Positions 1-64,000 of a DNA stretch of 64,000 nt are shown in pieces; the stretch's first letter is position 1, and each line of letters begins with the position of its first letter. The stretch is taken from assembly GCA_003216955.1 (NCBI GenBank), contig QCHZ01000001.1, positions 186,001 through 250,000 on the forward strand, written 5' to 3'. The notes beneath the pieces were generated by a model. It was not told the origin of the DNA, searched no databases, and saw only the letters and a list, made by a program, of their open reading frames with translations. The position numbers and the translations under genes are program-made. Origin of the DNA: Prochlorococcus sp. AG-402-I21 (lineage in GTDB: Bacteria; Cyanobacteriota; Cyanobacteriia; PCC-6307; Cyanobiaceae).

Positions 1-21
1 ATTCTTGATGATTTTCAAAGG

Positions 22-240
22 ATGACTTTTGCGACGTCATATAGCTATAGCAAAAGAGAAATTTTCGATCTTAAAACTTTATTAAAAGCAATTAGATTTA
101 TTATTGTTAATTCTATTTTGGCCTTTATCTTTTTATTTCTTACTGTTGAAGAATTTGAATGGGCACTATTTTCATCTAGAGAGGGAATTACAGATAAAGT
201 TATTGATGAAACATCATGGAATATCAAAACATTAATTTAA
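22..240 (+). CDS. Hypothetical small membrane protein
   Basis: Unrecognised 72-aa protein. One strongly hydrophobic segment (about residues 24-42) follows a basic N-terminal stretch, and a short polar tail comes after it. This suggests a single-span inner-membrane protein. It opens the window in a region of sparse short reading frames, so it could also be a remnant. The start is the first ATG; I saw no strong ribosome binding site. No function is proposed. Confidence 0.4.
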   Translation: MTFATSYSYSKREIFDLKTLLKAIRFIIVNSILAFIFLFLTVEEFEWALFSSREGITDKVIDETSWNIKTLI

Positions 241-378
241 AGGAAGTTTTGTGTGAAGCTGGAGAGAGATTGCTGATGCTAATGCAGATATGTATGAAAG
301 GCACAAAATCCTGGGCGGATAAATAACGATGAAACACTTAAGAAAAGTGTCTAGGATCTTTTTATTGATAAATTTCTA

Positions 379-567
379 ATGCTTTCTCCATTATTTGCAA
401 TACCTCTCAACATGGGTACAGGCACATGGATTGTGACGATTATTGCTAGCTTAGGTTTTGTTATGATGTTTGCTATTGCCTCAGCAGGTGGAGACTATCA
501 AGGTTTGATAAAAACAACTCTAGAAAATGATGCACTTGCGCGAGAAAAGAGAAAAGGTAATAGATAA
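379..567 (+). CDS. Hypothetical small membrane protein
   Basis: Unrecognised 62-aa protein with one hydrophobic segment (about residues 17-37) and a charged C-terminal tail rich in Lys and Arg. The composition is typical of the many single-span micro-proteins in Prochlorococcus islands. There is no operon partner on the same strand nearby. The coding call rests on the sensible membrane-anchor composition only. Confidence 0.5.
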   Translation: MLSPLFAIPLNMGTGTWIVTIIASLGFVMMFAIASAGGDYQGLIKTTLENDALAREKRKGNR

Positions 568-1490
568 TAGATACTAAGAACGAAAGTTTGAAGGTTCATA
601 TATTCAGATATCGCTACTGTCTTATCGCTATCCCTGGTCGATAGATAGTGCTTCTATTTATTTTTACATTTACAAAAAACAAAATCATTAGAACAGGATT
701 AATTAACTGAAAATCGTATTTTAAGATAAAAAGAATCTGCTAAATAAATTCTCAATGGCTTCTAACTTTTATATCGTTCATCCGAATTCAGAGCTGGTAC
801 TTCATCTACGTAGTGGGAAAAACTTAATTAGGTGGAGTATGGGATGAGGCTGTCGTAGCCAACAAAGAAAAAGGCTTTTTTAACCATTCAGATAATGCTG
901 TAACTTCCGATGGATCTACTTACTATGGTTAGGAAGTTTAGGAGAGAGTTGCCTTGGAGAATTTTCAGGAATTCATTGATGTGCCAACAGGTCCTTGATT
1001 TGGTCTGAACGCATTAATGAATATCCGCGAACCAATAGATACATCATTAATGAATGAACAAACACCAACCATACCCAAGAGTTTTGCCCTAGACCTATCA
1101 AAATAAAGACGCTTGACAGCCGATTGCCATGGAACAAAGGATGATCTATTTCATCCTTTTTAATATCTCGATAAAGTCCTCTTTATCAGCATCCGAGATT
1201 CCTTATTAATTCAGTTTCTGTTTTCTAGAATAAGTGTAAATTCCGATTCCATTCAGGATAAATACCACCATATTTAGTGTAAGCTGCTGCCTTATTGAAT
1301 GTCCGCCACACTACATTCGCCGTCAATTTACCCAGAGATCATCACTCATACAACTCTCGACCTTATGACCAAGCTGACTGAATACACTTCTCCAGCAAAA
1401 CAAGAAGCAAAGATTGAAGCTCAAAGAAGCAACGCAGAAGTACGTTTGCTACAAAAGCAACTTTGAATTCAGTTATAAATTTTTTGTAAT
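568..1490. other. Gene-poor stretch with only tiny reading frames
   Basis: About 920 bases without a convincing gene. Two short ATG frames are visible on the plus strand: 755-847 (30 aa, beginning MASNFYIVH) and 1365-1466 (33 aa, beginning MTKLTEYTSP, charged and helix-like). The sequence after the first frame still reads like broken coding sequence, so decayed genes are likely. Nothing else was recognised. Confidence 0.4.
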
Positions 1491-1805
1491 TTATCGTTGA
1501 TCCCAAACAGCATCAAATTGATTCGCAATTATTTTTAAATCTGATTTGGGATACGCCTGACATAAAAGAACATAACCCTCATCTTGCAATTCACTCTTCA
1601 AACCCATTGCATCCATATCGACAGAACCTTCTTTGAGAAAGGCAGCACAAGTGCAACACATGCCTACAAGGCAAGAACTTGGTAACTCTACATTTGCATC
1701 TGCAGCAGCCTCCAATACGGTCTGGTCTGACTTGCAGTTAAAACTTTTCTGAACTTGATCAATCTCGATATTTATCCTGAATAGGAGATCAGACACTTTA
1801 GCCAA
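1491..1805 (-). CDS. Plant-type [2Fe-2S] ferredoxin
   Basis: A 104-aa soluble electron carrier of the plant/cyanobacterial [2Fe-2S] ferredoxin family. The cluster ligands are visible as Cys45, Cys50 and Cys53 (C-x4-C-x2-C), followed by Cys82 after 29 residues, which is the classical spacing. The acidic patches around the cluster suit docking to reductases. The N-terminal 20 residues are slightly longer than in photosynthetic PetF, and the flank of the cluster (SSCLVGMCCTC) differs from the main photosynthetic form. This may therefore be a secondary, specialised ferredoxin. It stands alone on the minus strand. An iron-sulfur protein near an iron-uptake island is notable, but no functional link is shown. 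Confidence 0.93.
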   Translation of the reverse strand: MAKVSDLLFRINIEIDQVQKSFNCKSDQTVLEAAADANVELPSSCLVGMCCTCAAFLKEGSVDMDAMGLKSELQDEGYVLLCQAYPKSDLKIIANQFDAVWDQR

Positions 1806-1934
1806 GACGAACCTTCGCTTATTATGTCTTATTTATTACACAAAAGAAAATCTTTTTATACCGCAGTAATCTTATAATTTAGTGAAAGACTTGAAGAGTA
1901 AAGAAGAAAGTAACGTCAAAATCTTGGCACTTTA

Positions 1935-2069
1935 ATGTTCTTGGGATTTTCAACTCATAATTTCAAAATCACTGGCAAGATAGAGCTTGTTTCCGAAGAA
2001 GTAAGAGTGTTTGCCGCCACAAGAAAGGTAGTCTTCCCTTCGTCCTTCGACTTTCGGGGTGTTAATTAG
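1935..2069 (+). CDS. Possible small protein, weakly supported
   Basis: A 44-aa frame beginning MFLGFSTHNF and ending in TAG. The composition is mixed, with no membrane segment or known motif. It lies between the ferredoxin gene and the minus-strand small gene at 2242-2358. It may be a fragment of a decayed gene. Confidence 0.25.
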   Translation: MFLGFSTHNFKITGKIELVSEEVRVFAATRKVVFPSSFDFRGVN

Positions 2070-2241
2070 AAGCAATATCGAAAGATAATATTCCTGCAGT
2101 CAAAGTTCAAGAAACAGAATACGTCTACTACTTATAGCTATAACAAAAATCTATACTAGCTGATTGTTTGAATCACAATAAAAGAAGGATAACCACTAAA
2201 AAAGGATAAAATCTAGTTATGAGAGTAAAGAGTTTTTTCAT

Positions 2242-2358
2242 CTAATCCAAACTATCTGAATAATCTCTAAGAATTTCTGCGATCACATTTTGTGGAATCT
2301 GTTCTTGTGCCTCCTTGTTTAAATCAAAGAACTTATCCATGAGCTCTTTTCTAGTCAA
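2242..2358 (-). CDS. Small conserved TRKE-family protein (38 aa)
   Basis: A 38-aa protein read from a TTG start. It contains the stretches TRKELMDKFFDL and IPQNVIAEILRDYSD. It is the same length as, and clearly paralogous to, the protein at 6217-6333 (TRKEFMDKFFDL, IPPNMIAEILRDYAD). Two matching copies of exactly 38 residues are good evidence that both are real genes. The C-terminal helix motif P-x-x-(F/I)-A-x-x-L-(R/K) also occurs in the proteins at 21275 and 23748. The function is unknown. Confidence 0.55.
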   Translation of the reverse strand: MTRKELMDKFFDLNKEAQEQIPQNVIAEILRDYSDSLD

Positions 2359-2411
2359 ATTGATGAATGGGCCAATTTTTTCTATTAAAGGCCAAAATTC
2401 TCTTTTTATTA

Positions 2412-2684
2412 CTATTGCTGCTGCTGTTGCTGTTGCTGTTGTTGTATTTGCTCGTAAAAAGAAAATGGCTTTTTAATTGTTGTCCGATATTCGCGAACTA
2501 TCTCGGTAACTTCCTCTCTATGAATCCAGCGGATTTCACCAGAATCTACATTAGCGATTTGAAAGAGTGTCGGTGCGTCTGGATCTGGTGAACCAACTAA
2601 AAATCTGAGAACTTTTCCTATTTGATCAGCTTCGTATAAGACAGCGTCACCAATCCTGACTTGTAAAAATAAGGGTTCATCCAT
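2412..2684 (-). CDS. Conserved hypothetical protein with polyglutamine tail
   Basis: A 90-aa protein of unknown function, paralogous to the 88-aa protein at 8746-9012. Shared blocks include EPLFL near the N-terminus, SPDPDAP/SRDPDAP with LFQ(I/V)ANVD(S/T)GEI, and a conserved His followed by EV. The body looks like a small beta-rich domain. The C-terminus is unusual: it ends in ten consecutive glutamines encoded by CAG/CAA triplets, absent from the paralogue. This is probably slippage of a simple repeat. It ends at the ORF stop, so the run is the true C-terminus if the frame is intact. Confidence 0.75.
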   Translation of the reverse strand: MDEPLFLQVRIGDAVLYEADQIGKVLRFLVGSPDPDAPTLFQIANVDSGEIRWIHREEVTEIVREYRTTIKKPFSFYEQIQQQQQQQQQQ

Positions 2685-2775
2685 AAGTTCATTGTGTCCT
2701 AATCCATCAAGAAAGGGAAGTATCCTTTTTGACCACGTACAAGATTTTATAAATCGGTTAAAACGCCTTAACTTC

Positions 2776-2890
2776 TCCTATTCCATAAACTTTTGGGAAA
2801 ACTTCAGGGACAAAAAAAATGGCATAAAAACAGGCTTGAAAAACTATTCTAAGACTAATGCGGCGACAGGCTTCGAACCTGCGACCTAAT
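2776..2890. repeat. Most degraded tRNA-Pro attachment-site copy
   Basis: The segment carries GCGACAGGCTTCGAACCTGC followed by GACCTA, which matches the T-arm and 3' end of the tRNA-Pro gene at 25743-25816 with scattered changes. Left of it, 2831-2853 resembles the tRNA terminator flank (ACAGGCT...). Further left, TATTCCATAAACTTTTGGGA (from 2778) resembles TATTCCATATGACTTTTGGG at 19623, so the similarity to the 19.6-kb copy runs beyond the tRNA. I read it as the fossil left end of the oldest element at this tRNA. It is not a functional tRNA: no acceptor or D arm pairs. Confidence 0.7.
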
Positions 2891-3076
2891 GATATGGGAT
2901 AACGAGATCGCAAATATTTAAAAAGATTGAAAGAGGGAATAAAATTAATTAGTAAGTACAAAGACAAACTAATTTGATATTTTTAAGCTTTTGTAAATTG
3001 GGTATTTCTTTCAGGTAGTAAAAATTACTTTCCTTAGCGAATCTAGTTATGTCGAAATCTAATTTATCTCCCGACT

Positions 3077-3295
3077 ATGCCTTTTGCGGTTATTTCTGGA
3101 ACCGGTAATTGGGTTCCTTCTTATGCCCTTCTCTATATTGTTTTGATCGTGGGGGCGCTACTTACAGCTGGTGTAGCTATGTCAGCTTTTTCATTCTACG
3201 ATGATTACTATTGGGGGGATAAGGATTTTAGAGATCAGCTTAGGGTTCATCCTTTAAATGGTAATTCATCAAATCAAAAGACTAGAAAGGTCTAA
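3077..3295 (+). CDS. Hypothetical small membrane protein
   Basis: A 72-aa protein with one long hydrophobic segment (about residues 15-42). An aromatic/acidic patch (FYDDYYWGDKDF) follows, then a polar tail. The composition is clean and gene-like. It is probably a single-span membrane protein. No family was recognised. Confidence 0.6.
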   Translation: MPFAVISGTGNWVPSYALLYIVLIVGALLTAGVAMSAFSFYDDYYWGDKDFRDQLRVHPLNGNSSNQKTRKV

Positions 3296-3401
3296 AAAAA
3301 AGTTTGAAACTCAAAGTAAGGAAGATTCATCATCTCGAATTTTCTTTAGCCAATAGGGAATAAAAGTCTTTTCCTTTTTTGAAGTTTCTTACACTTATTC
3401 A

Positions 3402-3512
3402 TTGAACGACAACGTTACACTTAATCCTGGTTTCTTCACTATTGAAGATACCAGTACTGGTGATGACGACAAAGGTGTTGTTGTTAAACAATTTTTAGCT
3501 TCTAAACCGTAA
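3402..3512 (+). CDS. Possible 36-aa acidic micro-protein
   Basis: A TTG-initiated frame encoding a small acidic peptide with the stretch IEDTSTGDDDKGVVVKQF. No ATG start is available, and the function is unknown. It is followed by a repeat/terminator-like segment (3546-3580) that recurs after the next small gene. That hints that both are transcribed micro-genes. Confidence 0.35.
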   Translation: MNDNVTLNPGFFTIEDTSTGDDDKGVVVKQFLASKP

Positions 3513-3545
3513 AAACTAAATCAATCCACTCTGATGGATAATTAA

Positions 3546-3580
3546 ATAAATGGGACTGGCAAAAGTCAATTCTTTTTTAT
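3546..3580 (+). terminator. Terminator-like repeat, copy 1
   Basis: The sequence ATGGGACTGGCAAAAGTC is followed by TTCTTTTTTATGT. A short GACT/AGTC hairpin plus a T-run suggests a weak intrinsic terminator. The same ATGGGACTG...CTTTTTTATGT layout recurs at 3843-3873. Confidence 0.4.
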
Positions 3581-3650
3581 GTCTCGACGTATTTGTTAAT
3601 ACTGCAGAATTTTATTGCGCTATTAGATTGATTCGACTTATTTAAACCAT

Positions 3651-3812
3651 ATGAATTCAGCTCTTACCAAAGCCTCAAATATCAAGATAAACAGATTCAC
3701 CAAGATTGCTCTTACGTTGACCTCCTCAACTTTTTTCCTCTACGGATTGGGGCAAGCACCGATCTTCAAGAATTTCCTTGTTAGTGCTTTCTCTTGCTCA
3801 GGTGCAAGTTAA
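3651..3812 (+). CDS. Hypothetical 53-aa protein with membrane segment
   Basis: An ATG-initiated 53-aa frame with a basic N-terminus and a hydrophobic stretch (about residues 21-47), ending in CSGAS. It could be a small membrane or exported peptide. A terminator-like hairpin with a T-run follows within 40 bases, which supports its being a transcribed unit. No family was recognised. Confidence 0.45.
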   Translation: MNSALTKASNIKINRFTKIALTLTSSTFFLYGLGQAPIFKNFLVSAFSCSGAS

Positions 3813-3844
3813 TCAAACTTGCGATCTCAAAACAAATAATTAAT

Positions 3845-3871
3845 GGGACTGACTTAGGACAGCCCTTTTTT
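3845..3871 (+). terminator. Intrinsic terminator, repeat copy 2
   Basis: GGGaCTG pairs with CAGCCC (one bulged A) around an 8-base loop, followed directly by six Ts. It closes the micro-gene at 3651-3812. The flanking sequence repeats that at 3546-3580. Confidence 0.55.
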
Positions 3872-3976
3872 ATGTGATGCCTAATAGAAAAGATAATACA
3901 TCACATGAAAAAGACACAATACAGATAAAGACTAAGAGTGTTCAACGATTCTCATATCCTTTGCCATGATGGATAA

Positions 3977-4162
3977 ATGAACTTCGCTGATAACTGGGCC
4001 AGGGTTTTTGTCGTGATTACGTTTCTGACTTTTGGAGAAGCTCAAATTATTGGTGGCATCGTTCCCAATCTGATTGCTTTTGGTTTGTTCCTTGGATCAA
4101 TTGGATACTTTGCTTCAACTGGGAAAATGGTTGAGATGTTCGGCTGGAAAAATAAGAAATAA
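3977..4162 (+). CDS. Hypothetical small membrane protein
   Basis: A 61-aa protein with hydrophobic segments at about residues 8-20 and 25-47 and a basic C-terminus (GWKNKK). It is probably a one- or two-span membrane protein. It sits just left of the degraded attachment site at 4232-4300 and so belongs to the older remnant. No family was recognised. Confidence 0.5.
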   Translation: MNFADNWARVFVVITFLTFGEAQIIGGIVPNLIAFGLFLGSIGYFASTGKMVEMFGWKNKK

Positions 4163-4231
4163 AGCTATTACAAGCCAGTTAAGACTCAAGAGGGGGGCCC
4201 GTGAGGGACCTTTGGTGTCTACTCATCAAAA

Positions 4232-4300
4232 AACAAGCTGGAGAACCTGTCTCTGGCTGATCGAATCAACAGGATTTGAACATGCGAGCTAGTGCTCACT
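4232..4300. repeat. Degraded tRNA-Pro attachment-site copy
   Basis: The segment CTGATCGAATCAACAGGATT plus TGAACATGCGAGCTAGTGCT aligns with the 3' end of tRNA-Pro at 25738-25784 (CTGATCGGGGCGACAGGATT...) with several substitutions. The preceding AACAAGCTGGAGAACCTGTC matches the tRNA terminator hairpin at 25714-25733. The decayed integrase begins two bases to the right. This repeats the layout at 19.7 kb, where an attachment copy is followed by a right-pointing integrase. Confidence 0.82.
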
Positions 4301-4302
4301 AA

Positions 4303-5551
4303 TTGGCTAAAACAGGTAATCAACCAAGTTGGGTAAAAGAATTTAGGAAATCTGTTAAAGCTTCTACCCCAAAAGGGTGGTTAGTCATGCAAGGAAAGAA
4401 AGAATCAACAAGGGTTCAAATTCGCAAGGATGGTAAAAAAATTGCAGCTATAACAATCCCATACGCATGGAAAGAATCAGATTAGCCTGATGCAATTTTA
4501 AGAATTAGATCAGCAGATAAGCTTATGAAAAATCAAACCAAAGATTAGATATAAAAGCTTGCTTCAATATTGCTCACACAGTTTCAAGCGAGACAGAAAT
4601 TAACTGGGAAGAATCAATCGAGGTTTATAGGGAATTTAAAAAAAATTGTGAAAAGATTCGACTTGGCGTAGCAAATATCACCCTGTCTTTAAGAATGTAA
4701 TCAAGGCCACTAGAAATACTTCCAAAGCACCTTTAAATGGGCCAACACTTTGCAAGGTTGCACTTAAGCAATGGCAACAAGGAACACCGATAAGAAGACA
4801 CATGCGCCTAGCCCTTTTTGGGTTTCTTCGGTTTTGTGTTCAGGAACAGCAGTTCGAGTCCACGTGGTTTCCCCCAGCCATAACAGATAAAGATTTAGTC
4901 ACTACTAAAAAGAGAGTTGGTTATCAATTAACTGATTCACAAATTCTCCGATTATTAGATTCTTTCCCAGTAAATGAAATTGGTAATAAATGGAGTTTTG
5001 CTTTTCAATGTATAGCTGTTTATGGCCTAAGACCTGAAGGCCTCCGAACCATCCACACCCGCAATGGTGGTGAAGAGATTTGGAATAATTACGAAAAATC
5101 GAGAGGTGGTAAGAAAGGAGAAAAAACAGAGGCTAGACGTTTATATCCTTTGCTGGTCCATGACATTGATGATCCCATTAACTGGCATCTAAAAGAACAA
5201 TTAGCAATATGTGAAAAGGAAGGTTTGAACCTACTTCCCCCACTTGGTAAAGAAGGACATGCTGACGATGCTTGTAGAACTTATTTATGTCGCAGAAAAT
5301 TTTGGGAGGCTATCACAAAAGAAGTTTCCAAGGAAAATCAAGAATTAACTAGTTACAGCTTTCGCCATAGATATGCCTACTGCGGTCACAATCGACCTAA
5401 AGCTGATGGAAGTTATAGAGCACCAAAACAAATAGCGGATGCGATGGGCCACACCCTGGGCACTCACCTTTTGAGCTATTCCAAATTCCAAATGAAAGAT
5501 CTAGCTAGTGCTTTTGATGAAACCTCACTTTTAGTAAAAGCAGCTGCTTAG
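4303..5551 (+). pseudogene. Decayed tyrosine recombinase (integrase)
   Basis: Three pieces match the intact integrase at 19907-21100. An N-terminal piece (4303-4485, WVKEFRKSVKAST) ends in a stop. A middle part (about 4600-4800) is split between frames and still shows NWEESIEVYREF and ALKQWQQGTP. A 249-aa C-terminal piece (4802-5551) holds the catalytic domain. That domain keeps VYGLRPEGL, YSFRHRY, AMGHTLGTH and a late Tyr (LLSYSKF), so the catalytic residues survive. The N-terminal arm-binding and core-binding regions are interrupted by a stop and frameshifts. It directly follows the degraded attachment copy. It was probably once the enzyme that integrated the older element. Confidence 0.85.
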
Positions 5552-5912
5552 ATAGTTAAAAAATGTAATTGTACCAGAGACATAAGCACGCTTACACCAA
5601 CCATTATCAAGGACGAAGAAGTCTTAAGTTCTTTTGCCATTGTGGAGTGGAAACTCTTGATTTATTTGTATCGCACGACTTTTTAGGCTGCCGCATCCTC
5701 CGATACATTTTTGCAACAGCAACAGCAACAAAAAAGGACAGGATATTCGCCCCTCTTCATAGTAGTTTTCCGAACCCTGCACAAATCGCAGTTACCCCTA
5801 TGTGAAATGGTGAAAGGAGTAAATAGTTTCAGGGGTCCTCCTTTGGTTTAATCCTTCTTTTTTTTATAGGGAGTAGGAGAACACTACAAAAAGTTGAATA
5901 AAAAGTTAATTG
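5552..5912. other. Stretch without a supported gene
   Basis: Follows the decayed integrase. It contains a short CAA/CAG triplet run (GCAACAGCAACAGCAACA near 5714) and a hairpin-free AT-rich part. A 78-aa frame at 5569-5805 has the composition of a chance frame and is not called. Nothing else was recognised. Confidence 0.4.
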
Positions 5913-6137
5913 CTAAGTAATCCTTCTGTTGATCCTTTTTCTTAATTCCTTTAGTTGAACATTGAATCTTAATTTCTTTATATGATCTAGCTTTTCAGCC
6001 ATATCTATAGGCATTGTTCTTGCCGCCTTAACCATTGCGAAAGCATACCTATGAGTCTCTTTGGGAAAAGAATCCATAGCGAAGTAAGGACATATAAGAT
6101 ACTCAAGCGAAAACGAGAACCATTTGTCCATATTCAA
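5913..6137 (-). CDS. Hypothetical protein
   Basis: A 74-aa protein, aromatic in its N-terminal third and strongly basic and helical in its C-terminal third (LKELRKRINRRIT). The basic tail could bind nucleic acid, but no fold was recognised. It stands alone on the minus strand. The start could be the ATG two codons in. Confidence 0.5.
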   Translation of the reverse strand: MNMDKWFSFSLEYLICPYFAMDSFPKETHRYAFAMVKAARTMPIDMAEKLDHIKKLRFNVQLKELRKRINRRIT

Positions 6138-6216
6138 ATAAAATTTAAGTATTAGTGCTGAGATCTACAAAAAAGAGTTTTGGCCTTTAATAGAAAAAAC
6201 CTGACCATTCAGACTT

Positions 6217-6333
6217 ATGACCAGAAAAGAGTTTATGGATAAATTCTTTGATCTTTGCAAGGATGCTCAAGAAGAAATTCCACCCAATATGATCGCAGAA
6301 ATCCTTAGAGATTATGCAGATAGGTTGGATTAG
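6217..6333 (+). CDS. Small conserved TRKE-family protein (38 aa)
   Basis: A 38-aa paralogue of the product at 2242-2358, with TRKEFMDKFFDL and EIPPNMIAEILRDYAD. It is probably helical throughout. The stop codon abuts the ATG of the next gene (TAG immediately followed by ATG), so the two are likely co-transcribed and possibly translationally linked. The function is unknown. Confidence 0.6.
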   Translation: MTRKEFMDKFFDLCKDAQEEIPPNMIAEILRDYADRLD

Positions 6334-6576
6334 ATGAAAAAACTCTTTGCTTTTGTTTATGGTCTTTTTTTGTTTTTCTTCCCTCTTGCAGTTCAAGCGG
6401 AAGATGTTGAACCAATGCCTCAAGAGGAAAGAGCTAAAGCACCTTCAATTGATCCAATGTCGAAAGAAGCAGTAAATTATTTACTTGGTGAGGATATTTA
6501 TCAAGGCACTCTTAGTTGGCAAGGAAACAAAGCTTCTACCAAATTTAATTACGACATGAAAAATGAAAATAAATAA
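6334..6576 (+). CDS. Small exported protein
   Basis: An 80-aa protein with a clear signal peptide: MKK, a hydrophobic core (about residues 4-20) and an AVQA cleavage site near residue 22. A short acidic, Pro-rich mature part follows. It probably resides in the periplasm or thylakoid lumen. It begins right after the 38-aa gene and ends right before the membrane protein at 6577, a tight three-gene unit. No family was recognised. Confidence 0.68.
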   Translation: MKKLFAFVYGLFLFFFPLAVQAEDVEPMPQEERAKAPSIDPMSKEAVNYLLGEDIYQGTLSWQGNKASTKFNYDMKNENK

Positions 6577-6801
6577 ATGGCGATATTCGCAGTTTTAGTT
6601 CTTGTTGGATTTGCCCTGTCCTGCTACTTCCGAAGCTGGGGAGTTTTTAATCACATGCTTGGATATGGTTTGATTTTTGCCTCAATACCTTTAGGGCTGA
6701 AATACGCATCTGTGGCAGGGTTAAACCCAATAGCAGTTTTCATTATTTATTTAGCTGTCTTTTGGATTGTTTATTTCTTGATTTATCTAAGGAAGCGTTA
6801 A
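6577..6801 (+). CDS. Small membrane protein
   Basis: A 74-aa, very hydrophobic protein with two or three spans (about residues 2-17, 27-43 and 50-70) and a basic end (YLRKR). It is last in the tight unit with 6217 and 6334: its ATG follows the previous TAA with no gap. No family was recognised. Confidence 0.62.
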   Translation: MAIFAVLVLVGFALSCYFRSWGVFNHMLGYGLIFASIPLGLKYASVAGLNPIAVFIIYLAVFWIVYFLIYLRKR

Positions 6802-6981
6802 CCCATAAACCACCGCCTGAAAGTTAAATCCGTTCAACAAAGAGATGCATGATACATAAGAAAAATTTATTCCACGGTTAGCCCTACCCCAACCGAACGT
6901 CATCTGTAAAAGAATGCTTTTATGATTAACACATTAGTGAATCAGGTCTTAGTTCCACTGTAAATGCAACTTCTACCTTCC

Positions 6982-7092
6982 ATGACTTCAATAAATAATT
7001 CTTCAGCAGCTAAGTTCCTAGCTCTTTTTTGTATCCCTGCGCTAATCCTTGCATCAGGTTCATTTGATGTCGCCACATCAGTAAGTGTTTAA
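6982..7092 (+). CDS. Micro-protein with hydrophobic segment (36 aa)
   Basis: Beginning MTSINNSSAAKF, the peptide has a hydrophobic core (about residues 12-26). It is followed two bases later by another micro-ORF and then a third, suggesting a mini-operon ending at the strong terminator at 7300-7353. No homologue was recognised. Confidence 0.42.
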   Translation: MTSINNSSAAKFLALFCIPALILASGSFDVATSVSV

Positions 7093-7094
7093 CT

Positions 7095-7202
7095 ATGTAC
7101 GGAATTAACGAAGCAACAATTATTGCAAGTTTGGCTATACCTGCTGGATTGTTCATTGGATTTTTAACAATTCTCGTTAAAAGACTTCGTCAGTGCATGT
7201 AA
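7095..7202 (+). CDS. Single-span micro-protein (35 aa)
   Basis: The frame reads MYGINEATII, then a hydrophobic helix (about residues 9-28), then a basic end (KRLRQCM). The size and layout resemble small photosynthetic-complex subunits, but no specific one was recognised. Its stop overlaps the next start as TAATG. Confidence 0.48.
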   Translation: MYGINEATIIASLAIPAGLFIGFLTILVKRLRQCM

Positions 7203-7294
7203 TGACTACTCCCAACAAAACAAATAAAAAACCTTGGTTCGGACTTGGAGAGTTTATTGGAGGTATTTTGTTCGATCTTTACGCTCGTTACTAA
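7202..7294 (+). CDS. Micro-protein (30 aa)
   Basis: The frame reads MTTPNKTNKKPWFGLGEF and then a short hydrophobic helix. It overlaps the preceding stop by one base (TAATG). It is followed six bases later by a terminator hairpin, which supports a genuine transcription unit. Confidence 0.42.
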   Translation: MTTPNKTNKKPWFGLGEFIGGILFDLYARY

Positions 7295-7299
7295 GCCAT

Positions 7300-7353
7300 A
7301 GATCACCTTCTGACAGTTGTAAGACTTACACAGCAAACAGAGGTGATCTTTTT
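7300..7353 (+). terminator. Strong intrinsic terminator
   Basis: AGATCACCT at 7300-7308 pairs perfectly with AGGTGATCT at 7341-7349, and a run of Ts follows. It closes the micro-operon ending at 7294. The left arm belongs to a CCATAGAYCACC motif also seen after the gene ending at 24739. Confidence 0.75.
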
Positions 7354-7519
7354 CCAGGTCAATGACAATTAAAGTAGCAGTAAATCCTTTTACGTTTACT
7401 GGTTTTTGCTAACTATTAATAACATATTTAATAAGTCATGTTCTTTAAAAGTCGTAATGTTTATATAAGCAATCCTTTCAAGCTGCATTGAAAAAAATTG
7501 GACTTTTCAAATAGTTCAT

Positions 7520-7714
7520 ATGGAAGGAGGTATTCATATTGAAGCTAAAGGCCTAGGTATTTCTATAAGAGCCCCTTTCGAACCAAATGATAATCCAATG
7601 ATTGCAGCAGATAGTTTAATTCTTAAAGAAGAGAAAAACAGAAGATCCTTATACAGCTCTTGGACACTTAAGAGTAGTAATCCAAAACCTACAGATATAA
7701 AAGATGTCATTTAG
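7520..7714 (+). CDS. Hypothetical protein
   Basis: A 64-aa soluble protein with no recognised domain. A perfect-looking ribosome binding sequence (AAGGAGG) lies just inside its first codons rather than before them. The true start may therefore be different, or the frame may be marginal. Confidence 0.4.
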   Translation: MEGGIHIEAKGLGISIRAPFEPNDNPMIAADSLILKEEKNRRSLYSSWTLKSSNPKPTDIKDVI

Positions 7715-7786
7715 TTTTTAAAATTCTTGGTAATCTCGAGGGAGAACCAACAAGTCCTGCGACTTCGACAAAAAAAATTTTATTTC

Positions 7787-8080
7787 ATGGATTTAAATAA
7801 AGCACTAAATCTCAACAGTTATGAATGGTGGAGAAACCATAGAAGAGTCGTTACTTTTGGTGGATTATTATTTCTATTCGGATGCTGGGTCAATCCTGTC
7901 ATTCAAGAATCAAGGAATAAAAATTCGTGTGTTCGTACATATTCTGAGCTTTATACCGTCCCTGAAGTTCTTGAAAAATTTAATGCGAAACAATTAGAAA
8001 AGTTTGGACTTGATACAAATGACTTTGCTAAAGCCTTGGCATATCAAACCTGTACGAGTCAAAAAGCTATTGGTAAGTAA
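7787..8080 (+). CDS. Hypothetical membrane-anchored protein
   Basis: I prefer the internal ATG at 7787 (MDLNKALNLN...), because the 20 residues upstream of it are basic and low quality. The resulting 97-aa protein has one membrane span (about residues 22-40), then an outward domain with two cysteines (SCVRTYSELY and QTCTS) that could form a disulfide. It directly precedes the membrane protein at 8081 with no gap, suggesting an operon. No family was recognised. Confidence 0.6.
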   Translation: MDLNKALNLNSYEWWRNHRRVVTFGGLLFLFGCWVNPVIQESRNKNSCVRTYSELYTVPEVLEKFNAKQLEKFGLDTNDFAKALAYQTCTSQKAIGK

Positions 8081-8473
8081 ATGAAAATAAAAACAATCCT
8101 AAAAACTGTTGGATCTCTTCACTTGTTATTGGGTGTACTGCTAATAAACATGTTGATTTTTTCTATCGATACCATTGCACCATCAGTATCAGCCGAAACA
8201 TTCTTATATATTAGAGGGACAGCAGATGTTGTTGCAGCAACAAATATAGGTATTGGCTTCTTATTAATAATTTCTAGTTCCATCAGAGATCACGAATCTG
8301 CCAAAAAAGTTTTACTAGGTGAATTGGTATTGATGCTTTGCCTCTTAATAGTTGCAGTATTCAATACTCTTAATGCAGGAGTCATTGTTGATGCTGGTCC
8401 ACCTCCACCGTTTTGGATTGTTCTAATTACAAACCCAGTTTTGTGTACTTATGGATTACTAAAAGGTAAATAA
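8081..8473 (+). CDS. Four-span membrane protein
   Basis: A 130-aa protein with about four hydrophobic segments (near residues 8-28, 50-66, 78-97 and 108-125) and a Pro-rich loop (GPPPPF). It is probably an inner-membrane protein of unknown role. Its ATG immediately follows the TAA of the preceding gene, so the two are likely co-expressed. Confidence 0.62.
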   Translation: MKIKTILKTVGSLHLLLGVLLINMLIFSIDTIAPSVSAETFLYIRGTADVVAATNIGIGFLLIISSSIRDHESAKKVLLGELVLMLCLLIVAVFNTLNAGVIVDAGPPPPFWIVLITNPVLCTYGLLKGK

Positions 8474-8516
8474 ATGAAACGCTTACTACTTCCCCTACTC
8501 GCTAGGTTGAGAAAAG

Positions 8517-8633
8517 TTAGAGTTGGACCAAGTAGGAAATAAACCAAGCGGCAAAAATAACTTTTCCCAAAATGAGATACGGAACAAACTTAAAAGCTTT
8601 CTTTTCGAATGCTGCTTTATCAAATGAAGCCAT
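8517..8633 (-). CDS. Single-span micro-protein (38 aa)
   Basis: The frame reads MASFDKAAFEKKAF and then one hydrophobic helix (about residues 16-37). The amphipathic basic N-terminus followed by a membrane helix is gene-like and typical of small thylakoid or membrane proteins in picocyanobacteria. No family was assigned. Confidence 0.5.
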   Translation of the reverse strand: MASFDKAAFEKKAFKFVPYLILGKVIFAAWFISYLVQL

Positions 8634-8745
8634 ATAAGAAAACTCTCTCAAAGGAGTGTTAAATAAAAATTGTGTGAGGAAATTATCGAAAAAACAAGGT
8701 TGAACATTCCATCCCTTCGATGCAGTGAGGATAAAAAGGATTGAT

Positions 8746-9012
8746 TCAAAACTGCTGTTCGGTTTGGGTAGGGCTTTCCACTCTTTTCTTTACCTCTTGC
8801 TCGTAAGTGGAAACTATCTCTTTAACTTCAGCAGCATGAATAGTTTTAATTTCTCCTGTATCAACATTTGCCACTTGGAATAGTGAGGGAGCATCTGGAT
8901 CTCTAGAACCTCCAACAAATGAAAGAACTTTGCAGATTTCATCCTCACCAACCAGAACGGTATCTCTGGATTTGACCGTTAAAAATAATGGTTCGTTTTC
9001 TTGGTATTCCAA
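8746..9012 (-). CDS. Conserved hypothetical protein, paralogue of 2412-2684
   Basis: An 88-aa protein sharing EPLFL, SRDPDAP and LFQVANVDTGEI blocks with the product at 2412-2684, but with an ordinary C-terminus (TQTEQQF). It is predicted to be soluble, with a beta-rich core. It follows the exported protein at 9013-9153 without a gap on the same strand, so the two probably form a two-gene operon. The function is unknown. Confidence 0.75.
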   Translation of the reverse strand: MEYQENEPLFLTVKSRDTVLVGEDEICKVLSFVGGSRDPDAPSLFQVANVDTGEIKTIHAAEVKEIVSTYEQEVKKRVESPTQTEQQF

Positions 9013-9153
9013 TTAAGTGTCAGTTTCTTCTACTTGCTCAGTTTTAGCATCTTGATTTGATTTGTCTTTAGAGCAACCACCTTCACCCCATCCCCAAGCA
9101 AGGGAAGGACCTGCAATAACTGAAAGAGCAAAAACTAGTGGAAAACAACTCAT
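9013..9153 (-). CDS. Small exported protein
   Basis: A 46-aa protein: MSCFPLVFALSVIAGPSLA is a signal-peptide-like start (cleavage near SLA), and the acidic hydrophilic mature piece is only about 27 residues, with one Cys. Its stop abuts the start of the 8746-9012 gene, so the two are likely translated together. No family was recognised. Confidence 0.55.
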   Translation of the reverse strand: MSCFPLVFALSVIAGPSLAWGWGEGGCSKDKSNQDAKTEQVEETDT

Positions 9154-9531
9154 AGTTCAGGAAAGATCCTTTGACATTCTTTAGTAGATGATTAAATGGA
9201 TTTCCACAAGACATAATAAGTACTCCTAAAAATGTTGGGGAGGCATTCCATCCAATATGACTTTGAATGCCTTCCCCTCTACTATCAGAACCGAGTCTTA
9301 AAATAAAAGTTCTGATAATTCTTTTCTAATCAAAGTGATCTAAAAATCAAATCAGTATAAATTACTGTTTTATCTTGCATTTTTTGCGGGAGGCATCTAA
9401 ACCTCCCTAAAGCCTGAGCCAGTAATCAAAGTGTAGGCTGAGACCCTGGAAAGGTTTAATTGAAAACGTAATAATTGAAAAGGGTGCTATCACCCAAGTA
9501 TTACTACAGTTGGGTTAATTAATAACTAATA
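9154..9531. other. Intergenic region with hairpin
   Basis: No gene is seen. A GGGAGG/CCTCCC hairpin lies at 9388-9407, and a smaller GGG-CCC hairpin lies near 9484-9495. Both precede the DUF2905 gene at 9532. They could be leader structure, but there is no match to a riboswitch I know. Confidence 0.4.
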
Positions 9532-9798
9532 ATGCAAAGGATACTAATTACACTTGGACTTGTAATCGCTTCGATCGGCGTTCTATATCCCTATTTAAAA
9601 CAAATAGGGTTGGGACGATTACCTGGGGACATCATTCTTAGAGGTGAGAACTCAACTTTTTATTTCCCAGTCGTTAGTTGTATTGCCATTAGCCTGCTTC
9701 TTACCGTCATTGCCAACAATAAACAAGAGGCAATGTGGCAGGCACAGGATTGCAATCCATTCTCAAAAATTATTGAAGCCAATTGGGTTTACAAGTAA
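9532..9798 (+). CDS. DUF2905 family membrane protein
   Basis: An 88-aa protein with the hallmark DUF2905 layout: a first membrane helix (residues 2-18), the signature LGRLPGDI, and a second helix after FYFPVVSCIAIS (residues 41-60). Family members are usually about 70 aa and end shortly after the second helix. Here about 28 polar residues follow (NNKQEAMWQAQDC...), which look like a read-through tail from a changed 3' end. The function of the family is unknown. Confidence 0.82.
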   Translation: MQRILITLGLVIASIGVLYPYLKQIGLGRLPGDIILRGENSTFYFPVVSCIAISLLLTVIANNKQEAMWQAQDCNPFSKIIEANWVYK

Positions 9799-10014
9799 GA
9801 GAATTCTTTAAAGGAAATCCTCCTCGCTTGTTGAATCATTCAACCATGCTGACACGATCTAAAAAAGCCAGATAATCCTCATAATGACTTTACCTTCTTA
9901 TTTTCATTTGTTCTGTAAGGTCAGCACAACCACTTCGAGGAGTTGTAGTTTGTTATAAAAGATAGTGTACTAATTATCCCTTGAGCTCTAATCGAAGTCG
10001 ATGTCTAACCTTAA

Positions 10015-10236
10015 TTATGCTGCTTCTATTGTTTCAACCTCTGTTTTTTTTGAATCTGTTTTTTTCAAAAAAGCTGATTTACCCTGACCTGACTTAAAAA
10101 GGAAAAATGTTGGCAAAGCTAATAAAACAACTATAGCCATCAGAAGGATAAGATTAATGGTGAAACTACTGACTCCTAGCTCGGAAGACATTAAAGCTAA
10201 AATCATGCAAATAAAACTAAATAAATTTATTATCAA
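10015..10236 (-). CDS. Hypothetical two-span membrane protein
   Basis: A 73-aa protein with two hydrophobic helices (about residues 2-17 and 25-47) and a polar Lys/Glu C-terminal tail. It is isolated on the minus strand between DUF2905 and the gene at 10475. No family was recognised. Confidence 0.52.
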   Translation of the reverse strand: MIINLFSFICMILALMSSELGVSSFTINLILLMAIVVLLALPTFFLFKSGQGKSAFLKKTDSKKTEVETIEAA

Positions 10237-10474
10237 ATTAATCCAAAAAAAAATAATCCTAATCTAAAAAACTGAGACAAATAATAGCAAGAGAATAAAA
10301 AAAGGCATGTCCAAAAGTCCTATTAAGCACATAGACTTGTAACCAATAGACTATAAAACCCTCAAGTTAGGGCGAGTAGTTTGAAAACGAATTTGTTTAG
10401 CAGCCTTAACTGATGATCCTTTTGATAATCCAAAAGTAAGCATTGATCAGACCTGATTTTCTAAAATTAATTAT

Positions 10475-10768
10475 ATGATTTTTAATTTTAGAACAGTAAT
10501 TGAAGATTATTGTAGTAAAGGAAACCTTTCAGAGGAAGAAATTGATTTCTTAGAGAGAGAACATATTAAAACCATGAGTTCAATTTGTGAGACATCATCT
10601 CCATCAATTGCTCATTGGAATATATGCGAAGCTTGTAATCTTAAACAGAGAAGTTTCTGGATTTCTTGTAATGCGTCAATACTTGATAAGATTAGGCCTG
10701 TTAAGACTGGGAAGCAAAGAGCTCATAAATTATTTGATGCTCTTTGTCTCTATAAGCTTTTAAACTAA
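10475..10768 (+). CDS. Hypothetical soluble protein
   Basis: A 97-aa protein with an acidic, helical N-terminal third and several cysteines (SICETS, NICEACN, ISCNAS). The ICEACN pair could bind metal, but no known zinc-finger spacing is met. It lies about 180 bases upstream of the uptake operon. No family was recognised. Confidence 0.52.
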   Translation: MIFNFRTVIEDYCSKGNLSEEEIDFLEREHIKTMSSICETSSPSIAHWNICEACNLKQRSFWISCNASILDKIRPVKTGKQRAHKLFDALCLYKLLN

Positions 10769-10884
10769 AAAACTAAACCTATTTTTCAAATGCTTTATCT
10801 TCAATCATCCTCACCATAATTTAATTAGCTTTGAATCTTTTAATAGGTTTTATTCTGTAAGAACCATCAAGCTTAAAAGTAAGG

Positions 10885-10903
10885 CATGTAATATTTGTAC
10901 ATG
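10885..10903. promoter_or_regulatory. Candidate operator upstream of iron-uptake permease
   Basis: A perfect inverted repeat, CATGTA, 7 bases, TACATG, about 50 bases upstream of the permease start. The same TACATG core occurs as palindromic TACATGTA at 12865-12872, ahead of the receptor gene. I propose a shared regulator site. It does not match the classical Fur box. Confidence 0.35.
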
Positions 10904-10951
10904 GCATAAATATTAGAATAACTATCGTAAAGTTGAAATAATTTTTTTCAG

Positions 10952-11971
10952 GTGTCCTATCAGAAGTTTTTAAACTTATTTAGAGAAAAGAACAAATTTA
11001 ACGCCTTTCTTCTTTTAGCATTTATTTCTTTAGTCATAGTTCTGTCTTTAAGTAGAGGTTCGGTTGAATTAAGTAGTCATGAATTAATCAAAGCATTCTT
11101 GAGAGAAGGTGATTTAACTAATCAAATTATTTTTTGGGAACTCAGGCTCCCTAGATTAATTGCTTCTTTACTTGTTGGCTCGGCTTTAGGTATGTCTGGA
11201 GCTCTCCTACAAGGAATGCTAAGAAATGGGTTGGCAAGTCCTTACTTGCTCGGTATCTCTGCAGGTTCGGGGTTAGTAATTGTTCTGTTAATAAGCATGG
11301 GATTATGGCTCTCTTGGATCCCAATCGCTGCATGGATAGGAGCAATTATCACGACGTTAATTGTCTATCTTTTAGCAAAATCGGGGACTTCAATATCAGT
11401 TGAAAGATTGATTCTTGCAGGAGTTGCTCTAAGTAGCCTTTTTGGATCTATTCAGTCAATGCTTCTTCTGCAATCAGAAGATGGAAGAGTTCAAGCTGCT
11501 TTGACTTGGTTAATAGGTAGTCTTAATTCCAGAGGGTGGACTGAAATCAAGTTAGCTGGACCACCAATCATCTTTGCTTTAGTTGTGGGATTATTACTCT
11601 CAAGACATTTGAATTTATTAGGTTTGGGAGATGAATTATCTGTAGGTTTAGGAAATTCTTTATTTCGTTCAAGATGCTTAATTGGTGCATCTGCAACTCT
11701 GTTGGCTGCAAGCTCAGTTAGCGTTGGTGGCTTGATTGGATTTGTAGGTTTGATTGTCCCCCATGCCGTACGATTTTTATTTGGGACAGACTATAAAGTT
11801 GTTCTTCCATTCTCTGCTTTATTAGGTGCTTTAACACTTAGTTCAGCCGATTTGATTGCAAGATCAGGAACTATTGAATTGCCTGTTGGAATCATCACAT
11901 CATTATTAGGTGCTCCAATTTTTATAGTCTTATTGTATAAAAGACAAAAATCCTTAACTAGTCTGCGATAG
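10952..11971 (+). CDS. FecCD-family iron-chelate/heme ABC permease
   Basis: A 339-aa inner-membrane permease of the FecCD/BtuC family, which moves ferric-siderophores, heme or cobalamin with an ATPase. It has about ten membrane segments. Family signatures include RLPRLIASLLVGSALGMSGA near residues 66-85 and GLIGFVGLIVPHAVRF near residues 257-272. There is only one permease gene, so it presumably works as a BtuC-like homodimer. The start is GTG. The ATPase gene begins five bases after its stop, so the pair is co-transcribed. Confidence 0.93.
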   Translation: MSYQKFLNLFREKNKFNAFLLLAFISLVIVLSLSRGSVELSSHELIKAFLREGDLTNQIIFWELRLPRLIASLLVGSALGMSGALLQGMLRNGLASPYLLGISAGSGLVIVLLISMGLWLSWIPIAAWIGAIITTLIVYLLAKSGTSISVERLILAGVALSSLFGSIQSMLLLQSEDGRVQAALTWLIGSLNSRGWTEIKLAGPPIIFALVVGLLLSRHLNLLGLGDELSVGLGNSLFRSRCLIGASATLLAASSVSVGGLIGFVGLIVPHAVRFLFGTDYKVVLPFSALLGALTLSSADLIARSGTIELPVGIITSLLGAPIFIVLLYKRQKSLTSLR

Positions 11972-11976
11972 ACATA

Positions 11977-12753
11977 ATGACACTAATAACAAAAGATTTC
12001 TCTACCGGTTATGAAGAAAATAAAATCATTAAATCGATCAGTCTTTCATTGGAGGCATCTGAGTGGTTAGGGATTGTTGGAGCCAATGGATCAGGTAAAT
12101 CCACTTTCTTAAAAGGTATTAGCCGCATACTTGATGCACATACAGGTATTGCTTATTTAGATGGGCATGATATTCATCATTCTTCTACAAAAGAAATCGC
12201 AAAAAAGATCTCTGTATTACCTCAGCATCAGAGGTCTAATTTAACTCTTACTGTCTATGAATTGGTTTGCCTTGGACGCTCTCCTCATAAAAAATGGTGG
12301 GAACTCGAGCTTGATGAAAATGATCATTTAAAAGTTGAGAGATCCATTGAATTAACAGATATGACCGCTTTTAAGGATAAATCTGTTGATACATTATCTG
12401 GAGGGCAAAGGCAAAGAGCTTTCCTTTCTTTAGCTCTTGCTCAAGATGCAAAAACACTTTTATTGGATGAACCAACAACTTTTTTAGATCTTCGCTATCA
12501 ACTCCAATTCTTAGACCTACTTAAAAAAATAAATCAAGAACAAAAAATATCAATTATCACTGTTATTCATGACTTGAACTTGGCTGCTAGATATTGTGAT
12601 CGGATTGCAGTACTTAAAGATGGCGAATTATTAGCTATCAACAAACCAAGAGAAGTTCTTACTCATGAGCTTTTGAAAAATGCTTTTCAAGTTGAGACAT
12701 GCCAATTAGAAACACCTATTGGTCTACAAATCTGCACAATTAAATCTTCCTAA
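11977..12753 (+). CDS. FecE/FepC-type iron-chelate ABC transporter ATPase
   Basis: A 258-aa nucleotide-binding subunit. It shows Walker A GANGSGKST (residues 35-43), a Q-loop near LPQHQ, the ABC signature LSGGQRQRAFL, Walker B LLLDEPTTFLDL and the switch His (VIHDLN). Length and motif context fit FecE, FepC and BtuD proteins. It powers the permease encoded immediately upstream. It is separated by about 200 bases from the receptor gene, which has its own likely promoter. Confidence 0.95.
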   Translation: MTLITKDFSTGYEENKIIKSISLSLEASEWLGIVGANGSGKSTFLKGISRILDAHTGIAYLDGHDIHHSSTKEIAKKISVLPQHQRSNLTLTVYELVCLGRSPHKKWWELELDENDHLKVERSIELTDMTAFKDKSVDTLSGGQRQRAFLSLALAQDAKTLLLDEPTTFLDLRYQLQFLDLLKKINQEQKISIITVIHDLNLAARYCDRIAVLKDGELLAINKPREVLTHELLKNAFQVETCQLETPIGLQICTIKSS

Positions 12754-12864
12754 AATTTCATAATCAATTTATTCATAAACATAGAAGTATAGCTTTATAC
12801 CCGCAAGAGGATCTAATAGCACCTTTTTGCCTATGGATTACTAGAAAGAATCTTTTTACTTATT

Positions 12865-12896
12865 TACATGTATAGATCGATACTTTTTTGAAAAGT
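12865..12896. promoter_or_regulatory. Candidate regulatory sites upstream of TonB-dependent receptor
   Basis: Two palindromes are close together: TACATGTA at 12865-12872, and ACTTTT-TTG-AAAAGT at 12882-12896. The second ends 57 bases before the preferred GTG start of the receptor. AT-rich TATAAA and TATATA stretches follow at 12916 and 12928 and could serve as -10 elements. The sites could mediate iron-responsive control, by inference only. Confidence 0.35.
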
Positions 12897-12953
12897 CCTT
12901 GACTGCTATTGCCTCTATAAAAGTAGGTATATATCTTGTTGTGTGAGGCAAGG

Positions 12954-15179
12954 GTGAAATTTTTCCAGAAATTGTTGGTCGCTCCAGCAACCGCAGCTAT
13001 GCTTATGGCACCAACCTTAAATGGTTTTGCTGATGAGACAGCATCTGATAATACTTTAAAAATCTCAGTAACAGGAACTAGATCTCCTCGTGCTACAAAA
13101 GATGTTCCAGCTTCTGTAAAAGTCACTGATAAAAATGAAATTGATACACTGGGAATTAATGATTTAAGAGACTTATTTAAATACGATGCAGGTGTATCAA
13201 TAAAAAGTAATTCCACCGGTTATTTTAATAATTATGGACAAAACAGTATCAATATCAGGGGTATGGATGAAAATAGAGTTCTTATACAAAGAGACAATAT
13301 AAATCTTCCAAATAGTTATTCCTTTAGCTATCAGCTAGGAAGAGGCGAGTATGTAGACTTAAGTACTTTAAAGTCTGTAGAGGTTCTAAAAGGTCCTGCT
13401 TCTTCCCTTTATGGAAGTGATGCATTGGGTGGCTTGGTAAGTTATCAATCTCTCTATCCAGAAGATTTGCTTGGTGCCGATGAAACTTTTAAGATAGAAA
13501 TTCCTGTTAAATTTGATGGCAGTAGTAATCAAACATCAGGAACCACAAGGGTTGCTGTTAGAGATGATAATGGCGTGGAAGCGGTGCTAGTTACAACACT
13601 TATTTATGGAGAGGAGGATAACGTAAAAGCTGATGATAAATATATTGATGATAGTGAGATTACTAAAAAGAATATTTATACAAACATTGTGAAAAATATC
13701 GACGATTACAGCAGAATTAATTTTATATATGAAAATGTTGATACTAAGAGAGATACTAATCAAGCAAAAGCTAGGTTGAGTTCTTCTTATTCAAGTATTG
13801 AAGAAGATGTTGATATAAATAGATGGATGGGGCAATTAGGGTATGAGTATGAGAATCCAAGTTCAGCAAAATTATTTGATTATGCAAAGGTAAATTTGTA
13901 TGTGCAAGATGCAGAATGGAATGATGATTCCAAAGTTGAATCTCCTGCAGGGTTTAGCAGAGGTAGATATTCAGCAGCAAAGACGGTAGTCAATGACTAT
14001 AGGTACGACGATGAAAGTAAGGGTTTTAATATTCAACTGAGAAGTGATTCAAACAGTTCTGGAGTTAATCATAAGTTTACTTATGGTGTGGACTATTCAA
14101 CTACTTTTAATACTAGACCTAGAAAAAAAACAACTACTCAGTCTGGTACAACCACAATAGAGAACATAAAAGATACAGCAGATGCAGATACAACTAAGTA
14201 TGGATTTTACTTACAGGATGCGGTCACTTTTGACAAGGCAGACAGATTAGAATTAATAGCAGGAATTAGATATGACAAATATGAAATTGATGCTCAGAGT
14301 GATGCTGCATATAAAAATACTGCAGATGGAGTAGGTGCTGTTAACCCAGCTGTTGATTTAGAAAATTCTACAGTTAATCCATCACTGGCTTTGATCTATA
14401 ATTTATCCCCTGAGTTGTCAGCTTTTGGTAAGTATTCAACTGCGTTTAGGTCTCCAACTCACTCTGAATTAAATACAGCTCATGGAAATAGATTTTATGG
14501 ATATTATTATCTTAGTAACCCTGACTTAAAACCAGAAACTAGTGAAAATTATGAGTTTGGTCTTAAGGGTGATTATTCAAAACTTGATTTTTCTTTGGTT
14601 AGTTTCATAAGTAAATATGATGATTTAATTGATGTTGAACTTACAAGCACTGGCACAGATTGTATTGCTTTAATTGGAAGACCATGCACCGTTTACAAGC
14701 CCAGTAACGTAGAGGAGGCTGAGATATGGGGAATTGAATTAAATTCAGAATATAATTTTAATGAAGATAAGACTGGGTTCGCTCTCATCTCTTCACTGGC
14801 TTACAGTTATGGTGATGATACCTCAGGTACAGAAGACAAAGAATTAACTTCGATTGAGCCATTTAAAGCAATATTAGGATTAAGATATACTGATTCTGAA
14901 AATAAATGGAGCACAGAATTAACTAATACATACGTTGGCGACGCAAGAACTACAGATGCATTGGATGATAACCCCTCTCAAAGTTATTCAGTATTGGATT
15001 TAACTAGTGTTTTCAATGTTAACGAAAGATTATCAGTTGATGTAGGGATTTTTAATTTAAACGATACTAGATACTTTAATTATTCAACTGTAAAAGCACA
15101 AAGTAAAAATAGTGCAGATGTTAATAGATTTTCTGAACCTGGCAGAAATATAAAAGCTGGATTTAAATTTATTTTCTAA
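12954..15179 (+). CDS. TonB-dependent outer-membrane receptor (siderophore/heme type)
   Basis: A 741-aa receptor. I chose the GTG at 12954 because it starts the signal peptide (KFFQKLLVAPATAAM..., cleavage near GFA) and follows a GAGG sequence; an upstream TTG (12936) would add six residues. A TonB-box-like TLKISVTGTR opens the mature protein. The plug domain has VEVLKGPASSLYGSDALGG. The barrel ends with NIKAGFKFIF and a terminal Phe, as outer-membrane proteins do. The plug is closest in style to the heme/hemoglobin/transferrin receptor class. FRSP (from residue 498) and NPDL (from residue 522) resemble the FRAP and NPNL boxes of heme receptors, though such boxes are not exclusive to them. 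The ligand is thus siderophore or heme, unresolved. Confidence 0.94.
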   Translation: MKFFQKLLVAPATAAMLMAPTLNGFADETASDNTLKISVTGTRSPRATKDVPASVKVTDKNEIDTLGINDLRDLFKYDAGVSIKSNSTGYFNNYGQNSINIRGMDENRVLIQRDNINLPNSYSFSYQLGRGEYVDLSTLKSVEVLKGPASSLYGSDALGGLVSYQSLYPEDLLGADETFKIEIPVKFDGSSNQTSGTTRVAVRDDNGVEAVLVTTLIYGEEDNVKADDKYIDDSEITKKNIYTNIVKNIDDYSRINFIYENVDTKRDTNQAKARLSSSYSSIEEDVDINRWMGQLGYEYENPSSAKLFDYAKVNLYVQDAEWNDDSKVESPAGFSRGRYSAAKTVVNDYRYDDESKGFNIQLRSDSNSSGVNHKFTYGVDYSTTFNTRPRKKTTTQSGTTTIENIKDTADADTTKYGFYLQDAVTFDKADRLELIAGIRYDKYEIDAQSDAAYKNTADGVGAVNPAVDLENSTVNPSLALIYNLSPELSAFGKYSTAFRSPTHSELNTAHGNRFYGYYYLSNPDLKPETSENYEFGLKGDYSKLDFSLVSFISKYDDLIDVELTSTGTDCIALIGRPCTVYKPSNVEEAEIWGIELNSEYNFNEDKTGFALISSLAYSYGDDTSGTEDKELTSIEPFKAILGLRYTDSENKWSTELTNTYVGDARTTDALDDNPSQSYSVLDLTSVFNVNERLSVDVGIFNLNDTRYFNYSTVKAQSKNSADVNRFSEPGRNIKAGFKFIF

Positions 15180-15221
15180 ATATTTTAATATTTAAAATTT
15201 ATATTAATAAGTTATTCAATA

Positions 15222-16094
15222 ATGAAAGTATTAAATTTTACTATTGGTATATCATTTCTACTTTGTGGTTGTGGTGAACTAAATCAATCATCTCGAAATA
15301 AAGAGATTTTGAATACATCAGTAAAGATTGAGAGGGTAGTAACTTTAACCTCATTAAGTACTGATATTGTGAGTAAACTTTCTAGTAAAAAACTTGTAGC
15401 AATTCCAGGGAGTTCCTTGTTTAAGAATAATGATGAATTTGTTGATTTACCAAGAATCAGTCAAGGTAGAACTCCTCCTAACTTAGAGAAAATAGTTTCT
15501 TTAAAACCAGATTTAGTAATTGGCACAAAAGGTTTTCATGACAAAATACTAGGCAGACTTAAAGATATTAATATCCAAACAGTTTCCTATGAATTAAGTG
15601 ATTGGAATAGCCTGGAAAATACTATTAATTTAATTTCTACTAAATTAGGTATAAATAATTTTGGTAAATCTAATGAACTAATTAACACTAATTTGAAAGA
15701 ATGTGTTATTGCCAATGAACAAGATAAAAAGCCTAGTGTAGTTATTCTTGCTAGTATAAAACCTATTCTCTCTCCTAACTCAAAAAGTTGGGCTGGAAAT
15801 CTTCTTCAAAGATTTGGTATAAATAGTCTAACTAAAGATCTTGATTCAAAGAGTGAGTTTCGTGGTTACGTAAATTTATCACCAGAGTGGTTAGTTAAAG
15901 AAGATCCTGATAACTTAATTATTATCCAAACAAGGCCTAAACAATACGTTGACTTTGAAAAATCTAAGCCATTTTCTAATTTGAAAGCAGTTAAATCTGA
16001 TCAAGTTTATCGTTTTAATTACTATGGGCTGATAAATGCAGGTAGCTTAGAGAGTATTAATAGTGCATGTTTAAAACTTAGAAAAATCTTTTAA
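15222..16094 (+). CDS. Iron-chelate/heme ABC substrate-binding lipoprotein
   Basis: A 290-aa periplasmic binding protein of the FecB/BtuF (TroA-like) class. It has an N-terminal lipoprotein signal with lipobox L14-C15-G16-C17. Further motifs are VVTLTSLSTDIV and NLEKIVSLKPDLVIG, typical of the two-lobe fold with a connecting helix. It lies 42 bases after the receptor gene on the same strand and is probably co-transcribed with it. It hands the ligand to the 10952/11977 transporter. It is slightly shorter than many family members but appears complete. Confidence 0.9.
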   Translation: MKVLNFTIGISFLLCGCGELNQSSRNKEILNTSVKIERVVTLTSLSTDIVSKLSSKKLVAIPGSSLFKNNDEFVDLPRISQGRTPPNLEKIVSLKPDLVIGTKGFHDKILGRLKDINIQTVSYELSDWNSLENTINLISTKLGINNFGKSNELINTNLKECVIANEQDKKPSVVILASIKPILSPNSKSWAGNLLQRFGINSLTKDLDSKSEFRGYVNLSPEWLVKEDPDNLIIIQTRPKQYVDFEKSKPFSNLKAVKSDQVYRFNYYGLINAGSLESINSACLKLRKIF

Positions 16095-16098
16095 CTCC

Positions 16099-16773
16099 TT
16101 ATCTTATTTTTAAATCGTATTCAATATTTATTGAAGTTTCCTCCTCTAAGGGGTAAAAAGTAGAATGAATTGCGGCTTTTTTAGCAGCTTTATCAATTGA
16201 TTCATGCCCACTGAAACTTATTAACTCTGCCTTAAAGACTTTTCCCTTTTTGTTAATCCATACTTTTACTATAGGAGTTCCCTCTGCTCCTCTTCTTAAT
16301 GCAATAGGAGGATATATAGGACTAATACATTTTAAGCATGTAACTTTTAGTGTTCCTTTGCCCTTTAATGAACCCTTTTCTGGCTCATTATTTTTTACAC
16401 CTTTTATAAATCCGCTCCCTTTTTCCTCTTTTGACATAGGTTGATTTATTAAATTACTTTTATCTTTCTTTAGTTGAATTTTTTTTTCAATTATCTTGTT
16501 ATCTTCAAATGATTCTTTCTCATCTAAAGGATTTTTATTCTCAATCTCATTTTTTAATTCTTCTTTTATTGAAGGTTTTTTAATTAATCTTTTGCTTCTT
16601 TCTGTGGCTTCCCCAAATCCTGCCTCTGATAAATCATCAACCAGCTCTATTGGAATAATTTTCTCACCTAAAGTAACGTCTCTCTCTTTTTCAATAAATA
16701 AAAACAAGAAGGAGTGAATCATTACTGACAGAAGGATGTAATAATTGATTCTATTTGTTTTGATTCTATTCAT
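16099..16773 (-). CDS. tonB: TonB energy-transducing protein
   Basis: A 224-aa protein with the TonB layout. There is an N-terminal membrane anchor (about residues 9-27), then a long Lys/Glu-rich periplasm-spanning linker (about 45-140). The C-terminal TonB domain (about 148-224) contains PIYPPIALRRGAEGTPIVKV. The linker is charged rather than Pro-rich, unlike E. coli TonB. Two Cys (CLKC) sit just ahead of the domain. It is divergent from exbB across a 74-base shared promoter region and convergent with the binding-protein gene, whose stop is only four bases away. Confidence 0.92.
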   Translation of the reverse strand: MNRIKTNRINYYILLSVMIHSFLFLFIEKERDVTLGEKIIPIELVDDLSEAGFGEATERSKRLIKKPSIKEELKNEIENKNPLDEKESFEDNKIIEKKIQLKKDKSNLINQPMSKEEKGSGFIKGVKNNEPEKGSLKGKGTLKVTCLKCISPIYPPIALRRGAEGTPIVKVWINKKGKVFKAELISFSGHESIDKAAKKAAIHSTFYPLEEETSINIEYDLKIR

Positions 16774-16847
16774 TTTTCTAGGAAACTATTAATTCAATTA
16801 GCTTTCTTTTATTACTATTATGATTGTTATATTCATTATAAGTCTTC

Positions 16848-17477
16848 TTGTTTGATCTTTTCAAATCAGGCGGCATAGTTATGTGGCCACTATTATTAAT
16901 TTCAATTACTTCTTTAGCATGCATATTTGAAAGAATTGCATACTGGAAAGATGTAATAAAAAAAAATGATAGTAAGCTAATGATTACGGTTGAAAAATAT
17001 TCAACTATTTCTTCTGTCGATTTTATAAAAAAAAATGAGATTTCTTCAATTCCATTAGAAAAAGTATTGTTAGATTCTTTGAAAATTATTGATAGAAGTC
17101 TTCTAAATGATAAAAATACTATTGATCTAAAATTAGCATTAGAAATATCAATTCAATCAATTCAATCTGAATTTGGAAAGTTTAGTAATTTATTCTCTAC
17201 AATTATTACTGTTTCCCCTTTACTTGGACTCTTAGGAACAGTTTTGGGGCTTATAAATTCTTTTTCATTTATAAAACTTGGTGAAACTGGTGTTAATGCT
17301 CAAGAAGTTACTGGTGGCATTAGTGAGGCATTGATTTCTACAGCAACTGGTTTAATTATTGCTATTATCACACTTATATTTTCTAACTATTTTAATAGTT
17401 TATGGAGGAAACAAAATTCTATTCTAAATCAGTATTGTGGTAGATTTGAAATGCTATATAGAACAAATAAATTATAA
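16848..17477 (+). CDS. exbB: ExbB/TolQ-family proton channel subunit
   Basis: A 209-aa inner-membrane protein with spans near residues 11-27, 118-140 and 155-180. It carries the family stretch TVSPLLGLLGTVLGLINSF, followed by GGISEALISTATGLIIAI. With ExbD it forms the proton-driven motor that energises TonB. The start is TTG with no ATG alternative nearby. The exbD gene follows two bases after its stop, so the pair is co-translated. The placement opposite tonB completes the energy module for the receptor at 12954. Confidence 0.93.
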   Translation: MFDLFKSGGIVMWPLLLISITSLACIFERIAYWKDVIKKNDSKLMITVEKYSTISSVDFIKKNEISSIPLEKVLLDSLKIIDRSLLNDKNTIDLKLALEISIQSIQSEFGKFSNLFSTIITVSPLLGLLGTVLGLINSFSFIKLGETGVNAQEVTGGISEALISTATGLIIAIITLIFSNYFNSLWRKQNSILNQYCGRFEMLYRTNKL

Positions 17478-17479
17478 TA

Positions 17480-17884
17480 ATGACCTATTTCAAAGAAGAT
17501 ATTAATAACAAGAATAAAATTGAAATTTTGCCCATGATAGATATTATCTTTTCTATTTTAGCTTTTCTTATTATTTCTAGTCTTTATTTAACGCGAGTTG
17601 AGACTATATCTGTTGATTTGCCTAAGGCAAGTAATTCGATCAAGCAGAATAATAAATTCGTGAATATATCTATTGATAAGTCTGGTAATTTATTTATAAA
17701 TAAGAAAAGTATAAAATTTCAGGACTTGAAAGATAATTTAGTTAATTTGGTTAATGAAAATAAGAATTTAGTTGTTCTCAATGCAGATAAAAATATTTCT
17801 CATGGTTATGTAATTAGTGTTTTAGACGTGCTTAGGAGTATTGATGGCTTAAAAATAGGACTTTCGACTAAGTCAATAGACTAA
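17480..17884 (+). CDS. exbD: ExbD/TolR-family motor subunit
   Basis: A 134-aa protein with a short cytoplasmic N-terminus and one membrane helix (about residues 18-40) bearing the essential Asp (Asp21 in LPMIDIIF). A periplasmic domain with NADKNISHGYVISVLD follows. It is the last gene of the uptake cluster; a 34-base gap follows before a convergent small gene. Family and operon context make the assignment secure. Confidence 0.92.
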   Translation: MTYFKEDINNKNKIEILPMIDIIFSILAFLIISSLYLTRVETISVDLPKASNSIKQNNKFVNISIDKSGNLFINKKSIKFQDLKDNLVNLVNENKNLVVLNADKNISHGYVISVLDVLRSIDGLKIGLSTKSID

Positions 17885-17918
17885 GGATTTCTTAGAAGAT
17901 AAATTAACATAGTCAAAA

Positions 17919-18083
17919 TTATAATAGTTTGGCCCGGAAGTAATTAATGAATTTGTCTTGGCACAGTTTCTTCGTGAATAATTCATTTAGTTCTCTTTCT
18001 TCATAATTGCTAATAAGGCACTTTTCTCTTATTTGATTGATTAATGGCTTGTACATACCCTTTAAAACAATCTCATCACTCAT
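17919..18083 (-). CDS. Hypothetical 54-aa protein
   Basis: Begins MSDEIVLKGMYKPLIN and is charged and helical, with two Cys. It faces exbD tail-to-tail. The frame is clean and starts at an ATG. The 240 bases beyond its start contain only broken coding-like sequence. No family was recognised. Confidence 0.45.
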   Translation of the reverse strand: MSDEIVLKGMYKPLINQIREKCLISNYEERELNELFTKKLCQDKFINYFRAKLL

Positions 18084-18321
18084 CAAACCTATATATTGAA
18101 AGTAAGAATATTTAAGAGTCTTCTCATTGTCTAACCCCTCAAAAAAATAATGAGTAATGAAATTATGAAGAACTAATTAAAGAATCTCGTGAATTTAAGA
18201 ATGTAGAGTTCTTTGAACGGGAAGGATACATGATTTTATTAAGCCGGCCTTGGTCCCCAATACGGACCGTCATCGTCAGCAGATTGATAACTACCTAGGT
18301 TCAATGTTGTTGTTGACTTAG

Positions 18322-18939
18322 TTAATAAAGCGTTTCAGGGTATGGATCACCTTCACTTCCATTAAGATTATTGGAGATTCCTTCCTTCTCAATTTTCTTT
18401 ATTTCCTTAAGTGTTCTTTTTTGTCCCATACCTAAACCAGTAAGCATTGGTAGTTGTGTCATTAACTTTTTAGGCTGTTTCCCATCAGTAAATCTCAAAC
18501 TTATAAATGTTTCCTCACCCTCAACGTCATAACCATTTACAACTAGTTGATAATCATGTTTTTTGGGATCCGATACTAAAAAGCCAATAACTCCAAAGGC
18601 AACTGTTGCTGCAACTTTTCCAGATACGTCAGTCTTAGATTCTCCAGATAGAGACCAACTTGTAACCCTAGATGTAGGGATAGATTGATATGGACCAGTT
18701 ATTTTTTGACTGTTGGCTACAAAATCCATTGTGCACTTAGGAATTACAGGATCTGGTTCATCAGGATCAGGGAAACGTGGTTTCGGGAACGTAGCTTCAT
18801 GTATTTCTCTTTTCTTTTCATCACACGCAGCTTTGTAAATCTCGGCTTTTGTTGAAAGGGTGGTCAATAATCCTATCGGACTTAAAAAAGAAGTTGTCAA
18901 TAATAGTGATAAAGATCTTTTGCTTGAGGTGTATTTCAT
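18322..18939 (-). CDS. Exported protein, tandem paralogue A
   Basis: A 205-aa protein with an N-terminal hydrophobic signal (about residues 10-30). It is a clear paralogue of its upstream neighbour at 18966-19478. Shared blocks are GPYQSIPTSRVTSW versus SPYGSIPTARVTNW, KKHDYQLVVNGYD versus KKHDYNFLINGYD, and LGMGQKRTLKEI versus LGMGQTRTAKEI. A central hydrophobic stretch (VAATVAFGVIGFL) may be a membrane insertion. It is probably secreted or envelope-located. The function is unknown. Confidence 0.72.
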   Translation of the reverse strand: MKYTSSKRSLSLLLTTSFLSPIGLLTTLSTKAEIYKAACDEKKREIHEATFPKPRFPDPDEPDPVIPKCTMDFVANSQKITGPYQSIPTSRVTSWSLSGESKTDVSGKVAATVAFGVIGFLVSDPKKHDYQLVVNGYDVEGEETFISLRFTDGKQPKKLMTQLPMLTGLGMGQKRTLKEIKKIEKEGISNNLNGSEGDPYPETLY

Positions 18940-18965
18940 AATAAAAAAATAGTAAAAAGTGATTT

Positions 18966-19478
18966 TTAAAAAGGTTTAAATCTACCAAGTCTTATTTTTT
19001 CTTTGCCTTTAGATTCTCGACCTCTTATTTCTTTTGCAGTTCTTGTTTGGCCCATTCCTAATTGAGTTGTCATTTGTAATTCATTTATCAATCTTTTCGC
19101 AGGTTTATCATTCTTAAAAGAAAATTGCATTGATGTTTTTTTACCTTCTGCGTCATACCCATTGATTAAAAAATTGTAATCATGTTTTTTCGCTAAAAAA
19201 CCTAACAAGCCTATTGGGCCTAAAAATATTGTTGTTGCAACTCCTGTCCCTACTGCAGTGCTTGAATCACCACCACCTCCCCAATTAGTCACGCGAGCAG
19301 TTGGTATTGATCCATAGGGTGAAGTTATAACTTCAGGAGAAACAAAGATATTGCATTTCATACCTCCACAAATTGCGTTGTAATTACCTGCAAAAGCAGT
19401 AGAGGAATGAGTAATAAAAGAGAAAAATAGGGCAGCCTTTAAAAAAGCTCTATTACCCAAAGGGACTAAAGGTTTCAT
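18966..19478 (-). CDS. Exported protein, tandem paralogue B
   Basis: A 170-aa protein with a signal peptide (about residues 10-30, cleavage near AFA) and the same conserved core as the 18322-18939 product, including a Gly-rich hydrophobic stretch and KKHDY. It is followed 26 bases later by its paralogue, so the two arose by tandem duplication and are probably co-expressed. It lies at the right end of the older element, next to the attachment copy at 19.7 kb. Confidence 0.72.
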   Translation of the reverse strand: MKPLVPLGNRAFLKAALFFSFITHSSTAFAGNYNAICGGMKCNIFVSPEVITSPYGSIPTARVTNWGGGGDSSTAVGTGVATTIFLGPIGLLGFLAKKHDYNFLINGYDAEGKKTSMQFSFKNDKPAKRLINELQMTTQLGMGQTRTAKEIRGRESKGKEKIRLGRFKPF

Positions 19479-19620
19479 GGAAAAGAAATTACTTCACCAT
19501 TAAATGCAAACTACAAAACTATAAGAACTAGATATATCTTTGTATTCGATTTACATCCTCTATTTACGGATCAAGCTTTGATTCCGTTTCGCATAAATCA
19601 GTCAAATCCAGGTAACTTCC

Positions 19621-19750
19621 CTTATTCCATATGACTTTTGGGATAAATTTAGGATAAAGCCGTTTTCCCATAAAAAAAGCAACGGCTGGGAACCGTTGCT
19701 ATTACTGATCGGGGCGACAGGATTCGAACCTGCGACCTAGTGCTCCCAAA
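19621..19750. repeat. tRNA-Pro 3'-end copy (attachment site, left end of young element)
   Basis: Bases 19704-19750 are identical over 47 bp to 25738-25784, covering the 3' half of tRNA-Pro up to the anticodon loop plus four bases beyond. The flank at 19621-19660 also resembles the region left of the oldest copy (2776 onward). The tRNA portion here lacks its 5' half and cannot be functional. This is the displaced attL left by integration at the tRNA gene. Confidence 0.92.
19678..19700 (-). terminator. Intrinsic terminator next to the partial tRNA
   Basis: AGCAACGG pairs perfectly with CCGTTGCT around a 7-base loop. On the minus strand it is followed by a run of seven Ts. It occupies the position of the tRNA-Pro terminator. 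It probably ended the tRNA transcript before the young element inserted. Confidence 0.75.
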
Positions 19751-19856
19751 ACGAACGGTCAAATCACTGCCATTACTAAGACTAAAGTCATGAACTAAGG
19801 TTATAACTAATATATAGAGATCATTAGAAGTCGTTAAAAGCCGCAATAAGTTGACT

Positions 19857-19876
19857 TTTGCACACAGTTTGCACAC
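19857..19876. promoter_or_regulatory. Candidate integrase arm-type sites, left end
   Basis: Two direct copies of TTTGCACAC (19857-19865 and 19868-19876) lie between the attachment site and the integrase start. Matching copies occur near the right end (25683-25691, and inverted at 25623-25631). Spacing and placement suit arm-type binding sites for the recombinase or an excision factor. Confidence 0.5.
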
Positions 19877-19906
19877 AATGAAGGCATCAAAAGACCTAGT
19901 GCTTAA

Positions 19907-21100
19907 GTGCCACTAACAACACGCACACAAACTTGGGTGAAGTTCTTTAGGGAACAAGTCAATGAATCAACAGCAGGGCAATTCAAAGTTTTAGACAGTC
20001 GCGGCAAGATGCGATTGCAATATCGACCGAATGGAGAAAAAGCTCAATCGTTGATGTTGCCCTTTGATTTCAATAAGTCAGAAACGATAAAAGCACTGCC
20101 AAGGATTCAACAGATCTTTAAAACTTTTGTTCAAGGGAAAGGGAAAAAGACTCTTCTACAGGCCGCTTCGATTACAGAAGCTTCTAGTTCAAAGCATCAA
20201 ATCCCATGGACAGAATTAATCAATGAATATCGAAAGTTTGTTCCTAATGCAGGAGAAAAAACATGGAAGAAAAGTTATGTCCCTGTCTTAACCAAAACTG
20301 GATTGTTGATGCAGAAGGGAAAAGGAAAACCCCTCAATGGTGAAGGGTTAATGATGAAAGCTCTGACTCAATGGGAACAAGGAACAAGATCAAGAGTTAT
20401 CGCTCGTCGTTCTCTTAAAGGTTTTCTTAATTGGGCTGTAATGCGTGGAAAGTTACCAGCGGCTTATGCACCACCTGCATCTATTCCAGAAATAAAAAAG
20501 CCAAAGAGGGTTGGTTTTGCTTTAACTGATTCTCAAATACTTCGCTTATTAGAAGACGTAAGTGATGAACGATGGAAATTCGCAATTCAACTTTGCGCAG
20601 TTTATGGATTACGACCAGAAGAACTTCGATATTTAAGAATCAAAGACGGTGCAGAAGGAAAAGAACTTTGGACGATTTACCAGAAAAGTATGGGAGGAAC
20701 AAAAGGAGATAAGACAAAACCTCGTCGCCTGCATCCTTTACTTATTGAAGATATGGATGGAAATACGATTGATTGGAAGCTTCAGCAAAGATTGGAAATT
20801 GGTGAATCTCTTCCACCTTTAGGTCAAAAAGGAAAAGGAGGCGAAGCTCTAAGAACTCACCTCCGAAGGAGAAAAGTATGGAATGTTCTAAGTAAGGAGG
20901 CAGAAATGATAGGTGAAGTGTTAGTCCCTTATACCTTTAGACATCGTTATGCAAAGGCTTCTCATGCAGCTGGTGTTCCTCTACCTAACATCGCCGCTGC
21001 TATGGGTCACACCACAGAAGTGCATCATCAAAGTTATGCAAGATTCATTCCAGACGGTACGGCTGATTTGTATGCCAAGCGCAATGCGAGGGTCGCATAA
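19907..21100 (+). CDS. Tyrosine recombinase (integrase) of the tRNA-Pro element
   Basis: A 397-aa site-specific recombinase. It has an N-terminal arm/core-binding region (about residues 1-185) and a catalytic domain with Arg236 (YGLRPEEL), box II YTFRHRY with Arg345 (the first position is Tyr instead of the common His), His368 (AMGHTT) and the nucleophile Tyr377 (HHQSYARF). The start is GTG. It lies about 150 bases from the attachment copy and catalyses integration into and excision from tRNA-Pro. A decayed homologue sits at 4303-5551 in the same arrangement. It appears fully intact. Confidence 0.94.
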   Translation: MPLTTRTQTWVKFFREQVNESTAGQFKVLDSRGKMRLQYRPNGEKAQSLMLPFDFNKSETIKALPRIQQIFKTFVQGKGKKTLLQAASITEASSSKHQIPWTELINEYRKFVPNAGEKTWKKSYVPVLTKTGLLMQKGKGKPLNGEGLMMKALTQWEQGTRSRVIARRSLKGFLNWAVMRGKLPAAYAPPASIPEIKKPKRVGFALTDSQILRLLEDVSDERWKFAIQLCAVYGLRPEELRYLRIKDGAEGKELWTIYQKSMGGTKGDKTKPRRLHPLLIEDMDGNTIDWKLQQRLEIGESLPPLGQKGKGGEALRTHLRRRKVWNVLSKEAEMIGEVLVPYTFRHRYAKASHAAGVPLPNIAAAMGHTTEVHHQSYARFIPDGTADLYAKRNARVA

Positions 21101-21102
21101 AT

Positions 21103-21243
21103 ATGGAAAAAAGACTCAAGTCACTTAAATACTTTGCTCCTCTAGTTCAGATAGCTCTCTGCCCTATAACTATTCTGTTTATATGGACTGTGTTTACAGG
21201 TCCTGAAGCAATCCCTGTAGTTAGTGAAGAATTAGTTAGTTAG
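21103..21243 (+). CDS. Single-span micro-protein (46 aa)
   Basis: The frame reads MEKRLKSLKYFAP, then one hydrophobic helix (about residues 13-32), then an acidic tail. It starts two bases after the integrase stop, so it is probably co-transcribed with it. The size and place recall small excision or accessory factors, but the membrane helix argues against DNA binding. No family was recognised. Confidence 0.5.
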   Translation: MEKRLKSLKYFAPLVQIALCPITILFIWTVFTGPEAIPVVSEELVS

Positions 21244-21274
21244 AGGCATGATGGGTTAGTTAACCCCTAAATAA

Positions 21275-21490
21275 TTGATGACTGACAAGAGAAAAGGGAC
21301 GTGGCAACCAACAGATCAGCAAGTCGATAAAATAATTCTTCCCGCCATGCAAGGGATAGCACAGCAATGCGCTGGTTATATTAATGAACTTCAATGTCCT
21401 CCTGAATTTATTGCAGTCATGCTTAGGGATGTTGCCGATGCATTCGAGAACCCAGCGCCCGAAGGCGCAAGTAGTTGTGATTGTTGTTAA
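21275..21490 (+). CDS. Small conserved protein with LxCPxxFxxxLxxxAD motif
   Basis: A 71-aa helical protein. Its core (NELQCPPEFIAVMLRDVADAF) pairs with that of the protein at 23748 (EDLGCPRSFAEGLLKSIADNF). It ends in a Cys-rich tail (SSCDCC). A weaker match is seen to the 38-aa proteins at 2242 and 6217 (PPNMIAEILRDYAD). It seems to be a short member of a small-protein family spread over the island. The function is unknown. Confidence 0.6.
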   Translation: MMTDKRKGTWQPTDQQVDKIILPAMQGIAQQCAGYINELQCPPEFIAVMLRDVADAFENPAPEGASSCDCC

Positions 21491-21581
21491 TTAATTAACT
21501 TCTCTTCAACACAAAACTCTTACTTGCAAATGTTTTAGAAGTAATTTCCATACAAATCTATTAAGGACAGCTAATTATCTA

Positions 21582-21728
21582 ATGACTAATTCAGTCGAAT
21601 CAATTGTTATCTCTTTAGGGAATGAACCTGCAGAGGTCCTTGGTTTCAAAACAGAAGAACAAATAGAAACAGCCTTAATCCCCTTAATGGCAGAAGTTTT
21701 TAACAATGAGACCCTTACTGTTAAATAA
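21582..21728 (+). CDS. Hypothetical 48-aa protein
   Basis: Begins MTNSVESIVISLG and is acidic and soluble, with an amphipathic helix in its second half (TEEQIETALIPLMAEVF). It has an ATG start in the young element and the same strand as its neighbours. No family was recognised. Confidence 0.45.
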   Translation: MTNSVESIVISLGNEPAEVLGFKTEEQIETALIPLMAEVFNNETLTVK

Positions 21729-21869
21729 ATCAATTCACGCGGAATAAGACGAAACTAAATCACTTTATAAATTATCCAAGGTCCTGGTATAGACACAAAG
21801 AGTATTAACTCCAATTTCAAGATCAAGATTACCAGCTATTGAATAAGTAATAGATAAGTTCTTACAAGA

Positions 21870-22064
21870 ATGAATGCTGATAAGCAGCTAAAAGACATAT
21901 TGCACATGGCAGTAAAGAATGCAGTTTCAAGAATGAAAATCGTAAGAAGTCCTGCTGATCGTCGCTGTTTATTCCATGAATACAAGGAATGGCTAGGAGA
22001 AAGTATTAATGATGAAGTTTTAGCAATTCCTACAGAGATAATACAAAACGAACTAGATAAATAA
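21870..22064 (+). CDS. Hypothetical 64-aa protein
   Basis: A small charged, helical protein starting MNADKQLKDILHMAV. A central RSPADRRCLFHEY stretch is rich in Arg and aromatic residues. It is element cargo with no recognised domain and no membrane segment. Confidence 0.5.
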   Translation: MNADKQLKDILHMAVKNAVSRMKIVRSPADRRCLFHEYKEWLGESINDEVLAIPTEIIQNELDK

Positions 22065-22127
22065 AGTCAACTCAAAAGGAGTCAACAATACTTTAGGGTC
22101 AAGTCATAAGAAGATTAGGCTTTTAAT

Positions 22128-22409
22128 TTGCCATTAAAAAATAAAAGCAAGGGAATAGTTCCATGGGATTATCAAATTGATGATGAAAACTATCAAAAAG
22201 AGCCTTGGATTCTAAAGAAAGGAAAGGAATATGTAACTATTGAAAAAGACAACAATAATAAAGGTTTTTTCCAGCTTCAAAAGGATGAAGAGAAACGTCT
22301 ATCTCTTAGCGCTTCTCAAGCTAAATTGACATATCATCAACTACTTGAGTTTGGATATAAGCTACGAAAACCTAAGATTGAATTTGAAAATCAAAGTTCA
22401 GAAGAATGA
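22128..22409 (+). CDS. Hypothetical 93-aa protein
   Basis: A TTG-initiated soluble protein, Lys/Glu-rich, with aromatic beta-like segments (KEYVTIEKD, GFFQLQKDEE) and a helical C-terminal half. Its 3' end overlaps the minus-strand DUF2811-like gene by 19 bases, tail to tail. No family was recognised. Confidence 0.52.
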   Translation: MPLKNKSKGIVPWDYQIDDENYQKEPWILKKGKEYVTIEKDNNNKGFFQLQKDEEKRLSLSASQAKLTYHQLLEFGYKLRKPKIEFENQSSEE

Positions 22410-22585
22410 TTAAGAAGATATTTCAAATAGCTTTCTCTAAGATGTTTAACTTGACATCCATTCTGAAAGAGGAAATCTGTTAAAGCAGAATTTATAAATT
22501 TTTTTCTATCAAGGTCAGAACTTGATTCAATGAAATCCTTCATCTCTGTGAAAAGAACCTCAGGGATCTCTGTCTCTAAGCTCAT
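22391..22585 (-). CDS. DUF2811-like small protein, downstream copy
   Basis: A 64-aa protein. I place its start at the ATG at 22585, because that ATG overlaps the upstream stop in a classic ATGA junction and gives the family-like N-terminus MSLETEIPEVLF; the open frame runs nine codons further up. The pattern (E)IPEVLFTEMKDFI...LDRKKFINSALTDFLFQNG matches the small cyanobacterial DUF2811 family as I know it. It is clearly paralogous to the gene just upstream. It is possibly a small DNA-binding regulator, but this is inference. Confidence 0.68.
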   Translation of the reverse strand: MSLETEIPEVLFTEMKDFIESSSDLDRKKFINSALTDFLFQNGCQVKHLRESYLKYLLNHSSEL

Positions 22586-22872
22586 ATGCTCCCACTCATT
22601 GATCTTTTGCAAAACATACTTTGAGTGTAAAAACGTCTCATCTCTAGTGATGTGACCCCTTTTTCCAAAAGGTAACCAGAGATCGCCGCTTGCATTAATC
22701 GATGTTGATCCCAGTTTGGATGGTCATCTATATATTTTCTCATTGCCTCATTTAGATAGGCAGGTACATCTTCTATAAAACTAACTATCGACTCTTTTTG
22801 ATCATTAATAGAAATACTGTTTTGATGATCTATTTTTTTTGATTGAATCGTTTCTAGCACAGATTTTTGCAT
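22582..22872 (-). CDS. DUF2811-like small protein, upstream copy
   Basis: A 96-aa protein with a polar 30-residue N-terminal extension, then the same domain as its neighbour: EDVPAYLNEAMRKYID...NWDQHRLMQAAISGYLLEKG. Tandem duplication with translational coupling (ATGA overlap) suggests the two act together, perhaps as a heteromer. It faces the 875-bp stretch without a clear gene, which may hold its promoter. The function is unknown. Confidence 0.68.
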   Translation of the reverse strand: MQKSVLETIQSKKIDHQNSISINDQKESIVSFIEDVPAYLNEAMRKYIDDHPNWDQHRLMQAAISGYLLEKGVTSLEMRRFYTQSMFCKRSMSGSI

Positions 22873-23747
22873 TAAATATTTTTTTGTTGAGATACCACTA
22901 TCAAGGTTTTTGAGGACAAGTCAAGGAAAAAGAAAACTCAAATCTCATGGGGTCTCATCAAGAGATCCACTGGGAGGGAAGGGTGTCAATAGAAAAATTA
23001 AATATAAAGACTAGATTGCCTATATCTTCACAAATAAAGCATCAATTTGAGGGTTTTCCACTGAAGTACAGCAGCAAAGGCATTAAAATTTGTTCCCTGT
23101 GGAAAAAATGTTGAAAACAAATGATTTACTCTTAAGAAAGTGCTTAAAAGTTGATTGATTAGATTATCTTATGAATGATATTAGATATCTTTTAAGACTC
23201 ATTAAAGAGATTAATAAGGACAAATCAACATTAGCTGACTTATTTTTTATTCAATCTTTTATGAATATGTAAGTCCAGCAAAAGGATCTGCCATTGAATA
23301 TTCTTTCTTTAAATCACTCTGAGTCACTTAGTTTTTAAGAAAACAGCTCCATTTAAAAAATTAAAAACTCTTCTTGTAAAATTTAAATCAAAAACTAAAA
23401 AATGGCTTTAAGCAATTGACCTTTCAACTTTTATGCTGCGAGTTTCAAATGGAATTTTTCTTGTTTTTGATTTATTTAAAAGTTGAGAGCCAAAACCTTA
23501 AATTGTGGAAAAGTATCTAATTATACAAAAAATAATTATGGAATGTAAACACTTTCAGTGCAAGTCTAAGGAATGATTCCATCGCATTAATTTGTTAATG
23601 AGATAAGATCATTGAATCAAATAAAGTCAATAGAGAAATAATTCTTTCAAATCTCCTTGAGAAGTATCATTTATTGTTTTATTTTCCAGAAAGCTTGGTA
23701 GGGTCGCTTTCAAAATCATGTTCATCTATTTCGAATAGCTTATACAA
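22873..23747. other. Long stretch without a clear gene, with DnaA-box-like sites
   Basis: There is no convincing gene in 875 bases; a 33-aa frame at 23171-23272 is the only candidate. It contains two exact TGTGGAAAA sites (23098-23106 and 23504-23512), which are reverse complements of the cyanobacterial DnaA box TTTTCCACA. A near match, TTTTCCACT, lies at 23054-23062, all amid AT-rich DNA. It could be a replication origin for the excised element, or a regulatory region for the flanking divergent genes. Confidence 0.45.
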
Positions 23748-24206
23748 ATGACAGAAGACTGGAATACGACTGATGAGCTAAAGAAAGACATTATTACAGC
23801 CGTTTATAAGGACATAAATGATCAAATAGAAGAAATGGTTGAGGATCTTGGTTGTCCTCGAAGTTTTGCAGAAGGATTATTGAAATCTATTGCAGACAAC
23901 TTTAAAGATGGAACGACAGTCGGCAAGACTGAATCCTCATATTCTTCTCGTCATGCTTCAACACCAGAGCATGAGATAGGTGCACAAGAAATAGTGATCA
24001 AGAATGAGAGAGAAGTTAGGAAAGCCTCCTCTGAGTTGATGAAAGATTTCAATAAAAAGATTGAGGTTATTGAAAACAACGATACACAAAGTTCTTTATA
24101 TTCCTCTCGACATCTCTCAACTCAAAAAGAAGAAGAAGGAGCTGAAGCAATCGTTATTAAGAACGAAGTAAAAATTAGGGAAGAGATGAAAAAGGAGAAA
24201 ATATAA
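23748..24206 (+). CDS. Protein with N-terminal CPxxFAxxL motif and internal repeat
   Basis: A 152-aa hydrophilic protein. Residues 1-55 resemble the 21275-21490 product (EDLGCPRSFAEGLLKSIADNF). The rest holds two copies of a unit of about 34 residues: SSRHASTPEHEIGAQEIVIK and SSRHLSTQKEEEGAEAIVIK, each followed by NE and charged helix. It has no signal peptide or membrane segment. The repeats suggest a binding or coiled region. It is cargo of the young element and of unknown function. Confidence 0.62.
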   Translation: MTEDWNTTDELKKDIITAVYKDINDQIEEMVEDLGCPRSFAEGLLKSIADNFKDGTTVGKTESSYSSRHASTPEHEIGAQEIVIKNEREVRKASSELMKDFNKKIEVIENNDTQSSLYSSRHLSTQKEEEGAEAIVIKNEVKIREEMKKEKI

Positions 24207-24263
24207 AAAAAATAGCAATAGTGAAATAGCTCTATTTTCTAATGATGTTTCTACTTTGTAATG

Positions 24264-24437
24264 CTATGCAGCTTCAGTAACTCTTGATTCGTTGCGCTTT
24301 TGGTCTAAATAAATTACAGAGTTAGCGACAGGAAATAATTTCTTTTCTAAGTGAGCTATTGCAATTCTTTTTGTTTCTGTCATTTCTTCTGTATAGAACT
24401 TCAAAGGCTGAGAAACATACTGATTGTCTCCACTCAT
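24264..24437 (-). CDS. Hypothetical 57-aa protein
   Basis: Reads MSGDNQYVSQPLKFYTEEM, then a charged helical stretch (TKRIAIAHLEKKLFP). The clean ATG frame is isolated on the minus strand within the young element. No family was recognised. Confidence 0.48.
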   Translation of the reverse strand: MSGDNQYVSQPLKFYTEEMTETKRIAIAHLEKKLFPVANSVIYLDQKRNESRVTEAA

Positions 24438-24541
24438 TAAAAAATCACCAAAACATCTCTCTCTTATATAAGCGTATTAATAATTTGATTGCATTAATGA
24501 CTACACAATCAAATTAACTATTCAAAGGATAAGATTTTGTT

Positions 24542-24739
24542 ATGAGAACAAAGATGTCCCCTAGAAGAGCTTGTCTTACAGCAGCAATTATGTCTGTACC
24601 TCCGACTCTTCTATTCGTTATTAATTCAGGAAGATTTTCTGCTTATGCAGTTCTGATTGTATCCATACTCATTAATTGGCCTCTAATAAGATGGCTTGAT
24701 GATCGCCAGTGGTATAGAGAGTGGAAAAGGGAAGAATAA
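24542..24739 (+). CDS. Small two-span membrane protein
   Basis: A 65-aa protein with a basic N-terminus and two hydrophobic helices (about residues 10-25 and 33-49). It has a Trp/Arg-rich tail (WYREWKREE). The sequence right after its stop matches the CCATAGACCACC motif seen after other micro-genes of the island. No family was recognised. Confidence 0.52.
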   Translation: MRTKMSPRRACLTAAIMSVPPTLLFVINSGRFSAYAVLIVSILINWPLIRWLDDRQWYREWKREE

Positions 24740-24871
24740 TGAGATCTTTTAACCCATAGACCACCTCCTTGCAGTAGTAGCACTTATACCGTATATATCA
24801 GCGTAACTTTGTTTACAGCAAGAAGATGAGTTGAACTAGATCAGCTAGAAAGGGTAAAACAAAAAGAATTT

Positions 24872-25480
24872 ATGGCAAATGATGATTTTATAAGTGCTTT
24901 AAACATTGCAGTTGAAAGAGGAGATTTCACCTCAAATCAAAAAAGTCATATATCTGAAAAATTATCTGGCTATGAAGGCATTGATTATGTATTAAGGGAT
25001 CAGAGTGGAAAGGTTGTTGCCAAGATTAACCAAGGTTTAGTAATTGGGAAGCTGGAGAGGGAAGGGAAAAGATTAGTTGCTAACTCTTCAGACTCAAACC
25101 AATCAGCAGCAATTAAATGGGCTGTTTCAATGGGTTATCCAGTCCCTTCAAAATGGAATGGATGCCTATCTGCCTTTCTAGTAATCATTGGACTCTGCGC
25201 ATATGTAGTTCCAGGACTCATTCTTTTATTAATTGTTTGGAATAACGGAAGACAGTACGAACGTGATATGAAAGCTCTCGTTGAGAAATGGGTTGATGCT
25301 GGCAAACCAGAAACAGGAATGAAAGTTAGACCTGTTGAACAATTAGAGAAGGTCGAAGAAAAGCCTGACGCATCACCTTCAACTGAAACACGCTTAGAAG
25401 AGTTGACATCCATGAAAGAAAAGGGACTCATCTCTCAGGAGGAATATGAGACTCTTCGTAAAAAAACACTGGGACTTTAA
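24872..25480 (+). CDS. Membrane protein with C-terminal SHOCT-like domain
   Basis: A 202-aa protein. The N-terminal soluble part (residues 1-90) includes VLRDQSGKVVAKINQG. One strongly hydrophobic span (about 98-122) follows, then a charged linker. The C-terminal module of about 30 residues (RLEELTSMKEKGLISQEEYE) matches the SHOCT pattern of two short helices with G-(L/I)-I-(S/T)-x-x-E-(Y/F). SHOCT domains sit at the ends of many unrelated prokaryotic proteins and probably mediate oligomer contacts. It is the last cargo gene before the tRNA. The exact role is unknown. Confidence 0.7.
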   Translation: MANDDFISALNIAVERGDFTSNQKSHISEKLSGYEGIDYVLRDQSGKVVAKINQGLVIGKLEREGKRLVANSSDSNQSAAIKWAVSMGYPVPSKWNGCLSAFLVIIGLCAYVVPGLILLLIVWNNGRQYERDMKALVEKWVDAGKPETGMKVRPVEQLEKVEEKPDASPSTETRLEELTSMKEKGLISQEEYETLRKKTLGL

Positions 25481-25622
25481 ATAATGCGTCGCATTCGATC
25501 TAAGTAGTAAGTAGCGGCCTCTCCCCTTGCGGATAAACAAGTCAACGTTGATCTGAACCTAACCACAGTTCTCTAAAAGTCAACCCAGTCGGGTGGAATC
25601 CCACCATTGGTGGTGTTAGATG

Positions 25623-25691
25623 GTGTGCAAATAAAACAAAAACAAGAAGACCCCTGAATTATCAAGGGTTGCTTGCGCACATTTTGCACAC
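25623..25691. promoter_or_regulatory. Candidate integrase arm-type sites, right end
   Basis: GTGTGCAAA at 25623-25631 is an inverted copy of TTTGCACAC. CTTGCGCAC at 25672-25680 is a near match, and TTTGCACAC at 25683-25691 is exact. They mirror the paired sites at 19857-19876 inside the other end of the element. Confidence 0.5.
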
Positions 25692-25713
25692 AAGTAAAAT
25701 TTGCCATTAAAAA

Positions 25714-25733
25714 GACAGGCTGGGAAACCTGTC
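25714..25733 (-). terminator. tRNA-Pro terminator
   Basis: GACAGG pairs with CCTGTC around an 8-base loop, nine bases downstream of the tRNA 3' end. On the minus strand it is followed by a T-rich run. A degraded copy of this hairpin accompanies the attachment fragment at 4232, which shows the repeat extends past the tRNA. Confidence 0.75.
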
Positions 25734-25737
25734 TCTG

Positions 25738-25784
25738 ACTGATCGGGGCGACAGGATTCGAACCTGCGACCTAGTGCTCCCAAA
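25738..25784. repeat. tRNA-Pro attachment site, right end (47-bp direct repeat)
   Basis: Identical over 47 bases to 19704-19750. It spans from five bases past the tRNA 3' end to the anticodon loop. The intact tRNA here is the regenerated gene after integration. Confidence 0.92.
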
Positions 25785-25816
25785 GCACCCGCGCTACCAA
25801 GCTGCGCCACGCCCCG
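25743..25816 (-). tRNA. tRNA-Pro (anticodon UGG)
   Basis: A complete cloverleaf. The acceptor stem CGGGGCG pairs with CGCCCCG, the D arm GCGC/GCGC is regular, the anticodon loop TTTGGGA gives UGG, and the T arm has GGTTCGAATCC. It is 74 bases including the discriminator A; CCA is not encoded. It is the integration target for the elements on its 3' side, whose left ends carry its 3'-half fragments. UGG can read most Pro codons, so disrupting it would be costly. This fits the restoration of the gene by each insertion. Confidence 0.96.
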
Positions 25817-25990
25817 CAACTTTTTAATCTTAAGGCTTCAAAGGCGCTTAATTACGTGGAAATAAAAATTATTTTCAAATCAACCTTTATTGAATAAAAG
25901 CCAATTAGATTCTTTATGTGTTTTGAAAATAAATTTCAAAACAAGAAGACCAACATTATCTATCAAATAAAAAGTAAAATAGATTAAATT

Positions 25991-26227
25991 ATGAAAACTA
26001 CTCTTAGTTACATAAAGTACGAGTTACTACCTGAATATACAGAGAAATCTCAACTTACTGATTTATTTACAGAACATAAATTTTGGGGATGGCTTGCTCT
26101 TCTTACTATATTTATATTAATTTGCACAGTTTTATATTTTCAATTAAAAATATGGGCTAGCGAAGATAAATCAGAAGAAAACAGCAGAAAGAATTTAAAG
26201 AAAAAACAATTCAGATCAAAAAAATAA
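25991..26227 (+). CDS. Hypothetical single-span membrane protein
   Basis: A 78-aa protein: a polar N-terminus, one membrane helix (about residues 33-51) and a very basic cytoplasmic tail (KNLKKKQFRSKK). It lies on the tRNA 5' side, outside the integrated elements. No family was recognised. Confidence 0.52.
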   Translation: MKTTLSYIKYELLPEYTEKSQLTDLFTEHKFWGWLALLTIFILICTVLYFQLKIWASEDKSEENSRKNLKKKQFRSKK

Positions 26228-26374
26228 AATTTCTAAATCTTTCTAAAATGCATTAATTACAGAAAGTTCTATTGATCAATGCAGTAAGGACAAGAAAACT
26301 GCTATTTATCTAATTCTTTTGGGGAGTTCTCTCTTTAAAAGGTCGGCTGCAGAAGATACCTTTAGTATTATTTT

Positions 26375-26593
26375 TTGAACTCGTGGGAATTCTGTCTAAT
26401 AGCTAGAATAGATTCATACAGAGTTAAACTTTTGGCCCCTCATCTTGACCACCCAGTTTTAATATTGTTTTGGCACTTACTAGTTGGGTACCTTCTTACT
26501 ATTAGTTGTGACTGGAACTGGATTCCTTTGACTATAGAAGAGAGAAAAAGAGGTCCATCCCTAGATCAAATTAGAGGTAAAATATTCAGCTAA
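26375..26593 (+). CDS. Possible small membrane protein
   Basis: A 72-aa TTG-initiated frame. Hydrophobic residues 27-43 and the end IEERKRGPSLDQIRGKIFS look protein-like. There is no family match, and the start is uncertain. Confidence 0.35.
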   Translation: MNSWEFCLIARIDSYRVKLLAPHLDHPVLILFWHLLVGYLLTISCDWNWIPLTIEERKRGPSLDQIRGKIFS

Positions 26594-27264
26594 AAAGTCA
26601 AAGGGTCACAGCATCTAATAGAAGGAAAAGTGAGTTCTCACAATAGGAATTTAATTTTTTATTAGGCTCTATCACATCAGAGAAAAGGGAAATAGTTGAA
26701 TTTATTTTCTTTTGCGCTGTTGGGGTTACAGCAGGAAAGTGAGGATTGATATGACACTTACTTTTTTTGCTATCAATTTCAGCTATTTTCTACTTCATGG
26801 CTTGTTGATGGAGAGACCTACATATACAGCCAATCTCTAATTAAACTAAAAGTTGGTTTAATTAAATTCTTTACTATTTCCCTTGTTTAGTCCATAACCT
26901 AAGTTAATACACTTTTTGTTTAACTTGAGATCACTCAAAATCAATATTTAATAACGATACATAAGAATATATTATGTACGAAACCCCAATAAGAATAAAC
27001 AGCTAGTGACTGGAAGATTGTATAGATGTTATTAATAGTAGATGAAGAACGCTCCAAAAAGTTCTTTGAAGTGTTCTATCGATGAGTGAATTAAAGGCAG
27101 TTTTTTTATTTGATTTTAAACTGCCTTCTTTCTAGAAAACTTTTATAGAAAAACTTTATATGATCTATGAAATATATTAAAAATGTTAAAAATAGATTTC
27201 TTACCTCTTTCTCACGAAAAGGATAAAGACCCTTCATAATCTATTTGTTAGTTCAAAATAAAAA
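26594..27264. other. Intergenic stretch with a possible 29-aa gene and hairpin
   Basis: Mostly without genes. A micro-ORF at 26751-26840 (beginning MTLTFFAINFSYF) has a GAGG ribosome site at proper spacing. It ends inside a TAATTAAAC/GTTTAATTA hairpin (26838-26864) that could terminate it. The remainder is AT-rich, with nothing recognised. Confidence 0.4.
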
Positions 27265-27585
27265 TTGAAACTTATACCAAATTTTGCCGAGTTACTGCAT
27301 GAGATTAAATTACCATCCCCTGAGAAATGTTTTTTAATTGAAGATGGTGATGAAAAGTACATAGCGAAATGGATAAATAATGGAGAAATCACATGCAAGT
27401 TGGAAAAGCTATTCGATTGGATAAACGTTGAGTACAAGCTAAAGAAAACAAATTTGAATACTAAGGAAAAACTACTTTCGGAAGATGTGAAAAATAGATT
27501 TCCTATAGATCAATGGCGTGTTATAAAAATTTTCAGCGATCATCAAAAAAGTATCGATACTACAAAAAGGCAATTGAAGACGTAA
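27265..27585 (+). CDS. Hypothetical soluble protein
   Basis: A 106-aa TTG-initiated protein, charged, with a Trp-containing centre (IAKWINNGEI, LFDWINVEY). No signal or membrane segment is seen. It has gene-like composition but no recognised family. Confidence 0.5.
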   Translation: MKLIPNFAELLHEIKLPSPEKCFLIEDGDEKYIAKWINNGEITCKLEKLFDWINVEYKLKKTNLNTKEKLLSEDVKNRFPIDQWRVIKIFSDHQKSIDTTKRQLKT

Positions 27586-27704
27586 AAAGACGAACCTCTC
27601 CTCGCATGAATGGACAAGCAATTATGACCATTTTCAGCCCAGGTTGGGGTATAAATACCTAGTATGGTATAATTACCTATAGTAAATCAAGACCTTAGAA
27701 TCTC

Positions 27705-27797
27705 ATGATTGAAAAGTACCCCTTGCTTCCTTTCCTTATTTTCGCTGGAGCACTAGTTAGCACAGCTACAATTGGCTTACCAGTCTTTGCAGGTTGA
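27705..27797 (+). CDS. Single-span micro-protein (30 aa)
   Basis: Begins MIEKYPLLPFLIFAG and is hydrophobic throughout, ending FAG. It resembles small thylakoid subunits in size and composition but matches none I recognise. A long perfect hairpin follows about 100 bases downstream. Confidence 0.45.
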   Translation: MIEKYPLLPFLIFAGALVSTATIGLPVFAG

Positions 27798-28164
27798 TTT
27801 ATAAAATAAATATCATAACTTCAATTCTAATGTTTATCTTTCGAATAAGGATAGATAAATAAAGCAATAAATCTTGGCAGATCAATAGGGTATATTAATA
27901 AATAATTTTAGAAAAATAATATTAAAATTATTTTTCTAAAATTGAAGACCAATAATTAAATAGGAAATAAGAAGAGTATAAAAATATTCCAAGATAAACC
28001 CAGTTGAGCCATGCTGGACGCTTATTACCTGTTGTCATTAACTATAATTAATATATTCTCAATATATTATACTTATTAAGTATATAGTTTGACTCAAAGA
28101 CCCAAAAGCTTTACGTTAATTCTAAGAGTTAAAACCAAAAGTAATTACATAAAAGGAGGTATTT
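27798..28164. other. Intergenic stretch with a perfect 17-bp hairpin
   Basis: No gene is seen. AATTTTAGAAAAATAAT at 27904-27920 pairs perfectly with 27927-27943 around a 6-base loop. It is probably a bidirectional terminator or other structured element. The rest is AT-rich leader to the gene at 28165. Confidence 0.55.
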
Positions 28165-28674
28165 ATGAAAAAACAATATAAATTCCTCCAAAAGCACATG
28201 AATGAATTTATCAAAACATACAAAAATCTACAAGGAAAGATATGGTCGTTGAATTTTCCAGTTTTTCTTTTTGATAGAGATTGGTTCAAGCTCAAAAAAG
28301 TAACCCTTTATGATTTAGCCAAAGAACTTAAGCCCGATAATTCAGAAGAAGCCCCTGAAATGATTCAATATCAACAACTACTTAAAGATGGTCACGATCA
28401 CTTGCTTGCAATTCAAGAATGTTGGAATGAATTTGGAATTGAAGATTTTCATCGCTCCCTTAGAAACTCTTCAGAATGGAAAGCAAAAGGAAACAACGGA
28501 TGGACATTTAAAAAATACGCTGAACTCATAATTGGATATAGAAATATTATTGAAAATAAAGAGGTTCGTGTACCAATAATTATTTTAGGTAGAACCCCAA
28601 ATGAAGATCACCAACTTGAATGGATAAGCGAAGAATTCATCTCTGAACTAACAATCGCGGACAGAAATGAATGA
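28165..28674 (+). CDS. Hypothetical soluble protein
   Basis: A 169-aa protein preceded by an excellent ribosome site (AAAGGAGG, 6 bases before the ATG), which fixes the start. It is a mixed alpha/beta, aromatic-rich protein (WSLNFPVFLFDRDWF, GNNGWTFKKYAELI) without membrane segments. The strong ribosome site is unusual for this genome and suggests good expression. No family was recognised. Confidence 0.68.
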   Translation: MKKQYKFLQKHMNEFIKTYKNLQGKIWSLNFPVFLFDRDWFKLKKVTLYDLAKELKPDNSEEAPEMIQYQQLLKDGHDHLLAIQECWNEFGIEDFHRSLRNSSEWKAKGNNGWTFKKYAELIIGYRNIIENKEVRVPIIILGRTPNEDHQLEWISEEFISELTIADRNE

Positions 28675-28695
28675 AAAAGCTCTATCTAATATTTT

Positions 28696-28872
28696 TTAAG
28701 CAATAGTTAAATCGTCAGATCTTGTTCCCCACTCTGTATCTTCCAATAGATCAGAGTAACAAGAAGCGTTTACCAAGTTGTACTTCTGAAATTTCCAATC
28801 AGAATCTTCAAGGTAATCTGAATACTCAAATGTTTTGGCAAGAAGAGAGAATTCCTTACTAAAAGGGCACAT
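28696..28872 (-). CDS. Hypothetical 58-aa protein
   Basis: Reads MCPFSKEFSLLAKTF and is strongly acidic, with repeated aromatic/acidic pairs (YSDYLEDSDWKF, YSDLLEDTEWGT). These two stretches look like an internal duplication. It is convergent with the 28165 gene. No family was recognised. Confidence 0.5.
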   Translation of the reverse strand: MCPFSKEFSLLAKTFEYSDYLEDSDWKFQKYNLVNASCYSDLLEDTEWGTRSDDLTIA

Positions 28873-29036
28873 AAAGATTATCTATTTTTTTAATCATTCA
28901 CACTACCAAGGGTAAAAGCAACTAAAAATCATAATTCCTAAATATTTAGATAGGATTACATATAGAAAAGAAGAAAGATTTCTAGTTAATTTTCTGTTAT
29001 AGGATATTTAAAGGGGAAAAACTTTTATAAACACGA

Positions 29037-29327
29037 ATGGGGTTCATCAGAAGTGAGAGGGATGGAGAGTTTGATCTCGACAAGCTTTCTGAAGGTACTT
29101 ATTTTTTTTCAGGTCAAGAAGGATTTGTTAAGGTTGAGGTAGATAAAGATGGACATCAGTACTGGGATCTACAAAATTGGTTTGACTCTTTAGATCCCGA
29201 TAAAAATGAGGCGCGAGATCAAAAAATAATTCAAGATATAAAAAGCAGATTAAATGCAAATACTGGAATAATTAATCCCAACAAAAAGCAGAAAAATAAA
29301 AGTTTTTTAAACCTTTTTAACAAATAA
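29037..29327 (+). CDS. Hypothetical soluble protein
   Basis: A 96-aa acidic protein with YFFSGQEGFVKVEVDKDGHQ in the first half and a basic Asn/Lys-rich end. Compact composition, ATG start. No family was recognised. Confidence 0.52.
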   Translation: MGFIRSERDGEFDLDKLSEGTYFFSGQEGFVKVEVDKDGHQYWDLQNWFDSLDPDKNEARDQKIIQDIKSRLNANTGIINPNKKQKNKSFLNLFNK

Positions 29328-29332
29328 GCGAT

Positions 29333-29680
29333 TCAAAACTTATTAAAAAATATAAATAATCGATTTATTGCTGATCCAATTAGAAAATATCTAAACAATG
29401 TGCACCAGGCATATAAATAGACACATTCATAATCTGCCTTTGAGAGTTCCTCTCCTTTTTTTTTCAATAAAATCTGAAATCTATAATTTGAATTATTTTT
29501 AATAATTAGAACAGCAGATAATACTAATGATAGCAATAGATTAATATTAAGATAGAAGATAAATGCAATAACAAAAGATATATTTGAAATAAAATCTATT
29601 GATGGAATAAGCGAGGCTGGTAATACAAACAAGTTTGATAATGTATATATAACTCTGCTATGCATTAGCCAAGAAATCAT
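29333..29680 (-). CDS. Hypothetical membrane protein
   Basis: A 115-aa protein with about three hydrophobic segments (near residues 10-25, 30-60 and 95-112) and a basic loop (LLKKKGEELSK). It faces the 29037 gene tail to tail with a 5-base gap. No family was recognised. Confidence 0.5.
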   Translation of the reverse strand: MISWLMHSRVIYTLSNLFVLPASLIPSIDFISNISFVIAFIFYLNINLLLSLVLSAVLIIKNNSNYRFQILLKKKGEELSKADYECVYLYAWCTLFRYFLIGSAINRLFIFFNKF

Positions 29681-29933
29681 TATCTCAAGAAAACATAAAA
29701 ATATATCTATATATTTAGCAAAAAATTAAAGCATAGGCAATTTTAAAATTAAAATTTATTAAAAAAAAATCGCAACTATTGAATAATCTAAGCTGTTTAG
29801 AAGCTTCTTAAAATGACAAATGAGAATAAAAGGAGCAGAAAGGAAACAAGGCATAGATGGTATATATATTTTTTTTTCATATATCTTCTTAGGGTTTAAA
29901 AGAAGTTATGATTAAAAAAATAGACCTAATAAA

Positions 29934-30194
29934 ATGAGAATATTTATTCTTTTTTCAATAATTATTTTAGCAATTTATTTTATTTTCAAAAATGTTTTTT
30001 ATGCAGCAAAAAGAAATCTTTTCAAGGATCAAGCTGCATGGTCTGGTAAAGATATAAACATAAATTACAGCAGATCAAAAGAAATTTCAGAATCTAAGGG
30101 AAATGATAACTATCTAAAAATAATAATTGAGGAATCAAAAGTCTATCTAGAGGATCAATCTAGACAAGAACAAGAGAGAAACAATTTAAATTAA
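29934..30194 (+). CDS. Hypothetical membrane-anchored protein
   Basis: An 86-aa protein with an N-terminal membrane anchor (residues 2-22), followed by a charged, helical cytoplasmic part ending RQEQERNNLN. No family was recognised. Confidence 0.5.
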   Translation: MRIFILFSIIILAIYFIFKNVFYAAKRNLFKDQAAWSGKDININYSRSKEISESKGNDNYLKIIIEESKVYLEDQSRQEQERNNLN

Positions 30195-30285
30195 ACTATC
30201 AAAAAAAAAGAAATTCTAAAATTAACTCAAAATGCATTATCAACTAATGTTCATTAATTATAAATATTTGATTTTACTAAATAAT

Positions 30286-30468
30286 ATGTTACTTGATATG
30301 ACTATAAATAATCCGATATTTATTTTTGCACTTATAACAGTTATTTGGTTTATTCCAGGAATCTTAATTAGAAGGATTAATGAATTAAAACTGGTAAAGA
30401 AAAAGGAAAGAATTCAAACTGAAGCTATTAGAAAATTATACCCAAAACCTAAAGAAATCAAAGATTAA
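30286..30468 (+). CDS. Conserved small membrane protein
   Basis: I prefer an ATG at 30286 (MLLDMTINNP) over the ORF start at 30232, because TINNPxFIF begins the recognisable part. The product is about 60 aa, with one membrane helix (about residues 9-27). A basic helical tail ends KLYPKPKEIKD, in the style of small proteins conserved in picocyanobacteria. The function is unknown. Confidence 0.58.
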   Translation: MLLDMTINNPIFIFALITVIWFIPGILIRRINELKLVKKKERIQTEAIRKLYPKPKEIKD

Positions 30469-30657
30469 CATAATTAAAGGTATTTTTGATTTATTAACAA
30501 TTCACCTGTATATAGTTTTTGAATCGTAGGTATTTTCATGATAATCAAAACTGTTTCTTTTATATTAAAAATAAGTTATCAAATAAATATCTTTTAGTAT
30601 TAGAAGTATTGATTAGGTATAATGAGTTAAACTGAAATAAAAGACAATCAGTTAATT

Positions 30658-30930
30658 ATGATAAAGAAACTAGGACAATATGGAGGTTACTTACTAAGTG
30701 GAATATTAATAGCATGGCTAATAAACCCAATAGCAGCACTAGCTTTCATTGAGATTTTTTTTAAAATGACTTTATTAATTTGTTTTCCCATCACTGGCGC
30801 TTATCTTATAGACAAGCTTATCCTTTTAAAGCATCAAAAAGTATGGAATATAATTATTCCTACATGGACAATAGCAAGTATCTATTTAAGTTTCAGGCTA
30901 GTAAAATTAATAGAAAGCCTTATTGATTAA
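30658..30930 (+). CDS. Hypothetical multi-span membrane protein
   Basis: A 90-aa hydrophobic protein with about three spans (near residues 10-30, 32-56 and 64-85). The clean ATG frame is preceded by an AT-rich leader. No family was recognised. Confidence 0.52.
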   Translation: MIKKLGQYGGYLLSGILIAWLINPIAALAFIEIFFKMTLLICFPITGAYLIDKLILLKHQKVWNIIIPTWTIASIYLSFRLVKLIESLID

Positions 30931-31188
30931 ATATTTTAAGCTTTTTTAAAAATTTGACGAATAATTATTCTAATATTTGAGTAGCTCCTGAATTATAAAT
31001 AAATATTCAATTATAAGGAATTATTTATACTTAGGTAAATCATTTGCGAGTTAATAATCTATATCAAATAGAAGAAGTCAGTGATTTTCTGATGCATTTA
31101 CAAAGTCCTTAGCATTTCTAGAAGTTAAAATATCCTGCCTGATCGAAAGAATTCATGCTTTATGGATAATGATTAATACAGTAAAAAT

Positions 31189-31443
31189 TTGAACAACATG
31201 GTACTTCCTTTTATTACTGCAATATTTTTCCCTGATTATGGTTACCAGGGTATTCCTTGGGATTTGTACTTACTTCATTTTTTCTTCTTTGCAATTGTAA
31301 TTCCATTTCATGTGATTATTTTTGCTGCTCGCAGTGCTCAGACCGTTAAGCCCAACGGTGTAAAGGACTGGCTCAAGTGGGAATCCAAAGCAACTAAAGA
31401 CGACTTAGCTTCTATGTTTCCAAACGATTTCCCTACCGCTTAA
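31189..31443 (+). CDS. Hypothetical membrane protein
   Basis: An 84-aa TTG-initiated protein. Its hydrophobic, aromatic N-terminal half includes a span (about residues 26-46), and the soluble tail ends SMFPNDFPTA. The well-formed composition suggests a real, conserved gene. No family was assigned. Confidence 0.58.
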   Translation: MNNMVLPFITAIFFPDYGYQGIPWDLYLLHFFFFAIVIPFHVIIFAARSAQTVKPNGVKDWLKWESKATKDDLASMFPNDFPTA

Positions 31444-31547
31444 CTCTTTCTAAACCCTTTTAAAAATGTCTGAATTTATCAAGGTGCTACAACTTCGCTA
31501 AATTTGGGCAATTTTAGGTTTATATATATACCTGCATCTAAAAAAAA

Positions 31548-31685
31548 ATGCTTCATTTGCCATTCTTAACCTTTGCTTTGGGAGGGGGAAGCCTCTCAGC
31601 AACAATTGTCGGTGTTGGATCCCTCGTTCTCTTTGGACTAGTTGGTGTAATTGCTGGACCAAATCTATCCAAATTTGATTCTTAA
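31548..31685 (+). CDS. Single-span micro-protein (45 aa)
   Basis: The frame reads MLHLPFLTFALGGG and then a Gly/Val-rich membrane helix (about residues 17-38), ending NLSKFDS. It has the size of small photosystem subunits, but I cannot match a specific one. It follows the 31189 gene by about 100 bases. Confidence 0.5.
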   Translation: MLHLPFLTFALGGGSLSATIVGVGSLVLFGLVGVIAGPNLSKFDS

Positions 31686-32107
31686 GCATAGGAATACAGC
31701 GATTAGTAAATCTATTAGCTAATTTCCCACTTATAAATATTTAGATTTTCGTAATCTATCTAGGGAGTCAAATTCTTTTATCAAATAAAAACCATCAAGT
31801 GTTTTTCGCTTGATGGTTTTTATTTGAATTCAATCAAGAAAAAGGAAAACAATTCTAAACTTACAACCTAATCTAAAAAAATACCCATAAAATAAAATTC
31901 ATACAGCAGTCAAAGCATTATTATAGATAAGCAAAACTTATGAGTTGTATGACCATATAATATGAGCCTTGATTAGTTGAAGCACTGCCCTATACATTGA
32001 TGAGTATAAAATTTACAAAATAAAGTAAATGGAAATGAATCCTTACAAACCGTTAATACAAGCTCTACAAAAAATTTATAGAAATTTCAAATAACAGTTT
32101 TAGAGTA
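31686..32107. other. Intergenic region between the island and SulP
   Basis: No gene is seen. It holds the strong hairpin at 31783-31825 and otherwise AT-rich sequence. It separates the micro-gene region from the conserved core to the right. Confidence 0.5.
31783..31825. terminator. Strong bidirectional terminator
   Basis: AAATAAAAACCATCAAG pairs perfectly over 17 bases with CTTGATGGTTTTTATTT around a 9-base loop. The A- and T-rich outer ends allow termination in both directions. It ends the plus-strand micro-gene transcripts and the minus-strand sulP transcript. Confidence 0.85.
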
Positions 32108-33652
32108 TTAATGTGCAGATTTAAATTCTCCTCCTCTTCCACCAGCTTCTGATGCTTGTCCAATTCGAGAAAATAAATTCAAGCTTTCATCATTTAAATT
32201 AATCACTTCAACCTCAGATCCTCCTAGTTTTATTCTTCTAATTACTTGGTCAAGAACTGTTACACCGCTTTGATCCCATATATGAGCTTCGGCCATATCT
32301 ATTGTAATTTTCTTAGGATGTTCGTGAAGTTCAAATCCTTGCCTGAAGTAAATACTACTAACAAAAAATAATTGGCCTTTAACTTTATAAACTCTGTGGT
32401 CTTCTCCAGTTAAAGAAGATTCAACCTTAATAACTTTTGCAACCTTTCTACTAAATAATATTGCGGCAAGTCCAACACCCGCAAGGAGGCCTAGAGCTAG
32501 ATTATGAGTAATAACAGTTACAAATACAGTTAAAATCATTACTGAACTATCACTTCTAGGGATACGGCGTATATCTTTTATTGACATCCAATTAGCTGTA
32601 TTAATTGCAATCATTATCATTACACCCACCAATGTTGCCATTGGAATTTGATTCACCCAATCTTTAGCCGCAAGAATCATTGCTATTAAACAAACACCTG
32701 AACTTAATGTTGAAAGTCGTGTTCTTCCCCCATAGCCAACATTCATAACCGATTGTCCAACTAAAGCACATCCAGCCATACCTCCAAAAAGAGAACTAAC
32801 AATATTTCCTATACCCTGACCTCTAGCCTCAACATTTTTATTTGTACTTTTATCTGTCATATCATCAAGAATATCTTGAGTCAGAAATGTCTCCATAAGA
32901 CCTACCAAAGAAATTGCCAAAGCTGTTGGGAGTATCAAACCAAGAGTTTCAAAATTAAAGGGAACTTTTGGAAAGCTAAATCCAGGCAATCCATTTGGAA
33001 GAATTCCTAAATTCGAGACAGTTGGAACATTTAATTTAAATCCAATAGAAATTGCCGTACAAATAAAAATTGCAACCAAAGCAGAAGGTAAAATCTTGGT
33101 AACTTTTGGGAGCAAATAAATTATTAATAATGTAAGTATGGTCAATCCCCAAACTGCAGGTACTTGTGTTGAAGTAACAACTTTCGAAGAATGAGCCAAG
33201 TCAATCCCCAAATGAGGCAATTGAGCGAGGAAGATCAATATAGCCAAACCATTCACAAAGCCATCCATAACAGGTTGAGGCACAAATCTCATCTGATGTG
33301 CAAGTCTTAAATAACCCCAAGCGATCTGAAGTATTCCCGTAAGCAATCCTGCAGCCAAAAGATATTGAAGACCAAGACCAGGGCTAATATTTTCTCCTTG
33401 TTGAACAATACCAGTCATCAAAAGGGCGGTTGAACCAGTAACCGAGGTAATCATGGCCATTCTGCCCCCAAATATTGCGAGGGTTACAGAAAGCAAAAAA
33501 GCACCAAACAAACCAACTCTTGGATCAACACCTGCAATACCAGAAAAAGCTATCGCTTCTGGAATCATTGCGAATGCAACAACAAGACCGGCAAGAACAT
33601 CTCTAGAGGGGGAGAGAATTCTCTCCTTCGCTAATAAATTGTTCAATTTCAA
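32108..33652 (-). CDS. SulP-family anion transporter with STAS domain
   Basis: A 514-aa inner-membrane transporter. The SulP signature starts with [20 protein letters not shown] near residues 18-37. About 10-12 membrane segments run to residue 400, and a C-terminal STAS domain (about 415-500) includes [17 protein letters not shown]. Cyanobacterial SulP proteins transport bicarbonate (BicA) or sulfate. This sequence alone does not decide which. Bicarbonate is a reasonable guess for an oligotrophic photoautotroph, but the protein is shorter than typical BicA and its tail is Gly-rich. It is monocistronic. Confidence 0.9.
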
Positions 33653-33742
33653 AACTACGCTTCTACCATCCTGCCTTATTAGATCAGCGAATTCATATTA
33701 GTAAGAAGATCTTCTTACTAATATGAATAAATCAATCATTAA

Positions 33743-33931
33743 TCAATCAGATTCCTCTTTTCTTTCAATAAATGAATCCATCAACTTTTTGTATTCATTC
33801 TCTCTTGAGCTTTTTGCAAAGCCGACAATAAAAACGATAGACGATACTACTATTAAAGCTAGTATTGTAGGACTAAGACCCATTTCACTAGCAGTCAAAG
33901 CAAAGAAAAAATGAGCTAACATTAAATACAA
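33743..33931 (-). CDS. Small conserved membrane protein
   Basis: A 62-aa protein with two hydrophobic segments (about residues 1-14 and 18-38) and an acidic/basic helical tail (NEYKKLMDSFIERKEE). It is probably a thylakoid or inner-membrane protein. No family name was assigned. Confidence 0.6.
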   Translation of the reverse strand: MYLMLAHFFFALTASEMGLSPTILALIVVSSIVFIVGFAKSSRENEYKKLMDSFIERKEESD

Positions 33932-34012
33932 AAATACTTTTAAAAGACTAAGTTGTATGGCACAGTCTTAAAGGTTTTTTAGACAGAAGTTTATTCTTTA
34001 TATAATTTAAAT

Positions 34013-34309
34013 CTATTTTTCTTTTATTAAACTAACAAACTCCTCAGTAGATAAGGCAGGTTTATACTCCCAAGTCATTCCATATTTATCTCTCCAGGAT
34101 CCAAAAACCTTAAATAAAATTGATGCACTTGCCGCTCTACAAATAATCACTCCTGTTCCATCTTGAGGAGTATGAGCCCATGCAATTCTCTCATAGCCAT
34201 CAATAAGGTCCTCAGATCTTCCACTTTCGACATAATCTACAAATGCTTCAGATGAATAATTTTGGTCCTCAGATGATTCGAATTTCCAAGTAACTATATA
34301 AAGCTGCAT
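34013..34309 (-). CDS. DUF3303-like protein
   Basis: A 98-aa soluble protein beginning MQLYIVTWKFE. It has the pattern GVIICRAASASILFKVFGSW in its second half, consistent with the DUF3303 family (a ferredoxin-like alpha/beta fold of unknown role). The start and length fit. It stands alone. Confidence 0.68.
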   Translation of the reverse strand: MQLYIVTWKFESSEDQNYSSEAFVDYVESGRSEDLIDGYERIAWAHTPQDGTGVIICRAASASILFKVFGSWRDKYGMTWEYKPALSTEEFVSLIKEK

Positions 34310-34345
34310 TCTTATTTTTATAGGGGTTTATATTCTATCTGAGAT

Positions 34346-34669
34346 TTATTTTTTATTTCTAAAACCAGGCTCAAATTGCCTTCGTGCTGCCTGCGTTCTA
34401 AGGATTAACTGCCTTCCAGAACTAGATAGTGTAAACCTTAATGCTTTACCTGACTTAAACATCGCCTCTCCAATTGCCTTTGTTCTAGATAATTCAATTT
34501 GGTATGCACGACTAACAGCTCTCTCAGCATCAACATTTGCTAACTTTGCCTGTTGAGCTAAACGTTTGGTTTTTGATTTAGGGATTACTGAAAGTTCGCT
34601 TTCAGGTTCTGCCCATCTCCACAGCCAATTAGAATTGGATTTTGTGATTGAAGAAGATTTCTTAACCAT
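34346..34669 (-). CDS. Hypothetical basic protein
   Basis: A 107-aa, very basic protein, Ser/Lys-rich at the N-terminus and Arg-rich at the C-terminus (LILRTQAARRQFEPGFRNKK). It is mostly helical. It could bind nucleic acid or ribosomes, by composition only. It appears to be a conserved picocyanobacterial protein. Confidence 0.6.
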   Translation of the reverse strand: MVKKSSSITKSNSNWLWRWAEPESELSVIPKSKTKRLAQQAKLANVDAERAVSRAYQIELSRTKAIGEAMFKSGKALRFTLSSSGRQLILRTQAARRQFEPGFRNKK

Positions 34670-34931
34670 ACCCCCCCATTTCCATAAAACAAAGAGGCTT
34701 TTTTACCTCACAAAGACCCTAACCGCTTCAGGTAAAAAAAAAGGATTGAGAATGCAAAAAAAAATGAAAGTTAAAAAAGTCCTTCAGAACACAAAAACTA
34801 AAAAATTAATTATTTTAAACCTAGATATTTTTTTGAACTTCATAGCATTACGAGAATTTATGAAATCAAAAAAAGTTATTAATATCTAAGAACTAAAGCA
34901 ATCAAGAAAACCTTTTTCTTTAGTTTAGTGA

Positions 34932-35018
34932 TTAAAATTTAAAAGGAAGATCCATTAAAGCCCAAACATATAAAGATATGTTTAGTGCAATAGCAGCGCC
35001 TACTGTCAGTTTTTTCAT
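34932..35018 (-). CDS. Single-span micro-protein (28 aa)
   Basis: The frame reads MKKLTVGAAIALNISLY and is a short membrane helix ending DLPFKF. The Lys-Lys start and hydrophobic core suit a membrane micro-protein. Weakly supported. Confidence 0.4.
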   Translation of the reverse strand: MKKLTVGAAIALNISLYVWALMDLPFKF

Positions 35019-35108
35019 ACCAAAGTAAATTACTACTTTATTAATTCAGCAAAAAAATTTCTATTGAGAAAGTATTTATACTCTCATCAACACATTTTTC
35101 GTTAGATT

Positions 35109-35462
35109 TTACAAATTTTCAGGAAGGTAAAGAAGACCTGAACTGCAATCATCAAGAAGTTCTTTGATTTTAGTTAATTTTGAATCAATCACTTGGTCAG
35201 CTTTAACAGATATCCAAATAGGTTTTATTAATTCATTATTAGGACCAAGTCTTACCCGAGCTCCAAACCAAGTTGCATGCGAAGGTATTGATGCTCTGCA
35301 TTTTGTCTCATTACGAGTTAAATCAACCTTCCTCTCAATTAGCCAATCATCAACGAAAACCAAATTAGTAAACTTATTTAACCCAGCATTTACCGATGTA
35401 AAACTGAAAAACAAAAGGGTCAAAAATAAATACTTCTTGAAAAATTCAGAAGTGGTCATCAC
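35109..35462 (-). CDS. Exported protein of unknown function
   Basis: A 117-aa protein with a signal peptide (a hydrophobic core at about residues 11-22, cleavage near VNA). The mature domain of about 90 residues has two Cys (TKCRAS, DDCSSG) that could form a disulfide. The start may be the second Met. It lies between a micro-gene and tRNA-Lys. No family was recognised. Confidence 0.62.
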   Translation of the reverse strand: MMTTSEFFKKYLFLTLLFFSFTSVNAGLNKFTNLVFVDDWLIERKVDLTRNETKCRASIPSHATWFGARVRLGPNNELIKPIWISVKADQVIDSKLTKIKELLDDCSSGLLYLPENL

Positions 35463-35495
35463 TTCAATTTATTTAGAAATAGTCTCAAGTAAAAA

Positions 35496-35567
35496 TGGGT
35501 CGCCTGAGATTCGAACTCAGGACCAGCCGGTTAAAAGCCGGATGCTCTACCACTGAGCTAGCGACCC
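35496..35567 (-). tRNA. tRNA-Lys (anticodon UUU)
   Basis: A complete 72-base cloverleaf. The acceptor GGGTCGC pairs with GCGACCC, the anticodon loop CTTTTAA gives UUU, and the T arm is GAGTTCGAATCTC. The discriminator is A. It is not associated with repeats, unlike tRNA-Pro. Confidence 0.95.
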
Positions 35568-35780
35568 CCAATAGACCAATAGTAATTGGTCCAATATGAA
35601 AAATATCATGTTGTAGAAGCATTAACGGCCTTATTGTTCCTTTTTGAGGACTAAAAAACAATTTGAAGATATTTATTTCCCTTCCTCATTGATTTTTTAG
35701 ATACTTTTGAAGTCTTAATAAATAGTTGAGGGACATGCGAATATTATTTAATTAAGCTTTTAATAAGAAAACACGACAGT

Positions 35781-37154
35781 TTGAAAGAAGATCCATCTGT
35801 AACAGTAATAGGCGCTGGTCTCGCAGGCTCAGAAGCAGCATGGCAAATAGCAAGTGCTGGAGTCAAAGTAAAACTCTTTGAAATGCGACCAAAGAAGAAG
35901 TCTCCAGCTCACCACTCACAAGAATTCGCTGAACTTGTATGCAGCAATAGTTTTGGAGCGCTTAGTAGTGATAGAGCAGCAGGACTTTTACAAGAAGAGT
36001 TGAGAAATTTAAAATCTATTGTCATCGAAAAAGCTGATCAACACGCTGTTCCTGCAGGAGGAGCACTTGCAGTAGACAGAAGTCAGTTCAGCCTATCAAT
36101 CACAAATGAACTTTCTTCTCATCCCCTAATAAGAATCATTAGAGATGAATGTCCATGCCTACCTAATGCTCAACAAATTACGATTCTGGCCACAGGGCCT
36201 TTAACAAGCGAATCGCTAGCTGAAGACATCAAAAAATTCACAGGAGAAAGTGAATGTCATTTTTTTGATGCTGCTAGTCCAATAATTACTGGAGAAAGCA
36301 TTGATTTCTCAACAGCATTTCGGGCAAGTAGATACGACAAAGGCGATGCTGATTACGTTAATTGCCCAATGAATGAAGAGTCATATTTAAAATTTCACTC
36401 TGCGTTAATCAAAGCTGAACAAGCTGAATTAAAGGATTTTGATAAAGAATCAGCTCTTTTTTTTGAAGGCTGCCTTCCCATAGAAGAGCTAGCGAAAAGA
36501 GGACTAGATACTATGCGTTTTGGCCCGTTAAAGCCAATAGGCCTCTGGGATCCAAGATGGGGCGATGTAAACGACAAAAGTCTCCGAAGGCTCAAAAGAG
36601 CTCATGCTGTCGTTCAATTAAGGCAAGAGGATAAAGCAGGTCAACTATGGAATCTCGTTGGTTTTCAAACAAATTTAAAATGGGGAGAGCAAAAACGTAT
36701 ATTCAGATTGATTCCTGGCTTATCGAATGCAGAATTTATTCGTTTAGGAGTAATGCATAGAAATACTTTTCTTGAATCTCCAAAGCTATTAGAGCCAACA
36801 CTTCAGTTCATAAATAGAAAAACTTTATTCGCTGCTGGACAGCTCACTGGTACAGAGGGGTATGCTGCTGCTATCGCCGGAGGCTGGTTGGCTGGAACTA
36901 ACGCAGCATTATTGGCAAAGGGATTAGATACAATTACTTTGCCATCGTCTACCATGATTGGGGCATTGACAAACTTTGTCAGTAATAGTCAAGCAAGCTT
37001 AAGAGTTCAAAATAAAAAAAATTTTCAACCTATGCCAGCTAATTTCGGATTACTACCTGAACTCGAGAATAGAGTTCACAACAAACGTGAAAGATACAAA
37101 AAATATAGAGATAGGGCTTTGAGTCAAATAAAAAAGTTAAAGAAACATTATTAG
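35781..37154 (+). CDS. trmFO: TrmFO, tRNA m5U54 methyltransferase (folate/FAD-dependent)
   Basis: A 457-aa flavoprotein that methylates U54 in the T loop of tRNAs, using methylenetetrahydrofolate. The FAD-binding start [16 protein letters not shown] (about residues 9-24) and the signature [20 protein letters not shown] (about 51-70) are diagnostic. A late FAD motif, [20 protein letters not shown], is also present. Length and content match the family. The start is TTG, as no nearby ATG is in frame. It is followed by crtH on the same strand after 46 bases. Confidence 0.96.
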
Positions 37155-37200
37155 ATAAAAATTCTATTCAACCGTCCATTTTAAAAATTCCTTTTATATC

Positions 37201-38763
37201 ATGACTCAATTAACAAATAAAACTAAAGCTTCTTCTAACTGGGATTCGATAGTTATTGGTTCCGGTCTTGGTGGATTAGTGACTGCAAGTCAATTAGCAA
37301 GCAAGGGTGCAAAAGTTCTGGTGCTGGAACAGTACAAAATTCCTGGTGGAAGTGGTGGGTCATTTAAAAGAAAAGGATTTACTTTTGATGTTGGAGCATC
37401 AATGATTTTCGGCTTTGGTAAAAAGGGTTACACCAATTTACTAACGCGAGCCCTCAATGATGTTGGACAAGAATGTGAAACGGTTCCTGACCCAACACAA
37501 TTGGCATATCATCTACCTAATCATTTAGAAATTACAGTTGATAGAGATTATAAAAAATTCATTACTAAGCTAATTAATTTATTTCCCCATGAAGAGAAAG
37601 GAATAAATCATTTCTACGAAACATGTTGGGATGTATTTAATTGTCTGAATTCGATGCCTTTACTTTCAATAGAGGATCCCGGATATCTAATGAAAGTTTT
37701 TTTCAAATCACCTTTATCATGTCTAGGGCTCGCAAGATGGTTACCAGTTAATGCCGGAGATGTTGCTAGGCGACATATCAAAGATCCCACACTTTTAAAA
37801 TTTATAGATATTGAATGTTTTTGCTGGTCAGTCATGCCCGCTGACTTAACACCTATGATAAATGCAGGTATGGTTTTCTCTGATAGACATTATGGAGGTA
37901 TTAACTATCCAAAAGGAGGTGTTGGTATTATTGCAGAAAAGTTAGTAAAAGGAATTGAAAATTTCAAAGGAGAAATCAGATATGGAGCTAAAGTTAAAAA
38001 AATAATTTTTGAGAGCGGAAAGGCAATTGGTGTTTCATTAGAAAATGGTGAAGAAATTTTTGGTAAAACAATAGTATCTAATGCCACAAGATGGGATACA
38101 TTTGGTGGACAAGGAATCACTGATCCACTTGTTGATCCAGGTAAAACTCCTACAGCTGAGACAAAATGGAAAAATAGATATATCCCTTCTCCTTCATTTT
38201 TATCTCTTCATTTGGGAGTAAGCAAAGACTCAATTCCTTCGAATACACATTGCCATCACTTACTTCTCGATACTTGGGAGGAAATGGAACATGAACAAGG
38301 AGTTACTTTTCTATCAATCCCAACTCTATTAGATCCATCATTAGCACCTTCAGATAGTCATATTGTTCATGCCTTTACTCCTTCTTCAATGGATCGCTGG
38401 GAAGGATTAAGCAACAAAGAATATCTTGAAAAGAAGAAGGAAAATGGAGACAAACTTATTTCAAAATTAGAAAAATTATTTCCAAACCTTAGTCAAAATA
38501 TTTTACACAAGGAAATAGGTAGTCCTAGAACACATAAAAGGTTTCTTGCTAGAAACAAAGGCAGTTATGGGCCAATACCTTCAATGAGATTACCTGGTCT
38601 TCTTCCTATGCCATTTAACACAACAAAGATAAAAGGACTCTATTGTGTTGGCGATTCTTCATTCCCCGGTCAAGGATTAAATGCAGTGGCGTTTAGCGGC
38701 TATGCCTGTGCTCACAAAATAGGAGCAAAGCTTGGGATGAACAAATGGGAACTTCCAGAATAA
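37201..38763 (+). CDS. crtH: Carotenoid isomerase CrtH (CrtISO)
   Basis: A 520-aa FAD-dependent isomerase converting poly-cis lycopene (prolycopene) to all-trans lycopene, needed for carotenoid synthesis in cyanobacteria. N-terminal dinucleotide-binding motif: IVIGSGLGGLVTASQLASKG, residues 18-37. PGGSGGSFKRKGFTFDVGAS follows. The C-terminal FAD motif is GLYCVGDSSFPGQGLNAVAF. The length is normal. The SD signal is weak. It is probably transcribed alone or with trmFO. Confidence 0.93.
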   Translation: MTQLTNKTKASSNWDSIVIGSGLGGLVTASQLASKGAKVLVLEQYKIPGGSGGSFKRKGFTFDVGASMIFGFGKKGYTNLLTRALNDVGQECETVPDPTQLAYHLPNHLEITVDRDYKKFITKLINLFPHEEKGINHFYETCWDVFNCLNSMPLLSIEDPGYLMKVFFKSPLSCLGLARWLPVNAGDVARRHIKDPTLLKFIDIECFCWSVMPADLTPMINAGMVFSDRHYGGINYPKGGVGIIAEKLVKGIENFKGEIRYGAKVKKIIFESGKAIGVSLENGEEIFGKTIVSNATRWDTFGGQGITDPLVDPGKTPTAETKWKNRYIPSPSFLSLHLGVSKDSIPSNTHCHHLLLDTWEEMEHEQGVTFLSIPTLLDPSLAPSDSHIVHAFTPSSMDRWEGLSNKEYLEKKKENGDKLISKLEKLFPNLSQNILHKEIGSPRTHKRFLARNKGSYGPIPSMRLPGLLPMPFNTTKIKGLYCVGDSSFPGQGLNAVAFSGYACAHKIGAKLGMNKWELPE

Positions 38764-38785
38764 ATTTTCAAAGATCTACCAAAAG

Positions 38786-39550
38786 CTATGAAGGCAAGTT
38801 ATCAAGACTAAACCTATAACCTTGTTGACGAACAGTTGTAATACCTCCTCCATCACCAAGACCTGCTTGTTCTAGTTTTCTTCTAAGAGTCAAAACCTGC
38901 GTATCAACCGAACGAGGGCCACCACTAAATGGAGGCCAAGCCATTCGAAGTAGCTCATGGCGGCTTCTTACCATTCCAGGTGGCATCAAAAGGGCACACA
39001 ATAAAGCAAATTCCCTTGGACTTAATTCGACAGGTTTTTCTCGCAAGGTCACTTGTCTAAGGAGTAGGTGAACCTCAAGCGGACCTACCGCGACACGTTC
39101 CTGTAAACCAATTCTTCCTCTTTTAAGTAAAGTCCGGCACCTAGCAGCTAATTCTTCTAAGCCAAAAGGTTTCCTTAAAACATCATCTGCCCCATCATCT
39201 AAAAGTCCTACTACGGGTTCAACTCCTGTTCTTGCTGTTAGAACAATTACTGAACATCCCAACTGTTGTGCAAGTCGAAGGGCTGAACTTTTTTCCAATA
39301 TCTCTGCACTAACTAATAAATCTGGTGATTGATCCCGACAAAGATCAACAGCCTCCTCAGCAGAACCTACTGCTGCGGCAAGTTGCCCATCTTGCCTGAG
39401 CCTCTGAACCAATACAGTTCTGAGAGTTGGATGTGGTTCTACAACAAGCACCTTTGAAGGTGATTGAGTGGTTGCCTGAATAGAAGAAGAACCTGAGGAG
39501 GATCCTTGAATTTGCTCAGTAGCAAGCTGATCTGCAGGTATTAATGTCAC
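38786..39550 (-). CDS. OmpR-type response regulator with degenerate receiver
   Basis: A 254-aa DNA-binding regulator. The N-terminal 30 residues are Ser/Gln-rich, then come a receiver-like domain (about 33-145) and a winged-helix output domain (about 155-250) with LSPREFALLCALL and VDTQVLTLRRKLE. In the receiver, the acidic pair is E38-P39 and the normal phospho-acceptor Asp position is Ala82 (PDLLVSAEI). Thr105 and Lys127 are conserved. It thus cannot be phosphorylated in the usual way, and probably acts like phosphorylation-independent cyanobacterial regulators such as NblR. Its GC content is visibly higher than that of its neighbours. Confidence 0.9.
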   Translation of the reverse strand: MTLIPADQLATEQIQGSSSGSSSIQATTQSPSKVLVVEPHPTLRTVLVQRLRQDGQLAAAVGSAEEAVDLCRDQSPDLLVSAEILEKSSALRLAQQLGCSVIVLTARTGVEPVVGLLDDGADDVLRKPFGLEELAARCRTLLKRGRIGLQERVAVGPLEVHLLLRQVTLREKPVELSPREFALLCALLMPPGMVRSRHELLRMAWPPFSGGPRSVDTQVLTLRRKLEQAGLGDGGGITTVRQQGYRFSLDNLPS

Positions 39551-39638
39551 AAGTCGGAAATGTAGACCCTTAGACTGGAAAAGATATTAAAGCAAACTGT
39601 TCGCTGACTAACAAGAATAGTCAGTGTCTTAGCAAACC

Positions 39639-39905
39639 ATGACATCTTTTGATGCTCCAGAAGCAATAAAACACTTCCAATCAATTTGTGATGCCTGTCA
39701 GGAGCTAACAAGTCGATACCACAGTCCTTCTGAACTTAGGATCTATGCAGACGGATATTTGCATTCCCTCAGGAATTGCAAGAGGTTAGGCTCTAAGGAT
39801 CAAGAAAAGTTGGAAGCATTAATTGATAGATGGATAATGGATCCTTCAAGCTTTATTGGACCTGATGGAGATATTAATAACCTCTTTTTCCAAAGAGAAT
39901 CTTAA
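39639..39905 (+). CDS. Conserved cyanobacterial protein, DUF6761-like
   Basis: An 88-aa soluble helical protein. It has SICDACQELTSRYHSPSELR, a YADGYLHSLRNCKRL stretch and the end WIMDPSSFIGPDGD. The pattern resembles a small protein family conserved in cyanobacteria (DUF6761 by my recollection). It is divergent from the response regulator, with an 88-base shared promoter region. The function is unknown. Confidence 0.7.
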   Translation: MTSFDAPEAIKHFQSICDACQELTSRYHSPSELRIYADGYLHSLRNCKRLGSKDQEKLEALIDRWIMDPSSFIGPDGDINNLFFQRES

Positions 39906-39927
39906 AAAGATACTAAGAAGTAACAAG

Positions 39928-40251
39928 TTATGAAGCAAGTGCAATTTCTAACTTTTCTTTCAATTCTCCAGAGTTATACATGCTTATCAAAATATCAGAT
40001 CCTCCGATAAATTCTCCCTTTACATAAACCTGAGGTATTGTCGGCCAATTTGAATATTCTTTAATACCCTCTCGAATTTCCATATCTGAAAGTACATCAA
40101 AAGTATCAAAGCTCATTCCCAATGAATTAAGGATTTGAACGACGTTGTTGGAAAAACCACATTGTGGCATCAATTTATTCCCTTTCATGAAAACAAAAAT
40201 TGGTTTTGAGTTAATTAAGCGTTCAATTTTCGCACGAATTGCGGAATCCAT
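39928..40251 (-). CDS. grxD: Monothiol glutaredoxin (Grx4/GrxD type)
   Basis: A 107-aa monothiol glutaredoxin with the CGFS active site (Cys31 in MPQCGFSNNVV), the TIPQVYVKGEFIGGSDI-like segment WPTIPQVYVKGEFIGG and no second active Cys. Such proteins carry [2Fe-2S] clusters bound with glutathione, and act in iron-sulfur transfer and iron sensing, often with BolA. The bolA gene lies 10 bases upstream on the same strand, so the two form an operon. The length is normal. Confidence 0.95.
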   Translation of the reverse strand: MDSAIRAKIERLINSKPIFVFMKGNKLMPQCGFSNNVVQILNSLGMSFDTFDVLSDMEIREGIKEYSNWPTIPQVYVKGEFIGGSDILISMYNSGELKEKLEIALAS

Positions 40252-40261
40252 ATCTGAAAAG

Positions 40262-40498
40262 TTATTGAGGAGTTGAGGTTTTCAAAGCCAAAGCATGAAT
40301 TGTTTCTGTTTTCAATTCATTTTTTAACGCACCATAAACAAGTTGATGTTGTTCTACAAGAGATAGGCCAGAGAATTCTTCAGATACAACATTGACTTCA
40401 AGATGATCACCACCACCCATATCTTTTACATCAATTTGAGCATCGGGAAGTGATTGCTTAATTAAATGAGTAACTTCTTGGGCTGTAATCATTTTCAA
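40262..40498 (-). CDS. bolA: BolA-family protein
   Basis: A 78-aa BolA protein, partner of monothiol glutaredoxins in [2Fe-2S] cluster-bridged complexes. It has the family core GGDHLEVNVVSEEFSGLSLV followed by HQLVYGAL and a C-terminal IHALALKT with the conserved His. Its short form is typical of cyanobacteria. It is first in the bolA-grxD operon. Confidence 0.93.
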   Translation of the reverse strand: MKMITAQEVTHLIKQSLPDAQIDVKDMGGGDHLEVNVVSEEFSGLSLVEQHQLVYGALKNELKTETIHALALKTSTPQ

Positions 40499-40572
40499 AT
40501 AAGGAATTTAGGTGAATTTGGAGAAGATAAAATCAATGTAATTGCTCAAGATTCAAACTAAGTTAAATCATA

Positions 40573-41319
40573 TTATCTTCTACCAACAGCTGACAATGCA
40601 GATTGTTCAGCACTTCTCATACTTTTGGAAAGTTCAATATTAAAGTCATTTGTAGATTGCTTAAAATCCCTCGAAATAATTATTGGTTTAGAGAAACAAA
40701 TTGCTGCTGATCCATAAAACTTAGGGATAACATCGCTGTAGGCTAAACCAACTGGAACAATTTTGATTTCCAAACTTTTGTTTGAGGCGAGTTGAGCTAG
40801 ACGAATCAAGCCTTTTTTTAGTTTTACAGGTTCGCTAAATCGATTTATCTTTCCTTCTGGAAATACAACCAATTGCTGACTTGAAATCAACAAATCCACG
40901 GCATATCTAAGAGTAGTCAAAGAAGGTCTTCCTTGGTCAATTGGGAAACACCCCAACCTATTCAAGAACCATCCTTGTAGCCCTTTCATCTCTGACCGGG
41001 TGACCATGTATCTGCAGTCTCGATTTGTAATCCTTCTCCCAGCAGCCATAGTCAGCATCAATGCATCCCATCTAGATCTATGAGTAGGAGCAAGTACAAC
41101 AGAACCACTTAGAGGTAAATTCTCTCCACCAATAACTATTCTTCTTCGAAAAAAATTGTTCAACGCAAAATCTTGCGTAGCAAACATTGCTAAACGACTC
41201 CAGAAAGGATCAACCCCGAGGCATATTTTTTTTTCTCTATGAAGAAGGGGCAAAAAATCCCTCTTTAACAAACTATGTAATGAAGTTAACTCCGAAACCT
41301 TTATTATTAACGGTCGCAC
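40573..41319 (-). CDS. plsC: 1-acyl-glycerol-3-phosphate acyltransferase (PlsC family)
   Basis: A membrane-associated acyltransferase for phosphatidic acid synthesis. The HX4D motif is [13 protein letters not shown] and the glycerophosphate-binding motif is [11 protein letters not shown] prefer the GTG start at 41319, giving 248 aa. The longer frame to 41421 adds a Lys/Arg-rich stretch that would overlap the divergent pdxJ gene by 30 bases. The start is not certain. In a cyanobacterium it acts in membrane lipid synthesis. Confidence 0.85.
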
Positions 41320-41391
41320 TGGGCAGTTACTCCAGCGGCTAAACCTTATTTTGCTTTTGATGAATACAATCAAAGTATATTTGGAATACCT

Positions 41392-42129
41392 ATGGCAAGT
41401 CTTGGCGTAAACATTGATCACATAGCAAATGTCAGAGAAGCTCGCAAGACATTTGAACCTGACCCAGTTAAAATGGTTCTTTTAGCTGAGTTAGGTGGTG
41501 CTGACGGTATAACAGTTCATCTAAGAGAAGATAGAAGGCATATTCAAGATAGAGATTTAAATCTTCTTAAAGAGACTGTGCATACTCGACTAAATCTGGA
41601 AATGGCTGCAACTGAAGAAATGACTTCAATAGCACTTAATCTCAAGCCAGATATGGTTACATTAGTTCCTGAAAAAAGAGAGGAAATCACTACAGAGGGA
41701 GGACTCGATGTCATTAAACACAAAAACAAATTAAAGAAAATAATTCAACGTCTTTCAGATGAGGATATTCCAGTTAGTCTTTTTGTTGACCCAGTCCAAA
41801 CTCAATTAGAAAATTGTGCTGAAGTAAAGGCCGCCTGGATTGAACTACACACAGGTAAATATGCAATCACAAAAAACAAGGCAAGAGATTTGGAATTATC
41901 TATTCTTAAGGAAAGCACAGCTAAAGCAAAATCCTATGGTTTGAGAGTAAACGCAGGGCATGGATTGACATATCAAAACGTCGAACCGATTGCAGCTATT
42001 GAAGGGATTGAAGAATTAAATATTGGCCATACAATTATTTCTAGAGCCCTTTCAGTAGGTCTATCTCAGGCAGTAAAAGAAATGAAAAGCCTAATTATAA
42101 ATCCAAGAAAGGACAACTTCTTACTTTAA
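41392..42129 (+). CDS. pdxJ: Pyridoxine 5'-phosphate synthase PdxJ
   Basis: A 245-aa TIM-barrel enzyme. It condenses 1-deoxyxylulose 5-phosphate with 3-amino-2-oxopropyl phosphate to pyridoxine 5'-phosphate, in vitamin B6 synthesis. Diagnostic blocks are [15 protein letters not shown] (residues 4-18), [14 protein letters not shown] and [14 protein letters not shown]. The length is normal. It is divergent from plsC. recC follows 28 bases later on the same strand. Confidence 0.96.
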
Positions 42130-42156
42130 AAATATATTTAAATCGCATTTTTACTC

Positions 42157-45100
42157 TTGCTAACAATTTTTCGAAGTAATAAAGCTGAATGGCTAGCAGA
42201 AATACTCGGACAGGAACTCCGATTAAATCCTCCTGAAATAACTGAAGAAGTTAATATTCTCGTAAGTACATGGCCTTCAAGCAGATGGTTAAGTGAAAAA
42301 ATTTCAATAATTAATAACATCAATGCTTTGGTTCAATACCCTTTTCCTGGTTCATATTTAAAAAGGTTAGTCAAGAAAATTATTGGTATTGATCCTAATG
42401 AAAATGATCCATGGGAAAAGAATCATCTTGTTTGGAATATTTTAGAATTATTACCAGAGTTATTGAAAGAGGAAGAATCACAGATAATTCAATACTGGCT
42501 AAAAATAAGGGAAAAAGAAAATGAGCAAATTAATCTAAATTCATGGGATCTAGCAAACAGTATTGCAGAGATATTTGATGATTACATACTTTATAGACCT
42601 GAAATTATCAAACAATGGTTAAGCAAGGATACAATAAAAGCATCTAAAGAAATTAGCCTTAATAAAAATATTCTTTGGCAAGAAAAATTATTTAATTTAT
42701 TATACAAAAAGATAAACAAAGATCCGTTCTGCATCCAAGTCGAAAAAGCTATTAAACGTTTAAAGAAAAATGATTTTTCTATACATGATTATCCGAAAAA
42801 TCTATACATCTATGGACTTAGCACTCTGGCACCATTGCAAATAGATTTAATTCAAGCATTTTCAAAAGTAATCAATATAAAAATTTATCTGATTTCCCCT
42901 TGCAATGATCTTTGGCAAAGATGTGAAGCAAGAAGACTGCAATTTAGAAACAAATGGAATACTCCACCTGACAGGCAATGGTTACTAGAATCTCCAAGAC
43001 TTGAAGCCTTCCTTGGAAGGATGGGGGCTGAATTTCAACAATTGCTAGAGGGGAGTGGTGAATATCAATTGGGAAATAGAAATGAGGAAGATATTTTTTC
43101 TCTTACGGCAGATATCGCAACTAATAAAGGGAACAAACCAAATTTATTAGAACAACTACAACAAGAATTGTTATTCACAAAAAATGAAAGTATTTTCACT
43201 AAAGAAAAATCTGACAAATCACTACTTTTCCTTAAATCTCCAGGGAAGTATCGACAAGTGGAATTAATACGAGACCATATATTGCAGCTCTTCAGCAATG
43301 ACAAAAAACTACAACCCAGAGACATTTTAATAATGACTCCACAAATTGATAGCTATGCACCAATAATTACCTCTGTCTTTAACAACATAAATCACAATAT
43401 TACTCAGCTACCCTGGGTAATAACAGATAGAAGTCAAGTAGATAAAGTAGGTTTAATACATTTTGTACTAAATCTGTTAGAGATTTCTGCATCTCGTCTA
43501 ACCGCTTCAATTTTTGAAAAATTATTAACTAATCCAGCATTACAAACACAACAGAATATAAATAGTGATGAGGTAAGTGACATAATCAAAAGTCTTCAAT
43601 CTGCTGGCTTTACTTGGGGACTTGATTCTTCAGAAAGATTTGGGGAAGAAACTCATAGCCTATGTTGGTGTCTAGAAAGATTTCTACTTGGTCTTGTTTT
43701 ACCAGATGATCCAATTAATGGAATAAGCAATATCTCCCCTTATTCCAAGAATATTTCAAGTACGGAGTTCATAAAAGCTTGGGGTATACTTTCAAAACTT
43801 TGCAATTATATCGATGCGATTCGTAGTAAACGTTCATGTAAAGAATGGACAAAACTTATAACATCGCTCGTAAAGGATTTATTTGAGGATGGTGGGGAAT
43901 GGGCATGGGAAGAGCAACAACTACTAACTATTGTTAATAATTGGGGTCTCATAACAGATAATTGTGAGCTAGAAATTGATTGTTTAGTAGTCAAAGACAT
44001 TATCACCAAAGCGTTAAGTTCTACAAATGGCAAATTTGGTCATAGGACAGGGAAAATTACGATCAGTGCTTTAGAACCAATGAGAGCAATCCCTCATCAA
44101 ATCATCATCGTCATGGGACTAGAAAGTGGTACTTTTCCAAGAATAGATAATAGAAGAAGTTTTAATCTCCTAGAAAGAAAAAGAGAACTTGGAGACCCAA
44201 ACCAATATGACAAAGACCGCTATTCATTGTTAGAAGCTTTAATCTCAACTCGTCAAAATCTTTTAGTTTCTTGGAATTCCAAAGATGAAAAGACTGGAGA
44301 AGATCTTGAGCCTCCAAGCCCTATTCAACAATGGCTGAATTACTTAAAAACCAAATTAGGAGCCAACACCTTTCAAGAGATTCTCATTGAACCACCAGCA
44401 AATCCTCTTGATCATTGCAACTTTATAAACACCGGAAATTCGCAAATCATGAGTTGTGATAGAAAGAATCTAGAAGCTAGAGAATGGCTTGAAAAAGCAA
44501 TACCGACTAAAAATGTCTCACTAGCATTACCGATAAAGTGGAAAGAAATCAATATAAGCGAATTAGAATCTTATTCCTTCGAAAAAACCAAAGAATGGTT
44601 ACTCAATCCACAAAAAACATGGTTAAAAGAGAATGAAATCCAATCAAAAGAATTTATCAATCTCATTGAAGACAATGATTTACTCGAGCTTTCAGAATTA
44701 GAAAGATATAAACTTCTTAAACATCGACTAGAAAATAGTAATTTCGGAAAACTTAACAACACAAACAATAATTCAAACTACTGGGAAAAGACCTATTCTG
44801 GGAAAGGGGTTTTCCCTCCAAAAGGCTCCGGGTTAATAGAGGAGGATCTTCTTGAGGAGCGATGGAACAATTTAATATCCGCAATATACGCTACCGGTCA
44901 AATCACGAAAAGAAGTATTGAGATGAAAGAGTTAGAAGGTGAATTTTACTTTGGAGGGAATAATTTAATACAGATTGAAGTTGGAAGTTTAAAATATAAA
45001 GCTCTTATGAATGGATGGCTTAATCATTTATATTTATCTGCAAATAGTTCATTTAATTATAAAACACTGATTATTTCTAAAAAAACAGATTATAGCAAAA

Positions 45101-45450
45101 ATATTATGTTCGAAGTAAGCAAGGAGATTTTACCAATCAATACCAAAGAAGCGACTGAAGCTCTAAGACAAATACATCAATTAGCAGCCGCAGGAAGAAA
45201 TAATTGTTGGCCCATACCACCAGAAAGTGGCCTGGCTTATGCCCTAGCGACAAAAGACAAGAAAAAGAATGAGCAAGATTTATTTAAAAAGAAATGGGAA
45301 GGTGATTTATATATGCAAGGTGAACGAGAAACTCTAATAATGGAACTTTGCTTTGGCAAAAAATGCAAAGCCTCTACTTTATTAGACGTTGAATCATTTA
45401 ATGATGTATTAATGAGTCTCTATGAACCACTCCTTAAAAACACCAACTAA
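42157..45450 (+). CDS. recC: RecC, exodeoxyribonuclease V gamma subunit
   Basis: A 1097-aa subunit of the RecBCD nuclease-helicase, which repairs double-strand breaks and degrades foreign linear DNA. Recognisable blocks are AEFQQLLEGSGEYQLG, ILIMTPQIDSYAPII, ISALEPMRAIPHQIIIVMGL and PRIDNRRSFNLLERKRELGD. RecC is a helicase-like scaffold that recognises Chi. The start is TTG. It is followed by a small methyltransferase gene and then by recB and recD, all on one strand. Confidence 0.95.
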   Translation: MLTIFRSNKAEWLAEILGQELRLNPPEITEEVNILVSTWPSSRWLSEKISIINNINALVQYPFPGSYLKRLVKKIIGIDPNENDPWEKNHLVWNILELLPELLKEEESQIIQYWLKIREKENEQINLNSWDLANSIAEIFDDYILYRPEIIKQWLSKDTIKASKEISLNKNILWQEKLFNLLYKKINKDPFCIQVEKAIKRLKKNDFSIHDYPKNLYIYGLSTLAPLQIDLIQAFSKVINIKIYLISPCNDLWQRCEARRLQFRNKWNTPPDRQWLLESPRLEAFLGRMGAEFQQLLEGSGEYQLGNRNEEDIFSLTADIATNKGNKPNLLEQLQQELLFTKNESIFTKEKSDKSLLFLKSPGKYRQVELIRDHILQLFSNDKKLQPRDILIMTPQIDSYAPIITSVFNNINHNITQLPWVITDRSQVDKVGLIHFVLNLLEISASRLTASIFEKLLTNPALQTQQNINSDEVSDIIKSLQSAGFTWGLDSSERFGEETHSLCWCLERFLLGLVLPDDPINGISNISPYSKNISSTEFIKAWGILSKLCNYIDAIRSKRSCKEWTKLITSLVKDLFEDGGEWAWEEQQLLTIVNNWGLITDNCELEIDCLVVKDIITKALSSTNGKFGHRTGKITISALEPMRAIPHQIIIVMGLESGTFPRIDNRRSFNLLERKRELGDPNQYDKDRYSLLEALISTRQNLLVSWNSKDEKTGEDLEPPSPIQQWLNYLKTKLGANTFQEILIEPPANPLDHCNFINTGNSQIMSCDRKNLEAREWLEKAIPTKNVSLALPIKWKEINISELESYSFEKTKEWLLNPQKTWLKENEIQSKEFINLIEDNDLLELSELERYKLLKHRLENSNFGKLNNTNNNSNYWEKTYSGKGVFPPKGSGLIEEDLLEERWNNLISAIYATGQITKRSIEMKELEGEFYFGGNNLIQIEVGSLKYKALMNGWLNHLYLSANSSFNYKTLIISKKTDYSKNIMFEVSKEILPINTKEATEALRQIHQLAAAGRNNCWPIPPESGLAYALATKDKKKNEQDLFKKKWEGDLYMQGERETLIMELCFGKKCKASTLLDVESFNDVLMSLYEPLLKNTN

Positions 45451-45468
45451 TCTAGATCTAGCAAATAA

Positions 45469-46029
45469 ATGAAGCTAAATAAAAGCAAACGCATTAATGA
45501 TATTAAAACTCTCTTATCAAAATGGGGATTTAGCAAGCAGGGTCTATTTAATAATTCAAAAGGAGAGTGGTATTTATTTACTCAAATATTCTTAATCCTC
45601 CTACATTTAATACCTCCCTACCCAAAAATAAATCATATAGCATTTTCAATAAATACTTTTTGTATAATTTTTGGATTAGCAATTTCAATTCTAGGTCTAT
45701 TCATTGTCATAAAAGCATTCATAGATTTAGGAGAAAACCTTACACCGCTTCCTTATCCAATGAATGAATCTAGTCTGATTAAAAATAATTCATACCAAAA
45801 TGTTCGGCACCCCCTGTATCAGGGATTATTATTTATTTCATTAGGAATATCTATTTTTTCATTAAGTCTAATACATCTATCTCTACTCATATCACTATCC
45901 TACATTTTAAAAATAAAAGCCTTAAAGGAAGAAGAAATACTAAAAATGAAATTTCCTGAATACAAAAAATATATCAAAGAAGTGCCAGCTATTATAAAAA
46001 AAATAAAATATTTAGATTGGAGATCCTAA
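45469..46029 (+). CDS. Isoprenylcysteine-methyltransferase-like membrane protein
   Basis: A 186-aa membrane protein with about four spans. The ICMT/PEMT signature near the C-terminus is VRHPLYQGLLFISLG, followed by KIKALKEEEILKMKFPEYKKY. Homologues in bacteria are called isoprenylcysteine carboxyl methyltransferase or phospholipid methyltransferase-like; the substrate here is unknown. It is inserted between recC and recB with an 18-base gap from recC. That placement is odd for a lipid or protein methyltransferase and may be incidental. Confidence 0.82.
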   Translation: MKLNKSKRINDIKTLLSKWGFSKQGLFNNSKGEWYLFTQIFLILLHLIPPYPKINHIAFSINTFCIIFGLAISILGLFIVIKAFIDLGENLTPLPYPMNESSLIKNNSYQNVRHPLYQGLLFISLGISIFSLSLIHLSLLISLSYILKIKALKEEEILKMKFPEYKKYIKEVPAIIKKIKYLDWRS

Positions 46030-46124
46030 AATGTTAATAATATGTAATTTAAAACATCAAAATTATGGGATAATAGAGAGCAAGAAAATTAGTTCTGATC
46101 TTATTATTTACCTATGAAATTCAT

Positions 46125-49100
46125 ATGTCTAATATAGAATTATTTCAAGCGAATAGATATCCTTTAACGAATGGAATGCGTCTAATAGAAGCAAGTGCTG
46201 GAACAGGGAAAACATTTTCTCTTTCTCATCTTGTCTTAAGATTATTAACTGAACAGGAATATTCAATAAACGAAATACTAGTTGTTAGCTTTACAGAAGC
46301 AACAGCATCGGAAATAAAAGCAAGAATTATTGAAAGATTAATTTTGGCATTAAAAATAATTGAATCCATACATACAAATGTAAAACAATATCAAATTGAC
46401 AACGTATTAAAGGAATGGGTCGAATTAAATATAACATCTAAAGAAAAAGCCCTATACATAGCTTCCCTACTTTTAGAAGCATTAGAGAGAATTGATAATG
46501 CAGATATCACAACAATTCATGGATTTTGCAGTAAAACTCTTCGTAGAGAAGCTATTGAGAATGGAAATAATTTAAATCCAACGATCGAAAAAGATTCAGA
46601 ATCACTAATAAATGAAATTGTTGAAGAATATTGGAAAAAAGAAATATTAGAAATAGAGATTTCAGAATTAAAAGGGATCTTTAAAACTAACTTCAATCGT
46701 AACAATTTAATTCAAGTTCTTAGTTCATTGGATAATGATCCAAATAATATTTTCAAACAAACATTTAATGACTTAAAAATAGAAGAAAGTCTTTCAGATC
46801 AATTAAAAAACTACATAGAAACATTATGGATAGAATTTACAACTATATGGGAAAGGAAAGGAAAGGAGCTTGAAGATGGCTTTATAGAGATTGCTAGGGA
46901 TCTAAGATCTCAGGGTATTACAGATACAAAGCCATACTCATCCAAGCCCAGAAAAAATCGTTATGAGATTTTAAGTAACTGGATTGAAGAATATAAAGAG
47001 AAAAAACGACCATCATATGAAGATATTCAAAATCAAACCCTTATAAATAAATATTTTCATCCTAAAAATATTTACCAATTAGACATGAAGTATAAAATTG
47101 ATTCATGTACAAAAGATATGAAGTCAATTCTTGAAATTATAGGAGATTTATATGATAGTCCAGGTGAATTTGTTTGGGAACATGCTTTGTTATGGACTAA
47201 AAGAGAGCTTGAAAAAAGAAAATCTAAAACGGGTTGGATAAATTATTCTGATCTACTTAAATTATTAGATCCCAAAAACGTAAACAATAATGAAATTAAA
47301 AATAAAGTTAACTCTAATAATATCTATAAGAACCTAAAACTTAGATATAAAGTAGCCTTAATAGATGAATTCCAAGATACTGATCCAGTTCAATTAAGAT
47401 TACTAAAAGAAGCCTTTGGCAACCGATCAAAACATCTGTTTTTAATGATTGGAGATCCAAAGCAAGCAATCTATAGCTTCAGAGGTGGAAGCTTAAATAC
47501 ATATATGAAAGCAAGAGAAGCTTGTGATCGAATTCATTTAATGAATGCTAATTATAGAAGTACAAAGCCTCTAATTTTAATACTAAATAAAATATTTCTT
47601 GATGGTTTAATAAGATCAAATCTATCAACTCAAGAACTTAATCCATGTTCACAAGAAGAACCACTTAAACTGAATGGAATTAAACAGCCATTTAAAATAA
47701 TAAATCTAATAGACAATCATCAAAAAGAAAAAAAACAAAAAATAAAATTAGAATCAAAAAGCAAAATAGAGGATAAAATCCCGAAGCTCATTGGATCTTA
47801 TTTGTTAGAACTATTAAGCAATAATCCCAAAGATTTAAACCCCTCAGATATTTGCATACTAGTAAATAGACATGATCAAGCTAAAAACATCCATAGCTAT
47901 TTATCACAAGTAAAAATTCCTTCACAACTCCTAAGCAATGAAAATATATTTACTAGAGAGGGTGCTCAAATCCTGCAGATTTTCATTAACTGTATCGTCA
48001 GTCCATATAATCAACAAAAACTTGCCCTACTAGCTTGTTCTGAGCTAATGCAATGGGGAAAGGAAAAACTTAATGAATCAAAAATTAATGGCGATTTTGA
48101 TTCATTATCTTCGAAGTTTTATGAACTTGCAAAATTATTTCCCAAGATTGGATTATTAGGCTGTTTATCAAACTTTCTAGAAGGGAAATCAATAGCTGAT
48201 CTATCTCATAGAGGAACATTATTAGGTGATCTTTATCAAAGCTCTCAGTTAGTAGACGAACAGATTCATCGACAAAAATTTAATGCTTTAAGAGCATCGC
48301 AATGGCTTAGTAAACAACGTTTCCAAACTATTGAGCCAATACCTGAAGAATATCAACCTAACAGCGCAATTAGTAATAGCTCCATCAATATAATTACAAT
48401 CCACAAGAGTAAAGGACTTCAATTTAAAATAGTAATTTGTCCATACCTGTGGCAAAAGCCTCCAGATAAAAAAAGTTATTTATGGAAAGATAATCATGAT
48501 CTATTAATTTCTAAAAAATATAAATGGCATAAAAAATATAGTTCATATCAAGATTTCATAAGGAAAGAGTCATTAAATGAAGCAGAGAGATTAGCTTACG
48601 TTGCTTTTACAAGAGCTAAAAAACAATTAATAATCCTGTGGGCAAAGGCTGCTGGTCAAGAAGGGAACCCTCTTTCAGGATTTTTATTTGGATCTGACTC
48701 AATAAATCTAAAAATAGAAGACCATACAAAGGAAATGATGGAAAAGTCATTCAAGAAAAGAGGACTAAAAGTTGATATTCAAGATATTAAAGATATTGAA
48801 ACTAATAAAACATGGACTCAACCTAAAAGTGAAATAAAATTATCACTTGGCCCAATTCCTAACCATAAATTTGAAAATAGTTGGGGAAGGTATAGCTTTT
48901 CAAAATGGATAACACAAAAAAATGAAGAATCAATTCTAAAAGATTTTTCAGATGAGTTAAATGAAGATCATGAATTTAAAGATGAAATTCAGAATCTATC
49001 TCTCCAAAAAACTGTACAAGTATCAATTGAAGAAGATAAAATAATTAACAGATTAGAAGATCAGAGATGGTCAAAAGATAGTCCCATTGGTAATTTTCCA

Positions 49101-49910
49101 AGAGGTCCTATAGCAGGGACTTGTCTTCATAAAATACTTGAAAGAATAAATTTTAGTGATATTGAAAATCATATAAAAGTTTCATCGATAATAGAAGAAG
49201 AATTAAATATAGTTAATATAAGTAAATCATTTATTGAACCAATTAGAATTTTATTAAAGAGAATTGCATATATCCCCTTAGGTGGTCCTTTAGGTAAATT
49301 TAAAATGAAAAATTTAAATTCTAATTGCTCTATCAAAGAATTAAAATTTGATATTCCAATTTGTCATGAAGTTAATCCAATTAATACTCTCGATTTATCA
49401 TCAATATTTAGAGAAGATGTCCAAAATAAATATGGCTCGGATTATATAAATAAACTGATGAATCTCAATATCCATAGCAGCGGTTTCCTGACCGGTTCCA
49501 TAGACCAAGTTTTTGCAGACAATCCAAATCATGAAATTGCTAAATGGTGGGTTTTAGATTGGAAAAGTAACTGGATAGGAAGTCCTCTATCAAAAGAGGA
49601 TAGTTTTTCTTGTGGTCCCTCAAATTATTCAACTTCCAGAATGGATGAAGAAATGTACCATCATCACTATCCACTACAAGCACATATATATTTACTTGCT
49701 TTACACAGATTTTTAAATTGGAGACTCCCTAACTACTCACCTCAAAAACATCTTGGTGGTTACATTTACGTGTTTTTGAGAGGACTTCCAGATAAAAGTG
49801 ATTTAGAAGAAAAGAATTCTCCTCAAACAACTCCAGGCTTAATCGTCGAACCTGCGCCTATTGAAAGGATTAAAAAATTAGATTTATTGATTAAAGGGCA
49901 ACATAAATGA
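46125..49910 (+). CDS. recB: RecB, exodeoxyribonuclease V beta subunit
   Basis: A 1261-aa 3'-to-5' helicase-nuclease. Walker A is ASAGTGKTFSLSHLVLRL (about residues 24-41). UvrD-family motifs include VALIDEFQDTDPVQLRLL (about 411-428), MIGDPKQAIYSFRGG and ITIHKSKGLQFKIVI. The C-terminal nuclease shows LTGSIDQVF and WVLDWKSNW, the D and DxK metal ligands. It is complete, and its stop overlaps the recD start (ATGA), so the two are translationally coupled. Confidence 0.96.
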   Translation: MSNIELFQANRYPLTNGMRLIEASAGTGKTFSLSHLVLRLLTEQEYSINEILVVSFTEATASEIKARIIERLILALKIIESIHTNVKQYQIDNVLKEWVELNITSKEKALYIASLLLEALERIDNADITTIHGFCSKTLRREAIENGNNLNPTIEKDSESLINEIVEEYWKKEILEIEISELKGIFKTNFNRNNLIQVLSSLDNDPNNIFKQTFNDLKIEESLSDQLKNYIETLWIEFTTIWERKGKELEDGFIEIARDLRSQGITDTKPYSSKPRKNRYEILSNWIEEYKEKKRPSYEDIQNQTLINKYFHPKNIYQLDMKYKIDSCTKDMKSILEIIGDLYDSPGEFVWEHALLWTKRELEKRKSKTGWINYSDLLKLLDPKNVNNNEIKNKVNSNNIYKNLKLRYKVALIDEFQDTDPVQLRLLKEAFGNRSKHLFLMIGDPKQAIYSFRGGSLNTYMKAREACDRIHLMNANYRSTKPLILILNKIFLDGLIRSNLSTQELNPCSQEEPLKLNGIKQPFKIINLIDNHQKEKKQKIKLESKSKIEDKIPKLIGSYLLELLSNNPKDLNPSDICILVNRHDQAKNIHSYLSQVKIPSQLLSNENIFTREGAQILQIFINCIVSPYNQQKLALLACSELMQWGKEKLNESKINGDFDSLSSKFYELAKLFPKIGLLGCLSNFLEGKSIADLSHRGTLLGDLYQSSQLVDEQIHRQKFNALRASQWLSKQRFQTIEPIPEEYQPNSAISNSSINIITIHKSKGLQFKIVICPYLWQKPPDKKSYLWKDNHDLLISKKYKWHKKYSSYQDFIRKESLNEAERLAYVAFTRAKKQLIILWAKAAGQEGNPLSGFLFGSDSINLKIEDHTKEMMEKSFKKRGLKVDIQDIKDIETNKTWTQPKSEIKLSLGPIPNHKFENSWGRYSFSKWITQKNEESILKDFSDELNEDHEFKDEIQNLSLQKTVQVSIEEDKIINRLEDQRWSKDSPIGNFPRGPIAGTCLHKILERINFSDIENHIKVSSIIEEELNIVNISKSFIEPIRILLKRIAYIPLGGPLGKFKMKNLNSNCSIKELKFDIPICHEVNPINTLDLSSIFREDVQNKYGSDYINKLMNLNIHSSGFLTGSIDQVFADNPNHEIAKWWVLDWKSNWIGSPLSKEDSFSCGPSNYSTSRMDEEMYHHHYPLQAHIYLLALHRFLNWRLPNYSPQKHLGGYIYVFLRGLPDKSDLEEKNSPQTTPGLIVEPAPIERIKKLDLLIKGQHK

Positions 49911-51628
49911 GAGAACCCTTGAATAAAATTTTTTCAACTGATTTAAATAAATCATTATTAGCTACACTAATTCGCTATTTCCCACCAATAGAATTTAATG
50001 AAGCTTTAATTGATGTCGTAAATGTATTAATGGATGGGTTATCAAGAGGTGATATTTATATAGACATTAAGGAAAATCCTAAAAATCTGGAACTTAGATA
50101 TAAAGGTTGGCCCAGCTATCATATGAAAGCCTTATTAGATAGTGGGTGGACTAAAGGAGATAATTCCCCAATAGTTTTAAATGAGAATGTGATTAGTTGG
50201 CGTCGAACCCACAATGAGATAGTTGAGACCATTCAAAAAATACTTTTAAGGAATCAAGCCATTAATCATCTATCTAAAGAATTGCCTGTTCCAATTGATG
50301 CAAAAAATCTAGAGCATCTAAATATTCAACAAAGAGAGGCTGTTAACCTTGTTAACAGTCAACAGATCATCTTATTAAGTGGTGGCCCAGGGACAGGCAA
50401 GACTAGTACCATCCTTCAAATGCTTTTGCAAGCACTAACAAGAAATCCTACTCTTGATATTGCAATGGCTGCACCAACAGGGAAAGCCGCAAAAAAATTA
50501 AAAGATACTATTCAGGCGGGTATTGAAGATTTTGAAGATCATATTAAGGTGAAGCTTTCTAATATTCCTTCTAAAACATTACATAAATGGCTAGAGGCAG
50601 GACCAAATGGCTTCAGAAGAAACTCACGACGTCTATTAAAATTAGATCTAATAATCATAGATGAGATGTCAATGGTTGACTTGTCAACCATTAATGGATT
50701 ACTCGATGCATTAACAAAATCATGTCAAATAATCTTAGTAGGTGATCCTGACCAATTATTACCAATAGGAAGTGGTGGTATATGGCAAATTTTGCAAGAA
50801 AAAGCAACGAAAGCAAACTTTAAATCAAACTCAGTCAAACTTATAAAGTCATACCGAAACCAAGGAGATATCGCTTTATTGAGAAATACTCTAAAAGATG
50901 ATGGAGTAGATGCCTTTTGGCACCTCCTTTCAATGCAAGAAGATTCATCAAATGTAAGTCAGTACCTTTCACTCCTAAAAAATATTCCAGATCCCGTAGT
51001 AAGGACTCTTATCAACTATAGAAAGAAGCTTACAAAGTTAACAGAAAATTGTATTAATTATATTCCTAATGAAGCATGGCAATCAAGCATGATTGAGGTA
51101 TCACAATCAGTTGAGATGCTAAATCTCTTTAAATTCATAGAAAATCTTCTTATACTTTGTCCGCAAATATACGGACCCTGGGGTGTAAAAAAAATCCACG
51201 AGTTACTTTTAGGAACCAGATTTGAGAAGGAAGTACACAAGTGGGGAGAGGGAACACCAATCATGGCAAAAAGTAATCAACCTGAAATAGGTTTAGCAAA
51301 TGGAGACGTTGGGATAATTATTGGCAACGGCGAGAAAAGACGTTTTTTATTTAATGTCTTTTCTGAGGAACAAAGACTTGTAACTCGATTAATAAATCCA
51401 TCAAGAGTAAATATGTATGATCCAGCATATGCAATGACAATTCATAAAGCACAGGGGAGTGAAGCTGATCAAGTTCTTTTACTTTGGCCAAGCACCTCAA
51501 AAGTTTCAGAAGAAAATAGTTTCAAAAAATTTTATTCTGATGATTATGAAAGAAGAATGCTTTACACAGCAATAACACGTGCAAAAAAACAATTACTGGT
51601 AATAACCAATAAAGAAGAAGACTTTTAA
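49907..51628 (+). CDS. recD: RecD, exodeoxyribonuclease V alpha subunit
   Basis: A 573-aa 5'-to-3' superfamily 1 helicase. Walker A is LLSGGPGTGKTSTILQMLLQ (about residues 156-175). LIIIDEMSMVDLS (motif II) and the C-terminal AYAMTIHKAQGSEADQVLLL are also present. It completes RecBCD with the upstream recC and recB. The 4-base overlap with recB ensures matched synthesis. The length is typical. Confidence 0.95.
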   Translation: MREPLNKIFSTDLNKSLLATLIRYFPPIEFNEALIDVVNVLMDGLSRGDIYIDIKENPKNLELRYKGWPSYHMKALLDSGWTKGDNSPIVLNENVISWRRTHNEIVETIQKILLRNQAINHLSKELPVPIDAKNLEHLNIQQREAVNLVNSQQIILLSGGPGTGKTSTILQMLLQALTRNPTLDIAMAAPTGKAAKKLKDTIQAGIEDFEDHIKVKLSNIPSKTLHKWLEAGPNGFRRNSRRLLKLDLIIIDEMSMVDLSTINGLLDALTKSCQIILVGDPDQLLPIGSGGIWQILQEKATKANFKSNSVKLIKSYRNQGDIALLRNTLKDDGVDAFWHLLSMQEDSSNVSQYLSLLKNIPDPVVRTLINYRKKLTKLTENCINYIPNEAWQSSMIEVSQSVEMLNLFKFIENLLILCPQIYGPWGVKKIHELLLGTRFEKEVHKWGEGTPIMAKSNQPEIGLANGDVGIIIGNGEKRRFLFNVFSEEQRLVTRLINPSRVNMYDPAYAMTIHKAQGSEADQVLLLWPSTSKVSEENSFKKFYSDDYERRMLYTAITRAKKQLLVITNKEEDF

Positions 51629-51776
51629 AGATGTGGTCAACTTATTCCTAAAAGGATTTTTGAGATGATAAAGTGAAATTTATATCCCTTTAACAAGGCG
51701 AGTCAGCAAAGCACGGTTATACACCGATCGGAAGTTGTCTGCCTAATTTGAAGGACAAAAAGGCAACCATTATTAG

Positions 51777-53543
51777 ATGACAAATAAAAATCCACATGAG
51801 GATTCCTCATGTCCAGTAGAACAAGATGTTCTCGGGGAATCTACTGAGGAAATATTGGATGAAGGTGATCAAAATTTAGAAAATGGCTTTTCTGAATTTA
51901 ATTTTAGTGATGAACTAATTCAAACAATCTCTGATCAAGGCTACTCATCACCCACTCCTATTCAAAAAGCTGCAATTCCTGAATTACTTCTTGGTAGAGA
52001 TTTAGTTGGACAAGCTCAAACTGGTACAGGTAAAACAGCTGCATTTGCATTGCCAATACTTGAAAGGCTGAAAAAGAATGTTGGACATCCACAAGTTTTA
52101 GTTCTAGCTCCAACTCGCGAGTTGGCTATGCAAGTAGCTGAATCATTTCGCACATATTCCGCAGGTCATCCGCATTTTAAAGTACTCGCAATATATGGAG
52201 GCTCTGATTTCAGAAATCAAATCAACACTCTCAGGAGGGGAGTTGATGTGGTTGTGGGGACTCCTGGGCGAGTCATGGATCATATGCGTCAAAAGACTCT
52301 CAATACAAGTCATCTAAGTTGTTTAGTTCTAGATGAAGCTGATGAGATGTTAAGGATGGGATTCATTGATGATGTTGAGTGGATATTAGAACAATTGCCA
52401 GAAGAGAGACAACTAGTTTTATTCTCAGCGACGATGCCATCTGAGATAAGAAGATTATCAAAAAAATATTTAAATAGTCCTGCAGAAATAACTATAAAAG
52501 CAACTGAATTGAAGGAAAGACTTATCAGGCAAAGATATATAAGTGTTCAAAATATTTATAAAGTTAATGCACTTCAAAGAGTACTTGAAGCTGTATCAGA
52601 AGAAGGAGTAATAATATTTGCTAGAACAAAAGCTATTACAATTGTAGTAGCTGAAAAATTAGAATCATATGGATATAATGTAGCTGTTTTAAATGGAGAT
52701 ATTCCTCAAAATCAAAGAGAAAGAACTGTTGAAAGATTAAGACAGGGTTCTATCAATATTTTAGTAGCTACAGATGTCGCAGCAAGAGGCCTAGATGTGG
52801 ATCGAATTGGTTTAGTAATAAATTATGATATGCCATTTGATCGCGAAGCGTATGTTCATAGAATTGGCAGGACTGGTCGTGCGGGAAGGAATGGTGAAGC
52901 TATTCTTTTTGTTAATCCAAGAGAGAGATCATTTTTAAGTAATCTTGAAAGAGCTGTAGGTCAACCGATTGAAAAAATGGATATTCCAGACAATGAACTT
53001 ATCAATAGCAACCGAATTGAAAAGCTACAAGCAAAATTAATAAAAGCAGCCTCAACGGAAAGAGATAACCCAGAAGAGGCAAATATTTTAGAAGAATTAA
53101 TAAAAAATGTTGAAAAAGAATTAGATATAGATCCAAAAGATTTAGCACTTGCAGCATTAAATTTAGCAGTTGGTTTTAATGCACTCCTTGAGAATGGGAA
53201 TGAGGATTGGATTAGGCAATCAGCTCAAAGAAACACAAGAAATGATCGACGAGACAATAAATTCAAACAACGTCGAAGAGGTGATTTTGATAACAACAGA
53301 CTTGAAGATCAGATGGATAGATTCAGGGTTGAAGTTGGGCACCGAGATAGAGTTAAGCCTGGGAATCTAGTTGGAGCAATTGCAAACGAAGCGGGACTAA
53401 AAGGGAGATCTATAGGCAGAATAAGAATATTTGAAAACTACAGCCTAGTAGATTTACCAAAACAAATGCCTGATAATGTTTTTCAAGCTCTAAAGAAAGT
53501 TAAAGTAATGAATAGAGAATTACAGATAAACAGAGCTGACTGA
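51777..53543 (+). CDS. deaD: DEAD-box RNA helicase (DeaD/CsdA type)
   Basis: A 588-aa ATP-dependent RNA helicase acting in ribosome assembly, RNA decay and cold adaptation. Motifs include the Q-motif PTPIQKAAIPELLLG, Walker A AQTGTGKTAAFALP, the DEAD motif LVLDEADEML, SAT in LFSATMPSEIRR, and HRIGRTGRAGRNG. A C-terminal RNA-binding domain with GAIANEAGLKGRSIGRIRIF is the DbpA-like module of CsdA proteins. It has a leader of about 150 bases, which could carry cold-responsive structure. Confidence 0.95.
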   Translation: MTNKNPHEDSSCPVEQDVLGESTEEILDEGDQNLENGFSEFNFSDELIQTISDQGYSSPTPIQKAAIPELLLGRDLVGQAQTGTGKTAAFALPILERLKKNVGHPQVLVLAPTRELAMQVAESFRTYSAGHPHFKVLAIYGGSDFRNQINTLRRGVDVVVGTPGRVMDHMRQKTLNTSHLSCLVLDEADEMLRMGFIDDVEWILEQLPEERQLVLFSATMPSEIRRLSKKYLNSPAEITIKATELKERLIRQRYISVQNIYKVNALQRVLEAVSEEGVIIFARTKAITIVVAEKLESYGYNVAVLNGDIPQNQRERTVERLRQGSINILVATDVAARGLDVDRIGLVINYDMPFDREAYVHRIGRTGRAGRNGEAILFVNPRERSFLSNLERAVGQPIEKMDIPDNELINSNRIEKLQAKLIKAASTERDNPEEANILEELIKNVEKELDIDPKDLALAALNLAVGFNALLENGNEDWIRQSAQRNTRNDRRDNKFKQRRRGDFDNNRLEDQMDRFRVEVGHRDRVKPGNLVGAIANEAGLKGRSIGRIRIFENYSLVDLPKQMPDNVFQALKKVKVMNRELQINRAD

Positions 53544-53563
53544 TAGAAAAAACCATCAATAAG

Positions 53564-53848
53564 ATGCTTAGTAGATTATTATTCAGCAGCATTATCACAT
53601 TTCTTCTCTTAGATGTGGGTATAAATTTGGAAGCTCAGGGGAAAGAAATTAGTACTAAAAATAGTCTTATTAATAAATTCTGTATTGCGACATTAAAATC
53701 AAAACTTGATCTCAAGAATAAACAAAATTTAAATGAAATTAGTGATTTTACATGTGAATGTTTTTTTAAAAAATATAATTCTGGTAATTCTTTGAAGAGC
53801 TCTCGTGATTACTGTAGAGACAAAGCTTCTGAGAAATATAATCTCTAG
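53564..53848 (+). CDS. Small exported protein
   Basis: A 94-aa protein with a signal peptide (hydrophobic core at residues 5-19). Four Cys are present (KFCIAT, DFTCECFF, DYCRDK), which could form two disulfides in the periplasm. It lies 20 bases after the helicase gene and 20 bases before the ABC exporter, so it may be part of a run-through operon. No family was recognised. Confidence 0.62.
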   Translation: MLSRLLFSSIITFLLLDVGINLEAQGKEISTKNSLINKFCIATLKSKLDLKNKQNLNEISDFTCECFFKKYNSGNSLKSSRDYCRDKASEKYNL

Positions 53849-53868
53849 AAGAAAACAATCTAAATCAA

Positions 53869-55659
53869 ATGTACACATCGAATTCAAAAATAAATAAAAG
53901 TCCAATAGTAAGACTTTTAAGCAATCTTAAAAGTCAGAAGCGTTTGATTTATTCAGCAATCTCTTGCTCTATTTTAAATAAATTTTTTGATCTTGCACCA
54001 CCTGTATTAATTGGCATATCTGTTGATGTAGTAGTAAGAAAAGAAAGTTCATGGCTAGGTTCAATTGGCTTTAATACTGTCCCGCAGCAGTTAATTGTAC
54101 TTGCAATAATTTCATTTTTAGTTTGGACAGCTGAATCATTTTTTGAATATTTATATGGATTGTTATGGAGAAATTTAGCTCAGAAGACACAGCACTATTT
54201 AAGAATCAAAGCATATGACCATTTACAAAAATTAGAGATGACATTCTTCGAATCAGATAATACAGGAAGGCTTATGACTGTACTAAATGACGATATCAAT
54301 CAACTAGAAAGATTCTTGGATGAAGGAGCTAATAAAATTATTCAACTAATAATTACTGTTTTTATTGTTGGTGGGGCAATGATTTTATTAGCTCCCGGCA
54401 TCGCACTGCTAGCATTCATACCTATTCCATTTATTCTTTGGGGTTCGATTAATTTTCAGAAGAACTTAGCTCCTCGTTACCGTGAAGTCAGAGACAAAGC
54501 TGGAGATCTTGCCTCGAGACTTAATAATAATCTCAGTGGAATGCTTACTATTAAAAGTTTCGCTACTGAGGATTGGGAACTTGAAAGATTAAGACTAGAT
54601 AGCAATTCATATCAAGAAAGCAATAGAAAGGCAATCAAGTTATCAGCGGCATTTATACCATTAATTAGATTCGCAATCCTATTTGCTTTCCTTGCAATAT
54701 TAATTGCTGGAGGCTTCCAAACGTGGAAAGGATTCATGCCAGTGGGAACTTATAGTTTTTTAGTCTTTATTACTCAAAGATTATTATGGCCCTTAACTAC
54801 ATTAGGGCATATTTTGGACGATTATCAAAGATCAATGGCCTCAACAAATAGAGTTTTAGATTTAATAGATACTCCAATAAAAATCAAAACTGGAAAAATC
54901 AAATTTGATCCTAATAGTGTTCAAGGTGAAATCAAATTTAAAAATATTGACTTTACGTATAAAGGTCGAGCTAAAGTTATCAAAAACTTTAATTTAAATA
55001 TTAGTCCGGGCAAGAAAATAGGCATTGTAGGTGCTACCGGCTCTGGGAAAAGTACACTTGTAAAACTATTATTAAGGCTATATAAAATCAGCAAAGGTTC
55101 AATAGAAATTGATGGAAACTCAATTGAATCATTGGATTTAAAAAGTCTAAGACGATGCATTGCATTAGTAAGCCAGGAAACATATTTATTCCAAGGCACA
55201 ATTGAAGAAAATATTTCTTATGGATCACAAAATATTGATAAGGCAAAAATTAAAAATGCTGCAGACATTGCCGAAGCAACTGAATTTATTAATCAACTGC
55301 CTGAAGGGCTAAAAACAATAGTGGGAGAAAGAGGACAAAAGTTATCTGGTGGACAAAGACAAAGAATTGCTATTGCAAGGGCAATATTAAAGAATGCTCC
55401 AATATTAATATTAGATGAGGCAACAGCATCTGTAGATAATGAAACTGAAGCCGCGATTCAAAGGTCTCTAAAAAAGATAACAAATAGTTGTACTACAATT
55501 GTTATTGCACACCGTTTAAGCACAGTAATAGATGCTGATGAAATTATAGTTTTAGATAAAGGTAAAATAATAGAGAAAGGAACACATTTGTCACTTCTAA
55601 AAAATAAAGATTTCTATTACTCCCTTTGGAAAATTCAAGCTGGTGAAAATTATACTTAA
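53869..55659 (+). CDS. ABC exporter (fused membrane and ATPase domains)
   Basis: A 596-aa half-transporter of the MsbA/lipid-multidrug exporter type. Six membrane spans lie in residues 20-310, and the ATPase domain runs from about 350 to 590. Walker A is GATGSGKSTLVKLLLRL, the ABC signature is LSGGQRQRIAIARAIL, Walker B is ILILDEATASVDN and the H-loop is VIAHRLSTV. It would act as a homodimer exporting lipid or another hydrophobic compound. The substrate cannot be read from the sequence. Confidence 0.93.
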   Translation: MYTSNSKINKSPIVRLLSNLKSQKRLIYSAISCSILNKFFDLAPPVLIGISVDVVVRKESSWLGSIGFNTVPQQLIVLAIISFLVWTAESFFEYLYGLLWRNLAQKTQHYLRIKAYDHLQKLEMTFFESDNTGRLMTVLNDDINQLERFLDEGANKIIQLIITVFIVGGAMILLAPGIALLAFIPIPFILWGSINFQKNLAPRYREVRDKAGDLASRLNNNLSGMLTIKSFATEDWELERLRLDSNSYQESNRKAIKLSAAFIPLIRFAILFAFLAILIAGGFQTWKGFMPVGTYSFLVFITQRLLWPLTTLGHILDDYQRSMASTNRVLDLIDTPIKIKTGKIKFDPNSVQGEIKFKNIDFTYKGRAKVIKNFNLNISPGKKIGIVGATGSGKSTLVKLLLRLYKISKGSIEIDGNSIESLDLKSLRRCIALVSQETYLFQGTIEENISYGSQNIDKAKIKNAADIAEATEFINQLPEGLKTIVGERGQKLSGGQRQRIAIARAILKNAPILILDEATASVDNETEAAIQRSLKKITNSCTTIVIAHRLSTVIDADEIIVLDKGKIIEKGTHLSLLKNKDFYYSLWKIQAGENYT

Positions 55660-55660
55660 A

Positions 55661-56206
55661 TTATATAAAAAAAGTAAAAGAAGTAACTACTCTTTTAAAC
55701 GTATCTTGCATTTTTGACCAGCGTTGTTCACTAGTGCTGGCAGCAAGTGTATACAAATAACCTCTATCGACAACAACTGTGGCGATTTCATGCCTATTGT
55801 TTTCTTTTAAATTAACAGAGTATTCAAGATCATAGAATTTGCGTTCATCAACTTCTCTCTCTGAGGCATCAATTAATTGAATAGGGTTATCACTGTTTTT
55901 TTCACCGAAAAGTCTTAGTCCTACAGCATCCGCACCACCCAAATCATCTAAATCCACTTCATTTTCCAATTTAGAAATAACAAGACTGAGAGTTTCATCG
56001 GAATTTATTAAGTCATGGTAAACAACCTCTGGTCCATTATCGACAGCCACTCTCGTCCATCCTGTTGGGAAAAGAAAACCATATAGTCCATCTTGACTTT
56101 TAAAAGGTTCCAACCCTGCTGCTCCCCCTGTAGAACAGGCTCCAAGGGTCAAGACCAACGCTATAGCCAAAAAGGATTTAAAAGATGTTTGAAAAAATTT
56201 GATCAT
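55661..56206 (-). CDS. psbP: PsbP-domain lipoprotein (CyanoP)
   Basis: A thylakoid-lumen lipoprotein of the PsbP family that assists photosystem II assembly. I prefer the ATG at 56206, since it begins the lipoprotein signal peptide (MIKFFQTSFKSFLAIALVLT) with lipobox L-G-A-Cys24. The longer frame to 56239 adds 11 unlikely residues. The mature domain shows YGFLFPTGWTRVAVDNGPEV and GYLYTLAASTSEQRW, typical of PsbP. It is convergent with the ABC exporter. Confidence 0.92.
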   Translation of the reverse strand: MIKFFQTSFKSFLAIALVLTLGACSTGGAAGLEPFKSQDGLYGFLFPTGWTRVAVDNGPEVVYHDLINSDETLSLVISKLENEVDLDDLGGADAVGLRLFGEKNSDNPIQLIDASEREVDERKFYDLEYSVNLKENNRHEIATVVVDRGYLYTLAASTSEQRWSKMQDTFKRVVTSFTFFI

Positions 56207-56325
56207 TTGGGGGACGCAAGCATCACTATTTTGATACATTTCTAATTTAACTGACGGTAATCTTCTTTAAATTAGTGCAACCCAGATAAAACTCTGACTA
56301 CATTCAAGTTAATTGCTTCTGAACT

Positions 56326-56925
56326 CTGAGCGGCTTCACTAAACCATTATCAAAATTAATTGATCAGTTTGAGCAATTGCCTGGTATCGGCCCCAGAACT
56401 GCTCAAAGATTAGCTCTTCATCTTTTGCGTCAGCCAGAAGAGAAAATAAGATTGTTTTCAGAAGCCCTAGTTAATGCGAAAAGTCAAGTGGGTCAATGTA
56501 AGACATGCTTTCATTTAACTGCAGGAGAACAATGCGAAATTTGTTTAAACAAGGAAAGAAATCAAGAACTCATTTGCGTTGTTTCTGAGTCAAGAGATTT
56601 GCTTGCTCTTGAGCGCACTCGAGAGTTTAAGGGTCTTTATCATGTAATTGGTGGGTTAATTTCTCCGATGGATGGGATTGGACCCGAAATGCTTGAAATA
56701 TCAAGTCTTATCAAAAGAGTCGATAAAGAAAATATCAAAGAAGTCATCCTTGCCCTTACACCAAGTATTGAGGGGGATACGACTAGTCTTTATGTGGGTA
56801 GATTGTTAAAACCATTCACAAAAGTCACTCGTATTGCTTATGGACTTCCCGTTGGAAGTGAGTTGGAATATGCCGATGAGGTGACACTCTCGCGTGCTCT
56901 AGAAGGTCGTAGAGACTTAGATTAA
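56326..56925 (+). CDS. recR: RecR recombination mediator
   Basis: A DNA-gap recombination and repair protein acting with RecO and RecF. The first Met-type start (TTG at 56377) would cut into the conserved N-terminal helix-hairpin-helix. In-frame codons upstream encode [20 protein letters not shown], typical of RecR N-termini, so I place the start at a CTG (56326), giving 199 aa, the family norm. The zinc finger [16 protein letters not shown] and the Toprim segment [15 protein letters not shown] are present. lipA follows 11 bases later. Confidence 0.9.
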
Positions 56926-56936
56926 CAATCAAACAT

Positions 56937-57860
56937 ATGACAATAACAACAAGAAAAACAACAAAATTCAGTAGTTTCCTCCCGGAAGAGCGTTTACCTA
57001 ATTGGATCAAGCCATCCATAGGTAATGCAAGTCAACTGGAAAAAGTTCAAAAGCTCGTAAAGGAAAACAGATTACATACGATCTGCGAAGAAGGTAGATG
57101 CCCGAACCGAGGTGAATGCTATGCCTCTGGTACGGCTACTTTTTTATTAGGGGGCTCAATATGTACAAGGAGCTGCGCCTTTTGCCAGGTAGAAAAAGGA
57201 AAGTCGCCCGAAAAAGTAAATATTTTTGAAGCAGAAAAAGTAGCAAATGCTGTTCAGATATTAAATCTCAGATATGTGGTATTAACCGCAGTAGCAAGAG
57301 ATGATTTACCAGATCACGGTGCAAGTCTATTTACAACAACAATGGATGCAATTAGATCATTGAATCCTGGTGTCGCCATAGAGGTACTAACACCAGATTT
57401 CTGGGGTGGCAACAATAAGGACAATGTAAAAAAGCAAAGGGAGCGACTAAAGCTAGTTCTCTCCGCTAATCCTATTTGCTTCAACCATAATCTTGAAACT
57501 GTCAAGAGACTTCAAAGAGAAGTCAGGAGAGGTGCTACTTACGAACATTCACTAAACCTTCTCAAATTTGCCAGAGAAATCGATCCAAAGATTCCTACAA
57601 AATCAGGAATAATGCTTGGATTAGGAGAAAAATTTCATGAAATAATTCAAACACTTAAAGACCTTAGAGAAGTCGACTGTCAATATTTGACTATTGGTCA
57701 ATATTTACGACCATCTCTTGCTCACATTCCAGTTTCTCATTATTGGTCACCAACAAAATTCAATGATTTTGCTGAAATAGCAAAGGGATTAGGTTTTAAA
57801 AAAGTAAACAGCGGCCCTTTAGTCAGAAGCAGTTACCATGCAAATGACACATTAGATTAA
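56937..57860 (+). CDS. lipA: Lipoyl synthase
   Basis: A 307-aa radical-SAM enzyme that inserts two sulfurs into octanoyl groups of carrier proteins. Two iron-sulfur sites are visible: the auxiliary cluster ligands in [12 protein letters not shown] and the SAM cluster CTRSCAFC. The C-terminal RSSYHA motif also fits the family. The length is normal. It follows recR closely, so the two probably share a transcript. Confidence 0.96.
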
Positions 57861-57880
57861 TCCCCTTAAATTATTTTTAG

Positions 57881-58381
57881 CTACGCCGACCAACTCCGAT
57901 AACTTCTTTCAAATACTTTCTCACAATTAGCTACCATAAAAGCGCCTGCACCTCCCCAAACAATTCTCAAAGGTAAATCCAATGGAGAAGATCCAACTTT
58001 GCGCACAGTATTAAATCCTCGCCTACGAAAATAACGTTGCAATATTTCATGCTGATCTTTTTCGTCATAAATAGCCAATAATCTCGCACTACGACATGGA
58101 GTCTCTTCTAAAGCCCAAGCCATAGTTGCGGCCCAGATTAAATCACCTACATTAGAATTAACGTTTTTACCAACCTTCATCGTATCAAGCTGAAGTCCTT
58201 TAGTATTTTGATAAGCCCATCCTTTCATTTCACCCAACAACTGAATTTTAGTATTACTGGTTGTTTCGCCAACAACAAGCTTAAACGACCAAATATTAAG
58301 AGGCCTCCTGACTTGTATTCGCAGCAAAAAACCCCTATCGGATGCTTCTTTTTCTAATTGAGTTAAATTAGGTTTAGTCAT
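57881..58381 (-). CDS. Conserved cyanobacterial protein (GNAT-like, unassigned)
   Basis: A 166-aa soluble protein. I set the start at 58381 (MTKPNLTQLEKE), where the ATG overlaps the stop of the upstream trhO gene as ATGA. Features are ARLLAIYDEKDQHEILQRYF and RRRGFNTVRKVGSSPLDLPL, the layout of a small acetyltransferase-like fold, but the CoA-binding signature is not clear. It is translationally coupled to trhO. The function is unknown. Confidence 0.72.
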   Translation of the reverse strand: MTKPNLTQLEKEASDRGFLLRIQVRRPLNIWSFKLVVGETTSNTKIQLLGEMKGWAYQNTKGLQLDTMKVGKNVNSNVGDLIWAATMAWALEETPCRSARLLAIYDEKDQHEILQRYFRRRGFNTVRKVGSSPLDLPLRIVWGGAGAFMVANCEKVFERSYRSWSA

Positions 58382-59337
58382 GAAGATGGCCATATAGAAT
58401 TTTCAGGTAGACGTTTCATTATTTCATCAATTTGACGTTGTCTTTCTGCAAATCTAGCTCTATCACGATCTGTAAACTTGTCAACACAAGCCTCACATTG
58501 CAAGCCTTTGATATACGTTGGCTTTTTCAAGTCCTCCGGAGAGATTGGTAGTCCACAAGCATGACACATCCGATGTGAACCTGGTAACAGCTCATGATCT
58601 AAAGAAACACGTTGATCAAAAACAAAGCACTCACCATTCCATAAACTATCCTCAGAGGAAACATCTTCTAGATATTTTAGTATTCCACCCTCAAGATGAT
58701 GTACCTCGGAGAAACCCTCTTCTATCAAATAAGAGGTAGCTTTTTCGCATCTTATACCACCAGTGCAATACATCCCGATTTTTAAAGAGGGATTCTCTTC
58801 GATTAAAGGTTTTAAATGTTTTTGCACCCATGCAGGGAATTCACGAAATGAGCTTGTGTGAGGATTTAGAGCACCCGAAAAATTTCCAATTTTTATTTCA
58901 TACTCATTACGAGTATCAATAACGACACTATCGGGATCTTCTAAAAACTCATTCCATTCACCAGCTTTTATATATTTACCAACAGATTTATTAGGATTAA
59001 TTTCTTTTAGCCCAAGCGTGACGATTTCTTTTTTCTTACGAGCTTTAAAGCGACGAAAAGCTTGTTTCTCACTCCAACTATATTTGACATTAATATCCGA
59101 TACCTTTAAAAGTTTCTCTAATTTTTTAATGAATTGATCTATACCATTATCAGGTCCACAAACAGTTCCGTTAACACCTTCAGAAGCTATTAAAATAGTA
59201 CCTTTTATTTCTTGATTCGTTGCTAAGTTCGTTAATTCTTCTTTGATTAAAAGAATTTCTTGATCAATAATCGATATAAAATTGTAAAACGCAGCAACTT
59301 TATATTTGAATTTCTTAGAGCTATCCTCTGTTTTCAT
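58378..59337 (-). CDS. trhO: tRNA uridine(34) hydroxylase TrhO
   Basis: A 319-aa enzyme installing the 5-hydroxyl of uridine 34 in certain tRNAs, of the rhodanese-like YceA family. An N-terminal acylphosphatase-like domain (residues 10-100) is followed by the rhodanese domain (about 125-235), with the active Cys in MYCTGGIRCEKA. A C-terminal Cys-rich part (CHACGLPIS, CEACVDKF) could bind zinc, a common extension. The length is normal. It heads the pair with 57881-58381. Confidence 0.93.
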   Translation of the reverse strand: MKTEDSSKKFKYKVAAFYNFISIIDQEILLIKEELTNLATNQEIKGTILIASEGVNGTVCGPDNGIDQFIKKLEKLLKVSDINVKYSWSEKQAFRRFKARKKKEIVTLGLKEINPNKSVGKYIKAGEWNEFLEDPDSVVIDTRNEYEIKIGNFSGALNPHTSSFREFPAWVQKHLKPLIEENPSLKIGMYCTGGIRCEKATSYLIEEGFSEVHHLEGGILKYLEDVSSEDSLWNGECFVFDQRVSLDHELLPGSHRMCHACGLPISPEDLKKPTYIKGLQCEACVDKFTDRDRARFAERQRQIDEIMKRLPENSIWPSS

Positions 59338-59346
59338 ACCTACTTA

Positions 59347-60387
59347 TTATCGAGAGAAATTGAACGTAATTCCTGCATCCGCTAAAAGCTTACGATCTGC
59401 CTCCACCTCTGGATTGCTTGTAGTCAAGAGTGTATCTCCATAAAATATAGAATCAGCTCCGGATTGTAGGCATAGTATCTGAGCCTCCCTACTTAATTGT
59501 TGTCTTCCCGCACTAAGTCTTATTCGACTTTTAGGCATAATAATCCTTGCTGTTGCCACCATACGAACCATCTCTAATGGATCAATAGAAGAAAAATCCT
59601 CCATTGGTGTACCCTCTACAGCAACTAACGCATTAATTGGTACACTCTCTGGATGTGGATCTAAAGTTGCTAAAACTTTAAGTAAAGATGCTCTATCGGA
59701 TACAGATTCGCCCATACCAATAATCCCACCACAGCACACTGTAATTCCAGCCATACGTACTCTTCTCAATGTTTCAAGTCGATCTTGATATGTTCTTGTT
59801 GAAATGATATTGGAATAATGCTCAGGACTAGTATCTAAATTGTGGTTATAGGCAGTTAAACCTGCTTGTGCCAATCTAGAGGCTTGAGAATCAGTAATCA
59901 TTCCAGCTGTGACACATGCCTCAAGGCCAAGTTCTCTAACACCTCTGACCATTTCAAGCATTGAATCAAATGCGTCTCCGTCTTTGATCTCACGCCAAGC
60001 CCAACCCATACAAAATCTATCTGCACCTGCATCCTTAGCCGCTCTTGCTCTATCAAGAACTGACTCAACTTGAAGAACAGGATTAGGTTGAACCGTTGTC
60101 TCGTTATGAACAGATTGGGGACAATATGCACAGTCTTCCGAGCATCCGCCTGTCTTTACACTTAGAAGAGATGCAAGCTGAACTTTATACCCTGGATTGT
60201 AAGACCTATGAACTATTTGAGCTCTCCACAACAAATCCATTAAGGGCAAATCAAGTATCTCTTTTACTTCCTCTACAGACCAATCATGTCTAACACCTCC
60301 TACTTTTATAGAGTTAAAATCTAAATACGATCCATCTTCAATAGTGAATTTATCAGATTCATTAATATTCGGATTGATTAGAATCAT
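59347..60387 (-). CDS. bioB: Biotin synthase
   Basis: A 346-aa radical-SAM enzyme converting dethiobiotin to biotin. The [4Fe-4S]/SAM motif is [13 protein letters not shown], and other blocks are [25 protein letters not shown] and GGIIGMGES. The C-terminal conserved Arg region is [16 protein letters not shown]. The length is normal for a cyanobacterium. It is separated from uppS by about 90 bases and from trhO by 9 bases, so trhO may follow on its transcript. Confidence 0.96.
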
Positions 60388-60476
60388 AAAATTTGAATAT
60401 AAAAGATTTAATTGCTATTTAGTTTTAGCTGATACTCTATAAAAAATCATAGAATTAATATATTCAATTATTACAG

Positions 60477-61247
60477 TTATACACCTCCAAATCTCCTTCT
60501 TCTTGATTGATAGTCAAGGAGTGCCCTAGTAAGTGTATCTGCGTTAAAATCTGGCCATAATACATCCGTAACATGGATCTCAGCATAAGCTAATTGCCAC
60601 AATAAAAAATTACTGATTCTTTTTTCACCACTAGTCCTAATAAGTAAGTCTGGGTCAACCTCACTAGCTGTAAACAATTCAGACGCGAATACATTTTCAT
60701 CTATCAAGGAAGGATCTAGTTCACCTTTAACAGAACGTTCTGCTAACTTTTGAGCAGCTCGTACCAATTCACGTCTTCCACCGTAATTAGTACAAACATT
60801 AAAATGAATTCCTTTGTTATTAGAAGTTGATTCAACCGATTCATTTATCAAGTCCTTTAATGCAGTAGGTAATGGGTCCAGATCACCCAAGAAATTAATT
60901 TTTACTTCTTCAAGTTTTAAATTAGTCAACTCACGCTTAAGAACACTTTCAAAAAGTGTCATTAAGAAATTCACTTCTTCACTAGGTCTAGACCAGTTTT
61001 CAGTTGAGAAGGCATAAACAGTTAAAGCACCTATTCCCCAATTACTACATAAATGCAAAGTAGTTTTCAAAGACTCAACCCCAACAGTATGTCCAATCGT
61101 CCTTGGTAAACCCTTTGCTTTTGCCCATCTACCATTTCCATCCATAATTACGGCAATGTGATCGGGCATACGAAGACGATCCAATGCTTTAGGTAAAGGG
61201 GTTACCTTTCTAGAATTCTCTGTGCTTATTACAGAAGGATAATTCAA
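60477..61247 (-). CDS. uppS: Isoprenyl (undecaprenyl) diphosphate synthase
   Basis: A 256-aa cis-prenyltransferase making the C55 carrier for cell-wall synthesis. Signatures are [20 protein letters not shown] with the catalytic Asp, the [12 protein letters not shown] helix, [15 protein letters not shown] and [19 protein letters not shown]. It overlaps the upstream cdaA by 4 bases (ATGA), giving coupled translation in a lysA-cdaA-uppS operon. Length typical. Confidence 0.96.
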
Positions 61248-62146
61248 TTCAAAGACTCCTTACTTTCATTAATTTTCCCAAGATCGACTCTAGATTGAGG
61301 GACTTTAGTTTCAATATTAGAGGAAGTTGTTTTCAATGAAGAATTAATGCTGGTGGACTTGGACGCAACTGCATTAGCAGGATCCAATAGTTCTTTCAAA
61401 AGGTCAAGTAACCGACTGCTTGTAATAGGTCTTTCGAGTCGTCCTTGACTAGCTAAAGATAAGGTACCTGATTCTTCTGAAACCACAACACAAATACATC
61501 GATCAAATCTTTCAGTTATACCAAGAGCCGCCAAATGCCTAGTTCCGTATCTACTAATCCCTTGCCTTGAAAGAGGCAAAATCACCCCTGCTGAAATAAT
61601 TCTGTTTCCCTTTACTAAAACAGCTCCATCATGAAGAGGGGTATCAGCTGCAAAAAGATTTAATAACAATTCAGACGATAATTGAGCATCAATAGGAACT
61701 CCAGGGAAAAGGAAATCTTCAGGGCGTAAGTCACTGCCCATATCAACAACAATTAACGCTCCTTTTCTATTTTGTGATAAGCGACCTGCCGCTTCGGTTA
61801 GTTGAGCAAAAGTATTAGAACTTGCCCTAAATTCTTTTTGAGTATTTCCAATAATCACAGCTAATCGTCCTGTACCTAATAATTCCATTAATCTTCGTAA
61901 CTCTCCTTGCCATAAAATTGCCAATGATAATGAGCAAGCTAAAACCAAGGCATCAACAAGTTTTGAAGTAATTGGTAAATTTGCAAAACGCTGAACGAAC
62001 CACGCTAATGAAACCAAAAAGAGATAGCCTCTTAAAAGCCACAATGTTCTTTGTTCCTTAACTCTTGAGAAGAGAAGTACTCCTAGAGCAGAAGCAAACA
62101 AAACATCAAGGAGAACACGCAAGTTTATAAGCCACCAAAAATTCAC
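61244..62146 (-). CDS. cdaA: Diadenylate cyclase (c-di-AMP synthase)
   Basis: A 300-aa CdaA-type enzyme making the second messenger c-di-AMP from two ATP. Three N-terminal membrane helices (about residues 8-85) precede the DAC domain (about 95-245), with [20 protein letters not shown] (DGA motif) and [13 protein letters not shown]. The usual RHR motif reads RHL here. A polar Ser-rich tail follows. It sits between lysA and uppS, an order common in cyanobacteria. c-di-AMP here likely tunes osmotic or nighttime physiology. Confidence 0.92.
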
Positions 62147-62175
62147 TCCTACTCCTCAACGTACTTTCAACTTAC

Positions 62176-63540
62176 CTAATTCTTGGGAATAAAGCGATCA
62201 GGTAATACATCTAATTGCAATAGATCTTCAGGAAGCTCTCTTCTTTGTGTTAAATCGACCGCACCTTCTCCAACCATGATTGTTGCCGGTCTAGGTATTC
62301 TGTTGTAATTGGAACTCATTGAATAGTTGTATGCACCTGTTCCGAAAACGGCTAGAAAATCGCCGCTTTCACAAGATGGGAGAAGAAAATCTTTTAACAA
62401 CACATCTCCAGACTCACAATGCTTTCCAGCAATAGTAACTTTATCTAGATTTTTATTTAATGGTTTGTCTACTAAACATGCACTGTAAAGAGATTGGTAA
62501 GTTATTGGACGAGGATTATCACTCATCCCTCCATCAACTGATAAGTAAGTTCTAACACCAGGAACGACTTTTTTTGCTCCAATCTTGTAAATGGTGATCC
62601 CTGAATTAGCGACTAGAGACCTACCAGGTTCACACATTAATCTTGGCAATTCTAGATCTCTTTCCTTACAGGCCTTTACAACAGCATTAGCAATAACTTC
62701 AACCCATTTTTCTATTGAGGGTGGATTATCTTCTTGAACATACTTGATCCCTAGACCGCCGCCTAAATTCAAATCAGCTATTGGATGACCAATTTTTATC
62801 GCAAGCTTTAAAGTATCGGCCATGACACCAGCAAGATCAATATGGGGTTGAACCTCGAAAATTTGAGACCCTATGTGAGCATGTAAACCAGTTAAATTTG
62901 CCCAATTATATATTTTTAATTCTTCTAAGACAGACTTAACATCATCAGGATCAAATCCAAATTTGCTATCTAAATGTCCTGTCCTTATGTATTCATGAGT
63001 ATGGCATTCAATTCCAGGAGTAAACCTCAACATTAACTTTGCTGTTTTTTGATCAGAAGCTATGTTTTTCAACAACTCAATATCATGATGATTATCTAAA
63101 ACAATCGTCACGTTATTGTTGTAGGCAAATTTCAATTCCTCATAAGATTTGTTATTTCCATGAAAAACAATATCTTCCCCTTTTACTCCGCCTTTTAAGG
63201 CAGTAAGTAATTCCCCTTCTGATACAGCATCAAGTCCAAAACCCTCAGAGGCAATAACTGCGCAAATTGCTAGGGAGCTATTAGCTTTTGAAGCATATAA
63301 AGGAAGTGATTCACCTGGATAATGTTTTTTCAAAGAAGAGATATAAGTTTTACATGCGGTCCTTAAAGACAGCTCATCAAAGACATAAAGAGGTGTACCA
63401 TATTTTTTTGCAAGCTCACTAAGTTGACATCCTCCAACTACTAATTTTTCACTCTCGTTAATTTCTGAAGAGATTGGAGCTATATTTCGATTTGGACTAT
63501 ATATATCCCTATTGGGTTCAAACGCCTTTGAGTCAAGCAT
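62176..63540 (-). CDS. lysA: Diaminopimelate decarboxylase
   Basis: A 454-aa PLP enzyme catalysing the last step of lysine synthesis. The PLP-binding Lys85 lies in LYASKANSSLAI. GFGLDAVSEGEL, HGNNKS, LNLGGGLGIKY and MCEPGRSLVANSG are family blocks, and the catalytic Cys-Glu-Ser region is KHCESGDVLL. The length is normal, slightly extended at the N-terminus. It heads the operon with cdaA and uppS. Confidence 0.96.
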   Translation of the reverse strand: MLDSKAFEPNRDIYSPNRNIAPISSEINESEKLVVGGCQLSELAKKYGTPLYVFDELSLRTACKTYISSLKKHYPGESLPLYASKANSSLAICAVIASEGFGLDAVSEGELLTALKGGVKGEDIVFHGNNKSYEELKFAYNNNVTIVLDNHHDIELLKNIASDQKTAKLMLRFTPGIECHTHEYIRTGHLDSKFGFDPDDVKSVLEELKIYNWANLTGLHAHIGSQIFEVQPHIDLAGVMADTLKLAIKIGHPIADLNLGGGLGIKYVQEDNPPSIEKWVEVIANAVVKACKERDLELPRLMCEPGRSLVANSGITIYKIGAKKVVPGVRTYLSVDGGMSDNPRPITYQSLYSACLVDKPLNKNLDKVTIAGKHCESGDVLLKDFLLPSCESGDFLAVFGTGAYNYSMSSNYNRIPRPATIMVGEGAVDLTQRRELPEDLLQLDVLPDRFIPKN

Positions 63541-63641
63541 AGAAAGTTCTTACTTTAATGTTTAGCCAATCTAGAGATCAATCAACCAATTAGTATTCTT
63601 TTTAAAGAAAAAGGAATTAATCAATTAATTAATAGTTGGAT

Positions 63642-64000
63642 ATGAATCTCACAATAATTCAACTTGGAATAATGCATTTAAATGATTGTTTGGATCTAGA
63701 CCAAAAATCATTAGAAGGACTTTGGTCAAAATCTCTTTGGGAAAGAGAACTTACTGACCCTAAAAGGATTTGTCTTGGAATCAAAGAGCTAGAAACTAAA
63801 AAGCTTTTGGGTCTATGTTCTTCTTGGTTAGTATTAGACGAATTACACATAACTTCGATAGCTGTTGATCCAATACATCAAAGGAAAGGGCTTGGGAAAA
63901 TTCTCATTTCAGATTTAATCAAACGTTCTAAATCACTTCAAATAAAGAGGCTATTTTTAGAAGTCAAAGAGAATAACAAGCCAGCTAAAGCTTTTTACAA
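63642..64000 (+). CDS. rimI: RimI-type ribosomal protein/peptide N-acetyltransferase (truncated by window)
   Basis: Only the first 119 codons are in the window. A GNAT fold is visible: a beta strand, then LHITSIAVDPIHQRKGLGKI with the acetyl-CoA-binding R/Q-x-x-G-x-G/A motif, and LFLEVKENNKPAKAFY. It matches RimI proteins, which acetylate the N-terminus of ribosomal protein S18 (and tRNA-modification partners). The ATG at 63642 follows a weak ribosome site. It is divergent from lysA. Confidence 0.85.
   Translation, partial: MNLTIIQLGIMHLNDCLDLDQKSLEGLWSKSLWERELTDPKRICLGIKELETKKLLGLCSSWLVLDELHITSIAVDPIHQRKGLGKILISDLIKRSKSLQIKRLFLEVKENNKPAKAFY

Follow-up and report, generated by a model that had tools for sequence, protein, structure and literature searches.

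The uptake cluster in the window (the whole stretch of DNA analysed, 64,000 nucleotides of a Prochlorococcus genome) is, with high probability, an accessory TonB-dependent system, likely for a ferric chelate, that forms the cargo of a tRNA-Pro hotspot, spreads as a block and in two kinds of island, and is altered by recombination within it. Neither the cluster nor the tRNA-bounded type of cargo island is new to Prochlorococcus; the comparison links these two known things and adds the movement of the block and the separate exchange of the receptor, so that the spreading trait is not one fixed thing.

The Uptake Cluster and Its Distribution

Seven genes occupy positions 10952-17884, each an intact open frame with a strong Pfam match. 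The first-pass annotation had described a seven-gene TonB-dependent system within a tRNA-bounded segment; the description is confirmed, with unchanged coordinates, by the intact frames, the Pfam matches and two partial tRNA-Pro copies. The genes, with their upstream neighbour, are the following; in all comparisons between genomes, G000 is the genome of the window strain.

10475..10768, +, small gene immediately 5' of the cluster, common to G005 (94%) and G027 (89%)
10952..11971, +, FecCD-family inner-membrane permease (PF01032, 2.8e-89)
11977..12753, +, ABC ATPase, FecE/HmuV-like (PF00005, 4.9e-30; NCBIfam models below cut-offs)
12936..15179, +, TonB-dependent outer-membrane receptor, class A (PF00593 barrel, 1.1e-58; PF07715 Plug, 3e-23; over the TIGR01786 and TIGR01785 cut-offs)
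15222..16094, +, substrate-binding lipoprotein (PF01497, Peripla_BP_2, 2.6e-23)
16099..16773, -, TonB (PF03544, TonB_C, 1.5e-11)
16848..17477, +, ExbB (PF01618, 1e-28)
17480..17884, +, ExbD (PF02472, 3.7e-25)

The tonB gene is read from the minus strand and diverges from exbB, and the receptor at 12936-15179 is the sole TonB-receptor barrel in the whole genome of the window strain. A search for a Fur box gave 16822-16840 as its top candidate, with 5/19 mismatches and equally good chance hits elsewhere.

The same seven families are found together in the fecDCAB-tonB-exbBD siderophore uptake cluster already described in picocyanobacteria (Hogle 2022, PMC9122953; Dore 2023, Pro-eCAG_015, PMC10119275), which only a minority of Prochlorococcus carries, those of LLI most often; the occurrence in a subset of LLI strains, which the annotation had mentioned, was thus already published. 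PMC9122953 defines an uptake cluster by at least five listed families adjoining a TonB-dependent receptor, and in the window six of six partners are present. The rarity expected across strains is borne out by a presence/absence check, since the receptor is carried by 8 of the 41 genomes of the genus, mostly in the same tRNA-Pro island, and the cluster by 17 of the 400 genomes of the family. The full route, including the energy module, is accessory. Nor is the cluster found at the same core location in most strains: it is absent from most and its position is not fixed, a fixed core location being rejected by the placement in G026 described below.

The tRNA-Pro Island

Three partial copies of the tRNA-Pro gene, which are direct repeats of its 3' half, accompany the intact gene and two tyrosine recombinases.

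2862..2888, -, short partial tRNA-Pro copy, an old attachment-site scar (26/27; blastn-short E about 2e-7, 1.6e-7)
4244..4297, -, partial tRNA-Pro copy forming the left border of the cargo element (85% over 54, E 6e-7)
4327..5551, +, decayed tyrosine recombinase beside the left copy (open frame 4802-5551)
7727..8473, +, two small island genes, recurring near the cluster or tRNA-Pro in G017 and G026 (93-94%)
19704..19750, -, right partial tRNA-Pro copy, border between the cargo element and a younger element (47/47 bases, E 7e-22)
19907..21100, +, younger element's tyrosine recombinase, intact (PF00589, 3.9e-7; phrog_1 integrase, 7.2e-23)
25743..25816, -, intact tRNA-Pro(tgg), the integration target (ARAGORN, Rfam)

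The copies at 4244-4297 and 19704-19750 therefore place the cluster between two copies, about 8 kb to the left of the intact tRNA. The recombinase at 4327-5551 has its N-terminal half broken by in-frame stop codons and frameshifts, while its G005 ortholog is intact, 415 aa long and 90% identical in the C-terminal part; because of this decay the cargo element no longer looks self-mobile. The decay at the left copy had been missed by the first-pass annotation; the younger neighbouring element (19704-25816) has an intact integrase. Partial tRNA-Pro copies also flank the cluster in G005 (at 538104 and 566359) and in G017 (at 64331 and 81893), and in G004 it adjoins the intact tRNA-Pro; several strains have, as common neighbours of the cluster, the small upstream gene and a reversed integrase fragment downstream of exbD.

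Tycheposons, reportedly described by Hackl in 2023 and summarised in PMC10872708, are tRNA-bounded islands of Prochlorococcus with a tyrosine recombinase and nutrient-acquisition cargo. The window island also has tRNA borders, tyrosine recombinase and nutrient cargo: here, as in G005 and G017, elements are inserted at the 3' end of the tRNA and bordered by partial copies of it, and a tyrosine recombinase lies by the distal attachment copy (the younger element has an intact one, the cargo element a decayed one whose G005 ortholog is intact). It differs in the decayed recombinase of the cargo element and in that the cargo of one relative lies in a serine-recombinase island. The hotspot would have been assembled by successive tyrosine-recombinase elements of putative tycheposon type, each of which would enter at the tRNA 3' end, restore the tRNA and displace older elements, with partial tRNA copies remaining behind. 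The window integrase has only a distant Pfam/PHROG integrase match. Carriage of the cluster by a phage or satellite was rejected, since the viral contigs searched contained no relative of the receptor or permease, and phage records and viral contigs no relative of the integrase. The available text of the two papers on the uptake cluster does not assign it to a tRNA element, PMC9122953 mentioning neither tRNA, nor integrase, nor mobile, whereas the window cluster sits in a tRNA-bounded element.

Transfer as a Block

In G026 a nearly identical block lies at the 3' end of fabG, 1.6 kb from a large serine recombinase (PF00239, PF07508) that is joined to fabG. The fabG 3' site is uninterrupted in G004, G005 and G006, and G010 has the same serine recombinase at this site, confirming the junction between fabG and the recombinase. 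The assemblies of G026 (66%) and G027 (88%) are incomplete drafts, and for this reason the G026 contig may contain a chimeric join at some point from 13127 to 14672.

Between G004 and G026, identity across the cluster is 96.8% in one 8.9 kb tract, although the chromosomal sites differ. Fourfold differences between the two genomes amount to 28/523 (5%) in the cluster versus 216/875 (25%) in the core (backbone versus core, p 2e-17); therefore the block moved as a unit, and comparison of the sequences establishes whole-block transfer at least once. Several further genome pairs also have a cluster divergence lower than that of the core. Between G000 and G004, fourfold divergence is 0.197 in the backbone versus 0.214 in the core (p 0.54), and because the two are equal there is no sign of recent transfer into the window strain: the cluster is equally likely to have been there for long or to have arrived recently, and a recent import is unsupported. 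Thus, the proposal that the entire route can be acquired as one block stands in general, on the G004/G026 transfer, but not as a recent event in the window strain. Neither an excision product nor a transfer event itself was observed in the genome comparison.

Exchange of the Receptor

No gene of the cluster diverges more than that of the receptor, with 36-99% identity within one genus, and against G004, G005 and G026 its divergence lies in a segment with sharp edges.

12964..15336, no strand, exchanged cassette: receptor and N-terminal (signal/linker) part of the lipoprotein (identity drop versus G004, G005 and G026)

In this cassette the sliding DNA identity to G004, G005 and G026 is about 50%, between flanks of 92-98%, and returns to about 95% afterwards. 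Between the window and G004/G005 the receptor is 41-42% identical, FecCD 96-98% and lipoprotein residues 76-290 92-94%. Fourfold differences are 68/100 in the receptor versus 63/319 in the backbone (p 1e-18), the FecCD and receptor trees each reject the other's groupings (AU p < 3e-4), and at least three receptor classes occur on a single transporter backbone. Relaxed selection behind the receptor divergence is ruled out, because fourfold sites also jump and the edges are sharp; as judged from the alignments, the receptor has been replaced on its own. In G027, FecCD and the ATPase are 96% and 93% identical to the window, while the other five genes are at 36-49%, with conserved DNA on both sides, everything from the receptor to ExbD having been replaced. 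One cargo block is therefore too simple a description: the block moved whole at least once, but the receptor was replaced between conserved flanks, as were five genes out of seven in G027. A receptor exchange between G000 and G039 is not claimed, since the AU tests with exbB (p 0.03) and with the ATPase (p 0.18) give it weak support.

Alternative Explanations and the Ligand

That the cluster is ancestral to the genus at the tRNA-Pro locus and was lost in most strains, with incidental attachment-site scars, would agree with the same island in G000, G004, G005 and G017, with the upstream gene and the reversed integrase fragment 3' of exbD shared by several strains, and with the near-core backbone divergence of G000-G004. 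However, this is improbable given the presence in only 8/41 genomes, the near-identical copy that G026 has elsewhere in its chromosome beside a recombinase of another class, and a cluster divergence far below core in G004-G026, for which pair ancestry is already contradicted, and lower in several others. A tentative but real possibility is that receptor diversity reflects escape from receptor-binding phages or bacteriocins, the transported ligand being unchanged: lipoprotein residues 76-290 are conserved where the receptor is not (window versus G004/G005), and the mosaic distribution of the Pseudomonas pyoverdine receptor FpvA over clonal groups has been attributed to bacteriocins (PMC2777410). 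No phage is known to use this receptor, however, and in G027 the lipoprotein changes along with it, which points to a change of ligand. The FpvA mosaic resembles the receptor classes found here, but Pseudomonas makes the cognate siderophore, whereas here the cluster itself is mobile cargo.

As to the ligand, a ferric chelate is most likely, and import of heme or a heme protein instead of a siderophore, with the cell's own heme oxygenase opening the heme, is unlikely, despite the affiliation of the receptor. The window receptor passes TIGR01786 (hemoglobin/transferrin; 334.3 versus cut-off 323.75) and TIGR01785 (heme; 320.3 versus 316.85) and fails TIGR01783 (siderophore; 124.7 bits versus 223.5); the heme models fit each of the 17 picocyanobacterial receptors, and their best E-values surpass those of the siderophore model; the heme receptors PhuR (the closest, 7e-58) and ShuA are the nearest solved relatives by sequence, and the best model for the lipoprotein is IsdE, below cut-off. 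Yet the axial plug histidine of ShuA and PhuR is missing in 17/17 receptors and only 3/17 (G000, G039, G302) have a histidine between FRAP and NPNL, so that the axial heme ligands of plug and FRAP-NPNL loop are not found together; IsdE-type heme ligation in the lipoprotein was likewise rejected, its methionine and histidine ligands not being conserved. Heme oxygenase is encoded outside the cluster, in 12 of the 13 genomes examined for it; therefore its absence from the cluster does not count against heme, and its presence also in non-carriers gives no positive evidence for it. The heme-type affiliation of the receptor reopens which substrate the carriers import.

Uptake and Spread

From the gene families, the ligand would be taken up by the outer-membrane receptor, powered by TonB-ExbB-ExbD, and passed to the lipoprotein, from which the permease and ATPase would bring it into the cell. 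Within the genus, the whole block probably spreads with tRNA-Pro elements and, in at least one lineage, with a second kind of island, which lies at the 3' end of fabG and has a large serine recombinase. Within the cluster, homologous recombination would swap the receptor, or the receptor-to-ExbD module, and keep the inner-membrane transporter. Such swaps could be selected because the ligands differ, or because they let cells evade phages or bacteriocins that use the receptor.

The chances are about even that the cluster is a modular cassette, in which a stable inner-membrane transporter is combined with recombined receptors and moved by two unrelated integration systems to different sites, populations pooling receptor types while making no siderophore of their own; PMC9122953 reports no siderophore biosynthesis for picocyanobacterial carriers. 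If so, each receptor type would be suited to its own foreign iron chelate or its own phage environment. The receptor serves as a conserved marker of the trait in metagenome surveys (PMC9122953), whereas here it is the most variable part, and site and recombinase switch as well; such surveys may therefore undercount the trait, and carriers may differ in their iron source.

The uptake cluster and its island

On sequence comparison, the uptake cluster of the window appears to belong to a block that two integration systems can mobilise and whose receptor can be replaced on its own; these are the more interesting parts of the result, the ordinary part being that a cluster already known sits on an island of a known type. 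The cluster has been described before (PMC9122953) and is called fecDCAB-tonB-exbBD in PMC10119275; the tRNA-bounded cargo islands of Prochlorococcus are the tycheposons, as summarised in PMC10872708. The first-pass annotation had placed a TonB uptake system between attachment-site copies, and this is borne out: a profile search found seven intact uptake genes, each well above the Pfam cut-offs, between the partial tRNA-Pro copies at 4244 and 19704. The main features are the following, the partial copies being direct repeats:

10952-17884, in order: FecCD permease, ABC ATPase, TonB-dependent receptor, binding lipoprotein, TonB, ExbB, ExbD
25743-25816, minus strand: intact tRNA-Pro(tgg)
19704-19750: partial copy of the tRNA-Pro 3' half
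4244-4297: partial copy of the tRNA-Pro 3' half
2862-2888: partial copy of the tRNA-Pro 3' half

These seven families make up a complete route from the outer to the inner membrane. The TonB gene lies on the strand opposite to the rest of the cluster, and a whole-genome search of the window strain found no second TonB-receptor barrel. The receptor frame starts with TTG at 12936; a GTG at codon 7 yields a more typical signal peptide, which makes 12954 the probable true start. The stretch 18322-19478, past exbD and short of the right attachment copy, encodes a tandem pair of paralogues that look secreted, are 48% identical and have no Pfam match; distant relatives (about 25%) occur in the islands of three other genomes of the genus (G004, G005 and G017).

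A tyrosine recombinase lies to the right of most partial copies, most clearly in G005, where one follows each of the copies at 538167, 583970 and 605777 within about 200 bases. This is the pattern that would be left behind if elements inserted successively at the tRNA end, the youngest one staying beside the intact tRNA. The recombinase of the younger element (19704-25816) is intact; that of the cluster-bearing element (4244-19704) is interrupted in the N-terminal half by frameshifts and in-frame stops, and its G005 ortholog, likewise left of the cluster, is intact and 90% identical. Core synteny picks up again left of the window (about 183.6 kb in the window strain) and right of the tRNA; in cluster-free strains such as G006, different content lies between the same core flanks. 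Genes 21294-24803 of the younger element recur at other places in the G004 and G005 tRNA-Pro islands (92-95% DNA identity; inverted in G004) and look like a mobile module of their own, with no known families. Most carriers (G004, G005, G017, G027 and G037) have, about 0.6-0.7 kb beyond exbD, a reversed C-terminal fragment of a recombinase related to the gene at 19907-21100. The window lacks it at the corresponding place; the fragment would be a scar that these carriers share from an older rearrangement.

Substrate of the receptor

A siderophore is the ligand favoured in the literature, in part on the ground that the cluster lacks a heme oxygenase (PMC9122953). By NCBIfam cut-offs, however, the window receptor scores as a heme/hemoglobin receptor and falls below the threshold for siderophore receptors; all 17 picocyanobacterial receptors compared match the heme models with best E-values far better than those of the siderophore model, and PhuR is the best solved relative. 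Against heme, none of the 17 has the plug histidine found in PhuR and ShuA, and just three have the loop histidine; heme as the ligand seems to us unlikely. Heme oxygenase is expected in these cells from phycobilin synthesis, and is encoded outside the cluster in nearly all these genomes, carriers and non-carriers, so that the lack of it within the cluster is no guide to the ligand.

Distribution and transfer of the whole cluster

The receptor occurs in 17 of 400 family genomes and in 8 of 41 genus genomes (4 of 17 among those with a completeness of at least 90%); the genus group appears to belong to LLI. The tRNA-Pro island holds the cluster in the window strain, G004 and G005, partial tRNA-Pro copies flank it in G017, and G027 and G037, judging by shared neighbours, probably have it in an island of this kind too; the contig of G039 is too short to tell. 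In the complete genome of G005, exbD (C1:564045-564470) has an in-frame TAA and, further on, a frameshift, so that the energy module may be broken or another ExbD borrowed.

G026 has its tRNA-Pro on contig C13 and its cluster on C16, behind core genes that include, as named from their sequences, a Rieske protein, cytochrome f, ispD and fabG. The recombinase at this site is:

G026 C16:11244-13127: large serine recombinase, 627 residues (PF00239, PF07508)

It begins 62 bases past the stop codon of fabG; another 1.6 kb on, the cluster follows. The site is normally empty, since synteny is unbroken across the fabG end in G004, G005 and G006; the same recombinase is joined to fabG in G010 (C62:4796-5689), and remnants lie near fabG in G003 and G018. 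The fabG 3' end thus looks like a second insertion hotspot in the genus, beside the tRNA sites. A contig join between 13127 and 14672 may be chimeric, the G026 draft being just 66% complete. Apart from its place beside the G026 cluster, the dienelactone-hydrolase gene was found, among the genomes searched, in G003 and G004, in both of which it lies in the tRNA-Pro island.

The G004 and G026 clusters are 96.8% identical over 8.9 kb, from 1.9 kb upstream of the permease to about 40 bases past exbD. Fourfold-degenerate differences number 28/523 in the cluster without the receptor (the backbone), 5/306 in the receptor and 216/875 in core genes (backbone against core, p 2e-17), which means that the cluster as a whole was transferred recently. 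In the window strain, fourfold divergence of backbone and core is about equal against G004 (0.197 and 0.214) and somewhat lower in the backbone against G005 (0.183 and 0.268, p 0.0016), and therefore does not support a recent arrival. The earlier proposal of acquisition as one block is right in outline: the G004-G026 transfer supports it for the block in general, though not for a recent arrival in this strain, and the separate replacement of the receptor makes it too simple.

Receptor exchange within the block

Against G004, G005 and G026, the window shows about 90-98% DNA identity over the permease and, for the most part, 80-97% over the ATPase; identity falls to about 50% over 12964-15336 and returns to about 95% in the remaining lipoprotein. 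One edge lies just inside the 5' end of the receptor, the other in the lipoprotein's signal/linker part, and lipoprotein residues 76-290 keep 91-94% identity despite the divergent receptor. Fourfold sites are near saturation in the receptor (68/100) and not in the backbone (63/319; p 1e-18), so the difference reflects replacement, not rapid protein evolution. The FecCD tree sets G004, G026, G017 and G037 against the window strain, G005 and G027, the receptor tree sets G004, G005 and G026 against the window strain, G039, G017 and G037, and each rejects the grouping of the other. G027 has a third kind, with receptor, lipoprotein, TonB, ExbB and ExbD only 36-49% identical between a conserved upstream permease and ATPase and a conserved downstream integrase fragment. 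A single transporter backbone is thus combined with three or more classes of receptor.

The openly readable literature yielded no description of receptor exchange in the picocyanobacterial cluster or of its integration at a second site. Its receptor classes resemble the mosaics known for FpvA of Pseudomonas, for which bacteriocin pressure has been proposed (PMC2777410).
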